A stretch of DNA of 64,000 nt, taken from positions 109,040 through 173,039 of the forward strand of contig JAGKQI010000011.1 of assembly GCA_018806915.1 (NCBI GenBank), read 5' to 3'. Every line of letters starts with the position of its first letter. The stretch's first letter is position 1. Shown here one piece after another: positions 1 to 64,000 of the stretch. The position numbers were made by a program, and so were the translations under genes. Under the pieces are notes generated by a model. It saw only the letters and a program-made list of their open reading frames with translations, was not told the DNA's origin and did not search any database. This DNA comes from Phytophthora colocasiae. Lineage: Eukaryota; Oomycota; Peronosporomycetes; Peronosporales; Peronosporaceae.

Positions 1-38
1 GTAAGGACATCTTCGCGAGGTTTTTGCTTGTCCGCCAT
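1..38 (-). CDS. Uma2-C2H2 protein, 5' end only (unit A edge)
   Basis: Only the first 12-13 codons are inside the window, read leftward from the ATG at 36-38. They match the start of the full-length copy at 47924-48808 apart from one residue (R for H at position 8). The rest lies left of position 1. This shows that the array of repeated units continues beyond the window. Confidence 0.75.
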   Translation of the reverse strand, partial: MADKQKPREDVL

Positions 39-438
39 CGCTGCTCTTTCTCACTGAGTGCTTTTCGACCGAGAAATTACACGATGTGGTCCACACTTTT
101 AAGGTCGGTCCTAGATTAGGCATAGTGTCACCTACGGTACTACCCTGAGCGGGTGTCAGCTGTACTTAAAGATGTGTGTCGGACAGGGCAGGCATTAGAT
201 GTTGTCATCCGCGCAAGTGGTGTGTGGCCAATTTTTCAGCACAGTGAGCGACATTAATGTGTATCCACATTAATTATGTCGCTCAATGTATTCCTTGTGC
301 CTGAGAGTAGTAAGCCAATCCGATATTTTTTTGAAATCTTCCCAACTTTCGGATTCACTCCAGCGACTCAATGTCATCGTCCTCTACTGGTGCATACTTG
401 GTTGACGAATCTGCTACAATATGGCAGAAATGTGTGAA

Positions 439-3190
439 TTACGAAAGATAACCAACAACGACAAAGAGTAGGGATTGCGTCGTACCTGAGCTACGGTTGC
501 GAAGTACCTGTACTGGAGGTGCTGGTTTATTGTCGTCTTCAAATTTCAATGGATTTTGAGACTTCCACTTTCCATTCGTCTCGTGCATGCTGAAGTTGAC
601 GGCTTCTGTTGTGTGGATACTAGGTACTAGTTCCTCCATAGGTTTCCCTGTTGCAGCGTCCACACTGCGAAGTCTCGAGGCAAAATTTGGTGCAACAACG
701 TGAGTGTGGGTGACGATATCCTGTTGTTCTGGCTCCAATTTCGTCACCAAAGTCTCAAGTTGCTGTCATTGTTAGCTGCGTTTGCCTTGGCAATGGCTTT
801 CCAAGACGCCGATTACTGAGCCAAACACCCCTTTCAAGCCCTCTCCTAGGTTATCATGGCTATTATCTGGTGAATCGGTCGGTACTTGGCGGAAACTCGC
901 ATTCCAGTCAAGTGGGTCATTTGCACATTACGATCTGTAGTAGAGGCGAGAAAGCAGCGTAGCAGTCTTTACCTTCTCTTAACGCGTCCAACATCTTAAA
1001 CACCTGCTTGGGTAGATCACTCAGCTTGATATCCAGGAAGTGAAGGGGTTCGTCTTCCTTTTCTTCTTCAATATCATTTAAAGAAGTAACTGGTGTTTCA
1101 ATTGGAGTTTCCGTTGTCTTTAATCGGTTGGAAACCAGTGCTCGAATTGACATAAGAGCAGCAGCACTAGCAGAATGAACATTGACCGACTGCTTATGGA
1201 TTTTTCGTAAATCCTCCACTACTTCCAGCAATGCATCCCCCCAATAGTTCTCCATCTCCAATTTCGAACAAGCCACCAGCTTTTTCTTACGGAGATGGTC
1301 GTACGCAGCTTCACAGATCCGAAGTGCCAAGTTACTGAAAGGGTGACTATGTAGTACTTCAACCAAAGCTTCGGAACTTAAAGCCAAAAGATCACAAGCT
1401 CGAACACTTCGGACAGTGTACGTACTGATCGCACTACCTAATAACCCCTTCTCTCCGAAGAAATCCCCACGTCGAAGTCCAATTGGTCGAGTGAGAGCAA
1501 GAAGAGAGCGACTGTGTAGTTGAAGATGTCCTCGAAGCACGAAATACATGGCACGGGCGATACTCCCCTCCACTACGATACATTCATCGGATGGGTACCC
1601 TTCGAAGTGCAGATGTTCCACTAACGAATATCTAAACCGTTCCAGTTCATCTAAACCTTCCCAACACGTGGGTTCAATGACGTTTTTGATAAACCAGTCT
1701 ACAGGTTCTTTCGACACGTGCATGACACAAGCAGTTCGGATAGGTTTCGGCATTTCACCCAAAATCTCTTCGTAATTAACCCCTGCATGGGACGACCATA
1801 ACGAAGTCATAAAGGCATGTGCTCGAGCTTTGAGCTTCTCACTAACACGTAATCGAGCCAAATAAATCTCAATCGCGATGTGGTTCTTACGGAAATCCAC
1901 CTCCAAACCAATGTACGAGATGAAAAGACTGGCTAATTCACCCAAGACGAACGACATGGTAATAAGACCCACGAACGAGACGGCGATGTGAAATGCATAG
2001 AGAGAAGCTGTTTCCGGTGCTAAATTCTCGCTTTCTTTGACAAATGTTGTAGTTGCAAAGAAGAGACCACGTAAGAACCGAAGTGTAAGTTGAGAAGGAG
2101 AAGGGTCTTCTGGATTCGAGATCACCAGCTCTTGAGACGGAAGCCAAGCGTCCCATTCCTCACCAAAACCCACTTCATTCGCCACCGCTAAGTAGGCACA
2201 AGCAGCCCAGTAGATTAACAGCAAGTAGAGTAAAACAAATGTACCAGAAGCGGGTGATTTTCTGTACGTGACGCTGCGTCGATTGAGCTCATCCAAGTAA
2301 CTCACAACGTTGAAGATTTTTAGACAGCGCAGTAATCGGAACCAAGGGCTACAGGGGAAATCGGATAGAAACCGGTAGAACGGGATAGCAGCGATGATGT
2401 CCCACAACATTCTCTCCTTCTTGTAGGTAGAACGTAAATCTTGTTCGTAAAGTTCCATAGAAGCGGGGGATTCCTGAACGTGCCAACTGGAACCAGACGT
2501 CGATGATAAACACCAACTCGCACATTAACCCAAAGGATTTAACCGCTACCGCCATTGGGGTAGTGCGGTCGAGATCGTCCATTGCAAGTTGATACGGAGC
2601 CAACACAGAGACGTAAAGGATACAAACAACCATGAACCTCAACCAGGCCAAGTGGAAAGCGCTCTGGACCTCTGTTCCTCTATCAGACAATGCAGTGGTG
2701 TGAGAATGAACCAGTTAACCCATTTGAACACTATTTTCCCAAATTCGTCGTGTGGCCATCTCCATGCCTCAATCTCACATGATGCAGCTCCTCCTTGATC
2801 CGTTCAGCCCGTTGATTGTGAATATCCGCTCTGGAAAGCATTAACCCTGTTGCAGCATCCGTTCCTCGTTGTTGCTCCTCACGGATAATTGCACTAATCG
2901 CGTCTGCTCTCGATGGATATTTACGATCCGCATGACCTTCTCTTTCCACTCAAGGATAGCGATCAAACACCAGCTCCAAAGATTCGCGAGATAATTTGTA
3001 CAGAATACAGGAGGTTTGTGCTTGGATGTGAGCATTGCGTTTGCCATTGGTAAATAACCCATTCTCTCCGAAATAACTCCCAGCCGAGATCTCGTTCACT
3101 TTCCGGAGCTGTTCGACCACACTATTTCTTTGGATAGAGGGTCCACTGGAGGATTTACGAACCCCCAAACGCCACAATTCCTGCGGTTCA
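439..3190 (-). pseudogene. cyclic-nucleotide-gated-channel-like gene, unit A copy
   Basis: This is the first of four copies of a CNG/voltage-gated cation channel-like gene, read leftward. The reading frame is broken into pieces at 3177-2950, 2690-2349, 2458-917 and 750-439. The largest piece (513 codons) covers the voltage-sensor-like and pore helices, the C-linker and a cyclic-nucleotide-binding fold. Breaks come from single-base changes relative to units C and D, such as extra bases near 2240-2265 and 2480-2490 and a rearranged stretch near 755. The reading towards the 5' end (ELWRLGVRKSSSGP) keeps the extra G that units C and D lack at the corresponding place. No ATG precedes the coding similarity, so the 5' end is missing or in an unrecognised exon. 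It is either a decayed copy or an unpolished one; see the unit C and D entries for domains. Confidence 0.7.
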
Positions 3191-3279
3191 CGTTAGTTGA
3201 TTCCGTTATCTGACGTAGTTCGCAAACAAGGTCTGGCGTAGTTCGCAAACAGGGCCTCGGTGCTGAACTCCTATATTTC

Positions 3280-4376
3280 TCAGTCGTATCGCGAGTTGCC
3301 GCTGTTGGATCCTGGTCGTCGTGTGATGCCCAGTGACGTGAGAATGAGATCCGTAGCAGCAGCTTGACTAGCTAGGAGCCGTTTGACCTCTTCCAGTTCC
3401 TTGGCTGCAGACTGCTCCACAGCTACAAGTCGCTCCTCGAAAGCTTGGGTCGCAGCTGCGAATCGCTCAGCCACTCTTACAGCCTCTTTGTTGTGCCTGC
3501 TCTCGAAGCGCAAGTTCTCGACGCTGTGCATCGATGATTGAGACCAGCGTTGCTCGCTCACTGTATCGTTGTCAGTTGATTACGTCGGTAAAAGCATCAA
3601 GAAGAGTTCAACGTACCTTTCCCAAGCCTCCTCTTCCTTTGACGTGAACGTCAAGCCGCATGCGTGCATCGAGGAGACTTACTTGACCTTGAAGTCTGTG
3701 CTTTGCCTTAGACTTTCCTGGTTTCTTTAATTTAACTTGTTCCACTGCAGGAATCTGTCGAGTAGGCGATTCGATCGTGCTTGCCGTGGTTTCTGCAGAT
3801 ATTTTCACAGTCAGCAAGGGTTTACAGATCCAACCACTTTGTCTCACCCAATTCGTCGTACTAAGTGTAAAAGGCTCGACCGTCGTGACCTTGTTGTAGT
3901 CCTTGGTCAGTTGCACCCTGCCAATCTGCATCACAACCGTATTAAAAGCTGTAGCCACCCAAGCCTTAACTTCCGAATTGCAGTCAGTCGCTCGTACTTC
4001 TGCTGCGCTTCAACTACATGTTCCTGAGCACGTTCTTGTCGTGCCAGGTGCATCTGGATGGAGCTTTCTTTGCGACTCAGTTGGGTGCAGCAGAGCCGCC
4101 TCCGCCTCAGAAGCAGTGGCCATAGTAAAGCGATTTCCATGTGCTTCTTCCTCTTCAGCAGCGAACTCCTCTGCTCGCAACGACCTTGAATTCGTCTATA
4201 GAAATTCCATTTAGCCGAACCTTCAGTAAAAAAAAATCCGGTTAAAAGATGCATCACCTTGGTGAAAACGTGCACTCGTTATCCTGCTGCAGTCGCAGCT
4301 CCTGTGATTTACTCGCCAGCTTGCGCTGTCCGTGCAGCTTCCAGGCCAACTGCTTGTCGTAGATGGCGCTGTCCAT
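3280..4376 (-). CDS. coiled-coil hypothetical protein, unit A copy (broken frame)
   Basis: This leftward gene starts at the ATG complementary to 4374-4376 (MDSAIYDKQLAWKLHG) and ends at the TGA at 3280. I do not recognise the family. The predicted pieces are very rich in E, K, Q and A and have heptad-like stretches (for example residues around AKELEEVKRLLASQ), so coiled coils are likely. The C-terminus ends in SNSGNSRYD. Pieces fall in several frames, so there are short introns, frame breaks or both. Extra bases relative to units C and D occur near 3500 and 4070. An ECTFSPK-like motif near the start resembles motifs in many oomycete coiled-coil proteins, but this does not identify a function. 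Confidence 0.45.
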
Positions 4377-4825
4377 TTGTGGTCTTGGTACAGTGTACCA
4401 AGAAAATAAAGGACTCAAATTGAGACTGGAGGAACCTCTTTGACTTGATACTATAGGGATGCATCAAACCTAAGGTCAAAGAGTATCAAGGTTCAGGTAA
4501 ACGCCAGATCCGCCAGCCACAGCGCGGTCAATACTGCGAAATGAGCGGCGAAACTTGGCATACAGGTAGAAGGCATCTTCGTGAACATACCTGCACAGCG
4601 TTCCACAGCGTCTTAGCGGAGAAGCAGTTGTAGCAGGCGCACCACTGCAATATAAGTGCAAGGAACCGGGTACGATGCTTATTTCTTGAGAAGGTTTCCG
4701 TGAGTCGTTCAGCGCCAATCAGCGCCAAGCGGAATCTTACGCGTCTGATTGGCTGAAAATCACGGCGAAAAAAGTCGTTAGCCTGTGTAATGCAGAGTCG
4801 CTTTCATATGTCGTTAAACTGTGTA
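4377..4825. other. unit A-specific intergenic/promoter segment
   Basis: This is the divergent gap between the coiled-coil gene and bZIP1. In unit A it differs strongly from units B, C and D: it lacks their three AATTTTATTTAAGCTC repeats and instead holds other sequence, including a 19 bp palindrome (CTTGGTACA-G-TGTACCAAG, about 4382-4400) and a CAGCGCCAA direct repeat near 4709-4730. Similarity to the other units returns gradually from about 4500 and is good again near 4775. I see no convincing gene here. Confidence 0.6.
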
Positions 4826-6272
4826 ATGCCGATTCGCTTGCCTCCGCTCGTGCCGCCGCCGCCACTGCGAGCGCCTGTAGCACGCACTACCGTTGCAGAT
4901 TCCTCACCGGCATCACCGCCTTCTTCACCCAGTACGATGACGACTGCTGCGGACCAGAGACGCCGACAGACGTCTGCAAAGCAGCGAGTAACGTTGGACG
5001 ACGTAGAGCGCCACATTATGCAGATTTCACCGCACTTACCGTCAGATACCAGCGCCGCATGGCCAAGGCGGAGCTCAAGCGTCTCAAGCACTGCGAGATC
5101 GTGCGCCAGTCGCGCGTACGCAAGAAGGTGAGGACATGGATGCTATACTGTCATTGACATGATAACTTTTTGTAAACCTATATATGACTGGTTAAACAGA
5201 ACGAGCGTAAAGGACTACGCCAGGTAAATGACGAGCTGGAAACAGAGCTGAACAATATGCTGACGACCTACAGACGCCAACACGACTGGATGCAGTTCGA
5301 CGAACGCAGTCTACGCGATGTTCTGTTCAAAAAGTTTGTGCATTCGATCTACGAGGTGCGCGGACTCCGCAGAGAAAGCTCAGAGCTCAAAGACCAGATC
5401 CCTCATCTACGACGCACACTGGGAGAGCAGATGCACAACGGCTTCAGGAAGACTTATACAATCTCCCCTGAGACAACACTTGGCTCGAGAACGTGTCCGA
5501 CATCGGCACAGTCCACTTCCAGGAACTCTTTCGGTGGAAAGAAAGCCAGAGATATCATGAGATCGATTCTTGCACTGGCAAGCAACATCATCTTTCGCTG
5601 AAACGATGCAGAAGGTGGAGGCTGGGGAGTGAGGAGAAGACGAATGGGTTGGACGCAGCGCACCAACGGATCACACAAGGACCCCGGAAGAGTGCAGTTC
5701 AACTTTACAAAGAGTGATTAAGAGACCCATTGGGACGGAGTGATGCTGGTGCACAAAGGAGCTGGGAAATGTACTGCGACTTTACGGACTGTATCACGGC
5801 ATCCTATTCGTCCGTGCCAGAAGCTCGAGATTACTACAGAAAATCAGCCATGACAACTACGCTGTTGATCCGCCGAGACCTACAGGAAGGGAGCTCAGCA
5901 CCAACATTCCGCACAGTCTTCCTGCTGTTCCGGATACGACTGCCGCGAATGGATAACACTCATATCTGTTTCAGAATCGCATAACCCCGCGGTGTGCACG
6001 TCGAGGACGACGACGACCCGGATATGTGCAGTGGATGGAAATGTTTTACTGGCTTATGATCTACGGACCCACCCCAAGAGGATGCAGAACAGGGAGTTGT
6101 TGGGCCTCAAAGACTCCTCCCGTGCGAGGTTGTGATGTCACATTTGGGGGCAATCTCCTCAACGGCCGAAGCAGAAAGCACGCCACGATTTGGAAGTACC
6201 AGGATCGCGATGGCTCTACTCCTGCTGGGAGAGAGTAACACTGCTGCGCCATTGTTCGCGCTGTATGGATAG
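4826..6272 (+). pseudogene. bZIP-type regulator bZIP1, unit A copy
   Basis: It begins MPIRLPPLVPP like the intact unit D copy (53532-54908) and has the same intron position after a lysine-rich basic segment. The frame is broken many times: near 5060 (the basic region loses its frame), 5400, 5440-5640 and 5700-6200. Most breaks are small insertions relative to units C and D. If biological, it is a dead copy. If the sequence is unpolished, it may be another intact gene. Confidence 0.65.
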
Positions 6273-6576
6273 GGGTGCTAATTTCTCTAATATTTGAATA
6301 TCCAAAAACTGCTTTATAGACGAACTTTAGTAGTAGGTAGCCATTATTGCGCCATGTTGGAGCTACGATTGTATTGCCTATCAAAAAAAGTCCCCACTGC
6401 TATTTTTTTGTATAATATTTTAGTTGGACTCCACTCTACAAGAGAAACTCTTAAGCGCTATGGACGATCAGAGATACCTTTCGATGCCATATGATTAAGC
6501 AGAGATGAGTGCAAGTAAGAAGATCTCAATTAGCAAAAAGGATTGCAACGCTTGGACACGATCATATGGAAGATAT

Positions 6577-7525
6577 TTATTGCAGCATCGTGTAAAATTT
6601 TTCTCCGACGATTTCTTTTAATCACTTCAAAAGTCGACGCGTATGGTATCCGGTGGAGTGGAGAGAGTACACTCTTGCTGTCGGACCCTCTCGTCTTCAC
6701 TCTGATCAAGAACTTCCACTCGAGAAAATTAGTCACAATGCCATACACCACAGATAAGTTCTTCGACATCAACAGCAACAACTTCCAGCCCCAGTCACAT
6801 TCTTGGTGAACCAGTCCGCTTGCAGCATATCTCTTCACGCTTTGCTTGGACAGAGTGAAATTCTCTTGGTGCCACGCTGGAGCACGAACTCGAATCGACC
6901 TTTTCCAGGAGCACGTTCTTCCCAACGACGTCTTCTTTGACTAATATGCGGACATTCTTGGTAGACGACTAACAGTTTCAAGGATCAGCGATAAAAAGCA
7001 ATCTCTTGGCTTCTTTCCCATCCCAGAGTTAAGTCCATGAGAGTTCCCGCATAAGTCAACAATACGAGCGAGGAGTAAGCTCGATCTTCAGCATCAGGAA
7101 TATCGCTGGGCGGCTGGAAGGTCGTAAGAATCGTCGAAGTTGTAAATAGGTTTGATATCTTTGGCTCAACAAGGGGGACTTCGAATAGTCACGCAGTCTT
7201 GTCACTGACATCGTGTTTTTTCCGCTTTTTGTGTGTTTTCTTCGCGTTTGTCTTCTGGTTCACCTCTTGACCTTCTTCCTGGACGAATCATTGCATTGAT
7301 TGCAGCCCATCGCTTGAGACGTTCAGGTGACGGTATATTGTAGTTGGTGGCAAGGTGCCACGCCGAGAGCCATGGCTGGGGAGCGGTCGTTTTCTTGCTT
7401 CGGAACTAGCCACCAATTGTTAACGTGGATAACGCTTCTTTCGTCGGAGCACCTCCAAACACGTCGCCAATCTCTTCCGGCTGGGTCGATTTCTCCGTCC
7501 AGTAGCCCCTTTACGTGATCAGGAA
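6577..7525 (-). pseudogene. CRN-like body (DWL tail plus nuclease-like C-terminus), unit A copy
   Basis: This leftward sequence is homologous to 30078-30960. Only scattered frames remain (for example 6925-6530), with dense 1-4 base insertions. The region that carries an in-frame amber codon in the other units (30629 in C) is altered here by an extra few bases near 7165. It is described only as a broken effector-family copy. Confidence 0.5.
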
Positions 7526-7695
7526 GCTTTTCAGTGCGATCGTTGGTGCGGCGGGCAGCGCGTTCTCGGTGAGGGTAGATGAAGAGCGACACGGTGGGCG
7601 ACGGAAGAAGGTAATCAAGGTGGAAAAATGCAAGAACTATTACCGTGTGGCGCCAAAGACCTGCAGCTCTTCCTGAACGATGCTGGTGTGAGGGG
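7526..7695 (+). pseudogene. CRN LFLAK header, unit A copy (start codon lost)
   Basis: The sequence matches the 61-codon header at 30961-31146, but the ATG is changed to AAG and there are inserted bases near 7583, 7625 and 7675, so no continuous header frame remains. Confidence 0.5.
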
Positions 7696-8868
7696 AGAAA
7701 TTTACGAGCGTATTTAAGGTGTACATGTTTGTTTGAAAGAACCAGATTACTTAATGTCTATTCCCAATGGTCTGCTCAATCTCCAAATTTTGGAATAGGG
7801 GATCAGTTGATGTGGAAGGAGCAGCACGACTGGTAGAATCATCTTTTGTCACCCTGGGATCCTCAGAGTTTGACGCGAATCCAGGCGTATGCGTATGACC
7901 AGCCAAACCGCTAGCAAGGTGAACTCACGGCGATCGAGTATGGCGAGATGGATGTTAAGAGTACTTTGATGGTTTTTATTCTTGATTAGCCATTGGTGAT
8001 CGGGGTTCTTTTAAATACCGCCATGTAAGATTTTCTTTCGAAGATTAGAAACAATGAAGTCGCTGTCTGATCGGACTAGCGGGTTTCCAGACCAAGAAGA
8101 TACTGACGTGATAGAGGACTCGATAGTTCCTGACTGAACGAGGATGTCCACATTCTATCCATTCTCACGTCGACATTCCGTCGAAGATATCCCGAGCAAC
8201 TAAAATGTCTTCTTCGCTCACTTGTACGTTGCTTGAGTTGGCGTTTTTTCTTTGAGGTGACTGATGTGCCATGACAGGACAGGAGTCTGTCCGTCACTCA
8301 AAGTTAACAGTACAAAGTTTTTTTACTTCTCCGTAATTTACCATCTAGACCTTCTTTCTGACTCACGTATTTATCCAGTCGTCGTACAGGGGATGTTTAT
8401 TTACCAGCATGCGGATGAGCTTTAACTGTGACCAGGAAAACTTATCACGCTACTGATTCAGCAACAGTTAGGTCTCTTGATTTGCCAGATTGATCTCCAT
8501 TCGGAACAAATGCCCCAAATTTGGGTTGCCCATCCAGTCAAGGGGTGAGAACAGCTTTCTATCTAAGAAGCTATTGGAATTTAGCTTTTGAGATCGTTGC
8601 AAGGTGTAGTCCAGCAAAGAGTTGTCCACCTACTTCCTAGTTAATCAAAATTTCTTCTACGTATTTTTGGATCAGTTGGGCCTGACCCGTCAAACTATAA
8701 AAGCAATAGATAGTATTATCTTCCTCTTATGATTTCTTATTCCTGATTGAGCAAAGCACACCAACTATCTTTTAGATCTCAAGCTTATGAGAGTTCTGCG
8801 ATATGGTTAGATAGGAATCTTATTTGTCGGAAGGCGTAGTTGCCGCTTACACTGGATGGATAGTGAGT
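7696..8868. other. unit A intergenic tail with degraded piggyBac-free site
   Basis: This is homologous to 31147-32192 with many small insertions. It holds the counterpart of the piggyBac target (about 7990, CCATTGGTGATCGG). No element is inserted, and the TTAA itself is altered. The short exon seen at 31709-31942 is recognisable around 8350-8560 but not open. No other gene is seen. Confidence 0.5.
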
Positions 8869-9806
8869 TCACGCTGGATTCTTTACGCTTGGCGCTAAGT
8901 ACTTCGAGATAGATCTCTCCTCACGGTGCCATTCAACATGAGCAGCTTCAATGCACCAGGCGATCAGGAATCGCTTGTTGCATCTTGGATAAGGGACACA
9001 CCAGATCAACTTCATCTTCCGACGACGAAGCCGAATCCTGGTTCAAGACCATTTCCAACACAGGTGCGCGCATCCTGGAAACCAGGAAGAACGTCGCCAC
9101 CGTCAAAGATCTCCACGCAGTGTTGTCGCCAACTTTTTAGCATTGTACGTCTCCATTGTTGTCGAGATAGTACTCATACATCCGCTGAAAGTCTGGGCGT
9201 GGGTCGATCAGCCATAGCCAACTGGACGCCGTGCTGGAAAATATTCGTTTCGCATCTTTCGATCAAGAGCGCTGCGTTGAGAGCCTCGACCAGAGAGCTT
9301 ATCAATCTCAACAACAAAGGTGGGAACAAAGGGATCGCCACGACCACGTCCATATCTGTTCACGAGTCAAATTCACTGTCATCATGTGTCGCGGTATTGG
9401 CGTTATGCCACGTCAGGCATCCCTCACTTCGGGCTTTTCCGGGACGCTGCTCCAGAATGAACGCCCCTTGCGAGGTTGTCACTCCGCCTCCTTTTCTAGA
9501 CCACTTTGACCACTGACCAAGGAGCTCTGTAATCTTGGCCCGCCACCCCTTCTCGTTGCCATATACGACCATTCGAAAGGGGGATGAAGCGACCTTCGTC
9601 GATGAAGAACGCCAGCGCTGCTCGCCAAAAACGGGGTTCACCAGTGGACCTAGCTTCTTCACGTGATGATTCAACTGTGGTTCAGCTCTACTCCAGGATT
9701 AGTCGCCCGACGTAACACAAAGTCGTCTTCGTTTCCAAGTCGCGTACACGCAGAGTCGCGTAAAGTGACCATCTTCTGCCCGAGGTTTCTTGCCTTTGTC
9801 CGCCAT
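8869..9806 (-). pseudogene. Uma2-C2H2 protein, copy between units A and B (broken)
   Basis: It is read leftward from the ATG complementary to 9804-9806 to the stop at 8869-8871. Homology to the intact 294-residue copy at 47924-48808 is evident throughout, but frame breaks occur near 9000, 9080, 9130, 9330, 9540 and 9710. The insertions are small and scattered. They fit either decay or uncorrected sequence. Confidence 0.65.
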
Positions 9807-10223
9807 CGCTGCTCTTTCCTCACTGAGTGCTTTTCGACCGAGAAATTACATCGATGTGGTCCACGCACTTTTAAGGTCGGTCCTAGATTAGGCATAGTGT
9901 CACCTACGGTACTACCCGAGCGGGTGTCAGCTGTACTTAAAGATGAAGTAATGTTGTCGGACAGGAACCAGGCATTAGATGTTGTCATCCGCGCAAGTGG
10001 TGTGCTGTAATAATTTTCTGCACAGTGAGCGACATTAATGTGTATCCACATTAGAATTATATTGTCGCTCAATGTATTCCTTGTGCCTGAGTAGTAAGCC
10101 AATCCGATATTTTTTGAAATCTTCCCAACTTTCGGATTCACTCCAGCGACTCAATGTCATCGTCCTCTACTGGTGCATACTTGGTTGACGAGATCTGCTA
10201 CAATATGGCAGAAAATGTGTGAA

Positions 10224-13045
10224 TTACGAAAGATAACCAACAACGACAAAGAGTAGGGATTGCGTCGTACCTGAGCTTAATGGTTGCGAAGTACCTGCCT
10301 GTACTGGAGAGATTGCTGGTTTATTGTCGTCTTCAAATTTCAATGGATTTTGAGACTTCCACTTTCCATTCGTCTCGTGCATGCTGGAAGGATTGACGGC
10401 TTCTTGTTGTGTGGATACTAGGTACTAGTTCCCTCCATAGCCATTTCCTGTTGCAGCGTCCACACTGCACGAAGTCTCGAAGCCAAATTTGGTGCAATTG
10501 CAACGTGAGTGTGGGTGACGATATCCTGTTGTTCTGAAAACCTAATTTTCGTCACCAAAGTCTCGTTACTTGCTGTCATTGTTAGCTGGGTTTGTAACCT
10601 TCGCAATGGCTTCCAGACGCCGATTACTGAGCCAAACACACCCCCTTTCAAGCCCTCTCTGGGGGTTATCATGGCTGATATCTGGTGAATCGGTCGGTAC
10701 TTGGCGGAAACTCGCATTTCCAGTCAAGTGGGTCATTTGCCATTACGATCTGTAATTGGGGCGAGAAAGCAGCGTAGCAGTCTTTACCTTCTCTTAACGC
10801 GTCCAACATCTTAAACTTACTGCTTGGGTAGATCACTCAGCTTGATATCCAGGAAGTGAAGGGGTTCGTCTTCCTTTTTCTTCTTCAATATCATTTAAAA
10901 AGAAGTAACTTTGGTGTTTCAATTGGAGTTTCCGTTATCGCTAATCGGTTGGAAACCAGTGCTCGAATTGACATAAGAGCAGCAGCACTAGCAGAATGAA
11001 CATTGACCGACTGCTTATGGATTTTTCGTAAATCCTCCACTACTTCCAACAATGCATCCCCCCAATAGTTCTCCATCTCCAATTTCCGAACAAGCCACCA
11101 GCTTTTTCTTACGGAGATAGTCGTACACACTTCACAGATCCAGAAGTGTAAGAAGTTACTGAAAGGGTGACTATGTAGTACTTCAACCAAAAGCTTCAAA
11201 GGAACTTAAAACCAAAAGATCATAAGCTCGAACCGCTTCGGACAGTGTACGTACTGATCGCACTACCTAATAACCCCTTCTCTCCGAAGAAATCCCCCCG
11301 TCGAAAGTCCAATTGGTCGAGTGAGAGCAAGAAGAGAACGATTGTGTAGTTGAAAGTATCCTCGAAGCACAGAAATACATGGCACGGACGATACTCCCTC
11401 CACTACGATACATTCATCGGATTGTTACCCTTCGAAGTGCAGATGTTCCACTAACGAATATCTAAACCGTTCCAGTTCATCTAAACCTTCCCAACACGTA
11501 GGTTCAATGACGTTTTTGATAAACCAGTCTACAGGTTCTTTCGACACGTGCATGACACAAGCAGTTCGGATAGGTTTCGGCATTTCACCCAAAATCTCTC
11601 TTCGTAATTAACCCCTGCATGGGACGACCATAACGAAGTCATAAAGGCATGTGCTCGAGCTTTGAGCTTCTCACTAACACGTAATCGAGCCAAATAAATC
11701 TCAATCGCGATGTGGTTCTTACGGAAATCCACCTCCAAACCAATGTACGAGATGAAAAAAAGACTGGCTAATTCACCCAAGACGAACGACATGGTAATAA
11801 GACCCCTGAACGAGACGGCGATGGCAAATGCATAGAGAGAAGCTGTTTCCGGTGCTAAATTCCTCGCTTTCTTAACAAATGTTGTAATTTACAGAAGAGA
11901 CCACGTAAGAACCGAAGTGTAAGTTGAGAAGGAGAAAGGGTCTTCTGGATTCGAGATCACCAGCTCTTGAAGACGGAAACCAAGCGTCCCATTTCTCACC
12001 AAAACCCACTTCATTCATACCGCTAAAGTAGGCACAAGCAGCCCAGTAGATTAACAACGCAAGTAGAGTAAACAAATGCTTCCAGAAGCGGGTGATTTCA
12101 TTGCAGTGACGCTTTGCGTCGATTGAGCTCATCAAAGTAACTCACAACGTTGAAGATTTTTTAGACAGCGCAGTAATCGGAACGGGGCTACGGTGGAAAT
12201 CGGATAAAAACCGGTAGGCCAGGATGGCAGCGATGATGTCCTAGCATTCTCTCCTTCTTGTAGGTAGGGCATGCGTCTTGTTCGTAAAGTTCCATACCGT
12301 GAAGCGGGGATTCCCGAACGTGCCAACTGAACCAGACGTCAGATGATAAGCACCAACTCGCACATTAACCCAAAGGATTTAACCGCTACCGCCATTGGGG
12401 TAGTGCGGTCGAGATCGTCCATTGCAAGAAGATACAGAGCCAACACAGAACGCGTAAAGGATACAAACAACCATGAACCTCAACCAGGCCAAGTGGAAAG
12501 CGCTCTGGACCTCTGTTCCCTCTATCGAAGACAATGCAGTGGTGTGAGAATGAACCAGTTAACCCATTTGAACACTATTTTCCCCAAATTCGTAAATGTG
12601 TGTATCTCCATGCCTCAATCTCACATGATGCAGCTCCTCGCCTTGATCCCGTTCAGCCCGTTGATTCAGAATATCCGCTCTGGAAAGCATTAACCCCGTT
12701 GCAGCATCCGTTCCTCGTTGTTGCTCCTCACGGGATAATTGCACTAATCGCGTCTGCTTTCTCGATGGATATTTACGATCCACGCGACCTTCTCTTTCCG
12801 CTCGGGATGGCGATCAAACACCAGCTCCAAAGATTCGCGAGATAATTTGTACAGAATACAGGGGAGGTTTGTGCCCCGGATGTGAGCATTGCCGTTTGCC
12901 ATTGATAAATAATAACCCGCATTCTCTCGAAATAACTCCCACAGCCGAGATCTCGTTCACTTTCCGGAGCTGTTCGACCACACTATTTCTTTGGATAGAG
13001 GGTCCACTGGAGGATTTACGAACCCCCAAACGCCACAATTCCTGC
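10224..13045 (-). pseudogene. cyclic-nucleotide-gated-channel-like gene, unit B copy
   Basis: The whole of the unit C/D channel gene is present, but short insertions every few tens of bases split it into pieces no longer than about 116 codons. Recognisable parts are the C-linker and last pore helix (11792-11529), the second nucleotide-binding fold (11199-10891) and the first, partial binding fold (13038-12814). From the Uma2 start to the bZIP1 stop, unit B is 245 bases longer than unit C over about 6.1 kb, almost all as scattered insertions. Confidence 0.65.
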
Positions 13046-13150
13046 GGTTCACGTTAGTTGATTCCGTTATCGGCGCGGAGTTCCCTGCAAACAAGGTCTG
13101 AAGTAGTTCGCAAACAACGGGGCGCTCGAATTGCTGAACTCCTATATTTC

Positions 13151-14306
13151 TCAGTCGTATCGCGAGTTGCCGCTGTTGGATCCTGGTCACGTCGTGGCTG
13201 ATGCCCAGTGACGTGAGAATGAGATCCGTAAGCAGCAGCTTGACTAGCTAAAGGCCGTTTGACCTCTTCCAGTTCCTTGGCTTGCGAGACTGCTCCACGG
13301 CTACAAGTCGCTCCTCGAAAGCTTAGGTCGCAGTTGCGAATCGCTCAGCCACTCTTACGGCCTCTTGTTGTGCCTGCTCTCGAAGCGCAAGTTCTCGACG
13401 CTGTGCATCGATGATTAAAACCAGCGTTGCTTTCCGCTTCACTGCTTATCGTTGTCAGTTGATTACGTCAGTAAAAGCTGTCAAAGAAGAGTTCAACGTA
13501 CCTTTCCCAAACCTCCCTCTTCCTTTGACATTCTTGAACGTCACAAGCCTATGCGTGCATCGAGGGAACTTACCCCGATATGACCTTGAAGTCTATTGCT
13601 TTACTTGCCTTAGAGCTTTCCTGGTTTCTTTAACTTAACTTGTTCCACTGCAGGAGAGAAAATCAGAGAGTAGGCGATTCGATGGTACCACTACCGTGGT
13701 TTCTGCAGATATTTTCACAGTCAGCAAGGGTTTTAAGATCCAACCACTTTGTCTCACCCAATTCGTCGTACTAAGTGGCAAGGCTCGACCAAATCGTGAC
13801 CTTGTTGTAGTCGCGGTCAGTTGCACCCCTGCCAATCTGCATCACAACCATCATTAAAAGCTGTAACCACCCAAACGTAACGCTTCCGAATTGCAGTCGG
13901 TCGCTCGTACTTCTGCTGCGCTTCAACTACATGTTCCCGAGCACGTTCTTGTCACGTGCCAGGAACGCATCAGATGGAGCTTTCTTGCGACTCAGTTGGG
14001 TGCAGCAGAGCCGCCTCCGCTCTCAGAAGCAGTGGCCATAGTAAAGCGATTTCCGTATGCTTCTTCCTCTTCAGCTGGCGAACTCCTCTGCTCGCAACGA
14101 CCTTGAATTCGTCTATAGAAATTCCATTTAGCCGAACCTTCAGTAAAAAAAAATCCCGGTTAAAAGGTGATATCACGAAAAACATGGGTGAAAACGTGCA
14201 CTCGTTATCCTGCTGCAGTCGCAGCTCTCTGTGATTTACTCGCCAGCTTGCGCTGTCCGTGCAGCTTCCAGGCCAACTGCTTAATGTCGTAGATGGCGCT
14301 GTCCAT
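13151..14306 (-). pseudogene. coiled-coil hypothetical protein, unit B copy
   Basis: It is homologous to 26921-28024, with start codon complement at 14304-14306 and stop at 13151. Many small insertions break the frame, for example near 13190, 13290, 13430, 13520, 13800 and 14180. See the unit C entry for what can be said of the protein. Confidence 0.5.
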
Positions 14307-14339
14307 TTATTGCCTCTTCAATACAGTGTACCCAATAAG

Positions 14340-14450
14340 CTTAATTTTATTTAAGCTCAAATTCAAGAACACAATTTTATTTAAGCTCACTGAGTTGGTA
14401 AAACTAATTAAGGCTTAATTTTATTTAAGCTCACTGAGTTGGTTGGGGTA
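14340..14450. repeat. three AATTTTATTTAAGCTC direct repeats, unit B
   Basis: The 16 bp word AATTTTATTTAAGCTC occurs three times in the gap between the coiled-coil gene and bZIP1. Two of the copies extend into CACTGAGTTGGT. The same array is in units C and D but not A. Confidence 0.7.
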
Positions 14451-14727
14451 AACATCACACCCGTCTAGCGCGCTCAATACAGCGAAAGGAGAGGCGTAAC
14501 TTGGCATACGTTTAGAAGGCATCTTTACCAACATATCTGAATTATTGCCACAGCGGCGGAGTGCTTAGCAGCGAGCGCACCACCACGATAAAGCACTGGA
14601 TACGAGCTTATTTTTGCGGTGGTTGGCGTTCTTTCACCAACCACCACAGCATCGCTTCCGCTGAAAATTACGTCAGTCGTTAGCCTGTGTAATGCGGAAG
14701 TCGCTTCATCTGTCGTTAACCTGTGTA

Positions 14728-16144
14728 ATGCCGATTCGCTTGCCTCCGCTCGTGCCACCTGCCACCACACCGAGCGCCTGCTTAGCACGCGCTACCACTG
14801 CAGATTCCTCACCGGCATCACCGTCTTCTTCACCCAGTACGATGACGACTGCTGCGGACCAAGGAGACGCCGACAGACGTCTGCAAAGCAGCGAGTAACG
14901 CTGGACGACATGAGAGCGCCACATTGTGCAGATTTCACCTTGCACTTACCGTCAGATTACCAGAGTGCCGCACGCCCACCTAAAGGCGCAGCTCAAGCGT
15001 CTCAAGCACTGCGAGATCGTGCGCCAGTCGCGCGTACGCAAGAAGGTAGCGAGGACATGGATGCTATCACCCTGTCATTGACATGATAACTTTTGCAAAA
15101 ACCTATATATGACTGGTTAAACAGAACGAGCGGCAAGGACTACGCCAGGTAAATGACAGGCTGGAAACAGAGCTGAATATTATGCTGACGACCTACAGAC
15201 GCCAACACGACTGGATGCAGTTCGACGAACGCAAGTCTACGCGATGTTCTGTTCAAAAAGTTTGTGCATTCGATCTACAGCGGTGCGCGGACTCCTGAAA
15301 GCTCGGAGCTCAAAGACCAGATCCTCATCTACGACGACACTGGGAGAGCAGATGCAACGGCTGGGAAGACTGCACAGTTCCGAGACAGGCTTGAAACCGA
15401 GAACGTCCATCAGCTTTACGATCCACTTCCAGGAACTCTCGGTGGAAGAAGCGTAGAGATGTCATGATCGATTCGCACCGGCAAGCAACATCATTCTTCG
15501 AGAAACGATGCAGAAGGTGGAGGCTGGAGAGGGAGGAAGACGATGGGTTGGACACAGCTTTTTTAACGGATCACACAGGACGGAAGAGTGCAGTTCAGCT
15601 TTACAAAGAGGATTGAGGTCATTGGGACGCCGGAGGAGCTGGTGCACAAAGAGCTGGGAAATGTACTGCGACTTTGGACTGTATCACGGCATCTATTCGT
15701 CCATTGCAGAAGCTCGAGATTCTACAGAGAAAATCAATGACAACACGCTGTTGATCCGCCGAGACCTACAGGAAGGGAGCTCAGCACCAATATTCCGCAC
15801 AGTCTTCCTGCTGTTCCCGGACTGACTGCCAGATGGATACCTCATCTGTTTCAGATCGCACAACCCCGCGGTGTGCGTCGAGGACGACGACGACCCGAAT
15901 GTGCAGTGGATGGAAATGTTTTACTGGCTTATGATCCTGGACCCACCCCAAGGAGAGGATACAAGAACAGGGAGTTGTTGGGCCTCAAAGACCTCCCGTG
16001 CGAGGTTGTGATGTCACATTTGGGGGCAATCTCCTCAACGGCCGAAGCAGAAAGCACGCCACGATTTGGAAGTACCAGATCGCGATGGCTCTACTCCGTT
16101 GGGAGAGTAACACTGCTGCGCCATTGTTCGCGCTGTATGGATAG
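14728..16144 (+). pseudogene. bZIP-type regulator bZIP1, unit B copy
   Basis: It starts MPIRLPPLVP and keeps the intron position of the intact unit D gene, but carries repeated small insertions (near 14750, 14860, 14910, 14940, 14970, 15180, 15340, 15390, 15555 and 15950). The sequence becomes essentially identical to units C and D again from about 16,000. That abrupt change from dense indels to none is hard to explain by uniform decay. Confidence 0.65.
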
Positions 16145-16410
16145 TGCTAATTTCTCTAATATTTATCCAAAACTGTATAGGACGAACTTAGTAGTAGGTA
16201 GCCATTATTGCGCCATGTTGGCTACGATTGTATTGCCTATCAGTCCCTGCTATTTTGTATAATATTTAGTTGGACTCCACTCTAGAAACTCTTAAGCGCT
16301 ATGGACGATCAGAGATACCTTTCGATGCCATGATTAAGCAGATGAGTGCAAGTAAGAAGATCTCAATTAGCAAAAGGATTGCAACGCTTGGACGATCATA
16401 TGGAAGATAT

Positions 16411-17289
16411 TTATTGCAGCATCGTGTAAATTTTCCCGACGATTTCTTTTAATCCTTCAAAAGTCGGTATGGTATCGGTGAGTGGAAGAGTACACTCTTG
16501 CTGTCGGACCCTCTCGTCTTCACTGATCAAGAACTTCCACTCGAGAAAATTAGTCACAATGCCATACACCACAGATAGTTCTTCGACATCAGCAACAACT
16601 TCCAGCCCCGTCACATTCTGAACCAGTCCTTGCAGCATATCTTCACGCTTTGCTTGGACAAGTGAAAGTCTCTTGGTGCCACGCTGGAGCACGAACTCGA
16701 ATCGACCTTTCAGGAGCACGTTCTTCCCAACCACGTCTTCTTTGACTAATATGCGGACGTTCTTGAGTAGACGACTAACAGTTTCAAGGATCAGGGCGAT
16801 AAAAGCAATCTCTTGGCTTCTTTCCCATCCCAGAGTTGTCCATAGAGTTCCCGCATGTCAACAATACGAGCGAGGGTAGCTCGATCTCAGCATCAGGAAT
16901 ATCGCTGGGCTGAAGGTCGTAAGAATCGTCGAAGTTGTAAATAGGTTTGATATCTTCCTAACAAAGACTCGAATAGTCCGCAGTCTTGTCGACATCGTGT
17001 TTTTCCGCTTTTTGTGTGTTTTCTTCGCGTTTGTCTTCTGGTTCACCTCTTGATTCTTCTGACGAATCATTGCATTGATTGCAGCCCATCGCTTAAGACG
17101 TTCGGAGTGACGGTATATTGTAGTTGGTGGTGCCACGCCGAGAGCCATGGCTGGGGAGCGGTCGTTTTCTTGCTTCGGAACTACCACCAGCACGTGGATA
17201 GCCTTCTTCGTCGGAGCACCTCCAAACACGTCGCCAATCTCTTCCGCTGGGTCGATTTCTCCGTCCAGCAGCCCCTTTACGTGATCAGG
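16411..17289 (-). pseudogene. CRN-like body, unit B copy
   Basis: This leftward body is homologous to 30078-30960 and nearly identical to it. Differences are mostly in A/T homopolymers: one fewer A near 16800 (breaking the C-terminal frame) and fewer A in two runs near 17000-17035. The C-terminal 107 codons (16734-16411) and the DWL-like segment (from 17289 leftward through 16858) are open. The frame between them also holds the amber stop seen in units C and D. It lies antisense and adjacent to the LFLAK header that starts at 17290. Confidence 0.6.
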
Positions 17290-17475
17290 ATGCTTTTCAG
17301 TGCGATCGTTGGTGCGGCGGGCAGCGCGTTCTCGGTGAGGGTAGATATAAGCGACACGGTGGGCGACTTGAAGAAGGTAATCAAGGTGGAAAATGCAAGA
17401 ACTATTACGTGTGGCGCCAAAGACCTGCAGCTCTTCCTGGCGGCGCGTGACTGCCGTCGAACGCTGCTGGTGTGA
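17290..17475 (+). CDS. CRN LFLAK header module (orphan), unit B
   Basis: The 61-codon frame starts [14 protein letters not shown] and contains the DLQLFLAA motif at about residues 45-52. Both match the Crinkler N-terminal (LFLAK) translocation-type header, with the final K of LFLAK replaced by A. CRN proteins of oomycetes are secreted and enter host cells; the header is the shared part and the C-termini carry the activity. Here the frame stops 13 codons after LFLA, before any DWL domain, so it is a header without a body. A DWL-like segment lies immediately upstream on the opposite strand. The start is chosen at the family-typical M before LF; the longer open frame upstream is antisense to the CRN body and is not used. 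Confidence 0.65.
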
Positions 17476-17747
17476 GGAGAATTTACGAGCGTATTTAAGG
17501 TGTACGTGTTTGAAAGAACCAGATTACTTTAATGTCTATTCCCAATGGTCTGCTCAATTCCAAATTTTGAAGGATCAGTTGATGTGAAGGAGCAGCACGA
17601 CGGTAGTCATCTTTTGTCACCTGGGACCTCAGAGTTTACGCGAACCAGGCGGCGTATGACCAGCCAACCGCTACAAGTGAACTCGGCGATCGAGTATGGC
17701 GAGATGGATGTTATACTTTAATGGTTTTTTTCTTGATTAGCCATTAA

Positions 17748-17761
17748 CCCCTCCAAACCGG
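17748..17761 (+). repeat. left terminal inverted repeat of piggyBac element
   Basis: CCCCTCCAAACCGG directly follows the left TTAA. It pairs with 22015-22028 with one mismatch. Confidence 0.9.
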
Positions 17762-17764
17762 ATG

Positions 17765-17822
17765 TAGCATAATGCTACATAGTCAAATCTCTTATGCTGA
17801 ATATATTCAGCATAAGAGATTT
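17765..17822. repeat. two subterminal palindromes in the piggyBac element
   Basis: Right inside the left end, ATGTAGCAT-A-ATGCTACAT forms a perfect 19 bp palindrome (about 17762-17780). A perfect 38 bp palindrome follows at 17785-17822, built on AAATCTCTTATGCTGAAT and its complement around a central AT. Such subterminal palindromes may be transposase-binding or hairpin-forming sites; that role is inference. Confidence 0.75.
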
Positions 17823-18130
17823 TTGACTTGATTTTTGTATGGGTGTCCTTTCCCCCGAACACGGGGTATACAAACATCAAGTGAAAAGTTGTTTCGTTTC
17901 TGTACACGTATTTTTATGTCCCCGGCGAATATAGATGCAAGTTTGTCGAAAATCAAAAAAATAACATTTAGCAGGTACTTTGTGATGCTGCGGCTGATGT
18001 GTATGCTTTCTCAAATGAGAAGGTCCGTTCCCGCCCAAACGAGTGGCCCATAGACTCTCAGCCCCGCCGCATTTTACAAATCTGCATCATTCAAGAATTT
18101 GCGGGCGGAAGAAGCAAGTCAAGCCACGAA

Positions 18131-21100
18131 ATGGTGAGTGCACGTGGCAAGATACTACGAGACAGCGAGGTCACTGCCCGTGACCTGTCCTTCAAGTCTG
18201 TGTGGAGAGAGCTGAAGGCAGAGGGGTGGACGCGGAAGCCACCGCCACGTCGGAGCTTGGAGGACCGCTACAAGTATATCAGACCAGCGGGTCATGCGAA
18301 CGGGACGTTTGGCATCGACTACTTTTTGGGCGAGGAGAGCGTGCTGGAGTACTATGCGAATGGTACGTTTATCAAGTGCGTTGCTGGCCAGCAGTCTTCT
18401 AACAAGCATTCTTTGACTACAGTGCTGAGGAACCGGGCTGCCGCGTCTGCACGAGCGTCGAGCCGCTCTACTCGTCTTGATACTACCAACAGTACGTACA
18501 ATGCTGCATACCACACTGCATATTATGTTGCATCTAATACCGTATGATATGTTGCATCTGATATTGCAGCCTTGCAACGGCGCCGTTCAAACTTTGCCCA
18601 CGCTGCAGAGCCTACGATTCATGCGATTGCATCTGTCAGTACCGTTGAAGCCGAAGGTAAAGACTGTCATTATCTGTGATCTATACCGTGATCAACAATA
18701 TGGTTCGTTGTATGTATAGTAGAACATGAAGCTAGCGCAGCACCTCAGCTGACAGTTGAAGAGGATCTCTTGTCTGCAGAGTCCGCTCCGACCACGCCAA
18801 CCCGCTCTCGACCAGTCTCTCCGCTTATAGCGACGTCACCTCACATTGACCGTGACGTACCGGACGATGATACGCCATCGCTGGCGTCGGTATCGAGTGC
18901 GGGTGATGACTCAAGCATGGGTTCCAACAGCAGACGGCGATGATGCTTCTGTCGCTTCGATTGAAGTGCAAGATGGTACGTAGCATCTTATGCTGCATCA
19001 TAAACTGGATCTAAGCTGAATATGTTCTGGATTCGAAGTATTGACATTTTTTCTGTGTTTGGTATGTGAAGACGATGAAGATGATCTGAGCCTACGGGGC
19101 AGCGAGCTACTATCAGACAACTACGACGGTTTGAATACTGTCGCCGCCGATGAAGACGAAGATCAGTATGGAGCTATTGGGTCGGGTGATGAGGCTGAAC
19201 ACGATGATGTGGACACTGGCGAGTACGACTCTGACGAAGGCGCAGGAGCTCGTGCATGCCAGATGACATTGTGGATGATCCTGAGGAGACGAAGTCGGAA
19301 GTTGCCGCTGAAGTGCTTTTGCCGAGCGCTGTTTGGAGAGCTTTGGAGGGAGGGATGAAGTGCTTGCGGGTAACCTGCAAGATGCGGTGCTGCGAGGCAT
19401 GGCGGCAACGGGTTGGGAGGACGTCGAGCAGCCGGACGTCTACGAGCACATGATGGCGCCCTACGAACCGGTCAACAACGCGACCAGCTACCCCGGCTTG
19501 CGTCAAGGCTATTCGGGTCCAACGGCGGAGGCATTGCGGCACGGTGACTCTCCAATGGCGCTGTTTTCTTCTTCCTACCCGTTGTGCTGTGGCAGCATAT
19601 TGCTGTCTGTTCAAATGAGTATCATCGGGAGATGTTGCCACTACGGATTGAAGCTGCGTATTTGCGTTACCGGAAAAAGCAACAGCGTAACACTGATCTT
19701 CCCGCAAGACTCGCCGAGACATTCAGCAAGAGCTTGAATCCATGAAGCCCATCATGCCCCACGAGCTTTGCCAATTTGTCGGCTTACTGGTCGCAAGGAC
19801 GATTGCTCCAAACCGCGAGAAGCTATCAAACCATTGGAAGACAACTGACGTCGGGGCGATTTCGCGAGGCTGTTTCGGTTCGGTTCTGGCGCGTGATCGG
19901 TTCATGGAGATCTCTCGAAACATTCACTTCAACCCGAACAATGATCCTCGAGCGCATACAGACCGCGCGTGGAAGATAAGGAAGCTTGTCGAGGTGCTGC
20001 AACGGACCTTTGCTCGTGGGTATGTTGCACCCTCACACCTGGCATTTGATGAAGCTGTGCTACCTAGTCGGTCGTCCTTCAACAAGATGAGAGTCTACAT
20101 GAAGGACAAGCCCCACAAGTGGGGCACAAAGCTCTTCATGTTGTGCAGCGGCATCACTGCGTACTGCATTCGGTAAGTTTTTTTTTGGACTCCGGTTCCA
20201 TCTATGCTGAATTATGCAGTTTACTAACTATTTTTTGGTGAAACTATGCTGCATATGAACAGCTTCGAAGTTTACTGTGGAAAAAAGCAGCATGCAAGCG
20301 ACGCTCACAAACCTGACATGAAGTCGGGCCCAGCTGCTGTGGTTAGAAATTTGCTGGAGGTGTTCGGACCCGAAGCTCGGAAGCAAGGCATGCGGCTGAT
20401 TGTCATTGATCGATTCTACACATCGGTGGCGTTGGCCATACAGCTTCTCCTCATGGGGTTTTACTGCGTTGGCACAATCATGACGAACCGCCTCGGATAC
20501 TGCAAAGAGGTCGTTGAGAAGAAGAAGAGCCGTCCCCGGTCTGTAGAGCGAGGGTCGTTCAAGGTAGCTAGGTCTAAACTCGTCCCAAACATGGCGGCAA
20601 TTAGTTGGTGGGACTCGCGACCTGTCCACTTCCTGTGTACAGGTGGAAGCACAGAAATTGACAGAGTTGGCCGTCAGGATGGTGCGGAAAAGTCGAGGTC
20701 CCATGCCCCAGAGTGGTGAAAGACTACCACGCCTTCATGGGTGGTGTGGACGTCCACGACCAGCTGAGGCTACAACGCTACTCTCTCCAGCGCTCACTCC
20801 GTTTTCGGAAGTACTACAAGTCGCTAGCGCTGGGAACTGATCGACTTAGCGATTGTAAACAGCTACATTGTCCACAAGGCCTACCACAAGCACAAGACTT
20901 CAAAGCCCTTGACGCACGTCAAGTACATGATCAAGCTCCATCTCCAGCTCACACAACTTCGCTGCAGACATGTACGAAGGAAACACCTTCGGTTCGCAAG
21001 TCCATATCAGCGCGCCAGCGTACACTACTGTGCCAACTGGTCCCAGTCAACAATCAAAGCACGCTGCACAGCAGGTCGATGAGTGGCGCGATCAGGACAA

Positions 21101-21424
21101 ACAAGCCAGAGACGTCAACGAGCGTGCAAAGTCTGTTCTGCCTTGCGCACCGACACCAAGCGAGCGTCAACGACGTCGTTCTTCTGCGGTGACTGCAGTC
21201 AAATGGGACCGGTATTTCTCTGCATGAAAGGTCGCCGACAAGTCCGCGGACTTACAATGACGTGCTGGGATATATGGCACAACGAGTGGTCAAATGGAAA
21301 ATTGATCCCTGTGGAGAGCGCGAAGCCAATCCGTATCCGTCGGAAGGCAGATGATACGGCTTCAGAGCCGCCATCAACTCCTGGTACTCCTGCTTCGCGC
21401 AAGAAGCGCCGCACAAGCCCGTAG
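18131..21424 (+). pseudogene. piggyBac transposase (DDE_Tnp_1_7 type), frame-broken
   Basis: The protein has an N-terminal oomycete-specific segment (SVWRELKAEGWTRKPPP, then a YFLGEESVLEYY motif), an acidic linker, a DDD catalytic core and a C-terminal cysteine-rich domain (CxxC near 21113, a second CxxC near 21185, then CWDIWH near 21263). The three catalytic Asp fit FDEAVLPSR (about 20048), VIDRFYTS (about 20405) and GGVDVHDQ (about 20745). Four GT-AG introns fit the frame phases: 18492-18569, 18657-18719, 18976-19071 and 20173-20262. Frame breaks remain near 18930, 19250, 19330, 19560, 20690 and 20840, and more follow towards the 3' end. As written it cannot make a full transposase, although all catalytic positions persist; some breaks may be sequence errors. 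Confidence 0.85.
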
Positions 21425-22014
21425 ATGCTAGGCTGCATATTAGACTGTTAGTAAGCTGCATAATATGCAGCCTTATCGTATATGTGTTACCTTTTGACTT
21501 GCATTGATTCACGTATCTACATGTACTACGCTCGCTGAAAGTTGGTGTGTGATGCACGTTTTCACACGTTCCGATCCTGACCTGCATCTTTGATGCCTTG
21601 CTTACGCACATGATATAGCGTGTCGAGTGATTGCTTTGCCTGCTGTATTCTTCTTCATTTGTAGTTTGTATTGTGCAAAGAATGGTTACGGACACACCAT
21701 GTGCTTGCGAGACTTGTAGGGGCGACATCCCTACTTCGCTTATAGCATTTTTGTATGGGAAGTATCGAATTCTGAATTTTGGAAAATGGAGACTACCAGG
21801 GTTCATGTTTCTGTTCGTAGGGGTTGGTGAAGCGCCCTGTCACTTTCCACCGTACGCTGCATTATGCCTCAAACCTCGCAGGAATCTGCGCTATATGCTA
21901 CATTAGCACTGCTTTTTCACTGACCCGCCTGTGTTGCCATCCCCTAAACATTTTGGCATACAAACTCTAAGCTTAATAAAGTAGCATATGCAGTTTATAT
22001 GTTCCTGAGAGCTC

Positions 22015-22028
22015 CCGGTCTGGAGGGG
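22015..22028 (-). repeat. right terminal inverted repeat of piggyBac element
   Basis: CCGGTCTGGAGGGG immediately precedes the right TTAA and is the complement of the left end with one mismatch. Confidence 0.9.
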
Positions 22029-22032
22029 TTAA

Positions 22033-22835
22033 AGTGATCGGGTTCTTTTAAATACATGTAAGATTTTCTTTCAGACGAAATGAAGTCGCTGTCTGATCGG
22101 ACTACGGGTTTCCAGACCAAGAAGATACTGACGATGAGGACTGCGTTCCCGACGACGAGGATGTCCTACATTCTCGTCGACATCCAAGAATGAGCCTTGT
22201 CGTCTTCGCTCACTCTGTACGTTGCGTTTGTAGTTTGAGTTGGCGGTTTGAGTGTGACTGACGTGCCATGACAGGACAGAGTCTGTCCGTCACCCAAAGT
22301 TAACATTACAGTTATTTTTACTTTCCGTAATTCTACCATCTAGACCTTCTTTCGGACCAGGTGCTACCTGTGGTACCTACGTATTGCGATCCAGTCGTCG
22401 TACAGGGATGCTGGCTTCATCAGCATGCGGATGAGCTTTGACCCAGACCGGAAAACTATCACGCTGTAACTGATCCAACAGTTAGGCTTTGACTGCCGAT
22501 TGATCTCCATTCGGAACGAATGCCCCAAATTTGGGTTGCCCATCAGTCAAGGTAGAACAGTCTATCTACAGCTATTGAATTAGCTTGAGATCGTTGCAGG
22601 TTAGTCCAAAGAGTTGTCCACCTATCTAGTTAATCAAATTTCTTCTACGTATTTTTTGGATGTTGGGCCTGACCGTCAAACTATAAAGCAATAGATAGTA
22701 TTATCTTCTCTTATGATTTCTTATTCCTGATTGGTGCCACCAACTATCTTTTTAGATCTCAAGCTATGAGTTCTGCGATATGGTTAGATAGGAACTTGTC
22801 GAAGCGTAGTTGCTACACCTGGATGGATAGTGAGT
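22033..22835. other. unit B intergenic tail
   Basis: This is homologous to 31419-32192. The short exon open in units C and D (31709-31942) is altered here: the stretch at about 22405-22470 has substitutions as well as indels, so its upstream half reads differently and is interrupted. No other gene is supported. Confidence 0.5.
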
Positions 22836-23718
22836 TCACGCTGGATTCTTACGCTTGGCTAAGTACTTCGAGAGATAGATCTCTCACGGTGCCATTCAAC
22901 ATGAGCAGTCAATGCACCAGGCGATCGGAATCGCTTGTTGCATCTTGGATAGGGACACACCAGATCAACTTCATCTTCCGACGACGAACCCGAATCCTGG
23001 TTCAAGACCATTTCCAACACAGGTGCGCGCACCTGAAACCAGGAAGAACGTCGCCACCGTCAAGATCTCTCCACGCAGTGTTGTCATAGCATTGTACGTC
23101 TCCATTGTTGTCGAGATAGTACTCATACATCCGCTGAAAGTCTGGGCGTGGGTCGATCAGCCAACCCAACTGGACGCCGTGCTGGAAATATTCGTTTCGC
23201 ATCTTTCGATCAAGAGCGCTGCGTTGAGAGCCTCGACCAGAGAGCTTATCAATCTCAACAACAAAGATGGGAACAAAGGGTTCGCCACGATACGTCCATA
23301 TCTGTTCACGAGTCAAATTCCTGTCATCATGTCGCGGTGTGTATGCCACGTCGGGCATCCTCACTTCGGGCTTTCCGGGACGCTGCTCCAGAATGAACGC
23401 CCCTTGCGAGGTTGTCACTCCGCCTCCTTTTCTAGACCACTTTGACCACTGACCAAGGAGCTCTGTAATCTTGGCCGCCACTTTCTCGTTGCCATATACG
23501 ACCATTCGTAAAGGGATGAAGCGACCTTCGTCGATGAAGAACGCCAGCTGCTCGCCAAAAACGGGGTTCACCAGTGGACCTAGCTTCTTCACGTGATGAT
23601 TCAACTGGTTCAGCTCTACTCCAGGATAGTCCTTGACGTAGCACAAAGTCGTCTTCGTTTCCAAGTCGCGTACGAGTCGCGTAAGGACGTCTTCGTGAGG
23701 TTTTTGCTTGTCCGCCAT
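22836..23718 (-). pseudogene. Uma2-C2H2 protein, copy between units B and C (frameshifted)
   Basis: It is read leftward from the ATG complement at 23716-23718. The first 230 residues are open and match the intact unit D copy, including PDVAY and FVVEIDK of the nuclease fold. A single missing C near 23032 (GCACCTGAAACC against GCACCCTGAAACC in D) shifts the frame, ending at 23002. This removes the acidic linker and the C2H2 finger. Further indels near 22870-22890 disturb the last 15 codons. It is either a nuclease-only variant or a sequence error. Confidence 0.8.
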
Positions 23719-24089
23719 CGCTGCTCTTTCTCACTGAGTGCTTTTCGACCGAGAAATTACACGTTGTGGTCCACACTTTTTAAGGTCGGTCCTAGATTAG
23801 GCAAAGTGTCACTTACGGTACTATTATAATACCCGACTGTTCTTAAAGATGTGTGCAGACTTACAAGATGTAGCAAACAGCTGTGTGGGCACAGTGAGCG
23901 ACATTAATGTGTATCCACGTTAATATATGTCGCTCAATGTATTCCTTGTGCCTGAGAGTAGTAAGCCAATCCGATATTTTTTTGAAATCTTCCCAACTTT
24001 CGGATTCACTCCAGCGACTCAATGTCATCGTCCTCTACTGGTGCATACTTGGTTGACGAATCTGCTACAATATGGCAGAAATGTGTGAA

Positions 24090-26822
24090 TTACGAAAGAT
24101 AACCAACAACGACAAAGAGTAGGGATTGCGTCGTACCTGAGCTACGGTTGCGAAGTACCTGTACTGGAGGTGCTGGTTTATTGTCGTCTTCAAATTTCAA
24201 TGGATTTTGAGACTTCCACTTTCCATTCGTCTCGTGCATGCTGAAGTTGACGGCTTCTGTTGTGTGGATACTAGGTACTAGTTCCTCCATAGGTTTCCCT
24301 GTTGCAGCGTCCACACTGCGAAGTCTCGAGGCAAAATTTGGTGCAACAACGTGAGTGTGGGTGACGATATCCTGTTGTTCTGGCTCCAATTTCGTCACCA
24401 AAGTCTCGTTGCTGTCATTGTTAGCTGCGTTTGCCTTGGCAATGGCTTCAAGACGCCGATTACTGAGCCAAACACCCCTTTCAAGCCCTCTCCTGGGGTT
24501 ATCATGGCTATTATCTGGTGAATCGGTCGGTACTTGGCGGAAACTCGCATTCCAGTCAAGTGGGTCATTTGCCATTACGATCTGTAGTAGAGGCGAGAAA
24601 GCAGCGTAGCAGTCTTTACCTTCTCTTAACGCGTCCAACATCTTAAACACCTGCTTGGGTAGATCACTCAGCTTGATATCCAGGAAGTGAAGGGTTCGTC
24701 TTCCTTTTCTTCTTCAATATCATTTAAAGAAGTAACTGGTGTTTCAATTGGAGTTTCCGTTGTCTTTAATCGGTTGGAAACCAGTGCTCGAATTGACATA
24801 AGAGCAGCAGCACTAGCAGAATGAACATTGACCGACTGCTTATGGATTTTTCGTAAATCCTCCACTATTTCCAGCAATGCATCCCCCCAATAGTTCTCCA
24901 TCTCCAATTTCGAACAAGCCACCAGCTTTTTCTTACGGAGATGGTCGTACGCAGCTTCACAGATCCGAAGTGCCAAGTTACTGAAAGGGTGACTATGTAG
25001 TACTTCAACCAAAGCTTCGGAACTTAAAGCCAAAAGATCACAAGCTCGAACACTTCGGACAGTGTACGTACTGATCGCACTACCTAATAACCCCTTCTCT
25101 CCGAAGAAATCCCCACGTCGAAGTCCAATTGGTCGAGTGAGAGCAAGAAGAGAGCGACTGTGTAGTTGAAGATGTCCTCGAAGCACGAAATACATGGCAC
25201 GGGCGATACTCCCCTCCACTACGATACATTCATCGGATGGGTACCCTTCGAAGTGCAGATGTTCCACTAACGAATATCTAAACCGTTCCAGTTCATCTAA
25301 ACCTTCCCAACACGTGGGTTCAATGACGTTTTTGATAAACCAGTCTACAGGTTCTTTCGACACGTGCATGACACAAGCAGTTCGGATAGGTTTCGGCATT
25401 TCACCCAAAATCTCTTCGTAATTAACCCCTGCATGGGACGACCATAACGAAGTCATAAAGGCATGTGCTCGAGCTTTGAGCTTCTCACTAACACGTAATC
25501 GAGCCAAATAAATCTCAATCGCGATGTGGTTCTTACGGAAATCCACCTCCAAACCAATGTACGAGATGAAAAGACTGGCTAATTCACCCAAGACGAACGA
25601 CATGGTAATAAGACCCACGAACGAGACGGCGATGTGAAATGCATAGAGAGAAGCTGTTTCCGGTGCTAAATTCCTCGCTTTCTTGACAAATGTTGTAGTT
25701 GCAAAGAAGAGACCACGTAAGAACCGAAGTGTAAGTTGAGAAGGAGAAGGGTCTTCTGGATTCGAGATCACCAGCTCTTGAGACGGAAGCCAAGCGTCCC
25801 ATTCCTCACCAAAACCCACTTCATTCGCCACCGCTAAGTAGGCACAAGCAGCCCAGTAGATTAACAGCAAGTAGAGTAAACAAATGTACCAGAAGCGGGT
25901 GATTTCGTACGTGACGCTGCGTCGATTGAGCTCATCCAAGTAACTCACAACGTTGAAGATTTTTAGACAGCGCAGTAATCGGAACCAAGGGCTACAGTGG
26001 AAATCGGATAGAAACCGGTAGAACGGGATAGCAGCGATGATGTCCCACAACATTCTCTCCTTCTTGTAGGTAGAACGTAAATCTTGTTCGTAAAGTTCCA
26101 TAGAAGCGGGGGATTCCCGAACGTGCCAACTGAACCAGACGTCGATGATAAACACCAACTCGCACATTAACCCAAAGGATTTAACCGCTACCGCCATTGG
26201 GGTAGTGCGGTCGAGATCGTCCATTGCAAGTTGATACGGAGCCAACACAGAGACGTAAAGGATACAAACAACCATGAACCTCAACCAGGCCAAGTGGAAA
26301 GCGCTCTGGACCTCTGTTCCCTCTATCAGACAATGCAGTGGTGTGAGAATGAACCAGTTAACCCATTTGAACACTATTTTCCCCAAATTCGTCGTGTGGC
26401 CATCTCCATGCCTCAATCTCATGATGCAGCTCCTCCTTGATCCGTTCAGCCCGTTGATTCAGAATATCCGCTCTGGAAAGCATTAACCCTGTTGCAGCAT
26501 CCGTTCCTCGTTGTTGCTCCTCACGGGATAATTGCACTAATCGCGTCTGCTCTCGATGGATATTTACGATCCGCATGACCTTCTCTTTCCACTCGGGATA
26601 GCGATCAAACACCAGCTCCAAAGATTCGCGAGATAATTTGTACAGAATACAGGAGGTTTGTGCTTGGATGTGAGCATTGCGTTTGCCATTGGTAAATAAC
26701 CCATTCTCTCCGAAATAACTCCCAGCCGAGATCTCGTTCACTTTCCGGAGCTGTTCGACCACACTATTTCTTTGGATAGAGGGTCCACTGGAGGATTTAC
26801 GAACCCCAAACGCCACAATTCC
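24090..26822 (-). CDS. cyclic-nucleotide-gated-channel-like protein, unit C copy (two frame breaks)
   Basis: It is a membrane cation-channel-like protein. Order along the protein: the end of a cyclic-nucleotide-binding fold (SYFGENGLF, about residue 35), a linker with AERIKEELHH, six hydrophobic segments from FHLAWLRFMVV to SFVGLITMSFVLGEL with an S4-like RLLRCLKIF, a C-linker (ARLRVSEKLKARAHAFM), a second binding fold (RRGDFFGEKGLLGS), then a long polar tail ending VVVGYLS. The C-terminal 584-codon piece (26422-24668) is open. The pieces are separated by a 2 bp loss near 26420 (CTCATGATG against CTCACATGATG in D) and a missing G near 24693. No GYG-type filter is seen between the last two helices. 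The order CNBD-channel-CNBD and the lack of an ATG suggest the 5' part of a tandem multi-module channel is missing. Confidence 0.8.
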
Positions 26823-26920
26823 TGCGGTTCACGTTAGTTGATTCCGTTATCTGACGTAGTTCGCAAACAAGGTCTGAAGTAGTTCGCAAACAGGGCCTCG
26901 GTGCTGAACTCCTATATTTC

Positions 26921-28024
26921 TCAGTCGTATCGCGAGTTGCCGCTGTTGGATCCTGGTCGTCGTGTGATGCCCAGTGACGTGAGAATGAGATCCGTAGCAG
27001 CAGCTTGACTAGCTAGGAGCCGTTTGACCTCTTCCAGTTCCTTGGCTGCAGACTGCTCCACAGCTACAAGTCGCTCCTCGAAAGCTTGGGTCGCAGTTGC
27101 GAATCGCTCAGCCACTCTTACAGCCTCTTGTTGTGCCTGCTCTCGAAGCGCAAGTTCTCGACGCTGTGCATCGATGATTGAGACCAGCGTTGCTCGCTCA
27201 CTGTATCGTTGTCAGTTGATTACGTCGGTAAAAGCATCAAGAAGAGTTCAACGTACCTTTCCCAAGCCTCCTCTTCCTTTGACGTGTGAACGTCACAAGC
27301 CGCATGCGTGCATCGAGGAGACTTACTTGACCTTGAAGTCTGTGCTTTTGCCTTAGACTTTCCTGGTTTCTTTAACTTAACTTGTTCCACTGCAGGAATC
27401 TGTCGAGTAGGCGATTCGATCGTGCTTTGCCGTGGTTTCTGCAGATATTTTCACAGTCAGCAAGGGTTTACAGATCCAACCACTTTGTCTCACCCAATTC
27501 GTCGTACTAAGTGTAAAAGGCTCGACCGTCGTGACCTTGTTGTAGTCCTTGGTCAGTTGCACCCTGCCAATCTGCATCACAACCGTATTAAAAGCTGTAG
27601 CCACCCAAGCCTTAACTTCCGAATTGCAGTCAGTCGCTCGTACTTCTGCTGCGCTTCAACTACATGTTCCCGAGCACGTTCTTGTCGTGCCAGGTGCATC
27701 TGGATGGAGCTTTCTTGCGACTCAGTTGGGTGCAGCAGAGCCGCCTCCGTCTCAGAAGCAGTGGCCATAGTAAAGCGATTTCCATGTGCTTCTTCCTCTT
27801 CAGCAGCGAACTCCTCTGCTCGCAACGACCTTGAATTCGTCTATAGAAATTCCATTTAGCCGAACCTTCAGTAAAAAAAAAATCCGGTTAAAAAGATGCA
27901 TCACCTTGGGTGAAAACGTGCACTCGTTATCCTGCTGCAGTCGCAGCTCCTGTGATTTACTCGCCAGCTTGCGCTGTCCGTGCAGCTTCCAGGCCAACTG
28001 CTTGTCGTAGATGGCGCTGTCCAT
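26921..28024 (-). CDS. coiled-coil hypothetical protein, unit C copy
   Basis: It is read leftward from the ATG complement at 28022-28024 (MDSAIYDKQLAWKLHGQRK) to the stop at 26921. I do not recognise the family. The pieces run: a basic start with ECTFSPK at about residue 36; a charged EEFAAEEEEAHGN stretch; a helical REHVVEAQQKYERL segment; a linker; and a heptad-like C-terminal part (AERFATATQAFEERLVAVEQSAAKEL is split by nothing) ending SGNSRYD. They lie in different frames (around 27800-27825, 27580-27600, 27380 and 27200), so short introns or frame breaks must separate them, and I cannot fix the exon ends. It is divergently arranged with bZIP1 across about 410 bp. A cytoskeletal or scaffold role would be a guess. 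Confidence 0.5.
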
Positions 28025-28054
28025 TTGTGCCTCTTCAATACAGTGTACCAATAA

Positions 28055-28160
28055 GCTTAATTTTATTTAAGCTCAAATTAAGACAATTTTATTTAAGCTC
28101 ACTGAGTTGGTAAAACTAATTAAGGCTTAATTTTATTTAAGCTCACTGAGTTGGTTGGGG
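28055..28160. repeat. three AATTTTATTTAAGCTC direct repeats, unit C
   Basis: Three copies of the 16 bp word lie in the divergent gap upstream of both the coiled-coil gene and bZIP1. The last two continue with CACTGAGTTGGT, making a 28 bp direct repeat. Further down, GTCGTTARCCTGTGTAATGC is repeated twice just before the bZIP1 ATG (about 28384-28438). Confidence 0.75.
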
Positions 28161-28434
28161 TAAACATCACACCCGTCTAGCGCGCTCAATACAGCGAAAG
28201 GAGAGGCGTAACTTGGCATACGTTTAGAAGGCATCTTTACCAACATATCTGAATTGTGCCACAGCGGCGGAGTGCTTGTAGCGAGCGCACCACCACGATA
28301 AAGCACTGGATACGAGCTTATTTTTGCGGTGGTTGGCGTTCTTTCACCAACCACCACGGCATCGCTCGCTGAAAATTACGTCAGTCGTTAGCCTGTGTAA
28401 TGCAGAGTCGCTTCATCTGTCGTTAACCTGTGTA

Positions 28435-29811
28435 ATGCCGATTCGCTTGCCTCCGCTCGTGCCGCCGCCGCCACTGCGAGCGCCTGTAGCACGCGCTACC
28501 ACTGCAGATTCCTCACCGGCATCACCGTCTTCTTCACCCAGTACGATGACGACTGCTGCGGACCAGAGACGCCGACAGACGTCTGCAAAGCAGCGAGTAA
28601 CGCTGGACGACGTAGAGCGCCACATTATGCAGATTTCACCGCACTTACCGTCAGATACCAAGTGCCGCATGGCCAAGGCGCAGCTCAAGCGTCTCAAGCA
28701 CTGCGAGATCGTGCGCCAGTCGCGCGTACGCAAGAAGGTGAGGACATGGATGCTATACTGTCATTGACATGATAACTTTTTATAAACCTATATATGACTG
28801 GTTAAACAGAACGAGCGTAAAGGACTACGCCAGGTAAATGACGAGCTGGAAACAGAGCTGAACAATATGCTGACGACCTACAGACGCCAACACGACTGGA
28901 TGCAGTTCGACGAACGCAGTCTACGCGATGTTCTGTTCAAAAAGTTTGTGCATTCGATCTACGAGGTGCGCGGACTCCGCAGAGAAAGCTCGGAGCTCAA
29001 AGACCAGATCCTCATCTACGACGCACTGGGAGAGCAGATGCAACGGCTTCAGGAAGACTTTACAATTCCGAGACAACTTGGCTCGAGAACGTCCATCGGC
29101 ACAGTCCACTTCCAGGAACTCTCGGTGGAAGAAGCTAGAGATATCATGATCGATTCGCACCGGCAAGCAACATCATTCTTCGAAACGATGCAGAAGGTGG
29201 AGGCTGGAGAGGAGGAGAAGACGATGGGTTGGACGCAGCACCAACGGATCACACAGGACGGAAGAGTGCAGTTCAACTTTACAAAGAGGATTGAGACCAT
29301 TGGGACGGAGGAGCTGGTGCACAAGAGCTGGGAAATGTACTGCGACTTTGGACTGTATCACGGCATCTATTCGTCCGTGCAGAAGCTCGAGATTCTACAG
29401 AAAATCAATGACAACACGCTGTTGATCCGCCGAGACCTACAGGAAGGAGCTCAGCACCAATATTCCGCACAGTCTTCCTGCTGTTCCGGATACGACTGCC
29501 GAATGGATACCTCATCTGTTTCCAGATCGCACAACCCCGCGGTGTGCGTCGAGGACGACGACGACCCGAATGTGCAGTGGATGGAAATGTTTTACTGGCT
29601 TATGATCACGGACCCACCCCAAGAGGATGCAGAACAGGGAGTTGTTGGGCCTCAAAGACCTCCCGTGCGAGGTTGTGATGTCACATTTGGGGCAATCTCA
29701 CTCAACGGCCGAAGCAGAAAGCACGCCACGATTTGGAAGTACCAGATCGCGATGGCTCTACTCCGTTGGGAGAGTAACACTGCTGCGCCATTGTTCGCGC
29801 TGTATGGATAG
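28435..29811 (+). CDS. bZIP-type regulator bZIP1, unit C copy (locally garbled)
   Basis: It has the same gene structure as the unit D copy: exon 1 28435-28737, a 72 bp GT-AG intron 28738-28809, and exon 2 28810-29811. The total length is equal to D (434 residues). Compared with D it has two pairs of compensating single-base indels. One lost G near 29451 and one gained C near 29521 replace about 23 residues, including the conserved VFLLFRIRLPNGYLICF core, with unrelated sequence. A lost G near 29692 and a gained A near 29700 change three residues. The frame survives, but the conserved domain is damaged or mis-sequenced. The gene is convergent with the CRN-like body. Confidence 0.8.
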
Positions 29812-30077
29812 TGCTAATTTCTCTAATATTTATCCAAAACTGTATAGGACGAACTTAGTAGTAGGTAGCCATTATTGCGCCATGTTGGCTACGATTGTAT
29901 TGCCTATCAGTCCCTGCTATTTTGTATAATATTTAGTTGGACTCCACTCTAGAAACTCTTAAGCGCTATGGACGATCAGAGATACCTTTCGATGCCATGA
30001 TTAAGCAGATGAGTGCAAGTAAGAAGATCTCAATTAGCAAAAGGATTGCAACGCTTGGACGATCATATGGAAGATAT

Positions 30078-30960
30078 TTATTGCAGCATCGTGTAAATTT
30101 TCCCGACGATTTCTTTTAATCCTTCAAAAGTCGGTATGGTATCGGTGAGTGGAAGAGTACACTCTTGCTGTCGGACCCTCTCGTCTTCACTGATCAAGAA
30201 CTTCCACTCGAGAAAATTAGTCACAATGCCATACACCACAGATAGTTCTTCGACATCAGCAACAACTTCCAGCCCCGTCACATTCTGAACCAGTCCTTGC
30301 AGCATATCTTCACGCTTTGCTTGGACAAGTGAAAGTCTCTTGGTGCCACGCTGGAGCACGAACTCGAATCGACCTTTCAGGAGCACGTTCTTCCCAACCA
30401 CGTCTTCTTTGACTAATATGCGGACGTTCTTGAGTAGACGACTAACAGTTTCAAGGATCGGGGCGATAAAAAGCAATCTCTTGGCTTCTTTCCCATCCCA
30501 GAGTTGTCCATAGAGTTCCCGCATGTCAACAATACGAGCGAGGAGTAGCTCGATCTCAGCATCAGGAATATCGCTGGGCTGAAGGTCGTAAGAATCGTCG
30601 AAGTTGTAAATAGGTTTGATATCTTCCTAACAAAGACTCGAATAGTCCGCAGTCTTGTCGACATCGTGTTTTTTCCGCTTTTTGTGTGTTTTTCTTCGCG
30701 TTTGTCTTCTGGTTCACCTCTTGATTCTTCTGACGAATCATTGCATTGATTGCAGCCCATCGCTTAAGACGTTCGGAGTGACGGTATATTGTAGTTGGTG
30801 GTGCCACGCCGAGAGCCATGGCTGGGGAGCGGTCGTTTTCTTGCTTCGGAACTACCACCAGCACGTGGATAGCCTTCTTCGTCGGAGCACCTCCAAACAC
30901 GTCGCCAATCTCTTCCGCTGGGTCGATTTCTCCGTCCAGCAGCCCCTTTACGTGATCAGG
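30078..30960 (-). CDS. CRN-like effector body (DWL tail and PD-(D/E)XK-like C-terminus), unit C
   Basis: It is read leftward. The upstream part ends a DWL-type domain with the CRN hallmark IHVLVVVP (about 30865). The C-terminal part (30524-30078) has the [21 protein letters not shown] pattern of the restriction-endonuclease-like domain found in many CRN C-termini, followed by [13 protein letters not shown]. In that family the last acidic residue of the core is usually E (VEAK); here it is Q (VQAK), which would weaken or abolish metal-dependent nuclease activity. The two parts are separated by a poly-A frame difference near 30690 and an in-frame TAG near 30629, so the body is broken as read. 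No ATG or header precedes it on this strand; the LFLAK header starts at 30961 on the opposite strand. CRNs act inside host cells. Confidence 0.65.
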
Positions 30961-31146
30961 ATGCTTTTCAGTGCGATCGTTGGTGCGGCGGGCAGCGCGT
31001 TCTCGGTGAGGGTAGATATAAGCGACACGGTGGGCGACTTGAAGAAGGTAATCAAGGTGGAAAATGCAAGAACTATTACGTGTGGCGCCAAAGACCTGCA
31101 GCTCTTCCTGGCGGCGCGTGACTGCCGTCGAACGATGCTGGTGTGA
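30961..31146 (+). CDS. CRN LFLAK header module (orphan), unit C
   Basis: The 61-codon frame [14 protein letters not shown] ... DLQLFLAA matches the CRN header and differs from the unit B copy by one residue near the end (M for L). It stops at 31144-31146 before any DWL domain. The ATG touches the end of the oppositely oriented CRN body. An expressed product would be a header alone. It is conserved as an open frame in units B and C, but broken in A and D. Confidence 0.65.
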
Positions 31147-31414
31147 GGAGAATTTACGAGCGTATTTAAGGTGTACGTGTTTGAAAGAACCAGATTACTT
31201 TAATGTCTATTCCCAATGGTCTGCTCAATTCCAAATTTTGAAGGATCAGTTGATGTGAAGGAGCAGCACGACGGTAGTCATCTTTTGTCACCTGGGACCT
31301 CAGAGTTTACGCGAACCAGGCGGCGTATGACCAGCCAACCGCTACAAGTGAACTCGGCGATCGAGTATGGCGAGATGGATGTTATACTTTAATGGTTTTT
31401 TTCTTGATTAGCCA

Positions 31415-31418
31415 TTAA
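31415..31418. other. empty piggyBac target site (TTAA), unit C
   Basis: GATTAGCCATTAAAGTGATCGG here corresponds to both flanks of the 4281 bp element in unit B joined at a single TTAA. This is the pre-insertion, or precisely excised, state. Confidence 0.9.
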
Positions 31419-31708
31419 AGTGATCGGGTTCTTTTAAATACATGTAAGATTTTCTTTCAGACGAAATGAAGTCGCTGTCTGATCGGACTACGGGTTTCCA
31501 GACCAAGAAGATACTGACGATGAGGACTGCGTTCCTGACGACGAGGATCGTCGACATCTCAAGAATGAGCCTTGTCTTCTTCGCTCACTTGTACGTTGCG
31601 TTTGTAGTTTGAGTTGGCGTTTTGAGTGTGACTGATGTGCCATGACAGGACGAGTCTGTGCGTCACTCGCCGGCAGTTATTTTTTACTTTCCGTAATTTA
31701 CCATCTAG

Positions 31709-31942
31709 ACCTTCTTTCGGACCAGGTGCTACCTGTGGTACCTACGTATTGCGAACCAGTCGTCGTACAGGATGTTTATTTACCAGCATGCGGATGAGCT
31801 TAACTGTGACCGGAAAACTATCACGCTACTGATCCAACAGTTAGGCTTTGACTGCCGATTGATCTCCATTCGGAACGAATGCCCCAAATTTGGGTTGCCC
31901 ATCAGTCAAGGTAGAACAGTCTATCTACAGCTATTGAATTAG
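31709..31942 (+). CDS. 3' exon of an unrecognised gene, weakly methyltransferase-like, unit C
   Basis: After a good splice acceptor (CCATCTAG) the sequence is open for 77 codons to a TAG. It reads RCYLWYLRIANQSSYRMFIY, then TLLIQQLGFDCRLISI, and FGLPISQGRTVYLQLLN at the end. The LGF...FGLPxxxGR spacing faintly resembles the C5-cytosine methyltransferase stretch before and around the GxPxxRxR motif. This is only a suggestion. I could not find the upstream exon. The same exon is kept in unit D (56810-57043), and its last 36 codons are fused in frame to ABCA2. Confidence 0.35.
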   Translation, partial: TFFRTRCYLWYLRIANQSSYRMFIYQHADELNCDRKTITLLIQQLGFDCRLISIRNECPKFGLPISQGRTVYLQLLN

Positions 31943-32192
31943 CTTGAGATCGTTGCAGGTTAGTCCAAAGAGTTGTCCACCTATCTAGTTAATCAAATTT
32001 CTTCTACGTATTTTTTGGATGTTGGGCTCGACCGTCAAACTATAAAGCAATAGATAGTATTATCTTCTCTTATGATTTCTTATTCCTGATTGGTGCCACC
32101 AACTATCTTTTAGATCTCAAGCTATGAGTTCTGCGATATGGTTAGATAGGAACTTGTCGAAGCGTAGTTGCTACACTGGATGGATAGTGAGT

Positions 32193-32296
32193 TCACGCTG
32201 GATTCTTACGCTTGGCTAAGTACTTCGAGATAGATCTCTCCTCACGGTGCCATTCAACATGAGCAGTCAATGCACCAGGCAATCGGAATCGCTTGT
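32193..32296 (-). pseudogene. 3' remnant of Uma2-C2H2 gene at the unit C boundary
   Basis: The last 34 codons of the Uma2-C2H2 gene (second half of the finger, GALTAHVEWH, to the KRKNPA end) are present, then similarity stops abruptly after CGCTTGT at 32296. The sequence beyond is the 5' part of bZIP2. This is a repeat-unit breakpoint. Confidence 0.85.
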
Positions 32297-32321
32297 CGAG
32301 AAGCTCTGTGCCTCCTATTTG

Positions 32322-34020
32322 ATGCAGGTGGCGACGCCCAAGCACGCGAACATGCTCGCTCCCAGCGGCGCTGGAGCTTCTATGGCTCCACCCACACACT
32401 GGAGCGCTGACGACCAAGCTCTTCTGGACATTCTACTGCTCACGGAGCCTGAGACGGGCGATGGAGCAGCAATTCTGGACATGGTGGAGGCCTTTACCGC
32501 ATCAACGCCACAAGCCCCGCAGGAAGTGCTGCCGGCCTCTCCCGTGATGACAGAGACGAAAGTAGGGAAAGAATCGCCTAAGGGGAAACTCTCAGCCATG
32601 GAGAGACGCGCCAGACACCGAGAGGTGGTGAAGCGCGCTTATCATCGCAACAAGGTCAGAAGATGGAGTTTTATGAGGATGTTAGGGACGGAAGATGATA
32701 CTAATGATGATCAACTTTTGTCATTTTTATTTACTTTAGGCGGCGCTCAAGACTCTGCGGGACACAGTGAAGGAGCTCGAGCAGCAGTTGGAGAAGCTGT
32801 CGATGAACAAACAAAAACAAGAGAATCCGCCTCAAGCCAAAGATACAAACGAAATTCAGAGAAGATATGCACTGCTGACGAACGAGCAGGAGGAGCTGGG
32901 CAACGAAGCAGCCAGATTACGACTGCTGCTCAACTACAGACAGCAGTTCGCCACTAACATGGTGGCAATGGCCCAACGAGCGGCCTCCATCTCGTCCGAC
33001 GAGTCCGACAACTCAGATACAGACTCTGACACAGCTACAACGTCGTCCACAGCTTCGCTGCCCACGAACTCTCCGTCAGCGTCTCCCATGTACTTGGATG
33101 CAGCCTCGCCTCTGGCGGCACACGGCAGTGATTGCGATATCTCCCCACTGAGCTCAATACAGAAGACTAAGACGCCGTTCTACAATGAACCGCGCCCTAC
33201 GTTCGTGGGAGCGACTATCACAGGAAAGACGCCGCTGGCCGTGGCTATGCGGAAGCAGTTGGGCTACAAACCGCTCAGTTTCACTGAGTCTACGACGCTC
33301 GTGAACGAGATCTACCGCTCCATTCTATCCTTCTCACTCAGTGGCAGAGCAATTAGCACGGGAGCTAACATCATGGGCTGGGAGGACAAGCGGCTGCTGG
33401 ATGAAACGAGCCTCAAGTTCTCGCTGCGCAAACGCTTCCCTGGACAGAATGCGATGCAGTTGATGACAAGTACGTGGCAGTGCTTTTCGGACCCGGACTG
33501 CACAGAGACCAAGTTCCGGGGCCTCATGACGCTCCGCATCTTGCAGCGCGTGAACGATGACACGATTGTGGCTTTGCGTGAGTCTTGGAGTGAAGACGGC
33601 ACCAAACTCTACCGATGCGTGTATTTATTGTTCCGTGTGCGCACTCGGAAGGGCTTCATCATCTGTGTGCAGTCGGTGTCGCCCGAGCGGGTAACAGATC
33701 CGACATTGAGCTCCATCAGCCGCGATGGCAAACCTGTTAAGTGGACGGAGTTGTCAGGCTGGTTCGTCTTCGAGCCTACTGTGGATGGAGAAAACAGCGA
33801 TCTATTCTACCAGGAAGGTGCACAGGTCGAATACGGCGGTTGCATGGACTACGGCGACCACGAATCGATCCCGACCCTCGCCATGAACACGCTGTCTATC
33901 GTGTCCTTGAGTAGTTTCTGTAGCTCTGCTTCGGGAATGTCCGGCACCGCTAGTTCCTTCCATCGCGAACGAAAGCGTCGCGCACGTTGGTTGGGTCTGG
34001 AGTTAATAGGAACTCCATGA
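32322..34020 (+). CDS. bZIP-type regulator bZIP2 with oomycete C-terminal domain
   Basis: Exon 1 is 32322-32654 and exon 2 is 32740-34020, with an 85 bp GT-AG intron (32655-32739) lying inside the basic region; 537 residues. A basic stretch (ERRARHREVVKRAYHRNK, about residues 94-111) runs into a leucine-type coiled coil (LRDTVKELEQQLEKL). A Ser/Asp/Thr-rich linker follows, then a C-terminal domain with YLLFRVRTRKGFIICVQS that is shared with bZIP1. This domain architecture is common in oomycete bZIP proteins, including those annotated as mating-specific M96-like. It likely acts as a nuclear transcription regulator. The start is the first ATG after the repeat breakpoint; an open frame reaches back into the antisense Uma2 remnant but is not used. 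Its last 57 codons overlap the opposite-strand gene. Confidence 0.8.
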
Positions 34021-34658
34021 CACCAGCCGACCATAAACTCGTCTCTCTCCACTCGAGCTTGCCATGCAGCATCACATGGGATCAATACGTACACCGGACT
34101 CTCTGTAGCCCGATGCCGTATCTCCACGAAGCATACGAAACGACTTGCAGGTTGGAGCACGGCCCCGGTGGCCGTACGGAATGATAGGGATCGTGTAGTA
34201 AGGTAAAGAACAATCTGTCCGAGGGCGTAGGCGCCCAGCTGCACTTCCACGTAATGGCGAGGGCCACTGTCTTCCTCGGCTACAAAGCACGTGTGAAAGC
34301 GCACGAACCGGTATAGCATCAACAGGGGACGCTCGATAATCTCGTCTCGTAGGTTCTCGTCTGGGCGAGTCAGGCGCGTGTAGGGAATAAGCACGTCGGT
34401 CTCAGCCAATCTGTTGAGCCCCGCCGGGCGCGGGGGGCATGTGTCGAATTCGCTCGGGTAGAAGATGAGCTCGCACATCCAGCCAGGTCTCCGAGAAGAG
34501 TCGTTCACGATGAAGTCGCACGCGGTATCCGGCGTGATACGGCGTGGCTCGCGTAGACGGACATAAATGGGCCCGTCCCATGAGCCGTCCGACAGCTCGT
34601 GGGGGCACTCCAGGCGTACGATAGCCTGACGCAGACTGTCTGCGCGCGACACCGACGC
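33849..34658 (-). CDS. hypothetical protein, convergent with bZIP2
   Basis: An open frame of about 267 codons reads leftward to the stop at 33849. I recognise no family. It is globular in composition, with WMCELIFYPSEF, ERPLLMLYRFVRFHTCF and YALGQIVLYL segments and a basic RARRFRSRW near the C-terminus. The first in-frame ATG is about 58 codons in; the longer start is a GTG, so the true 5' end or an upstream exon is uncertain. It overlaps the 3' end of bZIP2 by 172 bp on the opposite strand. A degraded copy is at about 59060-59912. Its 5' end faces ABCA1 across about 470 bp. Confidence 0.5.
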   Translation of the reverse strand, partial: ASVSRADSLRQAIVRLECPHELSDGSWDGPIYVRLREPRRITPDTACDFIVNDSSRRPGWMCELIFYPSEFDTCPPRPAGLNRLAETDVLIPYTRLTRPDENLRDEIIERPLLMLYRFVRFHTCFVAEEDSGPRHYVEVQLGAYALGQIVLYLTTRSLSFRTATGAVLQPASRFVCFVEIRHRATESPVYVLIPCDAAWQARVERDEFMVGWCHGVPINSRPNQRARRFRSRWKELAVPDIPEAELQKLLKDTIDSVFMARVGIDSWSP

Positions 34659-35128
34659 TGGGGGTTCATATTTTCGCGGGAGCCCGGCTCCTTTCTCCGT
34701 GGACTATGTGTCCAGGACTATGTGTCCTTCCTTGCGCTGGAACACTTGCTGTTCAGCCAGCGAAATCGCGAATGCCGTGAGTTTCGCCTTTCCTCGGAAA
34801 CATCCGGTTCGCTTCTCCGCCTAACCGGTTCACCGAACCGTGCACTTATAAAGCCACGTTAGGTCGACAAATCGTGTAGGAGTGTACGTGTAGATCGCTC
34901 TCGGGTTGTAATCTGGTCTACCACAATGCTTACACTCTGTATCAGTCTTCCACGCTTTCTTCCGCGACACTATACTGCACAGTATATCACGCCGCAAACG
35001 CCTTGACATCATTCGAAAGTCGCTTCGTTTATCCCTTCTCATTCTTCAATTTGACTCCCAGCGCACACTCTCCGACTGCAAACAACCGAAAACATTTCAA
35101 CCAAACAGCAGTAATTGACTTTGCGCCG
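34659..35128. other. divergent intergenic region before ABCA1
   Basis: About 470 bp without a gene. It holds an inverted repeat CGGTTC-ACC-GAACCG (34826-34840), a second CCGGTTC (34804-34810) and the initiator match listed separately. Confidence 0.6.
35037..35052 (+). promoter_or_regulatory. oomycete initiator (Inr) upstream of ABCA1
   Basis: TCTCATTCTTCAATTT matches 15 of 16 positions of the oomycete initiator consensus GCTCATTYYNCAWTTT, 76 bp upstream of the chosen ATG. Position and strand fit a transcription start. The degraded copy at 60294 keeps it exactly. Confidence 0.65.
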
Positions 35129-38100
35129 ATGACTCTCCAGGAGAAACTCATGAAAAACTCCAGCGAGAACCTGGCACAGCGTCGCACCTCGTGGACGTTC
35201 ATGCGGTCGCTGCTCTGGAAGAATTGGCTCATCAAGAACCGCCAGCCCATTGCCACTGCGTGTGAGATCCTCGCGCCAACTTTCATCATTCTGCTGCTTG
35301 GAGTGCTCAAACTACTTACAGAAACCGTGGATGTCCCACCTGGGTGGAGTGACGACGCTGATAATACTGCCGGCACCAGCTACAACCTATCAGGCCAAGA
35401 TATCGAGTGGGTGGACACTGATCTGCCCAAATTCGCACTGCACGAGTCCACTATGACTGGCCTCATGCTGAAGCTCGGACGTCAGTCGATCGACGATGGT
35501 CTGCGTCTGAATGAGTTGTCATCCTCCGATTTCGCAGTTTGCCAAATGGGGTGATGGATGAAGGACTGGTGAGCACGGACACGTCGTCGCCCTACAGTGT
35601 GCCGACTGAATGTGGTGGGAAGGTCGTTCCGTACAAGATCGGTATCGCTCCAGACAACGCCTTCACTCGCAACTACTTTGCTGGAGACCATGGAAATGTG
35701 GTACCCTCGTGTGGATCTGCTGAACTCGACCAGCTCTTCGCTGTCCATCCCGTCGTTCAAGGACAGCATCCAGTTCTTCGACTCGAACGACGCGTTGACA
35801 GACTACGTCAAGAGTGACAACTATGGAGACAATTTTGAGAACCCGAAGATCTACGGTGCGATCGTGTTCGACTCGATCCCGAGTGGAGACGATATTGGAA
35901 CGTTCGCACCCATTGAGTACTCACTGCGTCTGAACGCGACCAAAGGCGAAAAAAGAAATTCCGTGGGTCGCGTCCCCACCACGGACAGATCTCTTGTGGA
36001 CCTGGATTCCTTCCAGAAGAACATTGTGACGGACTATTACTCAGCGTACACCGTCATGGGTTTCATGACGCTGCAGACGCTCGTCACTCGCTTCGTAACC
36101 TGCATGCCCGAATGGAGTTCTTCCAACCAATCGACCACCGGGATTTGCCAGAGTCCTCAAACCACGGCCGTGCCGTCACCCGAGCTCGACAGTACGTTGC
36201 TGAATTCCTTAAGCGAAGATGGGCTTGTCCAGGAAGCACTGAGCGCGCTTAGTCTATCTAATAGCACGGATTCTCAAGTGTGTTCGCTGCCCTGTCCACG
36301 GACACCAAGGAAGCCCTGCTGACCCCTCTACGCCAAGCTCCACAGCCGATGCTGGGCGCAACTGTCGCCCCCTTCCCAGTCGACAACTACACCAGCTCAC
36401 CGTTCTACGAGAACGTCAATACGGTCTTCTCACTCACGTTCATCATGGCGTATCTCTTCACGGTCTCGCGTATTCTCGTCGTGCTCATTCAAGAAAAAGA
36501 GCTGCGTCAACGAGAATTCATGAAGATTCTTGGTGTGACCGAGAAGACCATTGTCTTAACGTGGTACGTGACGTACGCAGTGATCATGTTTGTCGGTGCT
36601 GTAGTTCAAACGCTCGCGTGTCTGGCTGGGCTCTTCCCCAACAGTTCGCTGATCGTCACGTTTATCTTCTTCTTCCTGTTTGGCTTGAGCGTGGTGGCAA
36701 TGGCATTCTTGATCAGTACCTTGTTCAGTAAGGCGCGTGTGGGTGCGTTCGTGGGTATGGTGGCTTTCTTCGCCATGTATGCAATTTCCCAAGGCTTTAC
36801 AACTGGCACTACGGAAAGTGCTAAGCGTATGGGTTCCATTTTGTCTCCAGTTGCTCTTTGTCTTGGTGTCGCGGTGTTCGCAAATGCTGAAGAAACTGGT
36901 GAAGGCGTCCAAGTCTCGACTATGGACACTCTTAGCGATAACTACCGCATCACCACAGCGTTGATCATGTTTGTCGTTGACACAGTATTGTACACGGTTC
37001 TCGGTCTCTACTTCGAGAAGGTCATGCCGAAAGAATACGGTACCTCGTTGAAATGGTACTTCCCGGTGTCGCCATCATACTGGCGAAGCCGCAAGCAGTG
37101 CCAGGTGACTATCGAGACGTCGCCTGATGTCGACAGCATTGCCCTAGACTTTAACCAGAACTTTGAGACTGTCACTGCTGATCAGCGCGAACAGGAGCGC
37201 AACGGTGAGGCACTTACGGTCAAGCGTCTACGCAAGGTTTTCCAGGTCCCCGGTGGAGAAAAGATCGCTGTTAAAGGTCTTGATGTCACGATGTACAAGG
37301 ACCAGATCACTTGTCTGCTGGGCCACAATGGCGCCGGTAAGACCACGTTGATCTCCATGCTCACCGGTATGACTGCACCTTCCAGTGGTAACGCCACGTA
37401 CAGGGGCATGTCGATCAACGAGGACATGGATGAGATGCGCCAGTCGCTCGGTATCTGTTTCCAGCACGACGTTCTCTTCCCTGAGTTGACGGTCCAGGAG
37501 CACCTCCAGTTCTTCGGACAGATCAAGGGATACGCGAATGAAGAGCTGCAGGCTGTGGTGGACAAACAGATCCGTGAGGTTGGTTTGACGGAGAAGCGCA
37601 ACTCGAAGCCCAATGACTTGTCTGGTGGTATGAAGCGTAAGTTGTCAGTGGCCATTTCACTTCTGGGTGACAGCTCCCTGGTGTTCCTGGATGAACCGAC
37701 TTCTGGTATGGACCCGTACAGTCGACGCAGTACGTGGGAGATCCTGCTGAACAACCGTAACGATCGTGTGATGGTGTTGACGACGCATTTCATGGACGAA
37801 GCTGACATTCTTGGTGATCGTATTGCCATCATGGCTGAAGGAGAGATGCGGTGCTGTGGATCATCTCTTTTCCTGAAGAACCGCTTCGGTGCAGGCTACA
37901 ACTTGACTCTGGTGAAGGACGACGCTAAGTGTGACGATGATGCCGTGGCTGCCTTCATCACTTCGTATGTTCAGTCCGCAAAGCTGTTGAGCAATGTCGG
38001 AAGTGAAATTGCGTTCCAGTTGCCTCTGCACAGCTCGTCCCGTTTCGCCACGATGTTCGCTGAGATGGATCGTCAGTTGAACTCCCTTGGACTCCTGTCG

Positions 38101-41100
38101 TACGGCGTCTCTGTTACGACTCTGGAGGAGGTGTTCATCAAGGTAGCAGAGCTGGGTGACGAGAACAACCAGCACACGCTTGGTAACGCTGTCCGAACGA
38201 ATACATCGGAGTCTGGCGGGAACTACCAGGCTTGCGACGAGTTGGTGTTGACCGAACCCGTACTGTACACCCACCTGCGTGCACTGCTGCTGAAGCGTTT
38301 CCGGTACGCCAGACGCGATAAGAAGGCTCTCATTTACGTTGCAGCTCTCCCCGTTCTGCTAATTGCTACCGGCCTAGGGATCTTGAAGTCTACCATGGCG
38401 ATCAGCGATGACCCATTGAAAACTTTAACGACCGACGCGTTCTCAGGCAGTGAGACCCCGACCCCGTACTTCTGCCAGGCTGGTGCTGGACTTGGTGACT
38501 GGTGCAACGACGTGATGGCTTCGTCGTACTTCACAGGTGCTACGTCCGAAGGAGTCTCGCTTCCCGAACCAGCGTTCGACACCAATTCACCCACTCTTTT
38601 CGGTGTGACCTACACAGACCCAGCTATCAACGCAAGTGGAGCTACGGGTTACACTCTTGCACTGGGTCAACAGCTTTACGAACGTGGATATGGCAAGGGA
38701 GCCGACTTGGTGGAGGGCCAGTACGGCAGCTACTTGGTGTATGGCGACAGCAACCAGAACGTTTTCGGCTACAACGTCTTCGCCAACACAACGGCGTCGC
38801 ACTCGTCCGCGATCTTCAAGGCGTTAATGGATCAAGCCCTGTACCGCTTCTTCGCCAACAGTTCGGCAGCTTCGACGATTGACTTGAAGGTGAACAACTA
38901 CCCGCTGCCCTACACAGCAGCAGCAAAGTCGGTCTTCAGCTCCAACACTTCGTTTGTTGCTGCGCTGTTCATTTGTATCGCGTTCACCTTCCTTCCAGCC
39001 TCCATCGTGGTTTTCCTGGTGAAGGAGAAGCAAGTGGAGCACAACTCCAAACATCAGCAGTTGGTCTCTGGTGTCTCGCTGCCTGCTTTCTGGCTGGCCA
39101 ACTACATGTGGGACTTCGCCATGTACATGTTCCCGTGCGTCAGTGCGCTGATTCTGATCAACGTGTTCAAGATTTCGGCACTGACAGGTCAAGACTGCGA
39201 CAGCTGCACGTCCGCCACGTTCCCGGCGGTGATTCTTCTGTTCCTGCTTTTCGGTCTGGCGATCTGTCCGTTCACGTACTGCCTGTCGTTCCTGTTCAAG
39301 GAGCACGCGTCGGCACAGACGTACACGATCGTGTTCAACTTTGTGATTGGAGTCATTCTCATGATCACGTCGTTCATTCTGGATATGGTCGATTCGACGT
39401 CGGATGTCAACTCGGTCCTGAAGTTCCTCTGGCGGTTCTCCCCACTGTTCGACCTTGGCAACGGGCTCATGAGCATGGTGACCAATGATGTTGACAGCGT
39501 CCAGTACAGCGAAGACGGCACCACCAGTCCCTTCAGTGGTGATGTTATGGGCTTCGAACTGCTCTATCTTGCGCTCATGGCCATCACTTTCTCGGGTTTG
39601 ACCTTGTACATTGACTACTCCAAGACTTTCGCTCGAACCAAAGACGACGTTCACGATCACGCTGAAGAGAGTCTCGAGGTGGATGAGGACGTGCAAAACG
39701 AGGCCGACCGTGTTGCCCGAGGTGAGGCTGACGGCGATGCCGTGAAACTGGTGGGGCTTCGTAAAGTCTACCCGGGCGGCAAGATTGCAGTGCGCAACCT
39801 CTCCTTTGGCTTGAAACGTGGTGAGTGCTTTGGCTTCCTCGGTATCAATGGTGCTGGTAAGACGACGACCATGAAGATGCTGACAGGCGACGTCCCACCG
39901 AGCCACGGTACTGCTACGCTTGGAGGTTTCGACATCCTGTCGCAGCAGATTGAGGTGCGCCGTCAGATCGGATACTGCCCGCAGTTCGATGCCCTGTTCG
40001 ATTTGCTCACTGTGCGTGAGCACCTGGAACTCTTCGGTGCTATCAAGGGTATCCCGACGGATTCTTTGGAACGCGTGGTCATGGACAAGATCCAGCAGTT
40101 GAATCTCGCTGATTTCGAGCACAAGTTGGCTGGCAGTCTCAGTGGTGGCAACAAACGCAAGTTGTCGGTGGCTATTGCTATGATCGGCAACCCGGCCATC
40201 ATCTTCCTGGATGAACCGTCCACCGGTATGGACCCTGTGTCTCGTCGATTCATGTGGGATGTCATCGCTGATATCTCCACGCGTGGTAAGGAGTCGACAA
40301 TTGTCTTGACCACACACAGTATGGAGGAGTGTGAAGCGCTGTGTTCGCGTGTCGGTATCATGGTCGGCGGTCGTCTCCGTTGTCTGGGAAGTGTGCAGCA
40401 CCTCAAGTCTCGCTTTGGTGACGGTCTGGTGCTCGATGTCAAGCTGGACATGCCTAGTGCTGACGAGCTGGAGTATTTGGTTCAACACATCTTTGGCAAC
40501 GTCAGTGAGTTCGTGACTCCTGTTGAATTGGAAGACAAGTGTCGTGCATTCGGCAACGCTCAACTGGCTGAACGTGTGACATCGTCCCACCCGACCGGCT
40601 ACAGTCTTGCAGCCGCCATGGAACGCGACGTTTTTAGCGGTCAACGCCGAAAGCGCTCAGGGCGAGCTCTGCATCAGCCCCGCATACCGGGCGTGTACCC
40701 GGCGGCTCCGGCTGCCGTCCTCGCGATCTATACTTTGACTGTATAAGCTTCCTAGTGTTTCCATGCAGTAGATCACAGTCCGGCTATCTGGTTATGCATT
40801 TGGTAGAGCTGCTCAGCAGGTCCACATGGTCGGAGTCTCTGGGTCTCCTTCCTGTCTCTTCAGTTCCTCATCTTGCCGGGTAGCTACAGCACGATGCGGT
40901 CCATTCAGATCCAGTAGCTGGATCCTCAGTTACTGACTAATCCGTAGATTTCGTCATCCAATGTGCAGGATAGTCCTCCGCGTACTCTCAGGCTCATCAC
41001 TTTCGCTCCTTCACGAATTTCCACAAACGTTGCAGCACTTTTCTTTCTCGTTCCTTGATCGGCAGGGGTCTGTCGTTGTCTTGGGCACGTGCTCATCTCT

Positions 41101-42184
41101 TCCTTCGATTCCATCTTGAGGTGTTAAAATTAGTCTTTCATTGTCGACACGTCACCTTGGGGCTACGGGCTTCTTGTCGTGTTCTTGTCCGTGCGTCGAT
41201 GTGTCTTGTCTTCTCCTATCGCCTAGACAGTCGAGTATTGTAGCGGGAAGACTGTCTGTCGGGTACCTTGCACGCATCCTTCACCTTCGGCTGGGTCGGA
41301 GTCCGTGACGTTTGTTATCTTCTTCACGTCGGTAGATGGTCGGGGTAAATTCCATATGCCGGGTTCTCATACACGTGTGTGCCATCGCAATTTGGTTTTG
41401 TAGTGGGGTCTAGGTAGCGAGCGCTGCGGCGGTCCGCTCGGGCTTCCTATGTTTGTTACTTCTGTCGAAGTTCATGTTGTTCATGTCACGTGCCTGTGCA
41501 CGACTGTGACGGCACTTCCGGAAAGACTGTTTGCTTTCCGATGATCCACCTTGTGGTAGGTGCTCTCTTCGTCTTCTCATCTTCACCTTCTTCTCATATT
41601 TGTACCTACAATCCGGTACACTCGTCGCCCGTTGGGAACCGTCGCTAAGCCTTCTTGGTCGAATCATGCTGTTAGCTTCGCGCTGTCACTGCATCAGGCT
41701 CGTTCTTTGTTCCTGATGTGCTGCACGGGCCGGCCTTGTAAAATGTTGCTGTACTGGTGCTTGTTTTCTTGCTGCGACTCATGCTGCACGACACCCGCGT
41801 AGCTACGCGGGTGGCCGAGGGGCCCGCCAAGTTCCCCCCCTCGGGGAACGCGACGGATTCATCCGCGCCGAAGCTTTCTGCTCCTGGTGCGTGGAGGAGA
41901 CGCGCTTCGACGACTTGAACGACTACCTGGAGCGGTCTTTCGGTGCTGGACGAGTGCAGGTGATGGAACGCCAGAACGACTTCGCTCGCTTCAAGGTGCT
42001 GAGTCCCAACAACCAGGTGAAGCTGTCCAAGATGTTCGCGCTGGTGGAGGACGTCAAGACCAAGATGCACATTCGCGAGTACAGCGTTTCGCAGACGACG
42101 CTGGAGCAGATCTTCAACTCGTTCGCCAGTCAGCAGGAGGAGGAGCAGGGAGCCGTTCGTGGAGTCTTTCAAGAAAAGAAGTAA
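35129..42184 (+). pseudogene. ABCA-type full transporter ABCA1, frame-broken and interrupted by an insertion
   Basis: ABCA-family proteins are full-length ABC transporters that move lipids across membranes. Order: TM1 (WTFMRSLLWKNWL), a large extracytoplasmic loop, five to six TM helices (36420-37010), NBD1 with Walker A GHNGAGKTT (about 37320) and LSGGMKRK/LDEPTSGMDP (about 37620-37710), TM (38335), a second loop, TM helices (38950-39610), NBD2 with GINGAGKTTT (about 39845) and LSGGNKRK/LDEPSTGMDP (about 40140-40230). Single-base breaks occur near 35550, 35682 (an extra G; the copy at 60970 lacks it) and 36283; 36280-40746 is otherwise open. At 40630 a 1214 bp insertion replaces the last 110 residues with 39 foreign ones and a stop. 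The original C-terminus resumes at 41845 and ends at 42184. ABCA2 next door is a paralogue. Confidence 0.88.
40631..41844 (-). mobile_element. 1.2 kb insertion in ABCA1 with 11 bp target duplication, non-LTR-like
   Basis: The 1214 bp segment is flanked by GGAACGCGACG at 40620-40630 and 41845-41855. Removing it with one copy restores the ABCA1 reading frame across the join. Its left end is TTTTT, that is a short A-tail if read leftward, and there are no inverted terminal repeats. This suggests a non-LTR retroelement or a non-autonomous relative inserted antisense. The opposite end is packed with hairpins: a perfect 22 bp palindrome at 41792-41813 and a CCGAGGGG/CCCCTCGG stem at 41815-41844 that ends exactly at the target duplication. 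Read leftward it has two small basic frames (about 36 and 85 codons) that match nothing I know. Confidence 0.75.
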
Positions 42185-43279
42185 ACCCTTGCATCAGTAA
42201 AAATACAAAACTTTCCACAAGTTTAAACCAACTATGTTCGTTCTAGCTACCGTACCTTGCTGTTGTCGACAGAGTTATTGATCACTGTGATCGAGGCACT
42301 TAGTACTTTGAAGTGTACTTGTAGTGTATACCCACCGTACTCAAACCACTTCAAGAGCAATTCGAAGTATCATAAACGTGCCTTTGACTTGACATTTAAA
42401 CTGTGTCCCGCAAAATTGTGGGGCACTTCCAACAACACGAACACGGCAATGACCAGCTTCTTCGAGCGGGAACAACAACATTTCTGGCGTCAAAGTTCGA
42501 AACTTGTGCGTCGATATGCTTCCTGAACTGTTTTTCATCACACTCATAGACATACTGCGTAGGCGGTATTCGCCGGAAGTGTAGCTTTGCTTAAACGGAA
42601 TGATGGTTGCTACGGAATTTGCGCTGGGAGTCAGCCCATTTCTTTGAACCTCATTACATGTACTTAGTGTAACATCCGTACTGTTCAAGCGGTTGGTAGA
42701 ATTATCAGTTTTCGTTGTCTTGAAAAGCACGAAAACAAATTCTTGTTTTTAAAAGAAATACTGCCTGAGAGAATTTGGCCCTAGACTTGTATCTCCTTCG
42801 CTTGTGCAGCCTGAAAGCACTTAACCGAGGTGCTAATAGCGTACGTGCCGTTTAATGAACTCTGGCCAAGAGAAGAGAGGAACGTAGAGAATGAGAGATA
42901 ACCCGACGAATGCGGATATTATGCGCGATAACATACTATATGGTGTGCTTGTGAAGAATTGATTCCAGCACTGACCGATGCTTTCCCCAATAGCCTATTG
43001 CCAATAGGACATTAGCATTCTACATGTACTAGAATATCAATTAGATGCACATCATCACTCATGACTCCTGTCAGAGCATGGTGGTGTTGAACAGCCCTGT
43101 CATCCGGACAAGTGTGTCTCCCAACGTCACAGATTACCACTTGATTGTGTTCACGCGGATTACCCGATAAAAATCCACATCACCTCAAACCCTCTTTTAT
43201 GTCCATCCATACTCAAACGCAGTCAACGCCAATGATAATCATTTCGTGCACAGTGATTGCCATTGTCGACTGGCACTAT
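42185..43279. other. intergenic region between ABCA1 and ABCA2
   Basis: About 1.1 kb, AT-richer than its neighbours. Open frames at 42257-42526 (+) and 42730-42341 (-) overlap each other and show no recognisable domain or codon signal, so neither is called. Confidence 0.5.
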
Positions 43280-43295
43280 ACTCATTCCGCAATTT
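43280..43295 (+). promoter_or_regulatory. oomycete initiator (Inr) upstream of ABCA2
   Basis: ACTCATTCCGCAATTT matches 15 of 16 positions of GCTCATTYYNCAWTTT. It lies 85 bp before the ABCA2 ATG, in the same relative place as in ABCA1. Confidence 0.65.
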
Positions 43296-43380
43296 GACAT
43301 CTGCACCACCACACTGAAGCAGCCACACACCAACCATTTCGACTGTTCCCGACGTTAACGCAGTCAAATCGCATTGCGAT

Positions 43381-46300
43381 ATGGCACCAGACAAAGGTAA
43401 AGCCAATGTGGCTAAACTCTCCGAACGCCGTACGGCTTGGACGTTCATCCGCGCTTTGCTATGGAAGAACTGGCTGATCAAGCGTCGTCACCCAGTAGCC
43501 ACCGCCTGTGAGGTTATGGTGCCTATCCTGTTCATCATCTTACTGGGAATTCTCAAGAGCACAACAACAACCGTCGCAGTCCCGTCCGGTTGGAGTGACA
43601 CCTCGTCGTCCACGGGTGACGCAGCACTTGGAACCAGCTACAACCTCTTCCAACCAACAGGCCAAACCATCGAGTGGGTAAGTGCCGACCTACCTAAGTT
43701 CGCCCTACATGAATCCTCCATGACCGGGCTACTGCTGAAGCTCGGAGTGCAGTCGGTGGACGACGCCATTCGTCTCGAGGAGTTGTCAACAGCTGACCAG
43801 GCGACGTGTGCGACGGGAGTCATTGTCAATGGACTAATGGAGACAGACACGTCATCTCCTTACCGTGTTCCGACCGAATGTGCGAACAAAGTTTCCCCGT
43901 ACAAGATCGCTATTGCTCCAGACAACGCCTTCACTCGCGACTACTTCGCTTCTGTGATGGAAATGTGGTACCCCCGTGTGGATCTGATGAACTCGAGCGA
44001 GTCGCTGACAGTCCCGTCGTTCAGCCAGAGCGTCATGTTCTTCGATACGAACGACGCTTTGACGGAATACGTGAAGAGTGACGACTACGGCAAAGGAATC
44101 GAGAACCCGCGTATCTACGCTGGCATCGTCTTCGACTCGGTACCGCTTGGAGACAAGATTGGATCATTTGAATCCATTGAGTACTCGTTGCGACTCAATT
44201 CAACTGATGGTGACTCAGTCGGTCGGGTCCCAGGAACAAGCAGCTCAGTGCTGGACACGGACCCGTTCCAGACGGACATCAATGTCGATTACTACTCGCG
44301 CTACACAGTGACGGGCTTCATGACGCTACAGACGCTTGTCACTCGCTTTGTGTCGTGTATGCCGGAGTGGAACTCAGCCAACCAGTCGACTAGTGGAGTG
44401 TGTCAACAATCGCAGACCACCGCTCTCGCGTCGTCCATCCTGGACAACATTCTGCTGGACACGTTGAACGACGACGCTTTCATCCAGGAAGTCCTCAACA
44501 CAGGCTTCGTGTCTGGAGAGAAATCCTTTTCCAGTATTTTGAGCAACATGGCGGACGATACGAAAGAGCTACTGCTCACACCACTGCGGCAAGCTCCTCA
44601 ACCGTTCATGGGTGCTACTGTGGCCCCGTTCCCCGTCAACAGCTTTGACAGTTCATCGTTTTACGATACCATCTCGAACGTGTTCCCCGTCATCTTCGCG
44701 CTGTCGTACCTGTTCACGATATCCCGTATCCTGGTCGTGTTTATCCAAGAGAAGGAGCTCCGGTTGCGTGAATTCATGAAGATCCTCGGCGTCACCGAGA
44801 AGACCATTATTATCACATGGTACATGACGTACACTGCCATTCTCTTTGTCGGAGCGGTGGTGCAAGCAGTGGCGGGTCTCGCCGGCCTCTTCCCAAAGAC
44901 ATCGGTGATCCTAACGTTCTTCTTCTTCTGGCTCTTCGGCATGAGCGTCCTCGCTCTTGCGTACTTGATCAGTACCATCTTCAACAGGGCTCGCGTCGGG
45001 TCTTTCGTAGGCATGATCGTCTTCTTTTTCATGCACTCAATGTCCCAAGGGTTCACTACCGGGACGGCCGAGGGTGCCAAGACAATCGGATGTCTTTTGT
45101 CTCCGGTGGGTCTCTCGCTCGGTGTTCAGGTTCTGGCTGACGCAGAAACGACCGGTGCCGGCGTGACGTTTGCGAATGTGAGCGCTCTGAGCAACAACTT
45201 CCGCTTCAGTACAGCGCTGTGGATGTTCGCGTTCGACACAGTGCTGTACACACTCATTGGCCTGTACCTCGACAAGATCATGCCGAAGGAATACGGCACG
45301 ACGCTCAGGTGGTACTTCCCGGTGTCGCCGTCGTACTGGAGAAGCCGCCGTCAACGCGCGGTCACCGTTCAAACGCAAGACGCGTTGCTGGACAACGTTA
45401 CGTTGGATGTTAACCCGAATATCGAGCGAGTAAACGCTGAACTTCGAGAACAGGAACGTCAAGGCGAAGCACTCACGGTGCAACGACTTCGCAAGGTTTT
45501 CAACATTCCCGGTGGAGAAAAGGTGGCTGTCCAGGGGCTCAACCTTACCATGTACAAGGACCAGATTACTTGTCTACTAGGCCACAATGGCGCCGGCAAG
45601 ACCACGTTGATCTCAATGCTCACAGGAATGACCGCACCTTCCAGCGGTAACGCGACTTACAGAGGTATGTCTGTGAACGAGGACATGGATGATCTACGGC
45701 AGTCGCTCGGCATCTGTTTCCAGCATGACGTGTTGTTCCCGGATCTCTCAGTCGAGGAACACTTGCTATTCTTCGGACAGATCAAGGGGTACGCGGACCA
45801 AGAACTGTTTTCCGTGGCGGATAAGCAGATCCGTGAGGTCGGTTTGACGGAGAAGCGCAACTCGAAACCCAATGATTTGTCTGGTGGTATGAAGCGTAAG
45901 TTGTCGGTGGCTGTTTCTCTCTTGGGTGATAGCTCCCTGGTGTTCCTAGATGAGCCGACTTCCGGTATGGACCCGTACAGCCGACGTAGTACGTGGGAGA
46001 TCCTGCTGAACAACCGTAATGACCGTGTGATGGTGTTGACGACCCATTTCATGGACGAAGCTGACATTCTTGGTGACCGTATTGCCATCATGGCTGAAGG
46101 AGAACTGCGATGTTGTGGATCATCTCTCTTCCTGAAGAACCGCTTCGGTGCAGGCTACAACTTGACTTTGGTGAAAGACGATGGAAAATGCGACGACAAG
46201 GCTGTTTCGGCCTTCATCACTTCGTACGTGCCATCAGCACAGCTGTTGAGCAATGTCGGAAGTGAGATCGCGTTCCAGTTGCCTCTACACAGCTCATCCA

Positions 46301-47673
46301 GCTTCGCCACAATGTTCACAGACATGGACCGTCAGTTGAAATCGCTTGGTCTGTTGTCGTATGGAGTGTCAGTGACTACGTTGGAGGAGGTGTTCATCAA
46401 GGTGGCTGAACTGGGTGACGAGAACCACCAGCACACTTTAGGTAACAATGTGCGGACTAATAACTCTGAATCCAGCGACTATCAGCCGTGCGACGAGATC
46501 ATCACGTCCACGCCGATGTTTAGCACACACCTGCGCGCTCTGCTGCTCAAGCGCTTCCGGTACGCCCGACGTGACAAGAAAACCATCATCTACAGCGCGT
46601 TACTACCGGTCTTGCTTATTGCTGCTGGCTTGGGAATCCTCAAGGGCAGTGCAATTGCATCGGACAACCCAACTATGGCGCTGACGACTGATGCGTACGC
46701 AGGTAATGAAACCCCGACGCCGTACTTCTGTCAGACTGGTTCGGATGCTGGAGAATGGTGCGGTGAGGTGATGAAATCGACCTATTTCTCTGGAGCGAAT
46801 GCCCAGGTGCTCTCGATTTCGACGCCGGCGTACGACTCTGATTCCCCCACGGTATTTGACACAACATATACGGACCCGGCCATCAACGCCAGCGGGTACA
46901 CGGGCTACAGCGTTTCAATGGGCCAGCAGCTTTACAACCGCGGATATGGACATGACGCCGACCTTGTTGAAGGGCAGTACGGCGCTTTCTTGGTATATGG
47001 TGATAGTGAGCAGAACCTGTTCGGCTACAACGTCTTCACCAACACGACTGCACCTCATTCATCGGCGATCTTCAAGGCGCTAATGGACCAGGCAGCATAT
47101 CGCTTCTTCTCCAACAGCTCAGAGGCCTCGATCATGAACTTGAAGGTCAATAACTACCCGCTTCCAGTGACTGCCGCCACGAAAGCTTTCTCTGGATCGG
47201 CAGTTGCGTTTGTGGCGTGCATGTTCATCTGCATCGCGTTCACATTCCTGCCGGCTTCTATGGTTGTGTTCTTGGTTAAGGAGAAGCAAGCGGAGCACAA
47301 CTCGAAACACCAGCAGCTCGTCTCCGGTGTGTCGTTGCCAGCCTTCTGGGTGTCCAACTACATTTGGGATCTGGTTATGTACATCGTTCCGTGTGTGTGC
47401 GCGCTTGCCTTGATCTACGGCTTCAACGTGTCATCCATGACCGGTCAGGACTGCAATAGCTGTACATCCGCGACGTTCCCGGCCGTGATCCTGCTCTTCA
47501 TCCTGTTTGGTTTCGCTATCTGCCCGTTTACCTACTGCTTGTCGTTCCTGTTCAAGGTACTGATCCAACAGTTAGGCTTTGACTGCCGATTGATCTCCAT
47601 TCGGAACGAATGCCCCAAATTTGGGTTGCCCATCAGTCAAGGTAGAACAGTCTATCTACAGCTATTGAATTAG
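43381..47673 (+). CDS. ABCA-type transporter ABCA2, truncated and fused to a repeat-derived tail
   Basis: It is open for 1430 codons with no frame break. It starts MAPDKGKANVAKLSERR, at the same place relative to TM1 (WTFIRALLWKNWLIK) as ABCA1. The first membrane domain, NBD1 (Walker A GHNGAGKTT near residue 733; LSGGMKRKLSV and LDEPTSGMDP near 835-865) and the start of the second membrane domain are intact and closely similar to ABCA1. At 47557, inside the second set of TM helices after LSFLFK, the sequence switches to repeat-unit DNA. The frame continues through 38 codons of the 31709-31942 exon (ending FGLPISQGRTVYLQLLN) to the stop. The rest of TMD2 and all of NBD2 are missing. A half-transporter product is possible, but a functional full ABCA is not. 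Confidence 0.9.
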   Translation: MAPDKGKANVAKLSERRTAWTFIRALLWKNWLIKRRHPVATACEVMVPILFIILLGILKSTTTTVAVPSGWSDTSSSTGDAALGTSYNLFQPTGQTIEWVSADLPKFALHESSMTGLLLKLGVQSVDDAIRLEELSTADQATCATGVIVNGLMETDTSSPYRVPTECANKVSPYKIAIAPDNAFTRDYFASVMEMWYPRVDLMNSSESLTVPSFSQSVMFFDTNDALTEYVKSDDYGKGIENPRIYAGIVFDSVPLGDKIGSFESIEYSLRLNSTDGDSVGRVPGTSSSVLDTDPFQTDINVDYYSRYTVTGFMTLQTLVTRFVSCMPEWNSANQSTSGVCQQSQTTALASSILDNILLDTLNDDAFIQEVLNTGFVSGEKSFSSILSNMADDTKELLLTPLRQAPQPFMGATVAPFPVNSFDSSSFYDTISNVFPVIFALSYLFTISRILVVFIQEKELRLREFMKILGVTEKTIIITWYMTYTAILFVGAVVQAVAGLAGLFPKTSVILTFFFFWLFGMSVLALAYLISTIFNRARVGSFVGMIVFFFMHSMSQGFTTGTAEGAKTIGCLLSPVGLSLGVQVLADAETTGAGVTFANVSALSNNFRFSTALWMFAFDTVLYTLIGLYLDKIMPKEYGTTLRWYFPVSPSYWRSRRQRAVTVQTQDALLDNVTLDVNPNIERVNAELREQERQGEALTVQRLRKVFNIPGGEKVAVQGLNLTMYKDQITCLLGHNGAGKTTLISMLTGMTAPSSGNATYRGMSVNEDMDDLRQSLGICFQHDVLFPDLSVEEHLLFFGQIKGYADQELFSVADKQIREVGLTEKRNSKPNDLSGGMKRKLSVAVSLLGDSSLVFLDEPTSGMDPYSRRSTWEILLNNRNDRVMVLTTHFMDEADILGDRIAIMAEGELRCCGSSLFLKNRFGAGYNLTLVKDDGKCDDKAVSAFITSYVPSAQLLSNVGSEIAFQLPLHSSSSFATMFTDMDRQLKSLGLLSYGVSVTTLEEVFIKVAELGDENHQHTLGNNVRTNNSESSDYQPCDEIITSTPMFSTHLRALLLKRFRYARRDKKTIIYSALLPVLLIAAGLGILKGSAIASDNPTMALTTDAYAGNETPTPYFCQTGSDAGEWCGEVMKSTYFSGANAQVLSISTPAYDSDSPTVFDTTYTDPAINASGYTGYSVSMGQQLYNRGYGHDADLVEGQYGAFLVYGDSEQNLFGYNVFTNTTAPHSSAIFKALMDQAAYRFFSNSSEASIMNLKVNNYPLPVTAATKAFSGSAVAFVACMFICIAFTFLPASMVVFLVKEKQAEHNSKHQQLVSGVSLPAFWVSNYIWDLVMYIVPCVCALALIYGFNVSSMTGQDCNSCTSATFPAVILLFILFGFAICPFTYCLSFLFKVLIQQLGFDCRLISIRNECPKFGLPISQGRTVYLQLLN
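47557..47558. other. tandem-duplication junction (ABCA2 / repeat unit)
   Basis: Left of this point the sequence is ABCA2. Right of it, TACTGATCCAACAGTTAGGC matches 31827 onward and 22468 onward. From here the order of genes repeats that seen from about 22.47 kb, displaced by about 25.1 kb. No target duplication or element end is visible at the join. Confidence 0.85.
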
Positions 47674-47923
47674 CTTGAGATCGTTGCAGGTTAGTCCAAA
47701 GAGTTGTCCACCTATCTAGTTAATCAAATTTCTTCTACGTATTTTTTGGATGTTGGGCTCGACCGTCAAACTATAAAGCAATAGATAGTATTATCTTCTC
47801 TTATGATTTCTTATTCCTGATTGGTGCCACCAACTATCTTTTAGATCTCAAGCTATGAGTTCTGCGATATGGTTAGATAGGAACTTGTCGAAGCGTAGTT
47901 GCTACACTGGATGGATAGTGAGT

Positions 47924-48808
47924 TCACGCTGGATTCTTACGCTTGGCTAAGTACTTCGAGATAGATCTCTCCTCACGGTGCCATTCAACATGAGCAGTCA
48001 ATGCACCAGGCGATCGGAATCGCTTGTTGCATCTTGGATAGGGACACACCAGATCAACTTCATCTTCCGACGACGAACCCGAATCCTGGTTCAAGACCAT
48101 TTCCAACACAGGTGCGCGCACCCTGAAACCAGGAAGAACGTCGCCACCGTCAAGATCTCTCCACGCAGTGTTGTCATAGCATTGTACGTCTCCATTGTTG
48201 TCGAGATAGTACTCATACATCCGCTGAAAGTCTGGGCGTGGGTCGATCAGCCAACCCAACTGGACGCCGTGCTGGAAATATTCGTTTCGCATCTTTCGAT
48301 CAAGAGCGCTGCGTTGAGAGCCTCGACCAGAGAGCTTATCAATCTCAACAACAAAGATGGGAACAAAGGGTTCGCCACGATACGTCCATATCTGTTCACG
48401 AGTCAAATTCCTGTCATCATGTCGCGGTGTGTATGCCACGTCGGGCATCCTCACTTCGGGCTTTCCGGGACGCTGCTCCAGAATGAACGCCCCTTGCGAG
48501 GTTGTCACTCCGCCTCCTTTTCTAGACCACTTTGACCACTGACCAAGGAGCTCTGTAATCTTGGCCGCCACTTTCTCGTTGCCATATACGACCATTCGTA
48601 AAGGGATGAAGCGACCTTCGTCGATGAAGAACGCCAGCTGCTCGCCAAAAACAGGGTTCACCAGTGGACCTAGCTTCTTCACGTGATGATTCAACTGGTT
48701 CAGCTCTACTCCAGGATAGTCCTTGACGTAGCACAAAGTCGTCTTCGTTTCCAAGTCGCGTACGAGTCGCGTAAGGACGTCTTCGTGAGGTTTTTGCTTG
48801 TCCGCCAT
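47924..48808 (-). CDS. Uma2-family PD-(D/E)XK nuclease-fold protein with C2H2 finger
   Basis: This is the intact copy: 294 residues, ATG complement at 48806-48808. Residues about 45-230 have the Uma2 (DUF820) pattern: PDVAY at 122-126, VPIFVVEIDKLS at 149-160, a K at 172, then the YFQHGVQLGWLIDP turn at 177-190. D123, E155 and K172 (or K158) fit the PD-(D/E)XK catalytic set. Uma2 is mainly bacterial (very abundant in cyanobacteria). After an acidic SSSEDE linker, residues 255-277 form a C2H2 zinc finger (C255, C260, H273, H277), and the end is basic. The finger suggests nuclear DNA or RNA binding. I infer a fusion of a bacterial-type nuclease fold to a eukaryotic finger; activity is unknown. 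No signal peptide is seen. Confidence 0.82.
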   Translation of the reverse strand: MADKQKPHEDVLTRLVRDLETKTTLCYVKDYPGVELNQLNHHVKKLGPLVNPVFGEQLAFFIDEGRFIPLRMVVYGNEKVAAKITELLGQWSKWSRKGGGVTTSQGAFILEQRPGKPEVRMPDVAYTPRHDDRNLTREQIWTYRGEPFVPIFVVEIDKLSGRGSQRSALDRKMRNEYFQHGVQLGWLIDPRPDFQRMYEYYLDNNGDVQCYDNTAWRDLDGGDVLPGFRVRAPVLEMVLNQDSGSSSEDEVDLVCPYPRCNKRFRSPGALTAHVEWHREERSISKYLAKRKNPA

Positions 48809-49187
48809 CGCTGCTCTTTCTCACTGAGTGCTTTTCGACCGAGAAATTACACGTTGTGGTCCACACTTTTTAAGGTCGGTCCTAGATTAGGCAAAGTGTC
48901 ACTTACGGTACTATTATAATACCCGACTGTTCTTAAAGATGTGTGCAGACTTACAAGATGTAGCAAACAGCGCAAGTGGTCTGTGGGCACAGTGAGCGAC
49001 ATTAATGTGTATCCACGTTAATATATGTCGCTCAATGTATTCCTTGTGCCTGAGAGTAGTAAGCCAATCCGATATTTTTTTGAAATCTTCCCAACTTTCG
49101 GATTCACTCCAGCGACTCAATGTCATCGTCCTCTACTGGTGCATACTTGGTTGACGAATCTGCTACAATATGGCAGAAATGTGTGAA
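48809..49187. other. intergenic region between Uma2-C2H2 and channel gene, unit D
   Basis: About 380 bp with no gene. It contains GAGCGACATTAATGTG ... CGCTC, an imperfect inverted repeat (GTGAGCGACATTAA / TTAATATATGTCGCTCA) at about 48992-49034, conserved in all units. Confidence 0.6.
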
Positions 49188-51918
49188 TTACGAAAGATAA
49201 CCAACAACGACAAAGAGTAGGGATTGCGTCGTACCTGAGCTACGGTTGCGAAGTACCTGTACTGGAGGTGCTGGTTTATTGTCGTCTTCAAATTTCAATG
49301 GATTTTGAGACTTCCACTTTCCATTCGTCTCGTGCATGCTGAAGTTGACGGCTTCTGTTGTGTGGATACTAGGTACTAGTTCCTCCATAGGTTTCCCTGT
49401 TGCAGCGTCCACACTGCGAAGTCTCGAGGCAAAATTTGGTGCAACAACGTGAGTGTGGGTGACGATATCCTGTTGTTCTGGCTCCAATTTCGTCACCAAA
49501 GTCTCGTTGCTGTCATTGTTAGCTGCGTTTGCCTTGGCAATGGCTTCAAGACGCCGATTACTGAGCCAAACACCCCTTTCAAGCCCTCTCCTGGGGTTAT
49601 CATGGCTATTATCTGGTGAATCGGTCGGTACTTGGCGGAAACTCGCATTCCAGTCAAGTGGGTCATTTGCCATTACGATCTGTAGTAGAGGCGAGAAAGC
49701 AGCGTAGCAGTCTTTACCTTCTCTTAACGCGTCCAACATCTTAAACACCTGCTTGGGTAGATCACTCAGCTTGATATCCAGGAAGTGAAGGGGTTCGTCT
49801 TCCTTTTCTTCTTCAATATCATTTAAAGAAGTAACTGGTGTTTCAATTGGAGTTTCCGTTGTCTTTAATCGGTTGGAAACCAGTGCTCGAATTGACATAA
49901 GAGCAGCAGCACTAGCAGAATGAACATTGACCGACTGCTTATGGATTTTTCGTAAATCCTCCACTATTTCCAGCAATGCATCCCCCCAATAGTTCTCCAT
50001 CTCCAATTTCGAACAAGCCACCAGCTTTTTCTTACGGAGATGGTCGTACGCAGCTTCACAGATCCGAAGTGCCAAGTTACTGAAAGGGTGACTATGTAGT
50101 ACTTCAACCAAAGCTTCAACTTAAAGCCAAAGATCACAAGCTCGAACACTTCGGACAGTGTACGTACTGATCGCACTACCTAATAACCCCTTCTCTCCGA
50201 AGAAATCCCCACGTCGAAGTCCAATTGGTCGAGTGAGAGCAAGAAGAGAGCGACTGTGTAGTTGAAGATGTCCTCGAAGCACGAAATACATGGCACGGGC
50301 GATACTCCCCTCCACTACGATACATTCATCGGATGGGTACCTTCGAAGTGCAGATGTTCCACTAACGAATATCTAAACCGTTCCAGTTCATCTAAACCTT
50401 CCAACACGTGGGTTCAATGACGTTTTTGATAAACCAGTCTACAGGTTCTTTCGACACGTGCATGACACAAGCAGTTCGGATAGGTTTCGGCATTTCACCC
50501 AAAATCTCTTCGTAATTAACCCCTGCATGGGACGACCATAACGAAGTCATAAAGGCATGTGCTCGAGCTTTGAGCTTCTCACTAACACGTAATCGAGCCA
50601 AATAAATCTCAATCGCGATGTGGTTCTTACGGAAATCCACCTCCAAACCAATGTACGAGATGAAAAGACTGGCTAATTCACCCAAGACGAACGACATGGT
50701 AATAAGACCCACGAACGAGACGGCGATGTGAAATGCATAGAGAGAAGCTGTTTCCGGTGCTAAATTCCTCGCTTTCTTGACAAATGTTGTAGTTGCAAAG
50801 AAGAGACCACGTAAGAACCGAAGTGTAAGTTGAGAAGGAGAAGGGTCTTCTGGATTCGAGATCACCAGCTCTTGAGACGGAAGCCAAGCGTCCCATTCCT
50901 CACCAAAACCCACTTCATTCGCCACCGCTAAGTAGGCACAAGCAGCCCAGTAGATTAACAGCAAGTAGAGTAAACAAATGTACCAGAAGCGGGTGATTTC
51001 GTACGTGACGCTGCGTCGATTGAGCTCATCCAAGTAACTCACAACGTTGAAGATTTTTAGACAGCGCAGTAATCGGAACCAAGGGCTACAGTGGAAATCG
51101 GATAGAAACCGGTAGAACGGGATAGCAGCGATGATGTCCCACAACATTCTCTCCTTCTTGTAGGTAGAACGTAAATCTTGTTCGTAAAGTTCCATAGAAG
51201 CGGGGGATTCCCGAACGTGCCAACTGAACCAGACGTCGATGATAAACACCAACTCACACATTAACCCAAAGGATTTAACCGCTACCGCCATCGGGGTAGA
51301 GCGGTCGAGATCGTCCATTGCAAGTTGATACGGAGCCAACACAGAGACGTAAAGGATACAAACAACCATGAACCTCAACCAGGCCAAGTGGAAAGCGCTC
51401 TGGACCTCTGTTCCCTCTATCAGACAATGCAGTGGTGTGAGAATGAACCGGTTAACCCATTTGAACACTATTTTCCCCAAATTCGTCGTGTGGCCATCTC
51501 CATGCCTCAATCTCACATGATGCAGCTCCTCCTTGATCCGTTCAGCCCGTTGATTCAGAATATCCGCTCTGGAAAGCATTAACCCCGTTGCAGCATCCGT
51601 TCCTCGTTGTTGCTCCTCACGGGATAATTGCACTAATCGCGTCTGCTCTCGATGGATATTTACGATCCGCATGACCTTCTCTTTCCACTCGGGATAGCGA
51701 TCAAACACCAGCTCCAAAGATTCGCGAGATAATTTGTACAGAATACAGGAGGTTTGTGCTTGGATGTGAGCATTGCGTTTGCCATTGGTAAATAACCCAT
51801 TCTCTCCGAAATAACTCCCAGCCGAGATCTCGTTCACTTTCCGGAGCTGTTCGACCACACTATTTCTTTGGATAGAGGGTCCACTGGAGGATTTACGAAC
51901 CCCAAACGCCACAATTCC
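49188..51918 (-). CDS. cyclic-nucleotide-gated-channel-like protein, unit D copy (3' half frame-broken)
   Basis: This is the best copy of the 5' half: 506 open codons (51912-50392) from the partial first nucleotide-binding fold through all membrane helices and the C-linker. The pore region reads LRFLRGLFFATTTFVKKARNL, with no potassium filter. Deletions then break the frame: a missing C near 50400, another near 50340, and missing bases near 50116-50130. The second binding fold and the polar tail (50111-49188) are open in their own frame. Relative to unit A/B, one G is missing near 51900, so the first codons read VAFGVRK rather than LWRLGVRK. In-frame similarity begins right after a splice acceptor (CCGCAG) and no ATG precedes it. 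Confidence 0.8.
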
Positions 51919-52016
51919 TGCGGTTCACGTTAGTTGATTCCGTTATCTGACGTAGTTCGCAAACAAGGTCTGAAGTAGTTCGCAAACAGGGCCTCGGTGC
52001 TGAACTCCTATATTTC

Positions 52017-53120
52017 TCAGTCGTATCGCGAGTTGCCGCTGTTGGATCCTGGTCGTCGTGTGATGCCCAGTGACGTGAGAATGAGATCCGTAGCAGCAGC
52101 TTGACTAGCTAGGAGCCGTTTGACCTCTTCCAGTTCCTTGGCTGCAGACTGCTCCACAGCTACAAGTCGCTCCTCGAAAGCTTGGGTCGCAGTTGCGAAT
52201 CGCTCAGCCACTCTTACAGCCTCTTGTTGTGCCTGCTCTCGAAGCGCAAGTTCTCGACGCTGTGCATCGATGATTGAGACCAGCGTTGCTCGCTCACTGT
52301 ATCGTTGTCAGTTGATTACGTCGGTAAAAGCATCAAGAAGAGTTCAACGTACCTTTCCCAAGCCTCCTCTTCCTTTGACGTGTGAACGTCACAAGCCGCA
52401 TGCGTGCATCGAGGAGACTTACTTGACCTTGAAGTCTGTGCTTTTGCCTTAGACTTTCCTGGTTTCTTTAACTTAACTTGTTCCACTGCAGGAATCTGTC
52501 GAGTAGGCGATTCGATCGTGCTTTGCCGTGGTTTCTGCAGATATTTTCACAGTCAGCAAGGGTTTACAGATCCAACCACTTTGTCTCACCCAATTCGTCG
52601 TACTAAGTGTAAAAGGCTCGACCGTCGTGACCTTGTTGTAGTCCTTGGTCAGTTGCACCCCTGCCAATCTGCATCACAACCGTATTAAAAGCTGTAGCCA
52701 CCCAAGCCTTAACTTCCGAATTGCAGTCAGTCGCTCGTACTTCTGCTGCGCTTCAACTACATGTTCCCGAGCACGTTCTTGTCGTGCCAGGTGCATCTGG
52801 ATGGAGCTTTCTTGCGACTCAGTTGGGTGCAGCAGAGCCGCCTCCGTCTCAGAAGCAGTGGCCATAGTAAAGCGATTTCCATGTGCTTCTTCCTCTTCAG
52901 CAGCGAACTCCTCTGCTCGCAACGACCTTGAATTCGTCTATAGAAATTCCATTTAGCCGAACCTTCAGTAAAAAAAAATCCGGTTAAAAAGATGCATCAC
53001 CTTGGGTGAAAACGTGCACTCGTTATCCTGCTGCAGTCGCAGCTCCTGTGATTTACTCGCCAGCTTGCGCTGTCCGTGCAGCTTCCAGGCCAACTGCTTG
53101 TCGTAGATGGCGCTGTCCAT
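52017..53120 (-). CDS. coiled-coil hypothetical protein, unit D copy
   Basis: It is nearly identical to the unit C copy (26921-28024). ATG complement at 53118-53120, stop at 52017. It differs by one added C near 52661 and one fewer A in the poly-A run near 52970. The exon structure is not resolved, for the same reasons as in unit C. Confidence 0.5.
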
Positions 53121-53149
53121 TTGTGCCTCTTCAATACAGTGTACCAATA

Positions 53150-53256
53150 AGCTTAATTTTATTTAAGCTCAAATTAAAGACAATTTTATTTAAGCTCACT
53201 GAGTTGGTAAAACTAATTAAGGCTTAATTTTATTTAAGCTCACTGAGTTGGTTGGG
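53150..53256. repeat. three AATTTTATTTAAGCTC direct repeats, unit D
   Basis: The same array as in unit C, with one extra A between the first and second copies. Confidence 0.7.
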
Positions 53257-53531
53257 GCAAACATCACACCCGTCTAGCGCGCTCAATACAGCGAAAGGAG
53301 AGGCGTAACTTGGCATACGTTTAGAAGGCATCTTTACCAACATATCTGAATTGTGCCACAGCGGCGGAGTGCTTGTAGCGAGCGCACCACCACGATAAAG
53401 CACTGGATACGAGCTTATTTTTGCGGTGGTTGGCGTTCTTTCACCAACCACCACGGCATCGCTCGCTGAAAATTACGTCAGTCGTTAGCCTGTGTAATGC
53501 AGAGTCGCTTCATCTGTCGTTAACCTGTGTA

Positions 53532-54908
53532 ATGCCGATTCGCTTGCCTCCGCTCGTGCCGCCGCCGCCACTGCGAGCGCCTGTAGCACGCGCTACCACT
53601 GCAGATTCCTCACCGGCATCACCGTCTTCTTCACCCAGTACGATGACGACTGCTGCGGACCAGAGACGCCGACAGACGTCTGCAAAGCAGCGAGTAACGC
53701 TGGACGACGTAGAGCGCCACATTATGCAGATTTCACCGCACTTACCGTCAGATACCAAGTGCCGCATGGCCAAGGCGCAGCTCAAGCGTCTCAAGCACTG
53801 CGAGATCGTGCGCCAGTCGCGCGTACGCAAGAAGGTGAGGACATGGATGCTATACTGTCATTGACATGATAACTTTTTATAAACCTATATATGACTGGTT
53901 AAACAGAACGAGCGTAAAGGACTACGCCAGGTAAATGACGAGCTGGAAACAGAGCTGAACAATATGCTGACGACCTACAGACGCCAACACGACTGGATGC
54001 AGTTCGACGAACGCAGTCTACGCGATGTTCTGTTCAAAAAGTTTGTGCATTCGATCTACGAGGTGCGCGGACTCCGCAGAGAAAGCTCGGAGCTCAAAGA
54101 CCAGATCCTCATCTACGACGCACTGGGAGAGCAGATGCAACGGCTTCAGGAAGACTTTACAATTCCGAGACAACTTGGCTCGAGAACGTCCATCGGCACA
54201 GTCCACTTCCAGGAACTCTCGGTGGAAGAAGCTAGAGATATCATGATCGATTCGCACCGGCAAGCAACATCATTCTTCGAAACGATGCAGAAGGTGGAGG
54301 CTGGAGAGGAGGAGAAGACGATGGGTTGGACGCAGCACCAACGGATCACACAGGACGGAAGAGTGCAGTTCAACTTTACAAAGAGGATTGAGACCATTGG
54401 GACGGAGGAGCTGGTGCACAAGAGCTGGGAAATGTACTGCGACTTTGGACTGTATCACGGCATCTATTCGTCCGTGCAGAAGCTCGAGATTCTACAGAAA
54501 ATCAATGACAACACGCTGTTGATCCGCCGAGACCTACAGGAAGGGAGCTCAGCACCAATATTCCGCACAGTCTTCCTGCTGTTCCGGATACGACTGCCGA
54601 ATGGATACCTCATCTGTTTCAGATCGCACAACCTCGCGGTGTGCGTCGAGGACGACGACGACCCGAATGTGCAGTGGATGGAAATGTTTTACTGGCTTAT
54701 GATCACGGACCCACCCCAAGAGGATGCAGAACAGGGAGTTGTTGGGCCTCAAAGACCTCCCGTGCGAGGTTGTGATGTCACATTTGGGGGCAATCTCCTC
54801 AACGGCCGAAGCAGAAAGCACGCCACGATTTGGAAGTACCAGATCGCGATGGCTCTACTCCGTTGGGAGAGTAACACTGCTGCGCCATTGTTCGCGCTGT
54901 ATGGATAG
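53532..54908 (+). CDS. bZIP-type regulator bZIP1, intact copy
   Basis: Exon 1 53532-53834, intron 53835-53906 (72 bp, GTGAGG...AACAG), exon 2 53907-54908; 434 residues. A Pro/Ser-rich N-terminus leads to a basic segment (LKRLKHCEIVRQSRVRKK, about residues 84-101), interrupted by the intron exactly at its end, then a coiled coil (NERKGLRQVNDELETEL). The rest carries the same domain as bZIP2: RTVFLLFRIRLPNGYLICFRS at about 308-328 and WKYQIAMALLRWE near the end. Aligned on RxSRxRKK, the near-invariant basic-region Asn is His, followed by Cys. Oomycetes are known to have bZIPs with other residues at this position. The role is inferred to be a nuclear regulator. It is divergent from the coiled-coil gene and convergent with the CRN body. 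Confidence 0.82.
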
Positions 54909-55175
54909 TGCTAATTTCTCTAATATTTATCCAAAACTGTATAGGACGAACTTAGTAGTAGGTAGCCATTATTGCGCCATGTTGGCTACGATTGTATTGC
55001 CTATCAGTCCCTGCTATTTTGTATAATATTTAGTTGGACTCCACTCTAGAAACTCTTAAGCGCTATGGACGATCAGAGATACCTTTCGATGCCATGATTA
55101 AGCAGATGAGTGCAAGTAAGAAGATCTCAATTAGCAAAAGGATTGCAAACGCTTGGACGATCATATGGAAGATAT
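54909..55175. other. 3' intergenic region between bZIP1 and CRN body, unit D
   Basis: About 270 bp between convergent genes. The frame at 55034-55246 is not supported by any domain and differs between units. Confidence 0.5.
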
Positions 55176-56058
55176 TTATTGCAGCATCGTGTAAATTTTC
55201 CCGACGATTTCTTTTAATCCTTCAAAAGTCGGTATGGTATCGGTGAGTGGAAGAGTACACTCTTGCTGTCGGACCCTCTCGTCTTCACTGATCAAGAACT
55301 TCCACTCGAGAAAATTAGTCACAATGCCATACACCACAGATAGTTCTTCGACATCAGCAACAACTTCCAGCCCCGTCACATTCTGAACCAGTCCTTGCAG
55401 CATATCTTCACGCTTTTAGCTTGGACAAGTGAAAGTCTCTTGGTGCCACGCTGGAGCACGAACTCGAATCGACCTTTCAGGAGCACGTTCTTCCCAACCA
55501 CGTCTTCTTTGACTAATATGCGGACGTTCTTGAGTAGACGACTAACAGTTTCAAGGATCGGGGCGATAAAGCAATCTCTTGGCTTCTTTCCCATCCCAGA
55601 GTTGTCCATAGAGTTCCCGCATGTCAACAATACGAGCGAGGAGTAGCTCGATCTCAGCATCAGGAATATCGCTGGGCTGAAGGTCGTAAGAATCGTCGAA
55701 GTTGTAAATAGGTTTGATATCTTCCTAACAAAGACTCGAATAGTCCGCAGTCTTGTCGACATCGTGTTTTTTCCGCTTTTTGTGTGTTTTTCTTCGCGTT
55801 TGTCTTCTGGTTCACCTCTTGATTCTTCTGACGAATCATTGCATTGATTGCAGCCCATCGCTTAAGACGTTCGGAGTGACGGTATATTGTAGTTGGTGGT
55901 GCCACGCCGAGAGCCATGGCTGGGGAGCGGTCGTTTTCTTGCTTCGGAACTACCACCAGCACGTGGATAGCCTTCTTCGTCGGAGCACCTCCAAACACGT
56001 CGCCAATCTCTTCCGCTGGGTCGATTTCTCCGTCCAGTAGCCCCTTTACGTGATCAGG
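55176..56058 (-). pseudogene. CRN-like effector body, unit D copy
   Basis: It is homologous to 30078-30960 with extra damage: two added bases near 55415 (TTTTAGCTTGG) and two fewer A near 55567 split the nuclease-like part. The IHVLVVVP end of the DWL-like domain (about 55963) and the C-terminal [13 protein letters not shown] part are retained, as is the VQAK variant of the catalytic core. The amber codon shared with units B and C is at about 55726. Confidence 0.6.
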
Positions 56059-56246
56059 ATGGCTTTTTCAGTGCGATCGTTGGTGCGGCGGGCAGCGCGT
56101 TCTCGGTGAGGGTAGATATAAGCGACACGGTGGGCGACTTGAAGAAGGTAATCAAGGTGGAAAATGCAAGAACTATTACGTGTGGCGCCAAAGACCTGCA
56201 GCTCGTCCTGGCGGCGCGTGACTGCCGTCGAACGATGCTGGTGTGA
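56059..56246 (+). pseudogene. CRN LFLAK header, unit D copy (frameshifted)
   Basis: The ATG is present but two added bases (GGATGGCTTTTTCAG against GGATGCTTTTCAG) push the header out of frame from codon 2. A substitution near 56204 also changes the LFLA motif (CTCGTCCTG against CTCTTCCTG). Confidence 0.6.
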
Positions 56247-56514
56247 GGGAGAATTTACGAGCGTATTTAAGGTGTACGTGTTTGAAAGAACCAGATTACT
56301 TTAATGTCTATTCCCAATGGTCTGCTCAATTCCAAATTTTGAAGGATCAGTTGATGTGAAGGGAGCAGCACGACGGTAGTCATCTTTTGTCACCTGGGAC
56401 CTCAGAGTTTACGCGAACCAGGCGGCGTATGACCAGCCAACCGCTACAAGTGAACTCGGCGATCGAGTATGGCGAGATGGATGTTATACTTTAATGGTTT
56501 TTCTTGATTAGCCA

Positions 56515-56518
56515 TTAA
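56515..56518. other. empty piggyBac target site (TTAA), unit D
   Basis: GATTAGCCATTAAAGTGATCGG, identical to the unit C empty site, with no element. Confidence 0.9.
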
Positions 56519-56809
56519 AGTGATCGGGTTCTTTTAAATACATGTAAGATTTTCTTTCAGACGAAAGTGAAGTCGCTGTCTGATCGGACTACGGGTTTCC
56601 AGACCAAGAAGATACTGACGATGAGGACTGCGTTCCTGACGACGAGGATCGTCGACATCTCAAGAATGAGCCTTGTCTTCTTCGCTCACTTGTACGTTGC
56701 GTTTGTAGTTTGAGTTGGCGTTTTGAGTGTGACTGATGTGCCATGACAGGACGAGTCTGTGCGTCACTCGCCGGCAGTTATTTTTTACTTTCCGTAATTT
56801 ACCATCTAG

Positions 56810-57043
56810 ACCTTCTTTCGGACCAGGTGCTACCTGTGGTACCTACGTATTGCGAACCAGTCGTCGTACAGGATGTTTATTTACCAGCATGCGGATGAGC
56901 TTAACTGTGACCGGAAAACTATCACGCTACTGATCCAACAGTTAGGCTTTGACTGCCGATTGATCTCCATTCGGAACGAATGCCCCAAATTTGGGTTGCC
57001 CATCAGTCAAGGTAGAACAGTCTATCTACAGCTATTGAATTAG
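56810..57043 (+). CDS. 3' exon of an unrecognised gene, weakly methyltransferase-like, unit D
   Basis: It is identical in frame to 31709-31942: acceptor CCATCTAG, 77 open codons, end FGLPISQGRTVYLQLLN. The conservation of an open frame in two units while neighbours carry indels is mild support that it is coding. Confidence 0.35.
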   Translation, partial: TFFRTRCYLWYLRIANQSSYRMFIYQHADELNCDRKTITLLIQQLGFDCRLISIRNECPKFGLPISQGRTVYLQLLN

Positions 57044-57293
57044 CTTGAGATCGTTGCAGGTTAGTCCAAAGAGTTGTCCACCTATCTAGTTAATCAAATT
57101 TCTTCTACGTATTTTTTTGGATGTTGGGCTCGACCGTCAAACTATAAAGCAATAGATAGTATTATCTTCTCTTATGATTTCTTATTCCTGATTGGTGCCA
57201 CCAACTATCTTTAGATCTCAAGCTATGAGTTCTGCGATATGGTTAGATAGGAACTTGTCGAAGCGTAGTTGCTACACTGGATGGATAGTGAGT

Positions 57294-57395
57294 TCACGCT
57301 GGATTCTTACGCTTGGCTAAGTACTTCGAGATAGATCTCCTCACGGTGCCATTCAACATGAGCAGTCAATGCACCAGGCAATCGGAATCGCTTGT
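57294..57395 (-). pseudogene. 3' remnant of Uma2-C2H2 gene at the unit D boundary
   Basis: The same truncated remnant as 32193-32296, with the same breakpoint after CGCTTGT and two bases missing near 57339. Confidence 0.8.
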
Positions 57396-57420
57396 CGAGA
57401 AGCTCTGTGCCTCCTATTTG

Positions 57421-59130
57421 ATGCAGGTGGCGACGCCCAAGCACGCGAACATGCTCGCTCCCAGCGGCGCTGGAGCTTCTATGGCTCCACCCACACACTG
57501 GAGCGCTGACGACCAAGCTCTTCTGGACATTCTACTGCTCACGGAGCCTGAGACGGGCGATGGAGCAGCAATTCTGGACATGGTGGAGGCCTTTACCGCA
57601 TCAACGCCACAAGCCCCGCAGGAAGTGCTGCCGGCCTCTCCCGTGATGACAGAGACGAAAGTAGGGAAAGAATCGCCTAAGGGGAAACTCTCAGCCATGG
57701 AGAGACGCGCCAGACACCGAGAGGTGGTGAAGCGCGCTTATCATCGCAACAAGGTCAGAAGATGGAGTTTTATGAGGATGTTAGGGACGGAAGATGATAC
57801 TAATGATGATCAACTTTTGTCATTTTTATTTACTTTAGGCGGCGCTCAAGACTCTGCGGGACACAGGCTGAAGGAGCTCGAGCAGCAGTTGGAGAAGCTG
57901 TCGATGAACAAACAAAAACAAGAGAATCCGCCTCAAGCCAAAGATACAAACGAAATTCAGAGAAGATATGCACTGCTGACGAACGAGCAGGAGGCGGAGC
58001 TGGGCAACAGAAAGCAGCCAGACGTTATCGCGACTTAACCGCTCAACCACAGACAGCAGTTCGCCACTAACATGGTAGGGCAAATGGCTCCAACAGAGCG
58101 CGCCTCCATCTTCGTCCAGACAGAGTCCGGACGCAACTCAGATACAGAACTCTGACAGCCAGCTACAACGTCGTCCACAGCTTCATGTTCTTTGCCCACG
58201 AACTCTCCTGGTCAGCGTCTCCCATGTACTTTGGATGTCAGCCTCCGCCTCTCTTAAGGCGGCAGCACGTGGCAGTGATTGCGATATCTCCCCACTGGGA
58301 GCTCAATACAAGAAGACTAAATGACGCCGTTCTACAATGAACCGCGCCCTACGTTCAGTGGGGAGCGACTTATCACAGGAAAGACGCCGCTGGCCCGTGG
58401 CTATGCGGAAGCAGTTGGGCTTCAAACCGGCGTCGGTCTTACGCACTTTCCTGGAGTCTACGAAGCGCTCGTGAACGTAGATCTCACCGCTCATCATTCT
58501 TATCGCTTCACTCAGGTGGCAGATGCAATTAGCACGGGAGCTAACATCATGCGGCTGGGAGGACAAGCGGCTGCTGGATGAACTGAGCGCCTCAAGTTCT
58601 CGCTGCGCAAACGCTCTCCCTGGACAGAATGCCGATGCAGGTTGATGATGCAAGTAGCGTGGCAGTGCTTTTCCGGACCCGGACTGCACAGAGACCAAGT
58701 TCCGGGCTCGCGACGCTCCACGCATCTTGCATGCGCGGAACGATGACACGATTGTGGCTTTGCGTGAGTCTTGGAGTGAAGACGGCACCAAACTCTACCG
58801 ATGCGTGTATTTATTGTTCCGTGTGCGCACTCGGAAGAGGCTTCATCATCTGTGTGCAGTCGGTGTCGCCCGAGCTATGGTAACATGGATCCGAGCATTG
58901 AGCCCCATCAGCCGCGATGGCAAAACCTGTTAAGTGGACGGAGAGTTAAGTCAGGCTGGGTTCGTCTTCGAGCCTACTGTGGATGGAGAAAACAGCGCGA
59001 TCTATTCGTACCAGGAAGGTGCAACAGGTCGGAATACGGGTAGCGGTTGCATGGACTCACGGCGACCACGAATCGATCCTGACCCTCGCCATGAACACGG
59101 TGTCTATCGTGTCCCTTGAGTAGTTTCTCG
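57421..59130 (+). pseudogene. bZIP2, second copy, degraded after about 57.95 kb
   Basis: Exon 1 (57421-57753) and the intron (57754-57838) are virtually identical to 32322-32739. Two extra bases (ACAGGCTGAAGG) occur just into exon 2 at about 57866. From about 57990 small insertions occur every 10-30 bases through the serine-rich linker and the C-terminal domain, so no frame longer than about 90 codons remains. Confidence 0.75.
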
Positions 59131-59912
59131 TAGCTCTGCTTCTGGAAAATGTCCGGGCACCGCTAGTTCCTTTCCATCAGCGAACCAGCGTCGCGCACGT
59201 TATGGTTGGGTCTGGAGTTAATAGGAACTCCATGACACCAGCGCCGACCATACAACCCGTCTCTCTCCACTGAGGCTTGCCATGCAGCATCACATGGGAT
59301 CAATACGTACACCGTGGACTCTCGCAGCCCGATGCCGTATCTCCACCAGCTTATACAGAAACGACTTTAGGTGCTGACACTGCCTCCGGTGATGCCGTAC
59401 TGAATGATAGGGATCGTGTAATGTAAGGTAAAGAACAATCTGTCCGAGGGCGTAGGCGCCCCAGCTGCACTTCCACGTAATGAAGCGAGGGCCACTGTCT
59501 TCCCTCGGCTACAAAGCACGTGTGAAAGTACGAACCGGTATAGCATCAACAGGGACGCTCGATAATCTCGTCTCGTAGGTTCTCGCCCGCAAGTCAGGCG
59601 CGTGTAGGGAATACAGATGTCGGTACTCAGCCAATCTGTTGAGCCCTGCCGGGCTGGGGCATGTGTCGAATTCGGCTCGCGGTAGAAGATGAGCTCGCGC
59701 ACATCCAGCCAGGTTCTCCGAGAAGAGTCGTTCACGATGAAGTCGCCACGCGGTATCCGCTGGCGTGATACGCGCGTGGCTCGCGTAGACGGACATAAAT
59801 GTGGCTCGTCCCATGAGGCCGTCCGACAGCTCGTGGGGCACCCAGGCGTACGATGAGCGGCTGCAACGCGGACTGTCTGCGCGCGACACCGACGCTGGGG
59901 GTTCATATTTTC
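59060..59912 (-). pseudogene. hypothetical protein convergent with bZIP2, degraded second copy
   Basis: It is homologous to 33849-34658, split into several frames by scattered insertions (near 59160, 59365, 59460, 59590, 59685, 59750 and 59860). The overlap with the bZIP2 3' end is preserved. Confidence 0.5.
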
Positions 59913-60293
59913 TGGCGGAGCCCGGCTCCTTTCTCACTGGTGGACTATGTGTCCAGGACTATGTGTCCTTTCCTTGCGCTGGAACACTTGCTGTTCAGCC
60001 AGCGAAATCGCAGATGCCGTAGGTTTCGCCTTCTCAGTCGAAACATCCGGTTCCGGTTCTTCCGCCTAACTGGTTCACCTGAAATCAATGCACTTATAAA
60101 AGCCACGGTAGGTCGACCGATCGTGTAGGAGTGTACGTGTAGAGTCGCTCTCAGGTTGTAATCTGGAATTTCTACCACAATGCTTACACTCTGTACTCAG
60201 TCTTCCACGCTTTCTTCCGCGACACTATACTGCACGGTGCATATCACGCCGCAAACGCCTTGACATCATTCGAAAGTCGCTTCGTTTATCACT

Positions 60294-60309
60294 TCTCATT
60301 CTTCAATTT
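60294..60309 (+). promoter_or_regulatory. oomycete initiator (Inr), degraded ABCA1 copy
   Basis: TCTCATTCTTCAATTT is exactly as at 35037-35052, although the flanks carry indels. Confidence 0.55.
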
Positions 60310-60391
60310 GACTCCCAGCGCACACTCTCCGACCGCAAATGAAATCGAAAACATTTCTCAACCAAGACAGCATTAATTGACTTTTGCGCCG

Positions 60392-63300
60392 ATGACTCTC
60401 AGGAGAAACTCTTGAAAAACTCCAGCGAGAACTCGGCAACAGCGTCGCACCTCGTGGACGTTCATGCGGTCGCTGCTCTCACGGAAGAACGGCTCATCAA
60501 GAACCGCCAGCCCATTGCCACTGCGTGTGAGATCCCTCCCGCGCCAACTTTCATCATTCTGCCGCTTGGGAGTGCTCCGACTACCCAGAAACCGTGGATG
60601 TGTCCCACCTAGGTGGAGTGACGACGCTGATAATACCTGCCGGCACCAGCTACAACCTATCAGGCCAAAGATATCGAGTGGGTGGACACTGATCTCGCCC
60701 AAGTTCGCACTGCACGAGTCCACTTACGGACTGGCCTCTATGCTTGAAGCCTTCGGACGTCAGTCGATCGACGATGGTCTGCGTCTGAATGAGTTGTCAA
60801 CACCCCTCCGATTTCTCGCAGTTTGCCAAATGGGGTGATGGATGAAGGAATGAACGAGCACTGGGACACGTCGTCGCCCTACAGTGTGCCGACTGAATGT
60901 GGTGGGAATGGTCGTTTCCTGCACAAAGATCGGTATCGCTCCAGACAACGCCTTCACTCGGGCAACTACTGCTGAGACCATGGAAATGCCGGTACCCTGG
61001 CTGTGGATCTGCTGAACTCGACCAGCTCTCTTCAGCGCTGGTCCATCCCGTCGTTCGCTGGACAGCATCCAGTTCTTCGACTCGAACGACGCGTTTGACA
61101 GACTTACGTCAAGGTGACAACTATGGGAGTGTATGTAAATTTTGAGAACCCGAAGATCTACGGTGCGATCGTGTTCGACTCGATCCCGAAGTGGAGACGA
61201 TATTGGAAACGTTCCGCACCCATTGAGATACTCACTGCGTCTGAACGCGACCAAAGGCGAAAAAGAAATTGCGCCTGGGCCCGCGTCCTCACCCACGGGA
61301 CAGATTCTCTTGTGGACCTGGATTCCTTCCGGAAGAACATTGTGACGGACTATTACTCAGCGTACACCGTCATGGGTTTCATGACCGCTGCATGATCGCT
61401 CGTCACTCGCTTCGTAACCTGCATGCCCGAATGGAGTTCTTCCAACCAATCGATCACCGGGATTTGCCAGAGTCCTCAAACCACGGCCGTGCCGTCACCC
61501 GGAGCTCGACAGTACGTTAGCTGGAATTCCTTAAGCGAAAGATGGGCTTGTCCAGGGAAGCACCCTGAGCGCGCTTAGTCTATCTATTGAGCACGGATTC
61601 TCAAGTGTGTTCGCTGCCCCGCTGTCCACGGACACCAAGGAAGCCCTGCTGACCCCTCTACGCCAAGCTCCACGGCCGATGCTGGGCGCAACTGTCGCCT
61701 CTTGCCAGCCTGACAACTACACCAGCTCACCGTTCTACGAGAATCGTCAATACGGTCTTCTTCTCACCGCTGTTCATCATGGCATGCATCTCTTCACGGT
61801 CTCGCGTATTCTCTCGTCGTGCTCATTCCAAGAAAAAAGAGCTGCGTCAACGAGAATTCATGAAGATTCTTGGTGTGACCGAGGAAGACTAGCTATTGTC
61901 TCAACGTGGTACGTGACGCGGTCACGCAGTGATCATGTTTGTCGGTGCTGTAGTTCAAACGCTCGCGCGTGTCTGGCTGGGCTCTTCCCCAACTTTCGTT
62001 TCGCTGATCGTCACGTTTTATCTTCTTCAACTATATTTGGCTTAAGCGTGGTGGCAATGGCATTCTTGATCAGTACCTTGTTCAGTAAGGCGCGTGTGGG
62101 TGCGTTCGTGGGTATGGTGGCTTTCTTCGCCACATCTGTCCATTTCCCAAGGCTTTACGCTGCTTTTTCTGAAAGTGCTAAGCGTATAGGTTGGTTCCAT
62201 TTTGTCTCCAGTTTATCTTTGTCTTGGTGTCACGGTGTTTCGCAAATGCTGGAAAGAAACTGGTGAAGGCGTCCCAAGTCTCGACCTGGACACTCTTAGC
62301 GATAACTACCGCATCACCACAGCGTTAAATCATGTTTATATTTGTACAGTATTGTTTGGTTCTCTGGTCTCTACTTCGAGAAAGAGTCATACCGAAAGAA
62401 TACATGTTCCCTCGTTGTCAAGTGGTACTTCCCAGTGTCGCCATCATGCCCAGCCGAAGCCTGCAAGCCAGTCTCCAGGTGAATATCAGGATGATACCAC
62501 AGTGTCGACAGCATTGCCACTCGACTTTATCCAGAACTTTAGGAGACTGTCACTGCTGATCAAGCATGAACAGGAGCGCAACGGTGAGGCACTTGCGGTC
62601 AAGCGTCTACGCAAGGTTTTCCAGGTCCCCGGTGGAGAAAAGATCGCTGTTAAAGGTCTTGATGTCTGATGTACAGAGACCAGATCACTTACCTGCACAG
62701 GCCTGGCGTAGCGCCGGTAGGACCATCGGTGATCTCCAGCGCTCACCGATAACAATGCACCTTCCAGTGGTAACGCCACGTACAGGGGCATGTCGATCAA
62801 CGAGGACATATGGATGAGATGCATGAGTCGCTCGGTATCTATTTTCAGCACGACGTTCCTCTTCCCTGAGTTGACGGGTCCAGGAGCACCTCAGCAGTTC
62901 TTCCGGACAGATCCAGGATTATTACGCCAGATGAAGAGCTGCAGGCTGTGGTGGACAAACAGATCCGTGAGGTTTGGTTTGACGGAGAAGCGCAACTCAG
63001 AGGCCCAACCGACATCTGATGAGTATGAAGCGTAAGTTATCAGTGGCCATTCCACTTCTGGGTACGACGGCTCCCTGGTGTTCCTGGATGAACCGACTTC
63101 TGGTATGGACCCGTACAGTCGACACCGTACGTGGGAGATCACCACTGCAGAACAGCCGTAACGATCGTCAACGATGGTGTTGACGGCTGTTTTCATGAAT
63201 GAAGCTGACATTCTTGGTAGTCAGTAATTTTGCCATCATGGCTGAAGGAGAGATGCAGTGCTGTGGATCATCTCTTTTCCTGAAGAACCGCTTCAGTGCA

Positions 63301-64000
63301 GACTTAACTTGACTCTGGTGAAGGACGACGCTAAGTGCGAGCGATGATGCCGTGGCTGCCTTCATCACTTCGTATGTTCAGTCCACTAAAGCTGTTGAGT
63401 ACTGTCGGAAGTAAATTTGCGTTCCAGTTGCCTCTGCACAGCTCGTCAAATTTCACCACGATGTTCTAGCTGAGATGGATCAGCCAGTTGAACTCCCAGC
63501 GGACTCACCTCGTACAGCGTCTCTATTTACGACTCTGGAGGAGGTGTTCATCAAAGTAGCAGAGCTGGGTGGCGAGAACAACCAGCACACGGCAGAGCAA
63601 CGCTGTCCGAACAGATACATCGGAGTCTGGCGGGACCTGACAGGCGTGCGACGAGTTGGTGTCCAGCCGAACCCGTACCTGTACACCTAAAGTGCACTGC
63701 TGCTGAAGCGTTTCCGGTACGCCAGACGCGATCTGAAGGCTCCTCATTTACGTTGCAGCTCTCACCATTCTGCTAATTTACTACCAGCCTAGGGTTCTTG
63801 AAGTCTACCATGGCGATCGGCGTATTGGCGTGAAAACTTTAACGAAACCGACGCGTTCTCAAGCAGTGATGAGACCCGACCCCGTACTTCTCACGGGCTG
63901 GTGCTGGACTTGCCGGTGACTGGTGCAACGCGACGTGATGAAGCTTCATCGTACTTCACCAGTGCTACGATCCGAGTCTCGCTTCCCAGACAGCGTTCGA
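60392..64000 (+). pseudogene. ABCA1, second copy, degraded and cut by window end
   Basis: It is homologous to 35129-38579, through the first membrane domain, NBD1 and the second extracytoplasmic loop. Insertions are dense, and from about 62.7 kb there are also substitutions that damage Walker A (GHNGAGKTT is no longer readable near 62705) and the signature motif near 63015. It is 322 bases longer than the first copy over the segment from the bZIP2 intron end to here. The ABCA1 part that would contain the 1.2 kb insertion lies outside the window. Confidence 0.8.

Follow-up and report, generated by a model that had tools for sequence, protein, structure and literature searches.

Uma2/DUF820 proteins (PF05685; structures 1wdj, 3ot2, 6okh, 9y1l), for which to our knowledge there is no agreed function, have the same core fold and PD...E...K layout as the oomycete protein described here and hold GWLIDP-like and LPGF-like motifs in common with it. 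Uma2 proteins are strongly expanded in cyanobacteria according to the Pfam text quoted in a 2014 paper, which itself reports a Uma2 domain in Trichophyton rubrum with the finger unmentioned in the relevant passage (PMC4102429). Crinkler (CRN) proteins with REase-type C-terminal domains are likewise oomycete nucleases of the REase superfamily with a proposed nuclear site (PMC5289972, excerpted text), whereas the protein described here has no Crinkler N-terminus and carries instead the Uma2 subfamily core with a C2H2-like finger. Members of the same family are present in databases by name only, including three entries of Plasmopara halstedii ('putative restriction endonuclease type II, Zinc finger C2H2-type') and PITG_12378 of P. 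infestans, and the closest named relatives, automatically annotated, are those of Phytophthora lilii (up to 91% identity) and P. infestans (up to 84%); no paper on the Uma2-C2H2 family was found among the open-licence PMC full texts listed. The reading favored here, at a probability of about 0.55, is that these proteins form one eukaryotic Uma2 clade of bacterial origin that gained, at the C-terminus, a Ser/acidic linker with a single C2H2-like finger. A branch of this kind, spanning oomycetes and early fungi with the active site largely retained and the finger on a shared type of linker, offers a tractable route to the purpose of Uma2 nucleases.

The window, meaning the whole 64-kb stretch analyzed (C70:109040-173039), belongs to a Phytophthora colocasiae genome of 92.5 Mb in 105 contigs, and the intronless Uma2-C2H2 gene lies in it on the minus strand (47924..48808) as an intact single open frame of 294 amino acids plus stop. 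The Uma2 core occupies residues ~49-240 (48089..48664, minus strand); the Pfam match covers residues 75-191 and scores 43.7 bits against a curated cut-off of 27, and the four best VIA-align rows fall within model residues 17-241. The DUF820-type PD-(D/E)XK fold proposed in the sequence-only reading was found in the protein, and the catalytic residues had been numbered correctly: P122-D123 (48440..48445), E155 (48344..48346), and K172 (48293..48295, in helix 166-180), all on the minus strand. Among 113 aligned rows, which like the 83- and 65-row sets below consist only of proteins from the window-protein search, P is present in 102, D in 95, E in 104 (and invariant in a 57-row alignment), and K in 101, and the equivalents of D123, E155, and K172 are each present in all 40 bacterial rows of the tree. 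A catalytic residue is altered in 11 of 83 rows and R replaces K172 in 12 of 58 eukaryotic tree rows, so some family members may be inactive or have a relocated lysine. Judged from its active site, the window protein would with high probability be a metal-dependent PD-(D/E)XK DNA endonuclease.

The core is followed by a Ser/acidic linker (residues 241-252; 48053..48088, minus strand; pLDDT 69 for 241-250), which is like the linker of fungal relatives, and such a stretch precedes the finger in oomycetes and fungi alike. The finger (residues 253-277; 47978..48052, minus strand) has the ligands C255, C260, H273, and H277 as C-x4-C-x12-H-x3-H, which fits the pattern C-x2-4-C-x12-H-x3-5-H. It had been described from the sequence as a canonical C2H2 finger; the ligands bear this out and are conserved in relatives, but the scores lie below the Pfam C2H2 curated cut-offs (19.1 vs 27 and 16.9 vs 25.2 bits), and the module is therefore called C2H2-like. 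The four ligands are kept by column in 54 and by pattern in 52 of the 65 eukaryotic rows that reach the finger region, and of the 13 rows failing the pattern two, P0050 and P0060, still have the ligands in the aligned columns; because of this conservation the finger is taken as real. Helix positions -1, 2, 3, and 6 are S, G, A, and A in the window protein; across the family, R (35 rows) and N (19) are common at position -1, as are G and Y at position 3. Since these positions vary, no DNA site shared by the fingers is suggested, and a classic DNA-reading finger was rejected on the residues of the window protein together with the variation across the family. The protein ends in a C-terminal helix with a basic tail (residues 278-294; 47927..47977, minus strand; helix 267-291 in the structure model), and several fungal relatives end in KKRK-type tails, which may be nuclear signals. 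The C-terminal module, in which a single finger with atypical helix residues is followed by the basic tail, may serve in nuclear targeting. With the finger, the basic tail, and an N-terminus that is not signal-like, it seems probable that the nuclease would be kept in the organism's own nucleus and cut DNA there, with finger and tail as a docking or retention module and not as a reader of a long DNA site.

In a tree built on the Uma2 columns only, 40 bacterial rows are parted from 58 eukaryotic-type rows by one branch (support 98 in the quick tree, 99/98 in the careful tree, and 100% of 200 bootstrap trees). The eukaryotic-type rows were chosen from 158 proteins, and the bacterial sample comprised the best 80 of at least 361 confirmed loci, 32 of which entered the tree, mostly every third; 19 metagenome rows were counted as eukaryotic and 8 as bacterial by similarity and not by name. 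The bacterial rows come from Cyanobacteriota, Bacteroidota, Acidobacteriota, Planctomycetota, Chloroflexota, one Legionellaceae, one unassigned bacterium, and the 8 metagenome proteins, and as no one of these groups is singled out a single donor phylum was set aside. On the eukaryotic side, 18 oomycete, 3 chytrid, and 9 metagenome rows make one set (100/100) and 27 fungal-type rows a second (93/85). A single Rhizophagus row, P0102 in the quick tree, belongs to neither set and also has the finger pattern; the oomycete label requires three changes on the tree, as metagenome rows are interspersed. A C2H2 pattern after the core is absent from all 78 bacterial Uma2 frames fetched from genomes, which have a median of 41 residues after the ..IDP motif. 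Members with a finger occur in both branches of the deepest division among the eukaryotic rows; the gain of the finger is therefore old, and in the simplest account of these sequences the fusion would predate the parting of the oomycete/chytrid and fungal-type sets, in which case the patchy spread needs both loss and transfer between eukaryotes, in whatever proportions. Long ago a eukaryote probably acquired a bacterial-type nuclease, which is joined to a small zinc-binding module and is present today as a many-copy gene in water molds and early-branching fungi. The acquisition of a bacterial-type nuclease followed by gain of a finger, as proposed earlier, is in this respect supported, but it is no novelty of this oomycete or locus, as other oomycetes and early-branching fungi share it. 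A viral carrier was also considered and found no support: tblastn (queries P0001 and alignment A4) gave no relative in viral contigs, and among viral structure models there was a single match below E=0.001 (6e-4, TM 0.20); a giant virus may still have been the source.

The survey for the same fusion in oomycetes found it there and also in several early-branching fungal groups. The window-protein search gave 112 proteins from Phytophthora, Plasmopara, Peronospora, Lagenidium, Globisporangium, Aphanomyces, Thraustotheca, Boothiomyces, Rhizophagus, and metagenomes, including a relative in the chytrid Boothiomyces with 45% identity over 98%. A profile search (best 120 of 1846) and a search with an Entomortierella protein (100 matches) widened the family to Glomus, Gigaspora, Acaulospora, Paraglomus, Cetraspora, Diversispora, Entrophospora, Funneliformis, Mortierella, Calcarisporiella, and Jimgerdemannia. 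The finger pattern is present in 27 of 33 named entries checked and absent from one of four Lagenidium entries, from Aphanomyces, Thraustotheca, and the sole Entrophospora entry checked, and from two short Mortierella entries. A census of 217 eukaryotic-type proteins, from which the broken copy of the window (P0002) and a protein of another Uma2 type (P0231) were omitted, counted 93 with core and finger, 74 with the core and no finger, many of them partial or ending at a putative intron, and 50 without a core by pattern, these being fragments and divergent rows. The putative intron emerged from 120 mostly fungal-type proteins (at least three, P0138, P0141, and P0145, are of oomycete or chytrid type), of which 52 have a finger, 26 are finger-less with ..QV near the junction of Uma2 core and linker, and 42 have neither; QV lies exactly 14 residues past the LPGF-like motif in 21 of the 26 and is followed by unrelated sequence or a stop. 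These protein frames look as expected if a GT-starting intron lay at this junction in fungal-type genes, and because many frames break there with codons fitting a GT donor, gain of the finger by exon addition is possible, which the pattern fits but does not prove. The family offers a clear example of a nuclease of bacterial type to which a eukaryotic module was added, and which eukaryotes only remotely related to each other then kept or exchanged. In P0067, P0070, and P0088 (P. aleatoria, P. cactorum, and P. idaei) Uma2 is annotated with a cyclophilin domain, through either another fusion event or the merging of separate genes in the models.

A six-frame search of the genome returned 33 matching pieces, and 15 places matched the Pfam profile. 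The one on C57 is of a different Uma2 type, a finger-less protein of 321 amino acids scoring 29.9 bits and unlike the Uma2-C2H2 family (G000:C57:2642731-2643051; L019:4253-5218). The window gene lies in a ~9.4-kb block that is tandemly repeated on C70 and C9 (in the window 47552-56922 and 22462-31821, inside a 25-kb repeat). A second window copy (22839..23718, minus strand) is identical over residues 1-229 and then frameshifted, with the finger in another frame, a third (8872..9756, minus strand) has decayed through several frame changes and stops, and finger-tail remnants end the truncated units (32196..32300 and 57297..57395, minus strand). Five open copies in the C70/C9 array are 97-100% identical to the query and the others are broken; of the dispersed copies, those on C22 and C93 and one of the two on C31 are open, whereas the two on C35 and the one on C39 are broken, although some frameshifts may be assembly errors. 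Between window-type copies and dispersed paralogues the Nei-Gojobori dN/dS is 0.17-0.24 at a dS of 1.3-2.4, near saturation and hence rough, and dS is undefined in three paralogue pairs (C22-C31, C22-C93, and C31-C93); near-identical array copies give 0.22-0.77 on few changes. This long-term purifying constraint argues for a working protein.

The numerous copies, many of them broken, also suit a selfish or dispensable gene, and together with the patchy distribution over distant lineages they would be expected of a compact nuclease gene that copies itself between loci, homing-like or transposon-borne, with no benefit to the host. A comparison of the C22 copy with that on C39 points the same way: two pieces (the gene start, and the later two thirds with some 80 bases past the stop) match at 86-88%, and the flanks do not align. 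Against this, no terminal repeats or target duplications were seen by eye around eight copies (the flanks of old copies have diverged), paralogue types share no flanks except one ~225-base repeat at differing distances, purifying selection has acted over dS >1, and in the array the gene was multiplied along with its neighbors when the 9.4-kb block was duplicated in tandem, so that such a self-serving nuclease is considered unlikely. A mobile element with terminal repeats was likewise not recognized, and the inverted match of 6 bases that lies close to the ends in one pair was judged by eye to be chance. Still less probable is a domesticated repair or recombination nuclease with a resolvase-like housekeeping role: the conserved active site and purifying selection would suit it, as would the structural match to Holliday-junction resolvases, although its Z is lower (~5), but the copy number and decay in one genome and the patchy occurrence are unlike a housekeeping gene. 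For the favored eukaryotic Uma2 clade, the many-copy, birth-and-death, patchy pattern fits a selective value in cutting foreign or mobile DNA, which is offered tentatively from the copy-number pattern alone.

Several family-bearing lineages are known for adenine methylation, and for this reason a nucleus-based, restriction-like defense was conceived in which Uma2-C2H2 would cut incoming or mobile DNA lacking (or carrying) host 6mA, a long shot that draws on the overlap of lineages. In the parts of the literature concerned, 6mA is present and 5mC undetectable in P. infestans and P. sojae (PMC6211444), and early-diverging fungi are 6mA-rich (PMC8298701). Against such a role, R. irregularis holds the family with 6mA greatly reduced (PMC8298701, same excerpt), and Botrytis, in the Dikarya, also has 6mA (PMC9279130, passage cited).

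The sequence-only reading had also pointed to a neighboring CRN gene with a nuclease-like fold, a neighborhood in which no functional meaning was found. The 9.4-kb block also contains an ABC-transporter end, a 314-amino-acid frame, a cNMP_binding-type gene (by its sister units), and CRN-like remains, which lie at 54900-56260 and in a sister-unit frame at 30078-30524. By eye these remains look rearranged, with an N-terminal-like stretch on the plus strand and a REase-like C-terminal part on the minus strand. The array shared with them, the REase-type nucleases often borne by nucleus-localized CRN proteins (PMC5289972, excerpted text), and a Crinkler report from Rhizophagus (PMC6131194, passage cited), a genus that also holds the Uma2-C2H2 family, would favor an effector-like role, with delivery of the protein to the host plant or to some other organism. 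This is distinctly improbable, as the Crinkler N-terminal domain (PF20147) is not among the Pfam matches of the window protein up to E=1, its N-terminus is not signal-like by eye, and no Uma2-C2H2 copy has a Crinkler match within 100 kb on a shared contig among the 150 that were scored out of 532 candidates. None of these 150 falls on C70, C31, C39, or C93, and on C9 a distance of ~125 kb separates the array from the closest one; the remaining candidates may include weaker CRN genes close to dispersed copies. Because the scored matches lie away from the copies, the pairing looks positional, and linkage as a functional unit was rejected, the gene standing beside CRN-like remains only in the tandem block.

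Among 17 window frames run against Pfam there was no methyltransferase, the modifying partner that a restriction-modification system would have. The gene adjacent to Uma2 (917-2458, 24668-26422, and 49188-51672) has a cNMP_binding match in two units (frames of 513 and 584 amino acids), but where the Uma2 copy is intact the gene is divided between two frames with no Pfam match to cNMP_binding. At its far border the block carries the Uma2 gene's tail together with a duplicate of the ABC-transporter end. Between repeat units, a frame at 20246-20716 matches DDE_Tnp_1_7 (Pfam 'Transposase IS4', E=2.3e-10).
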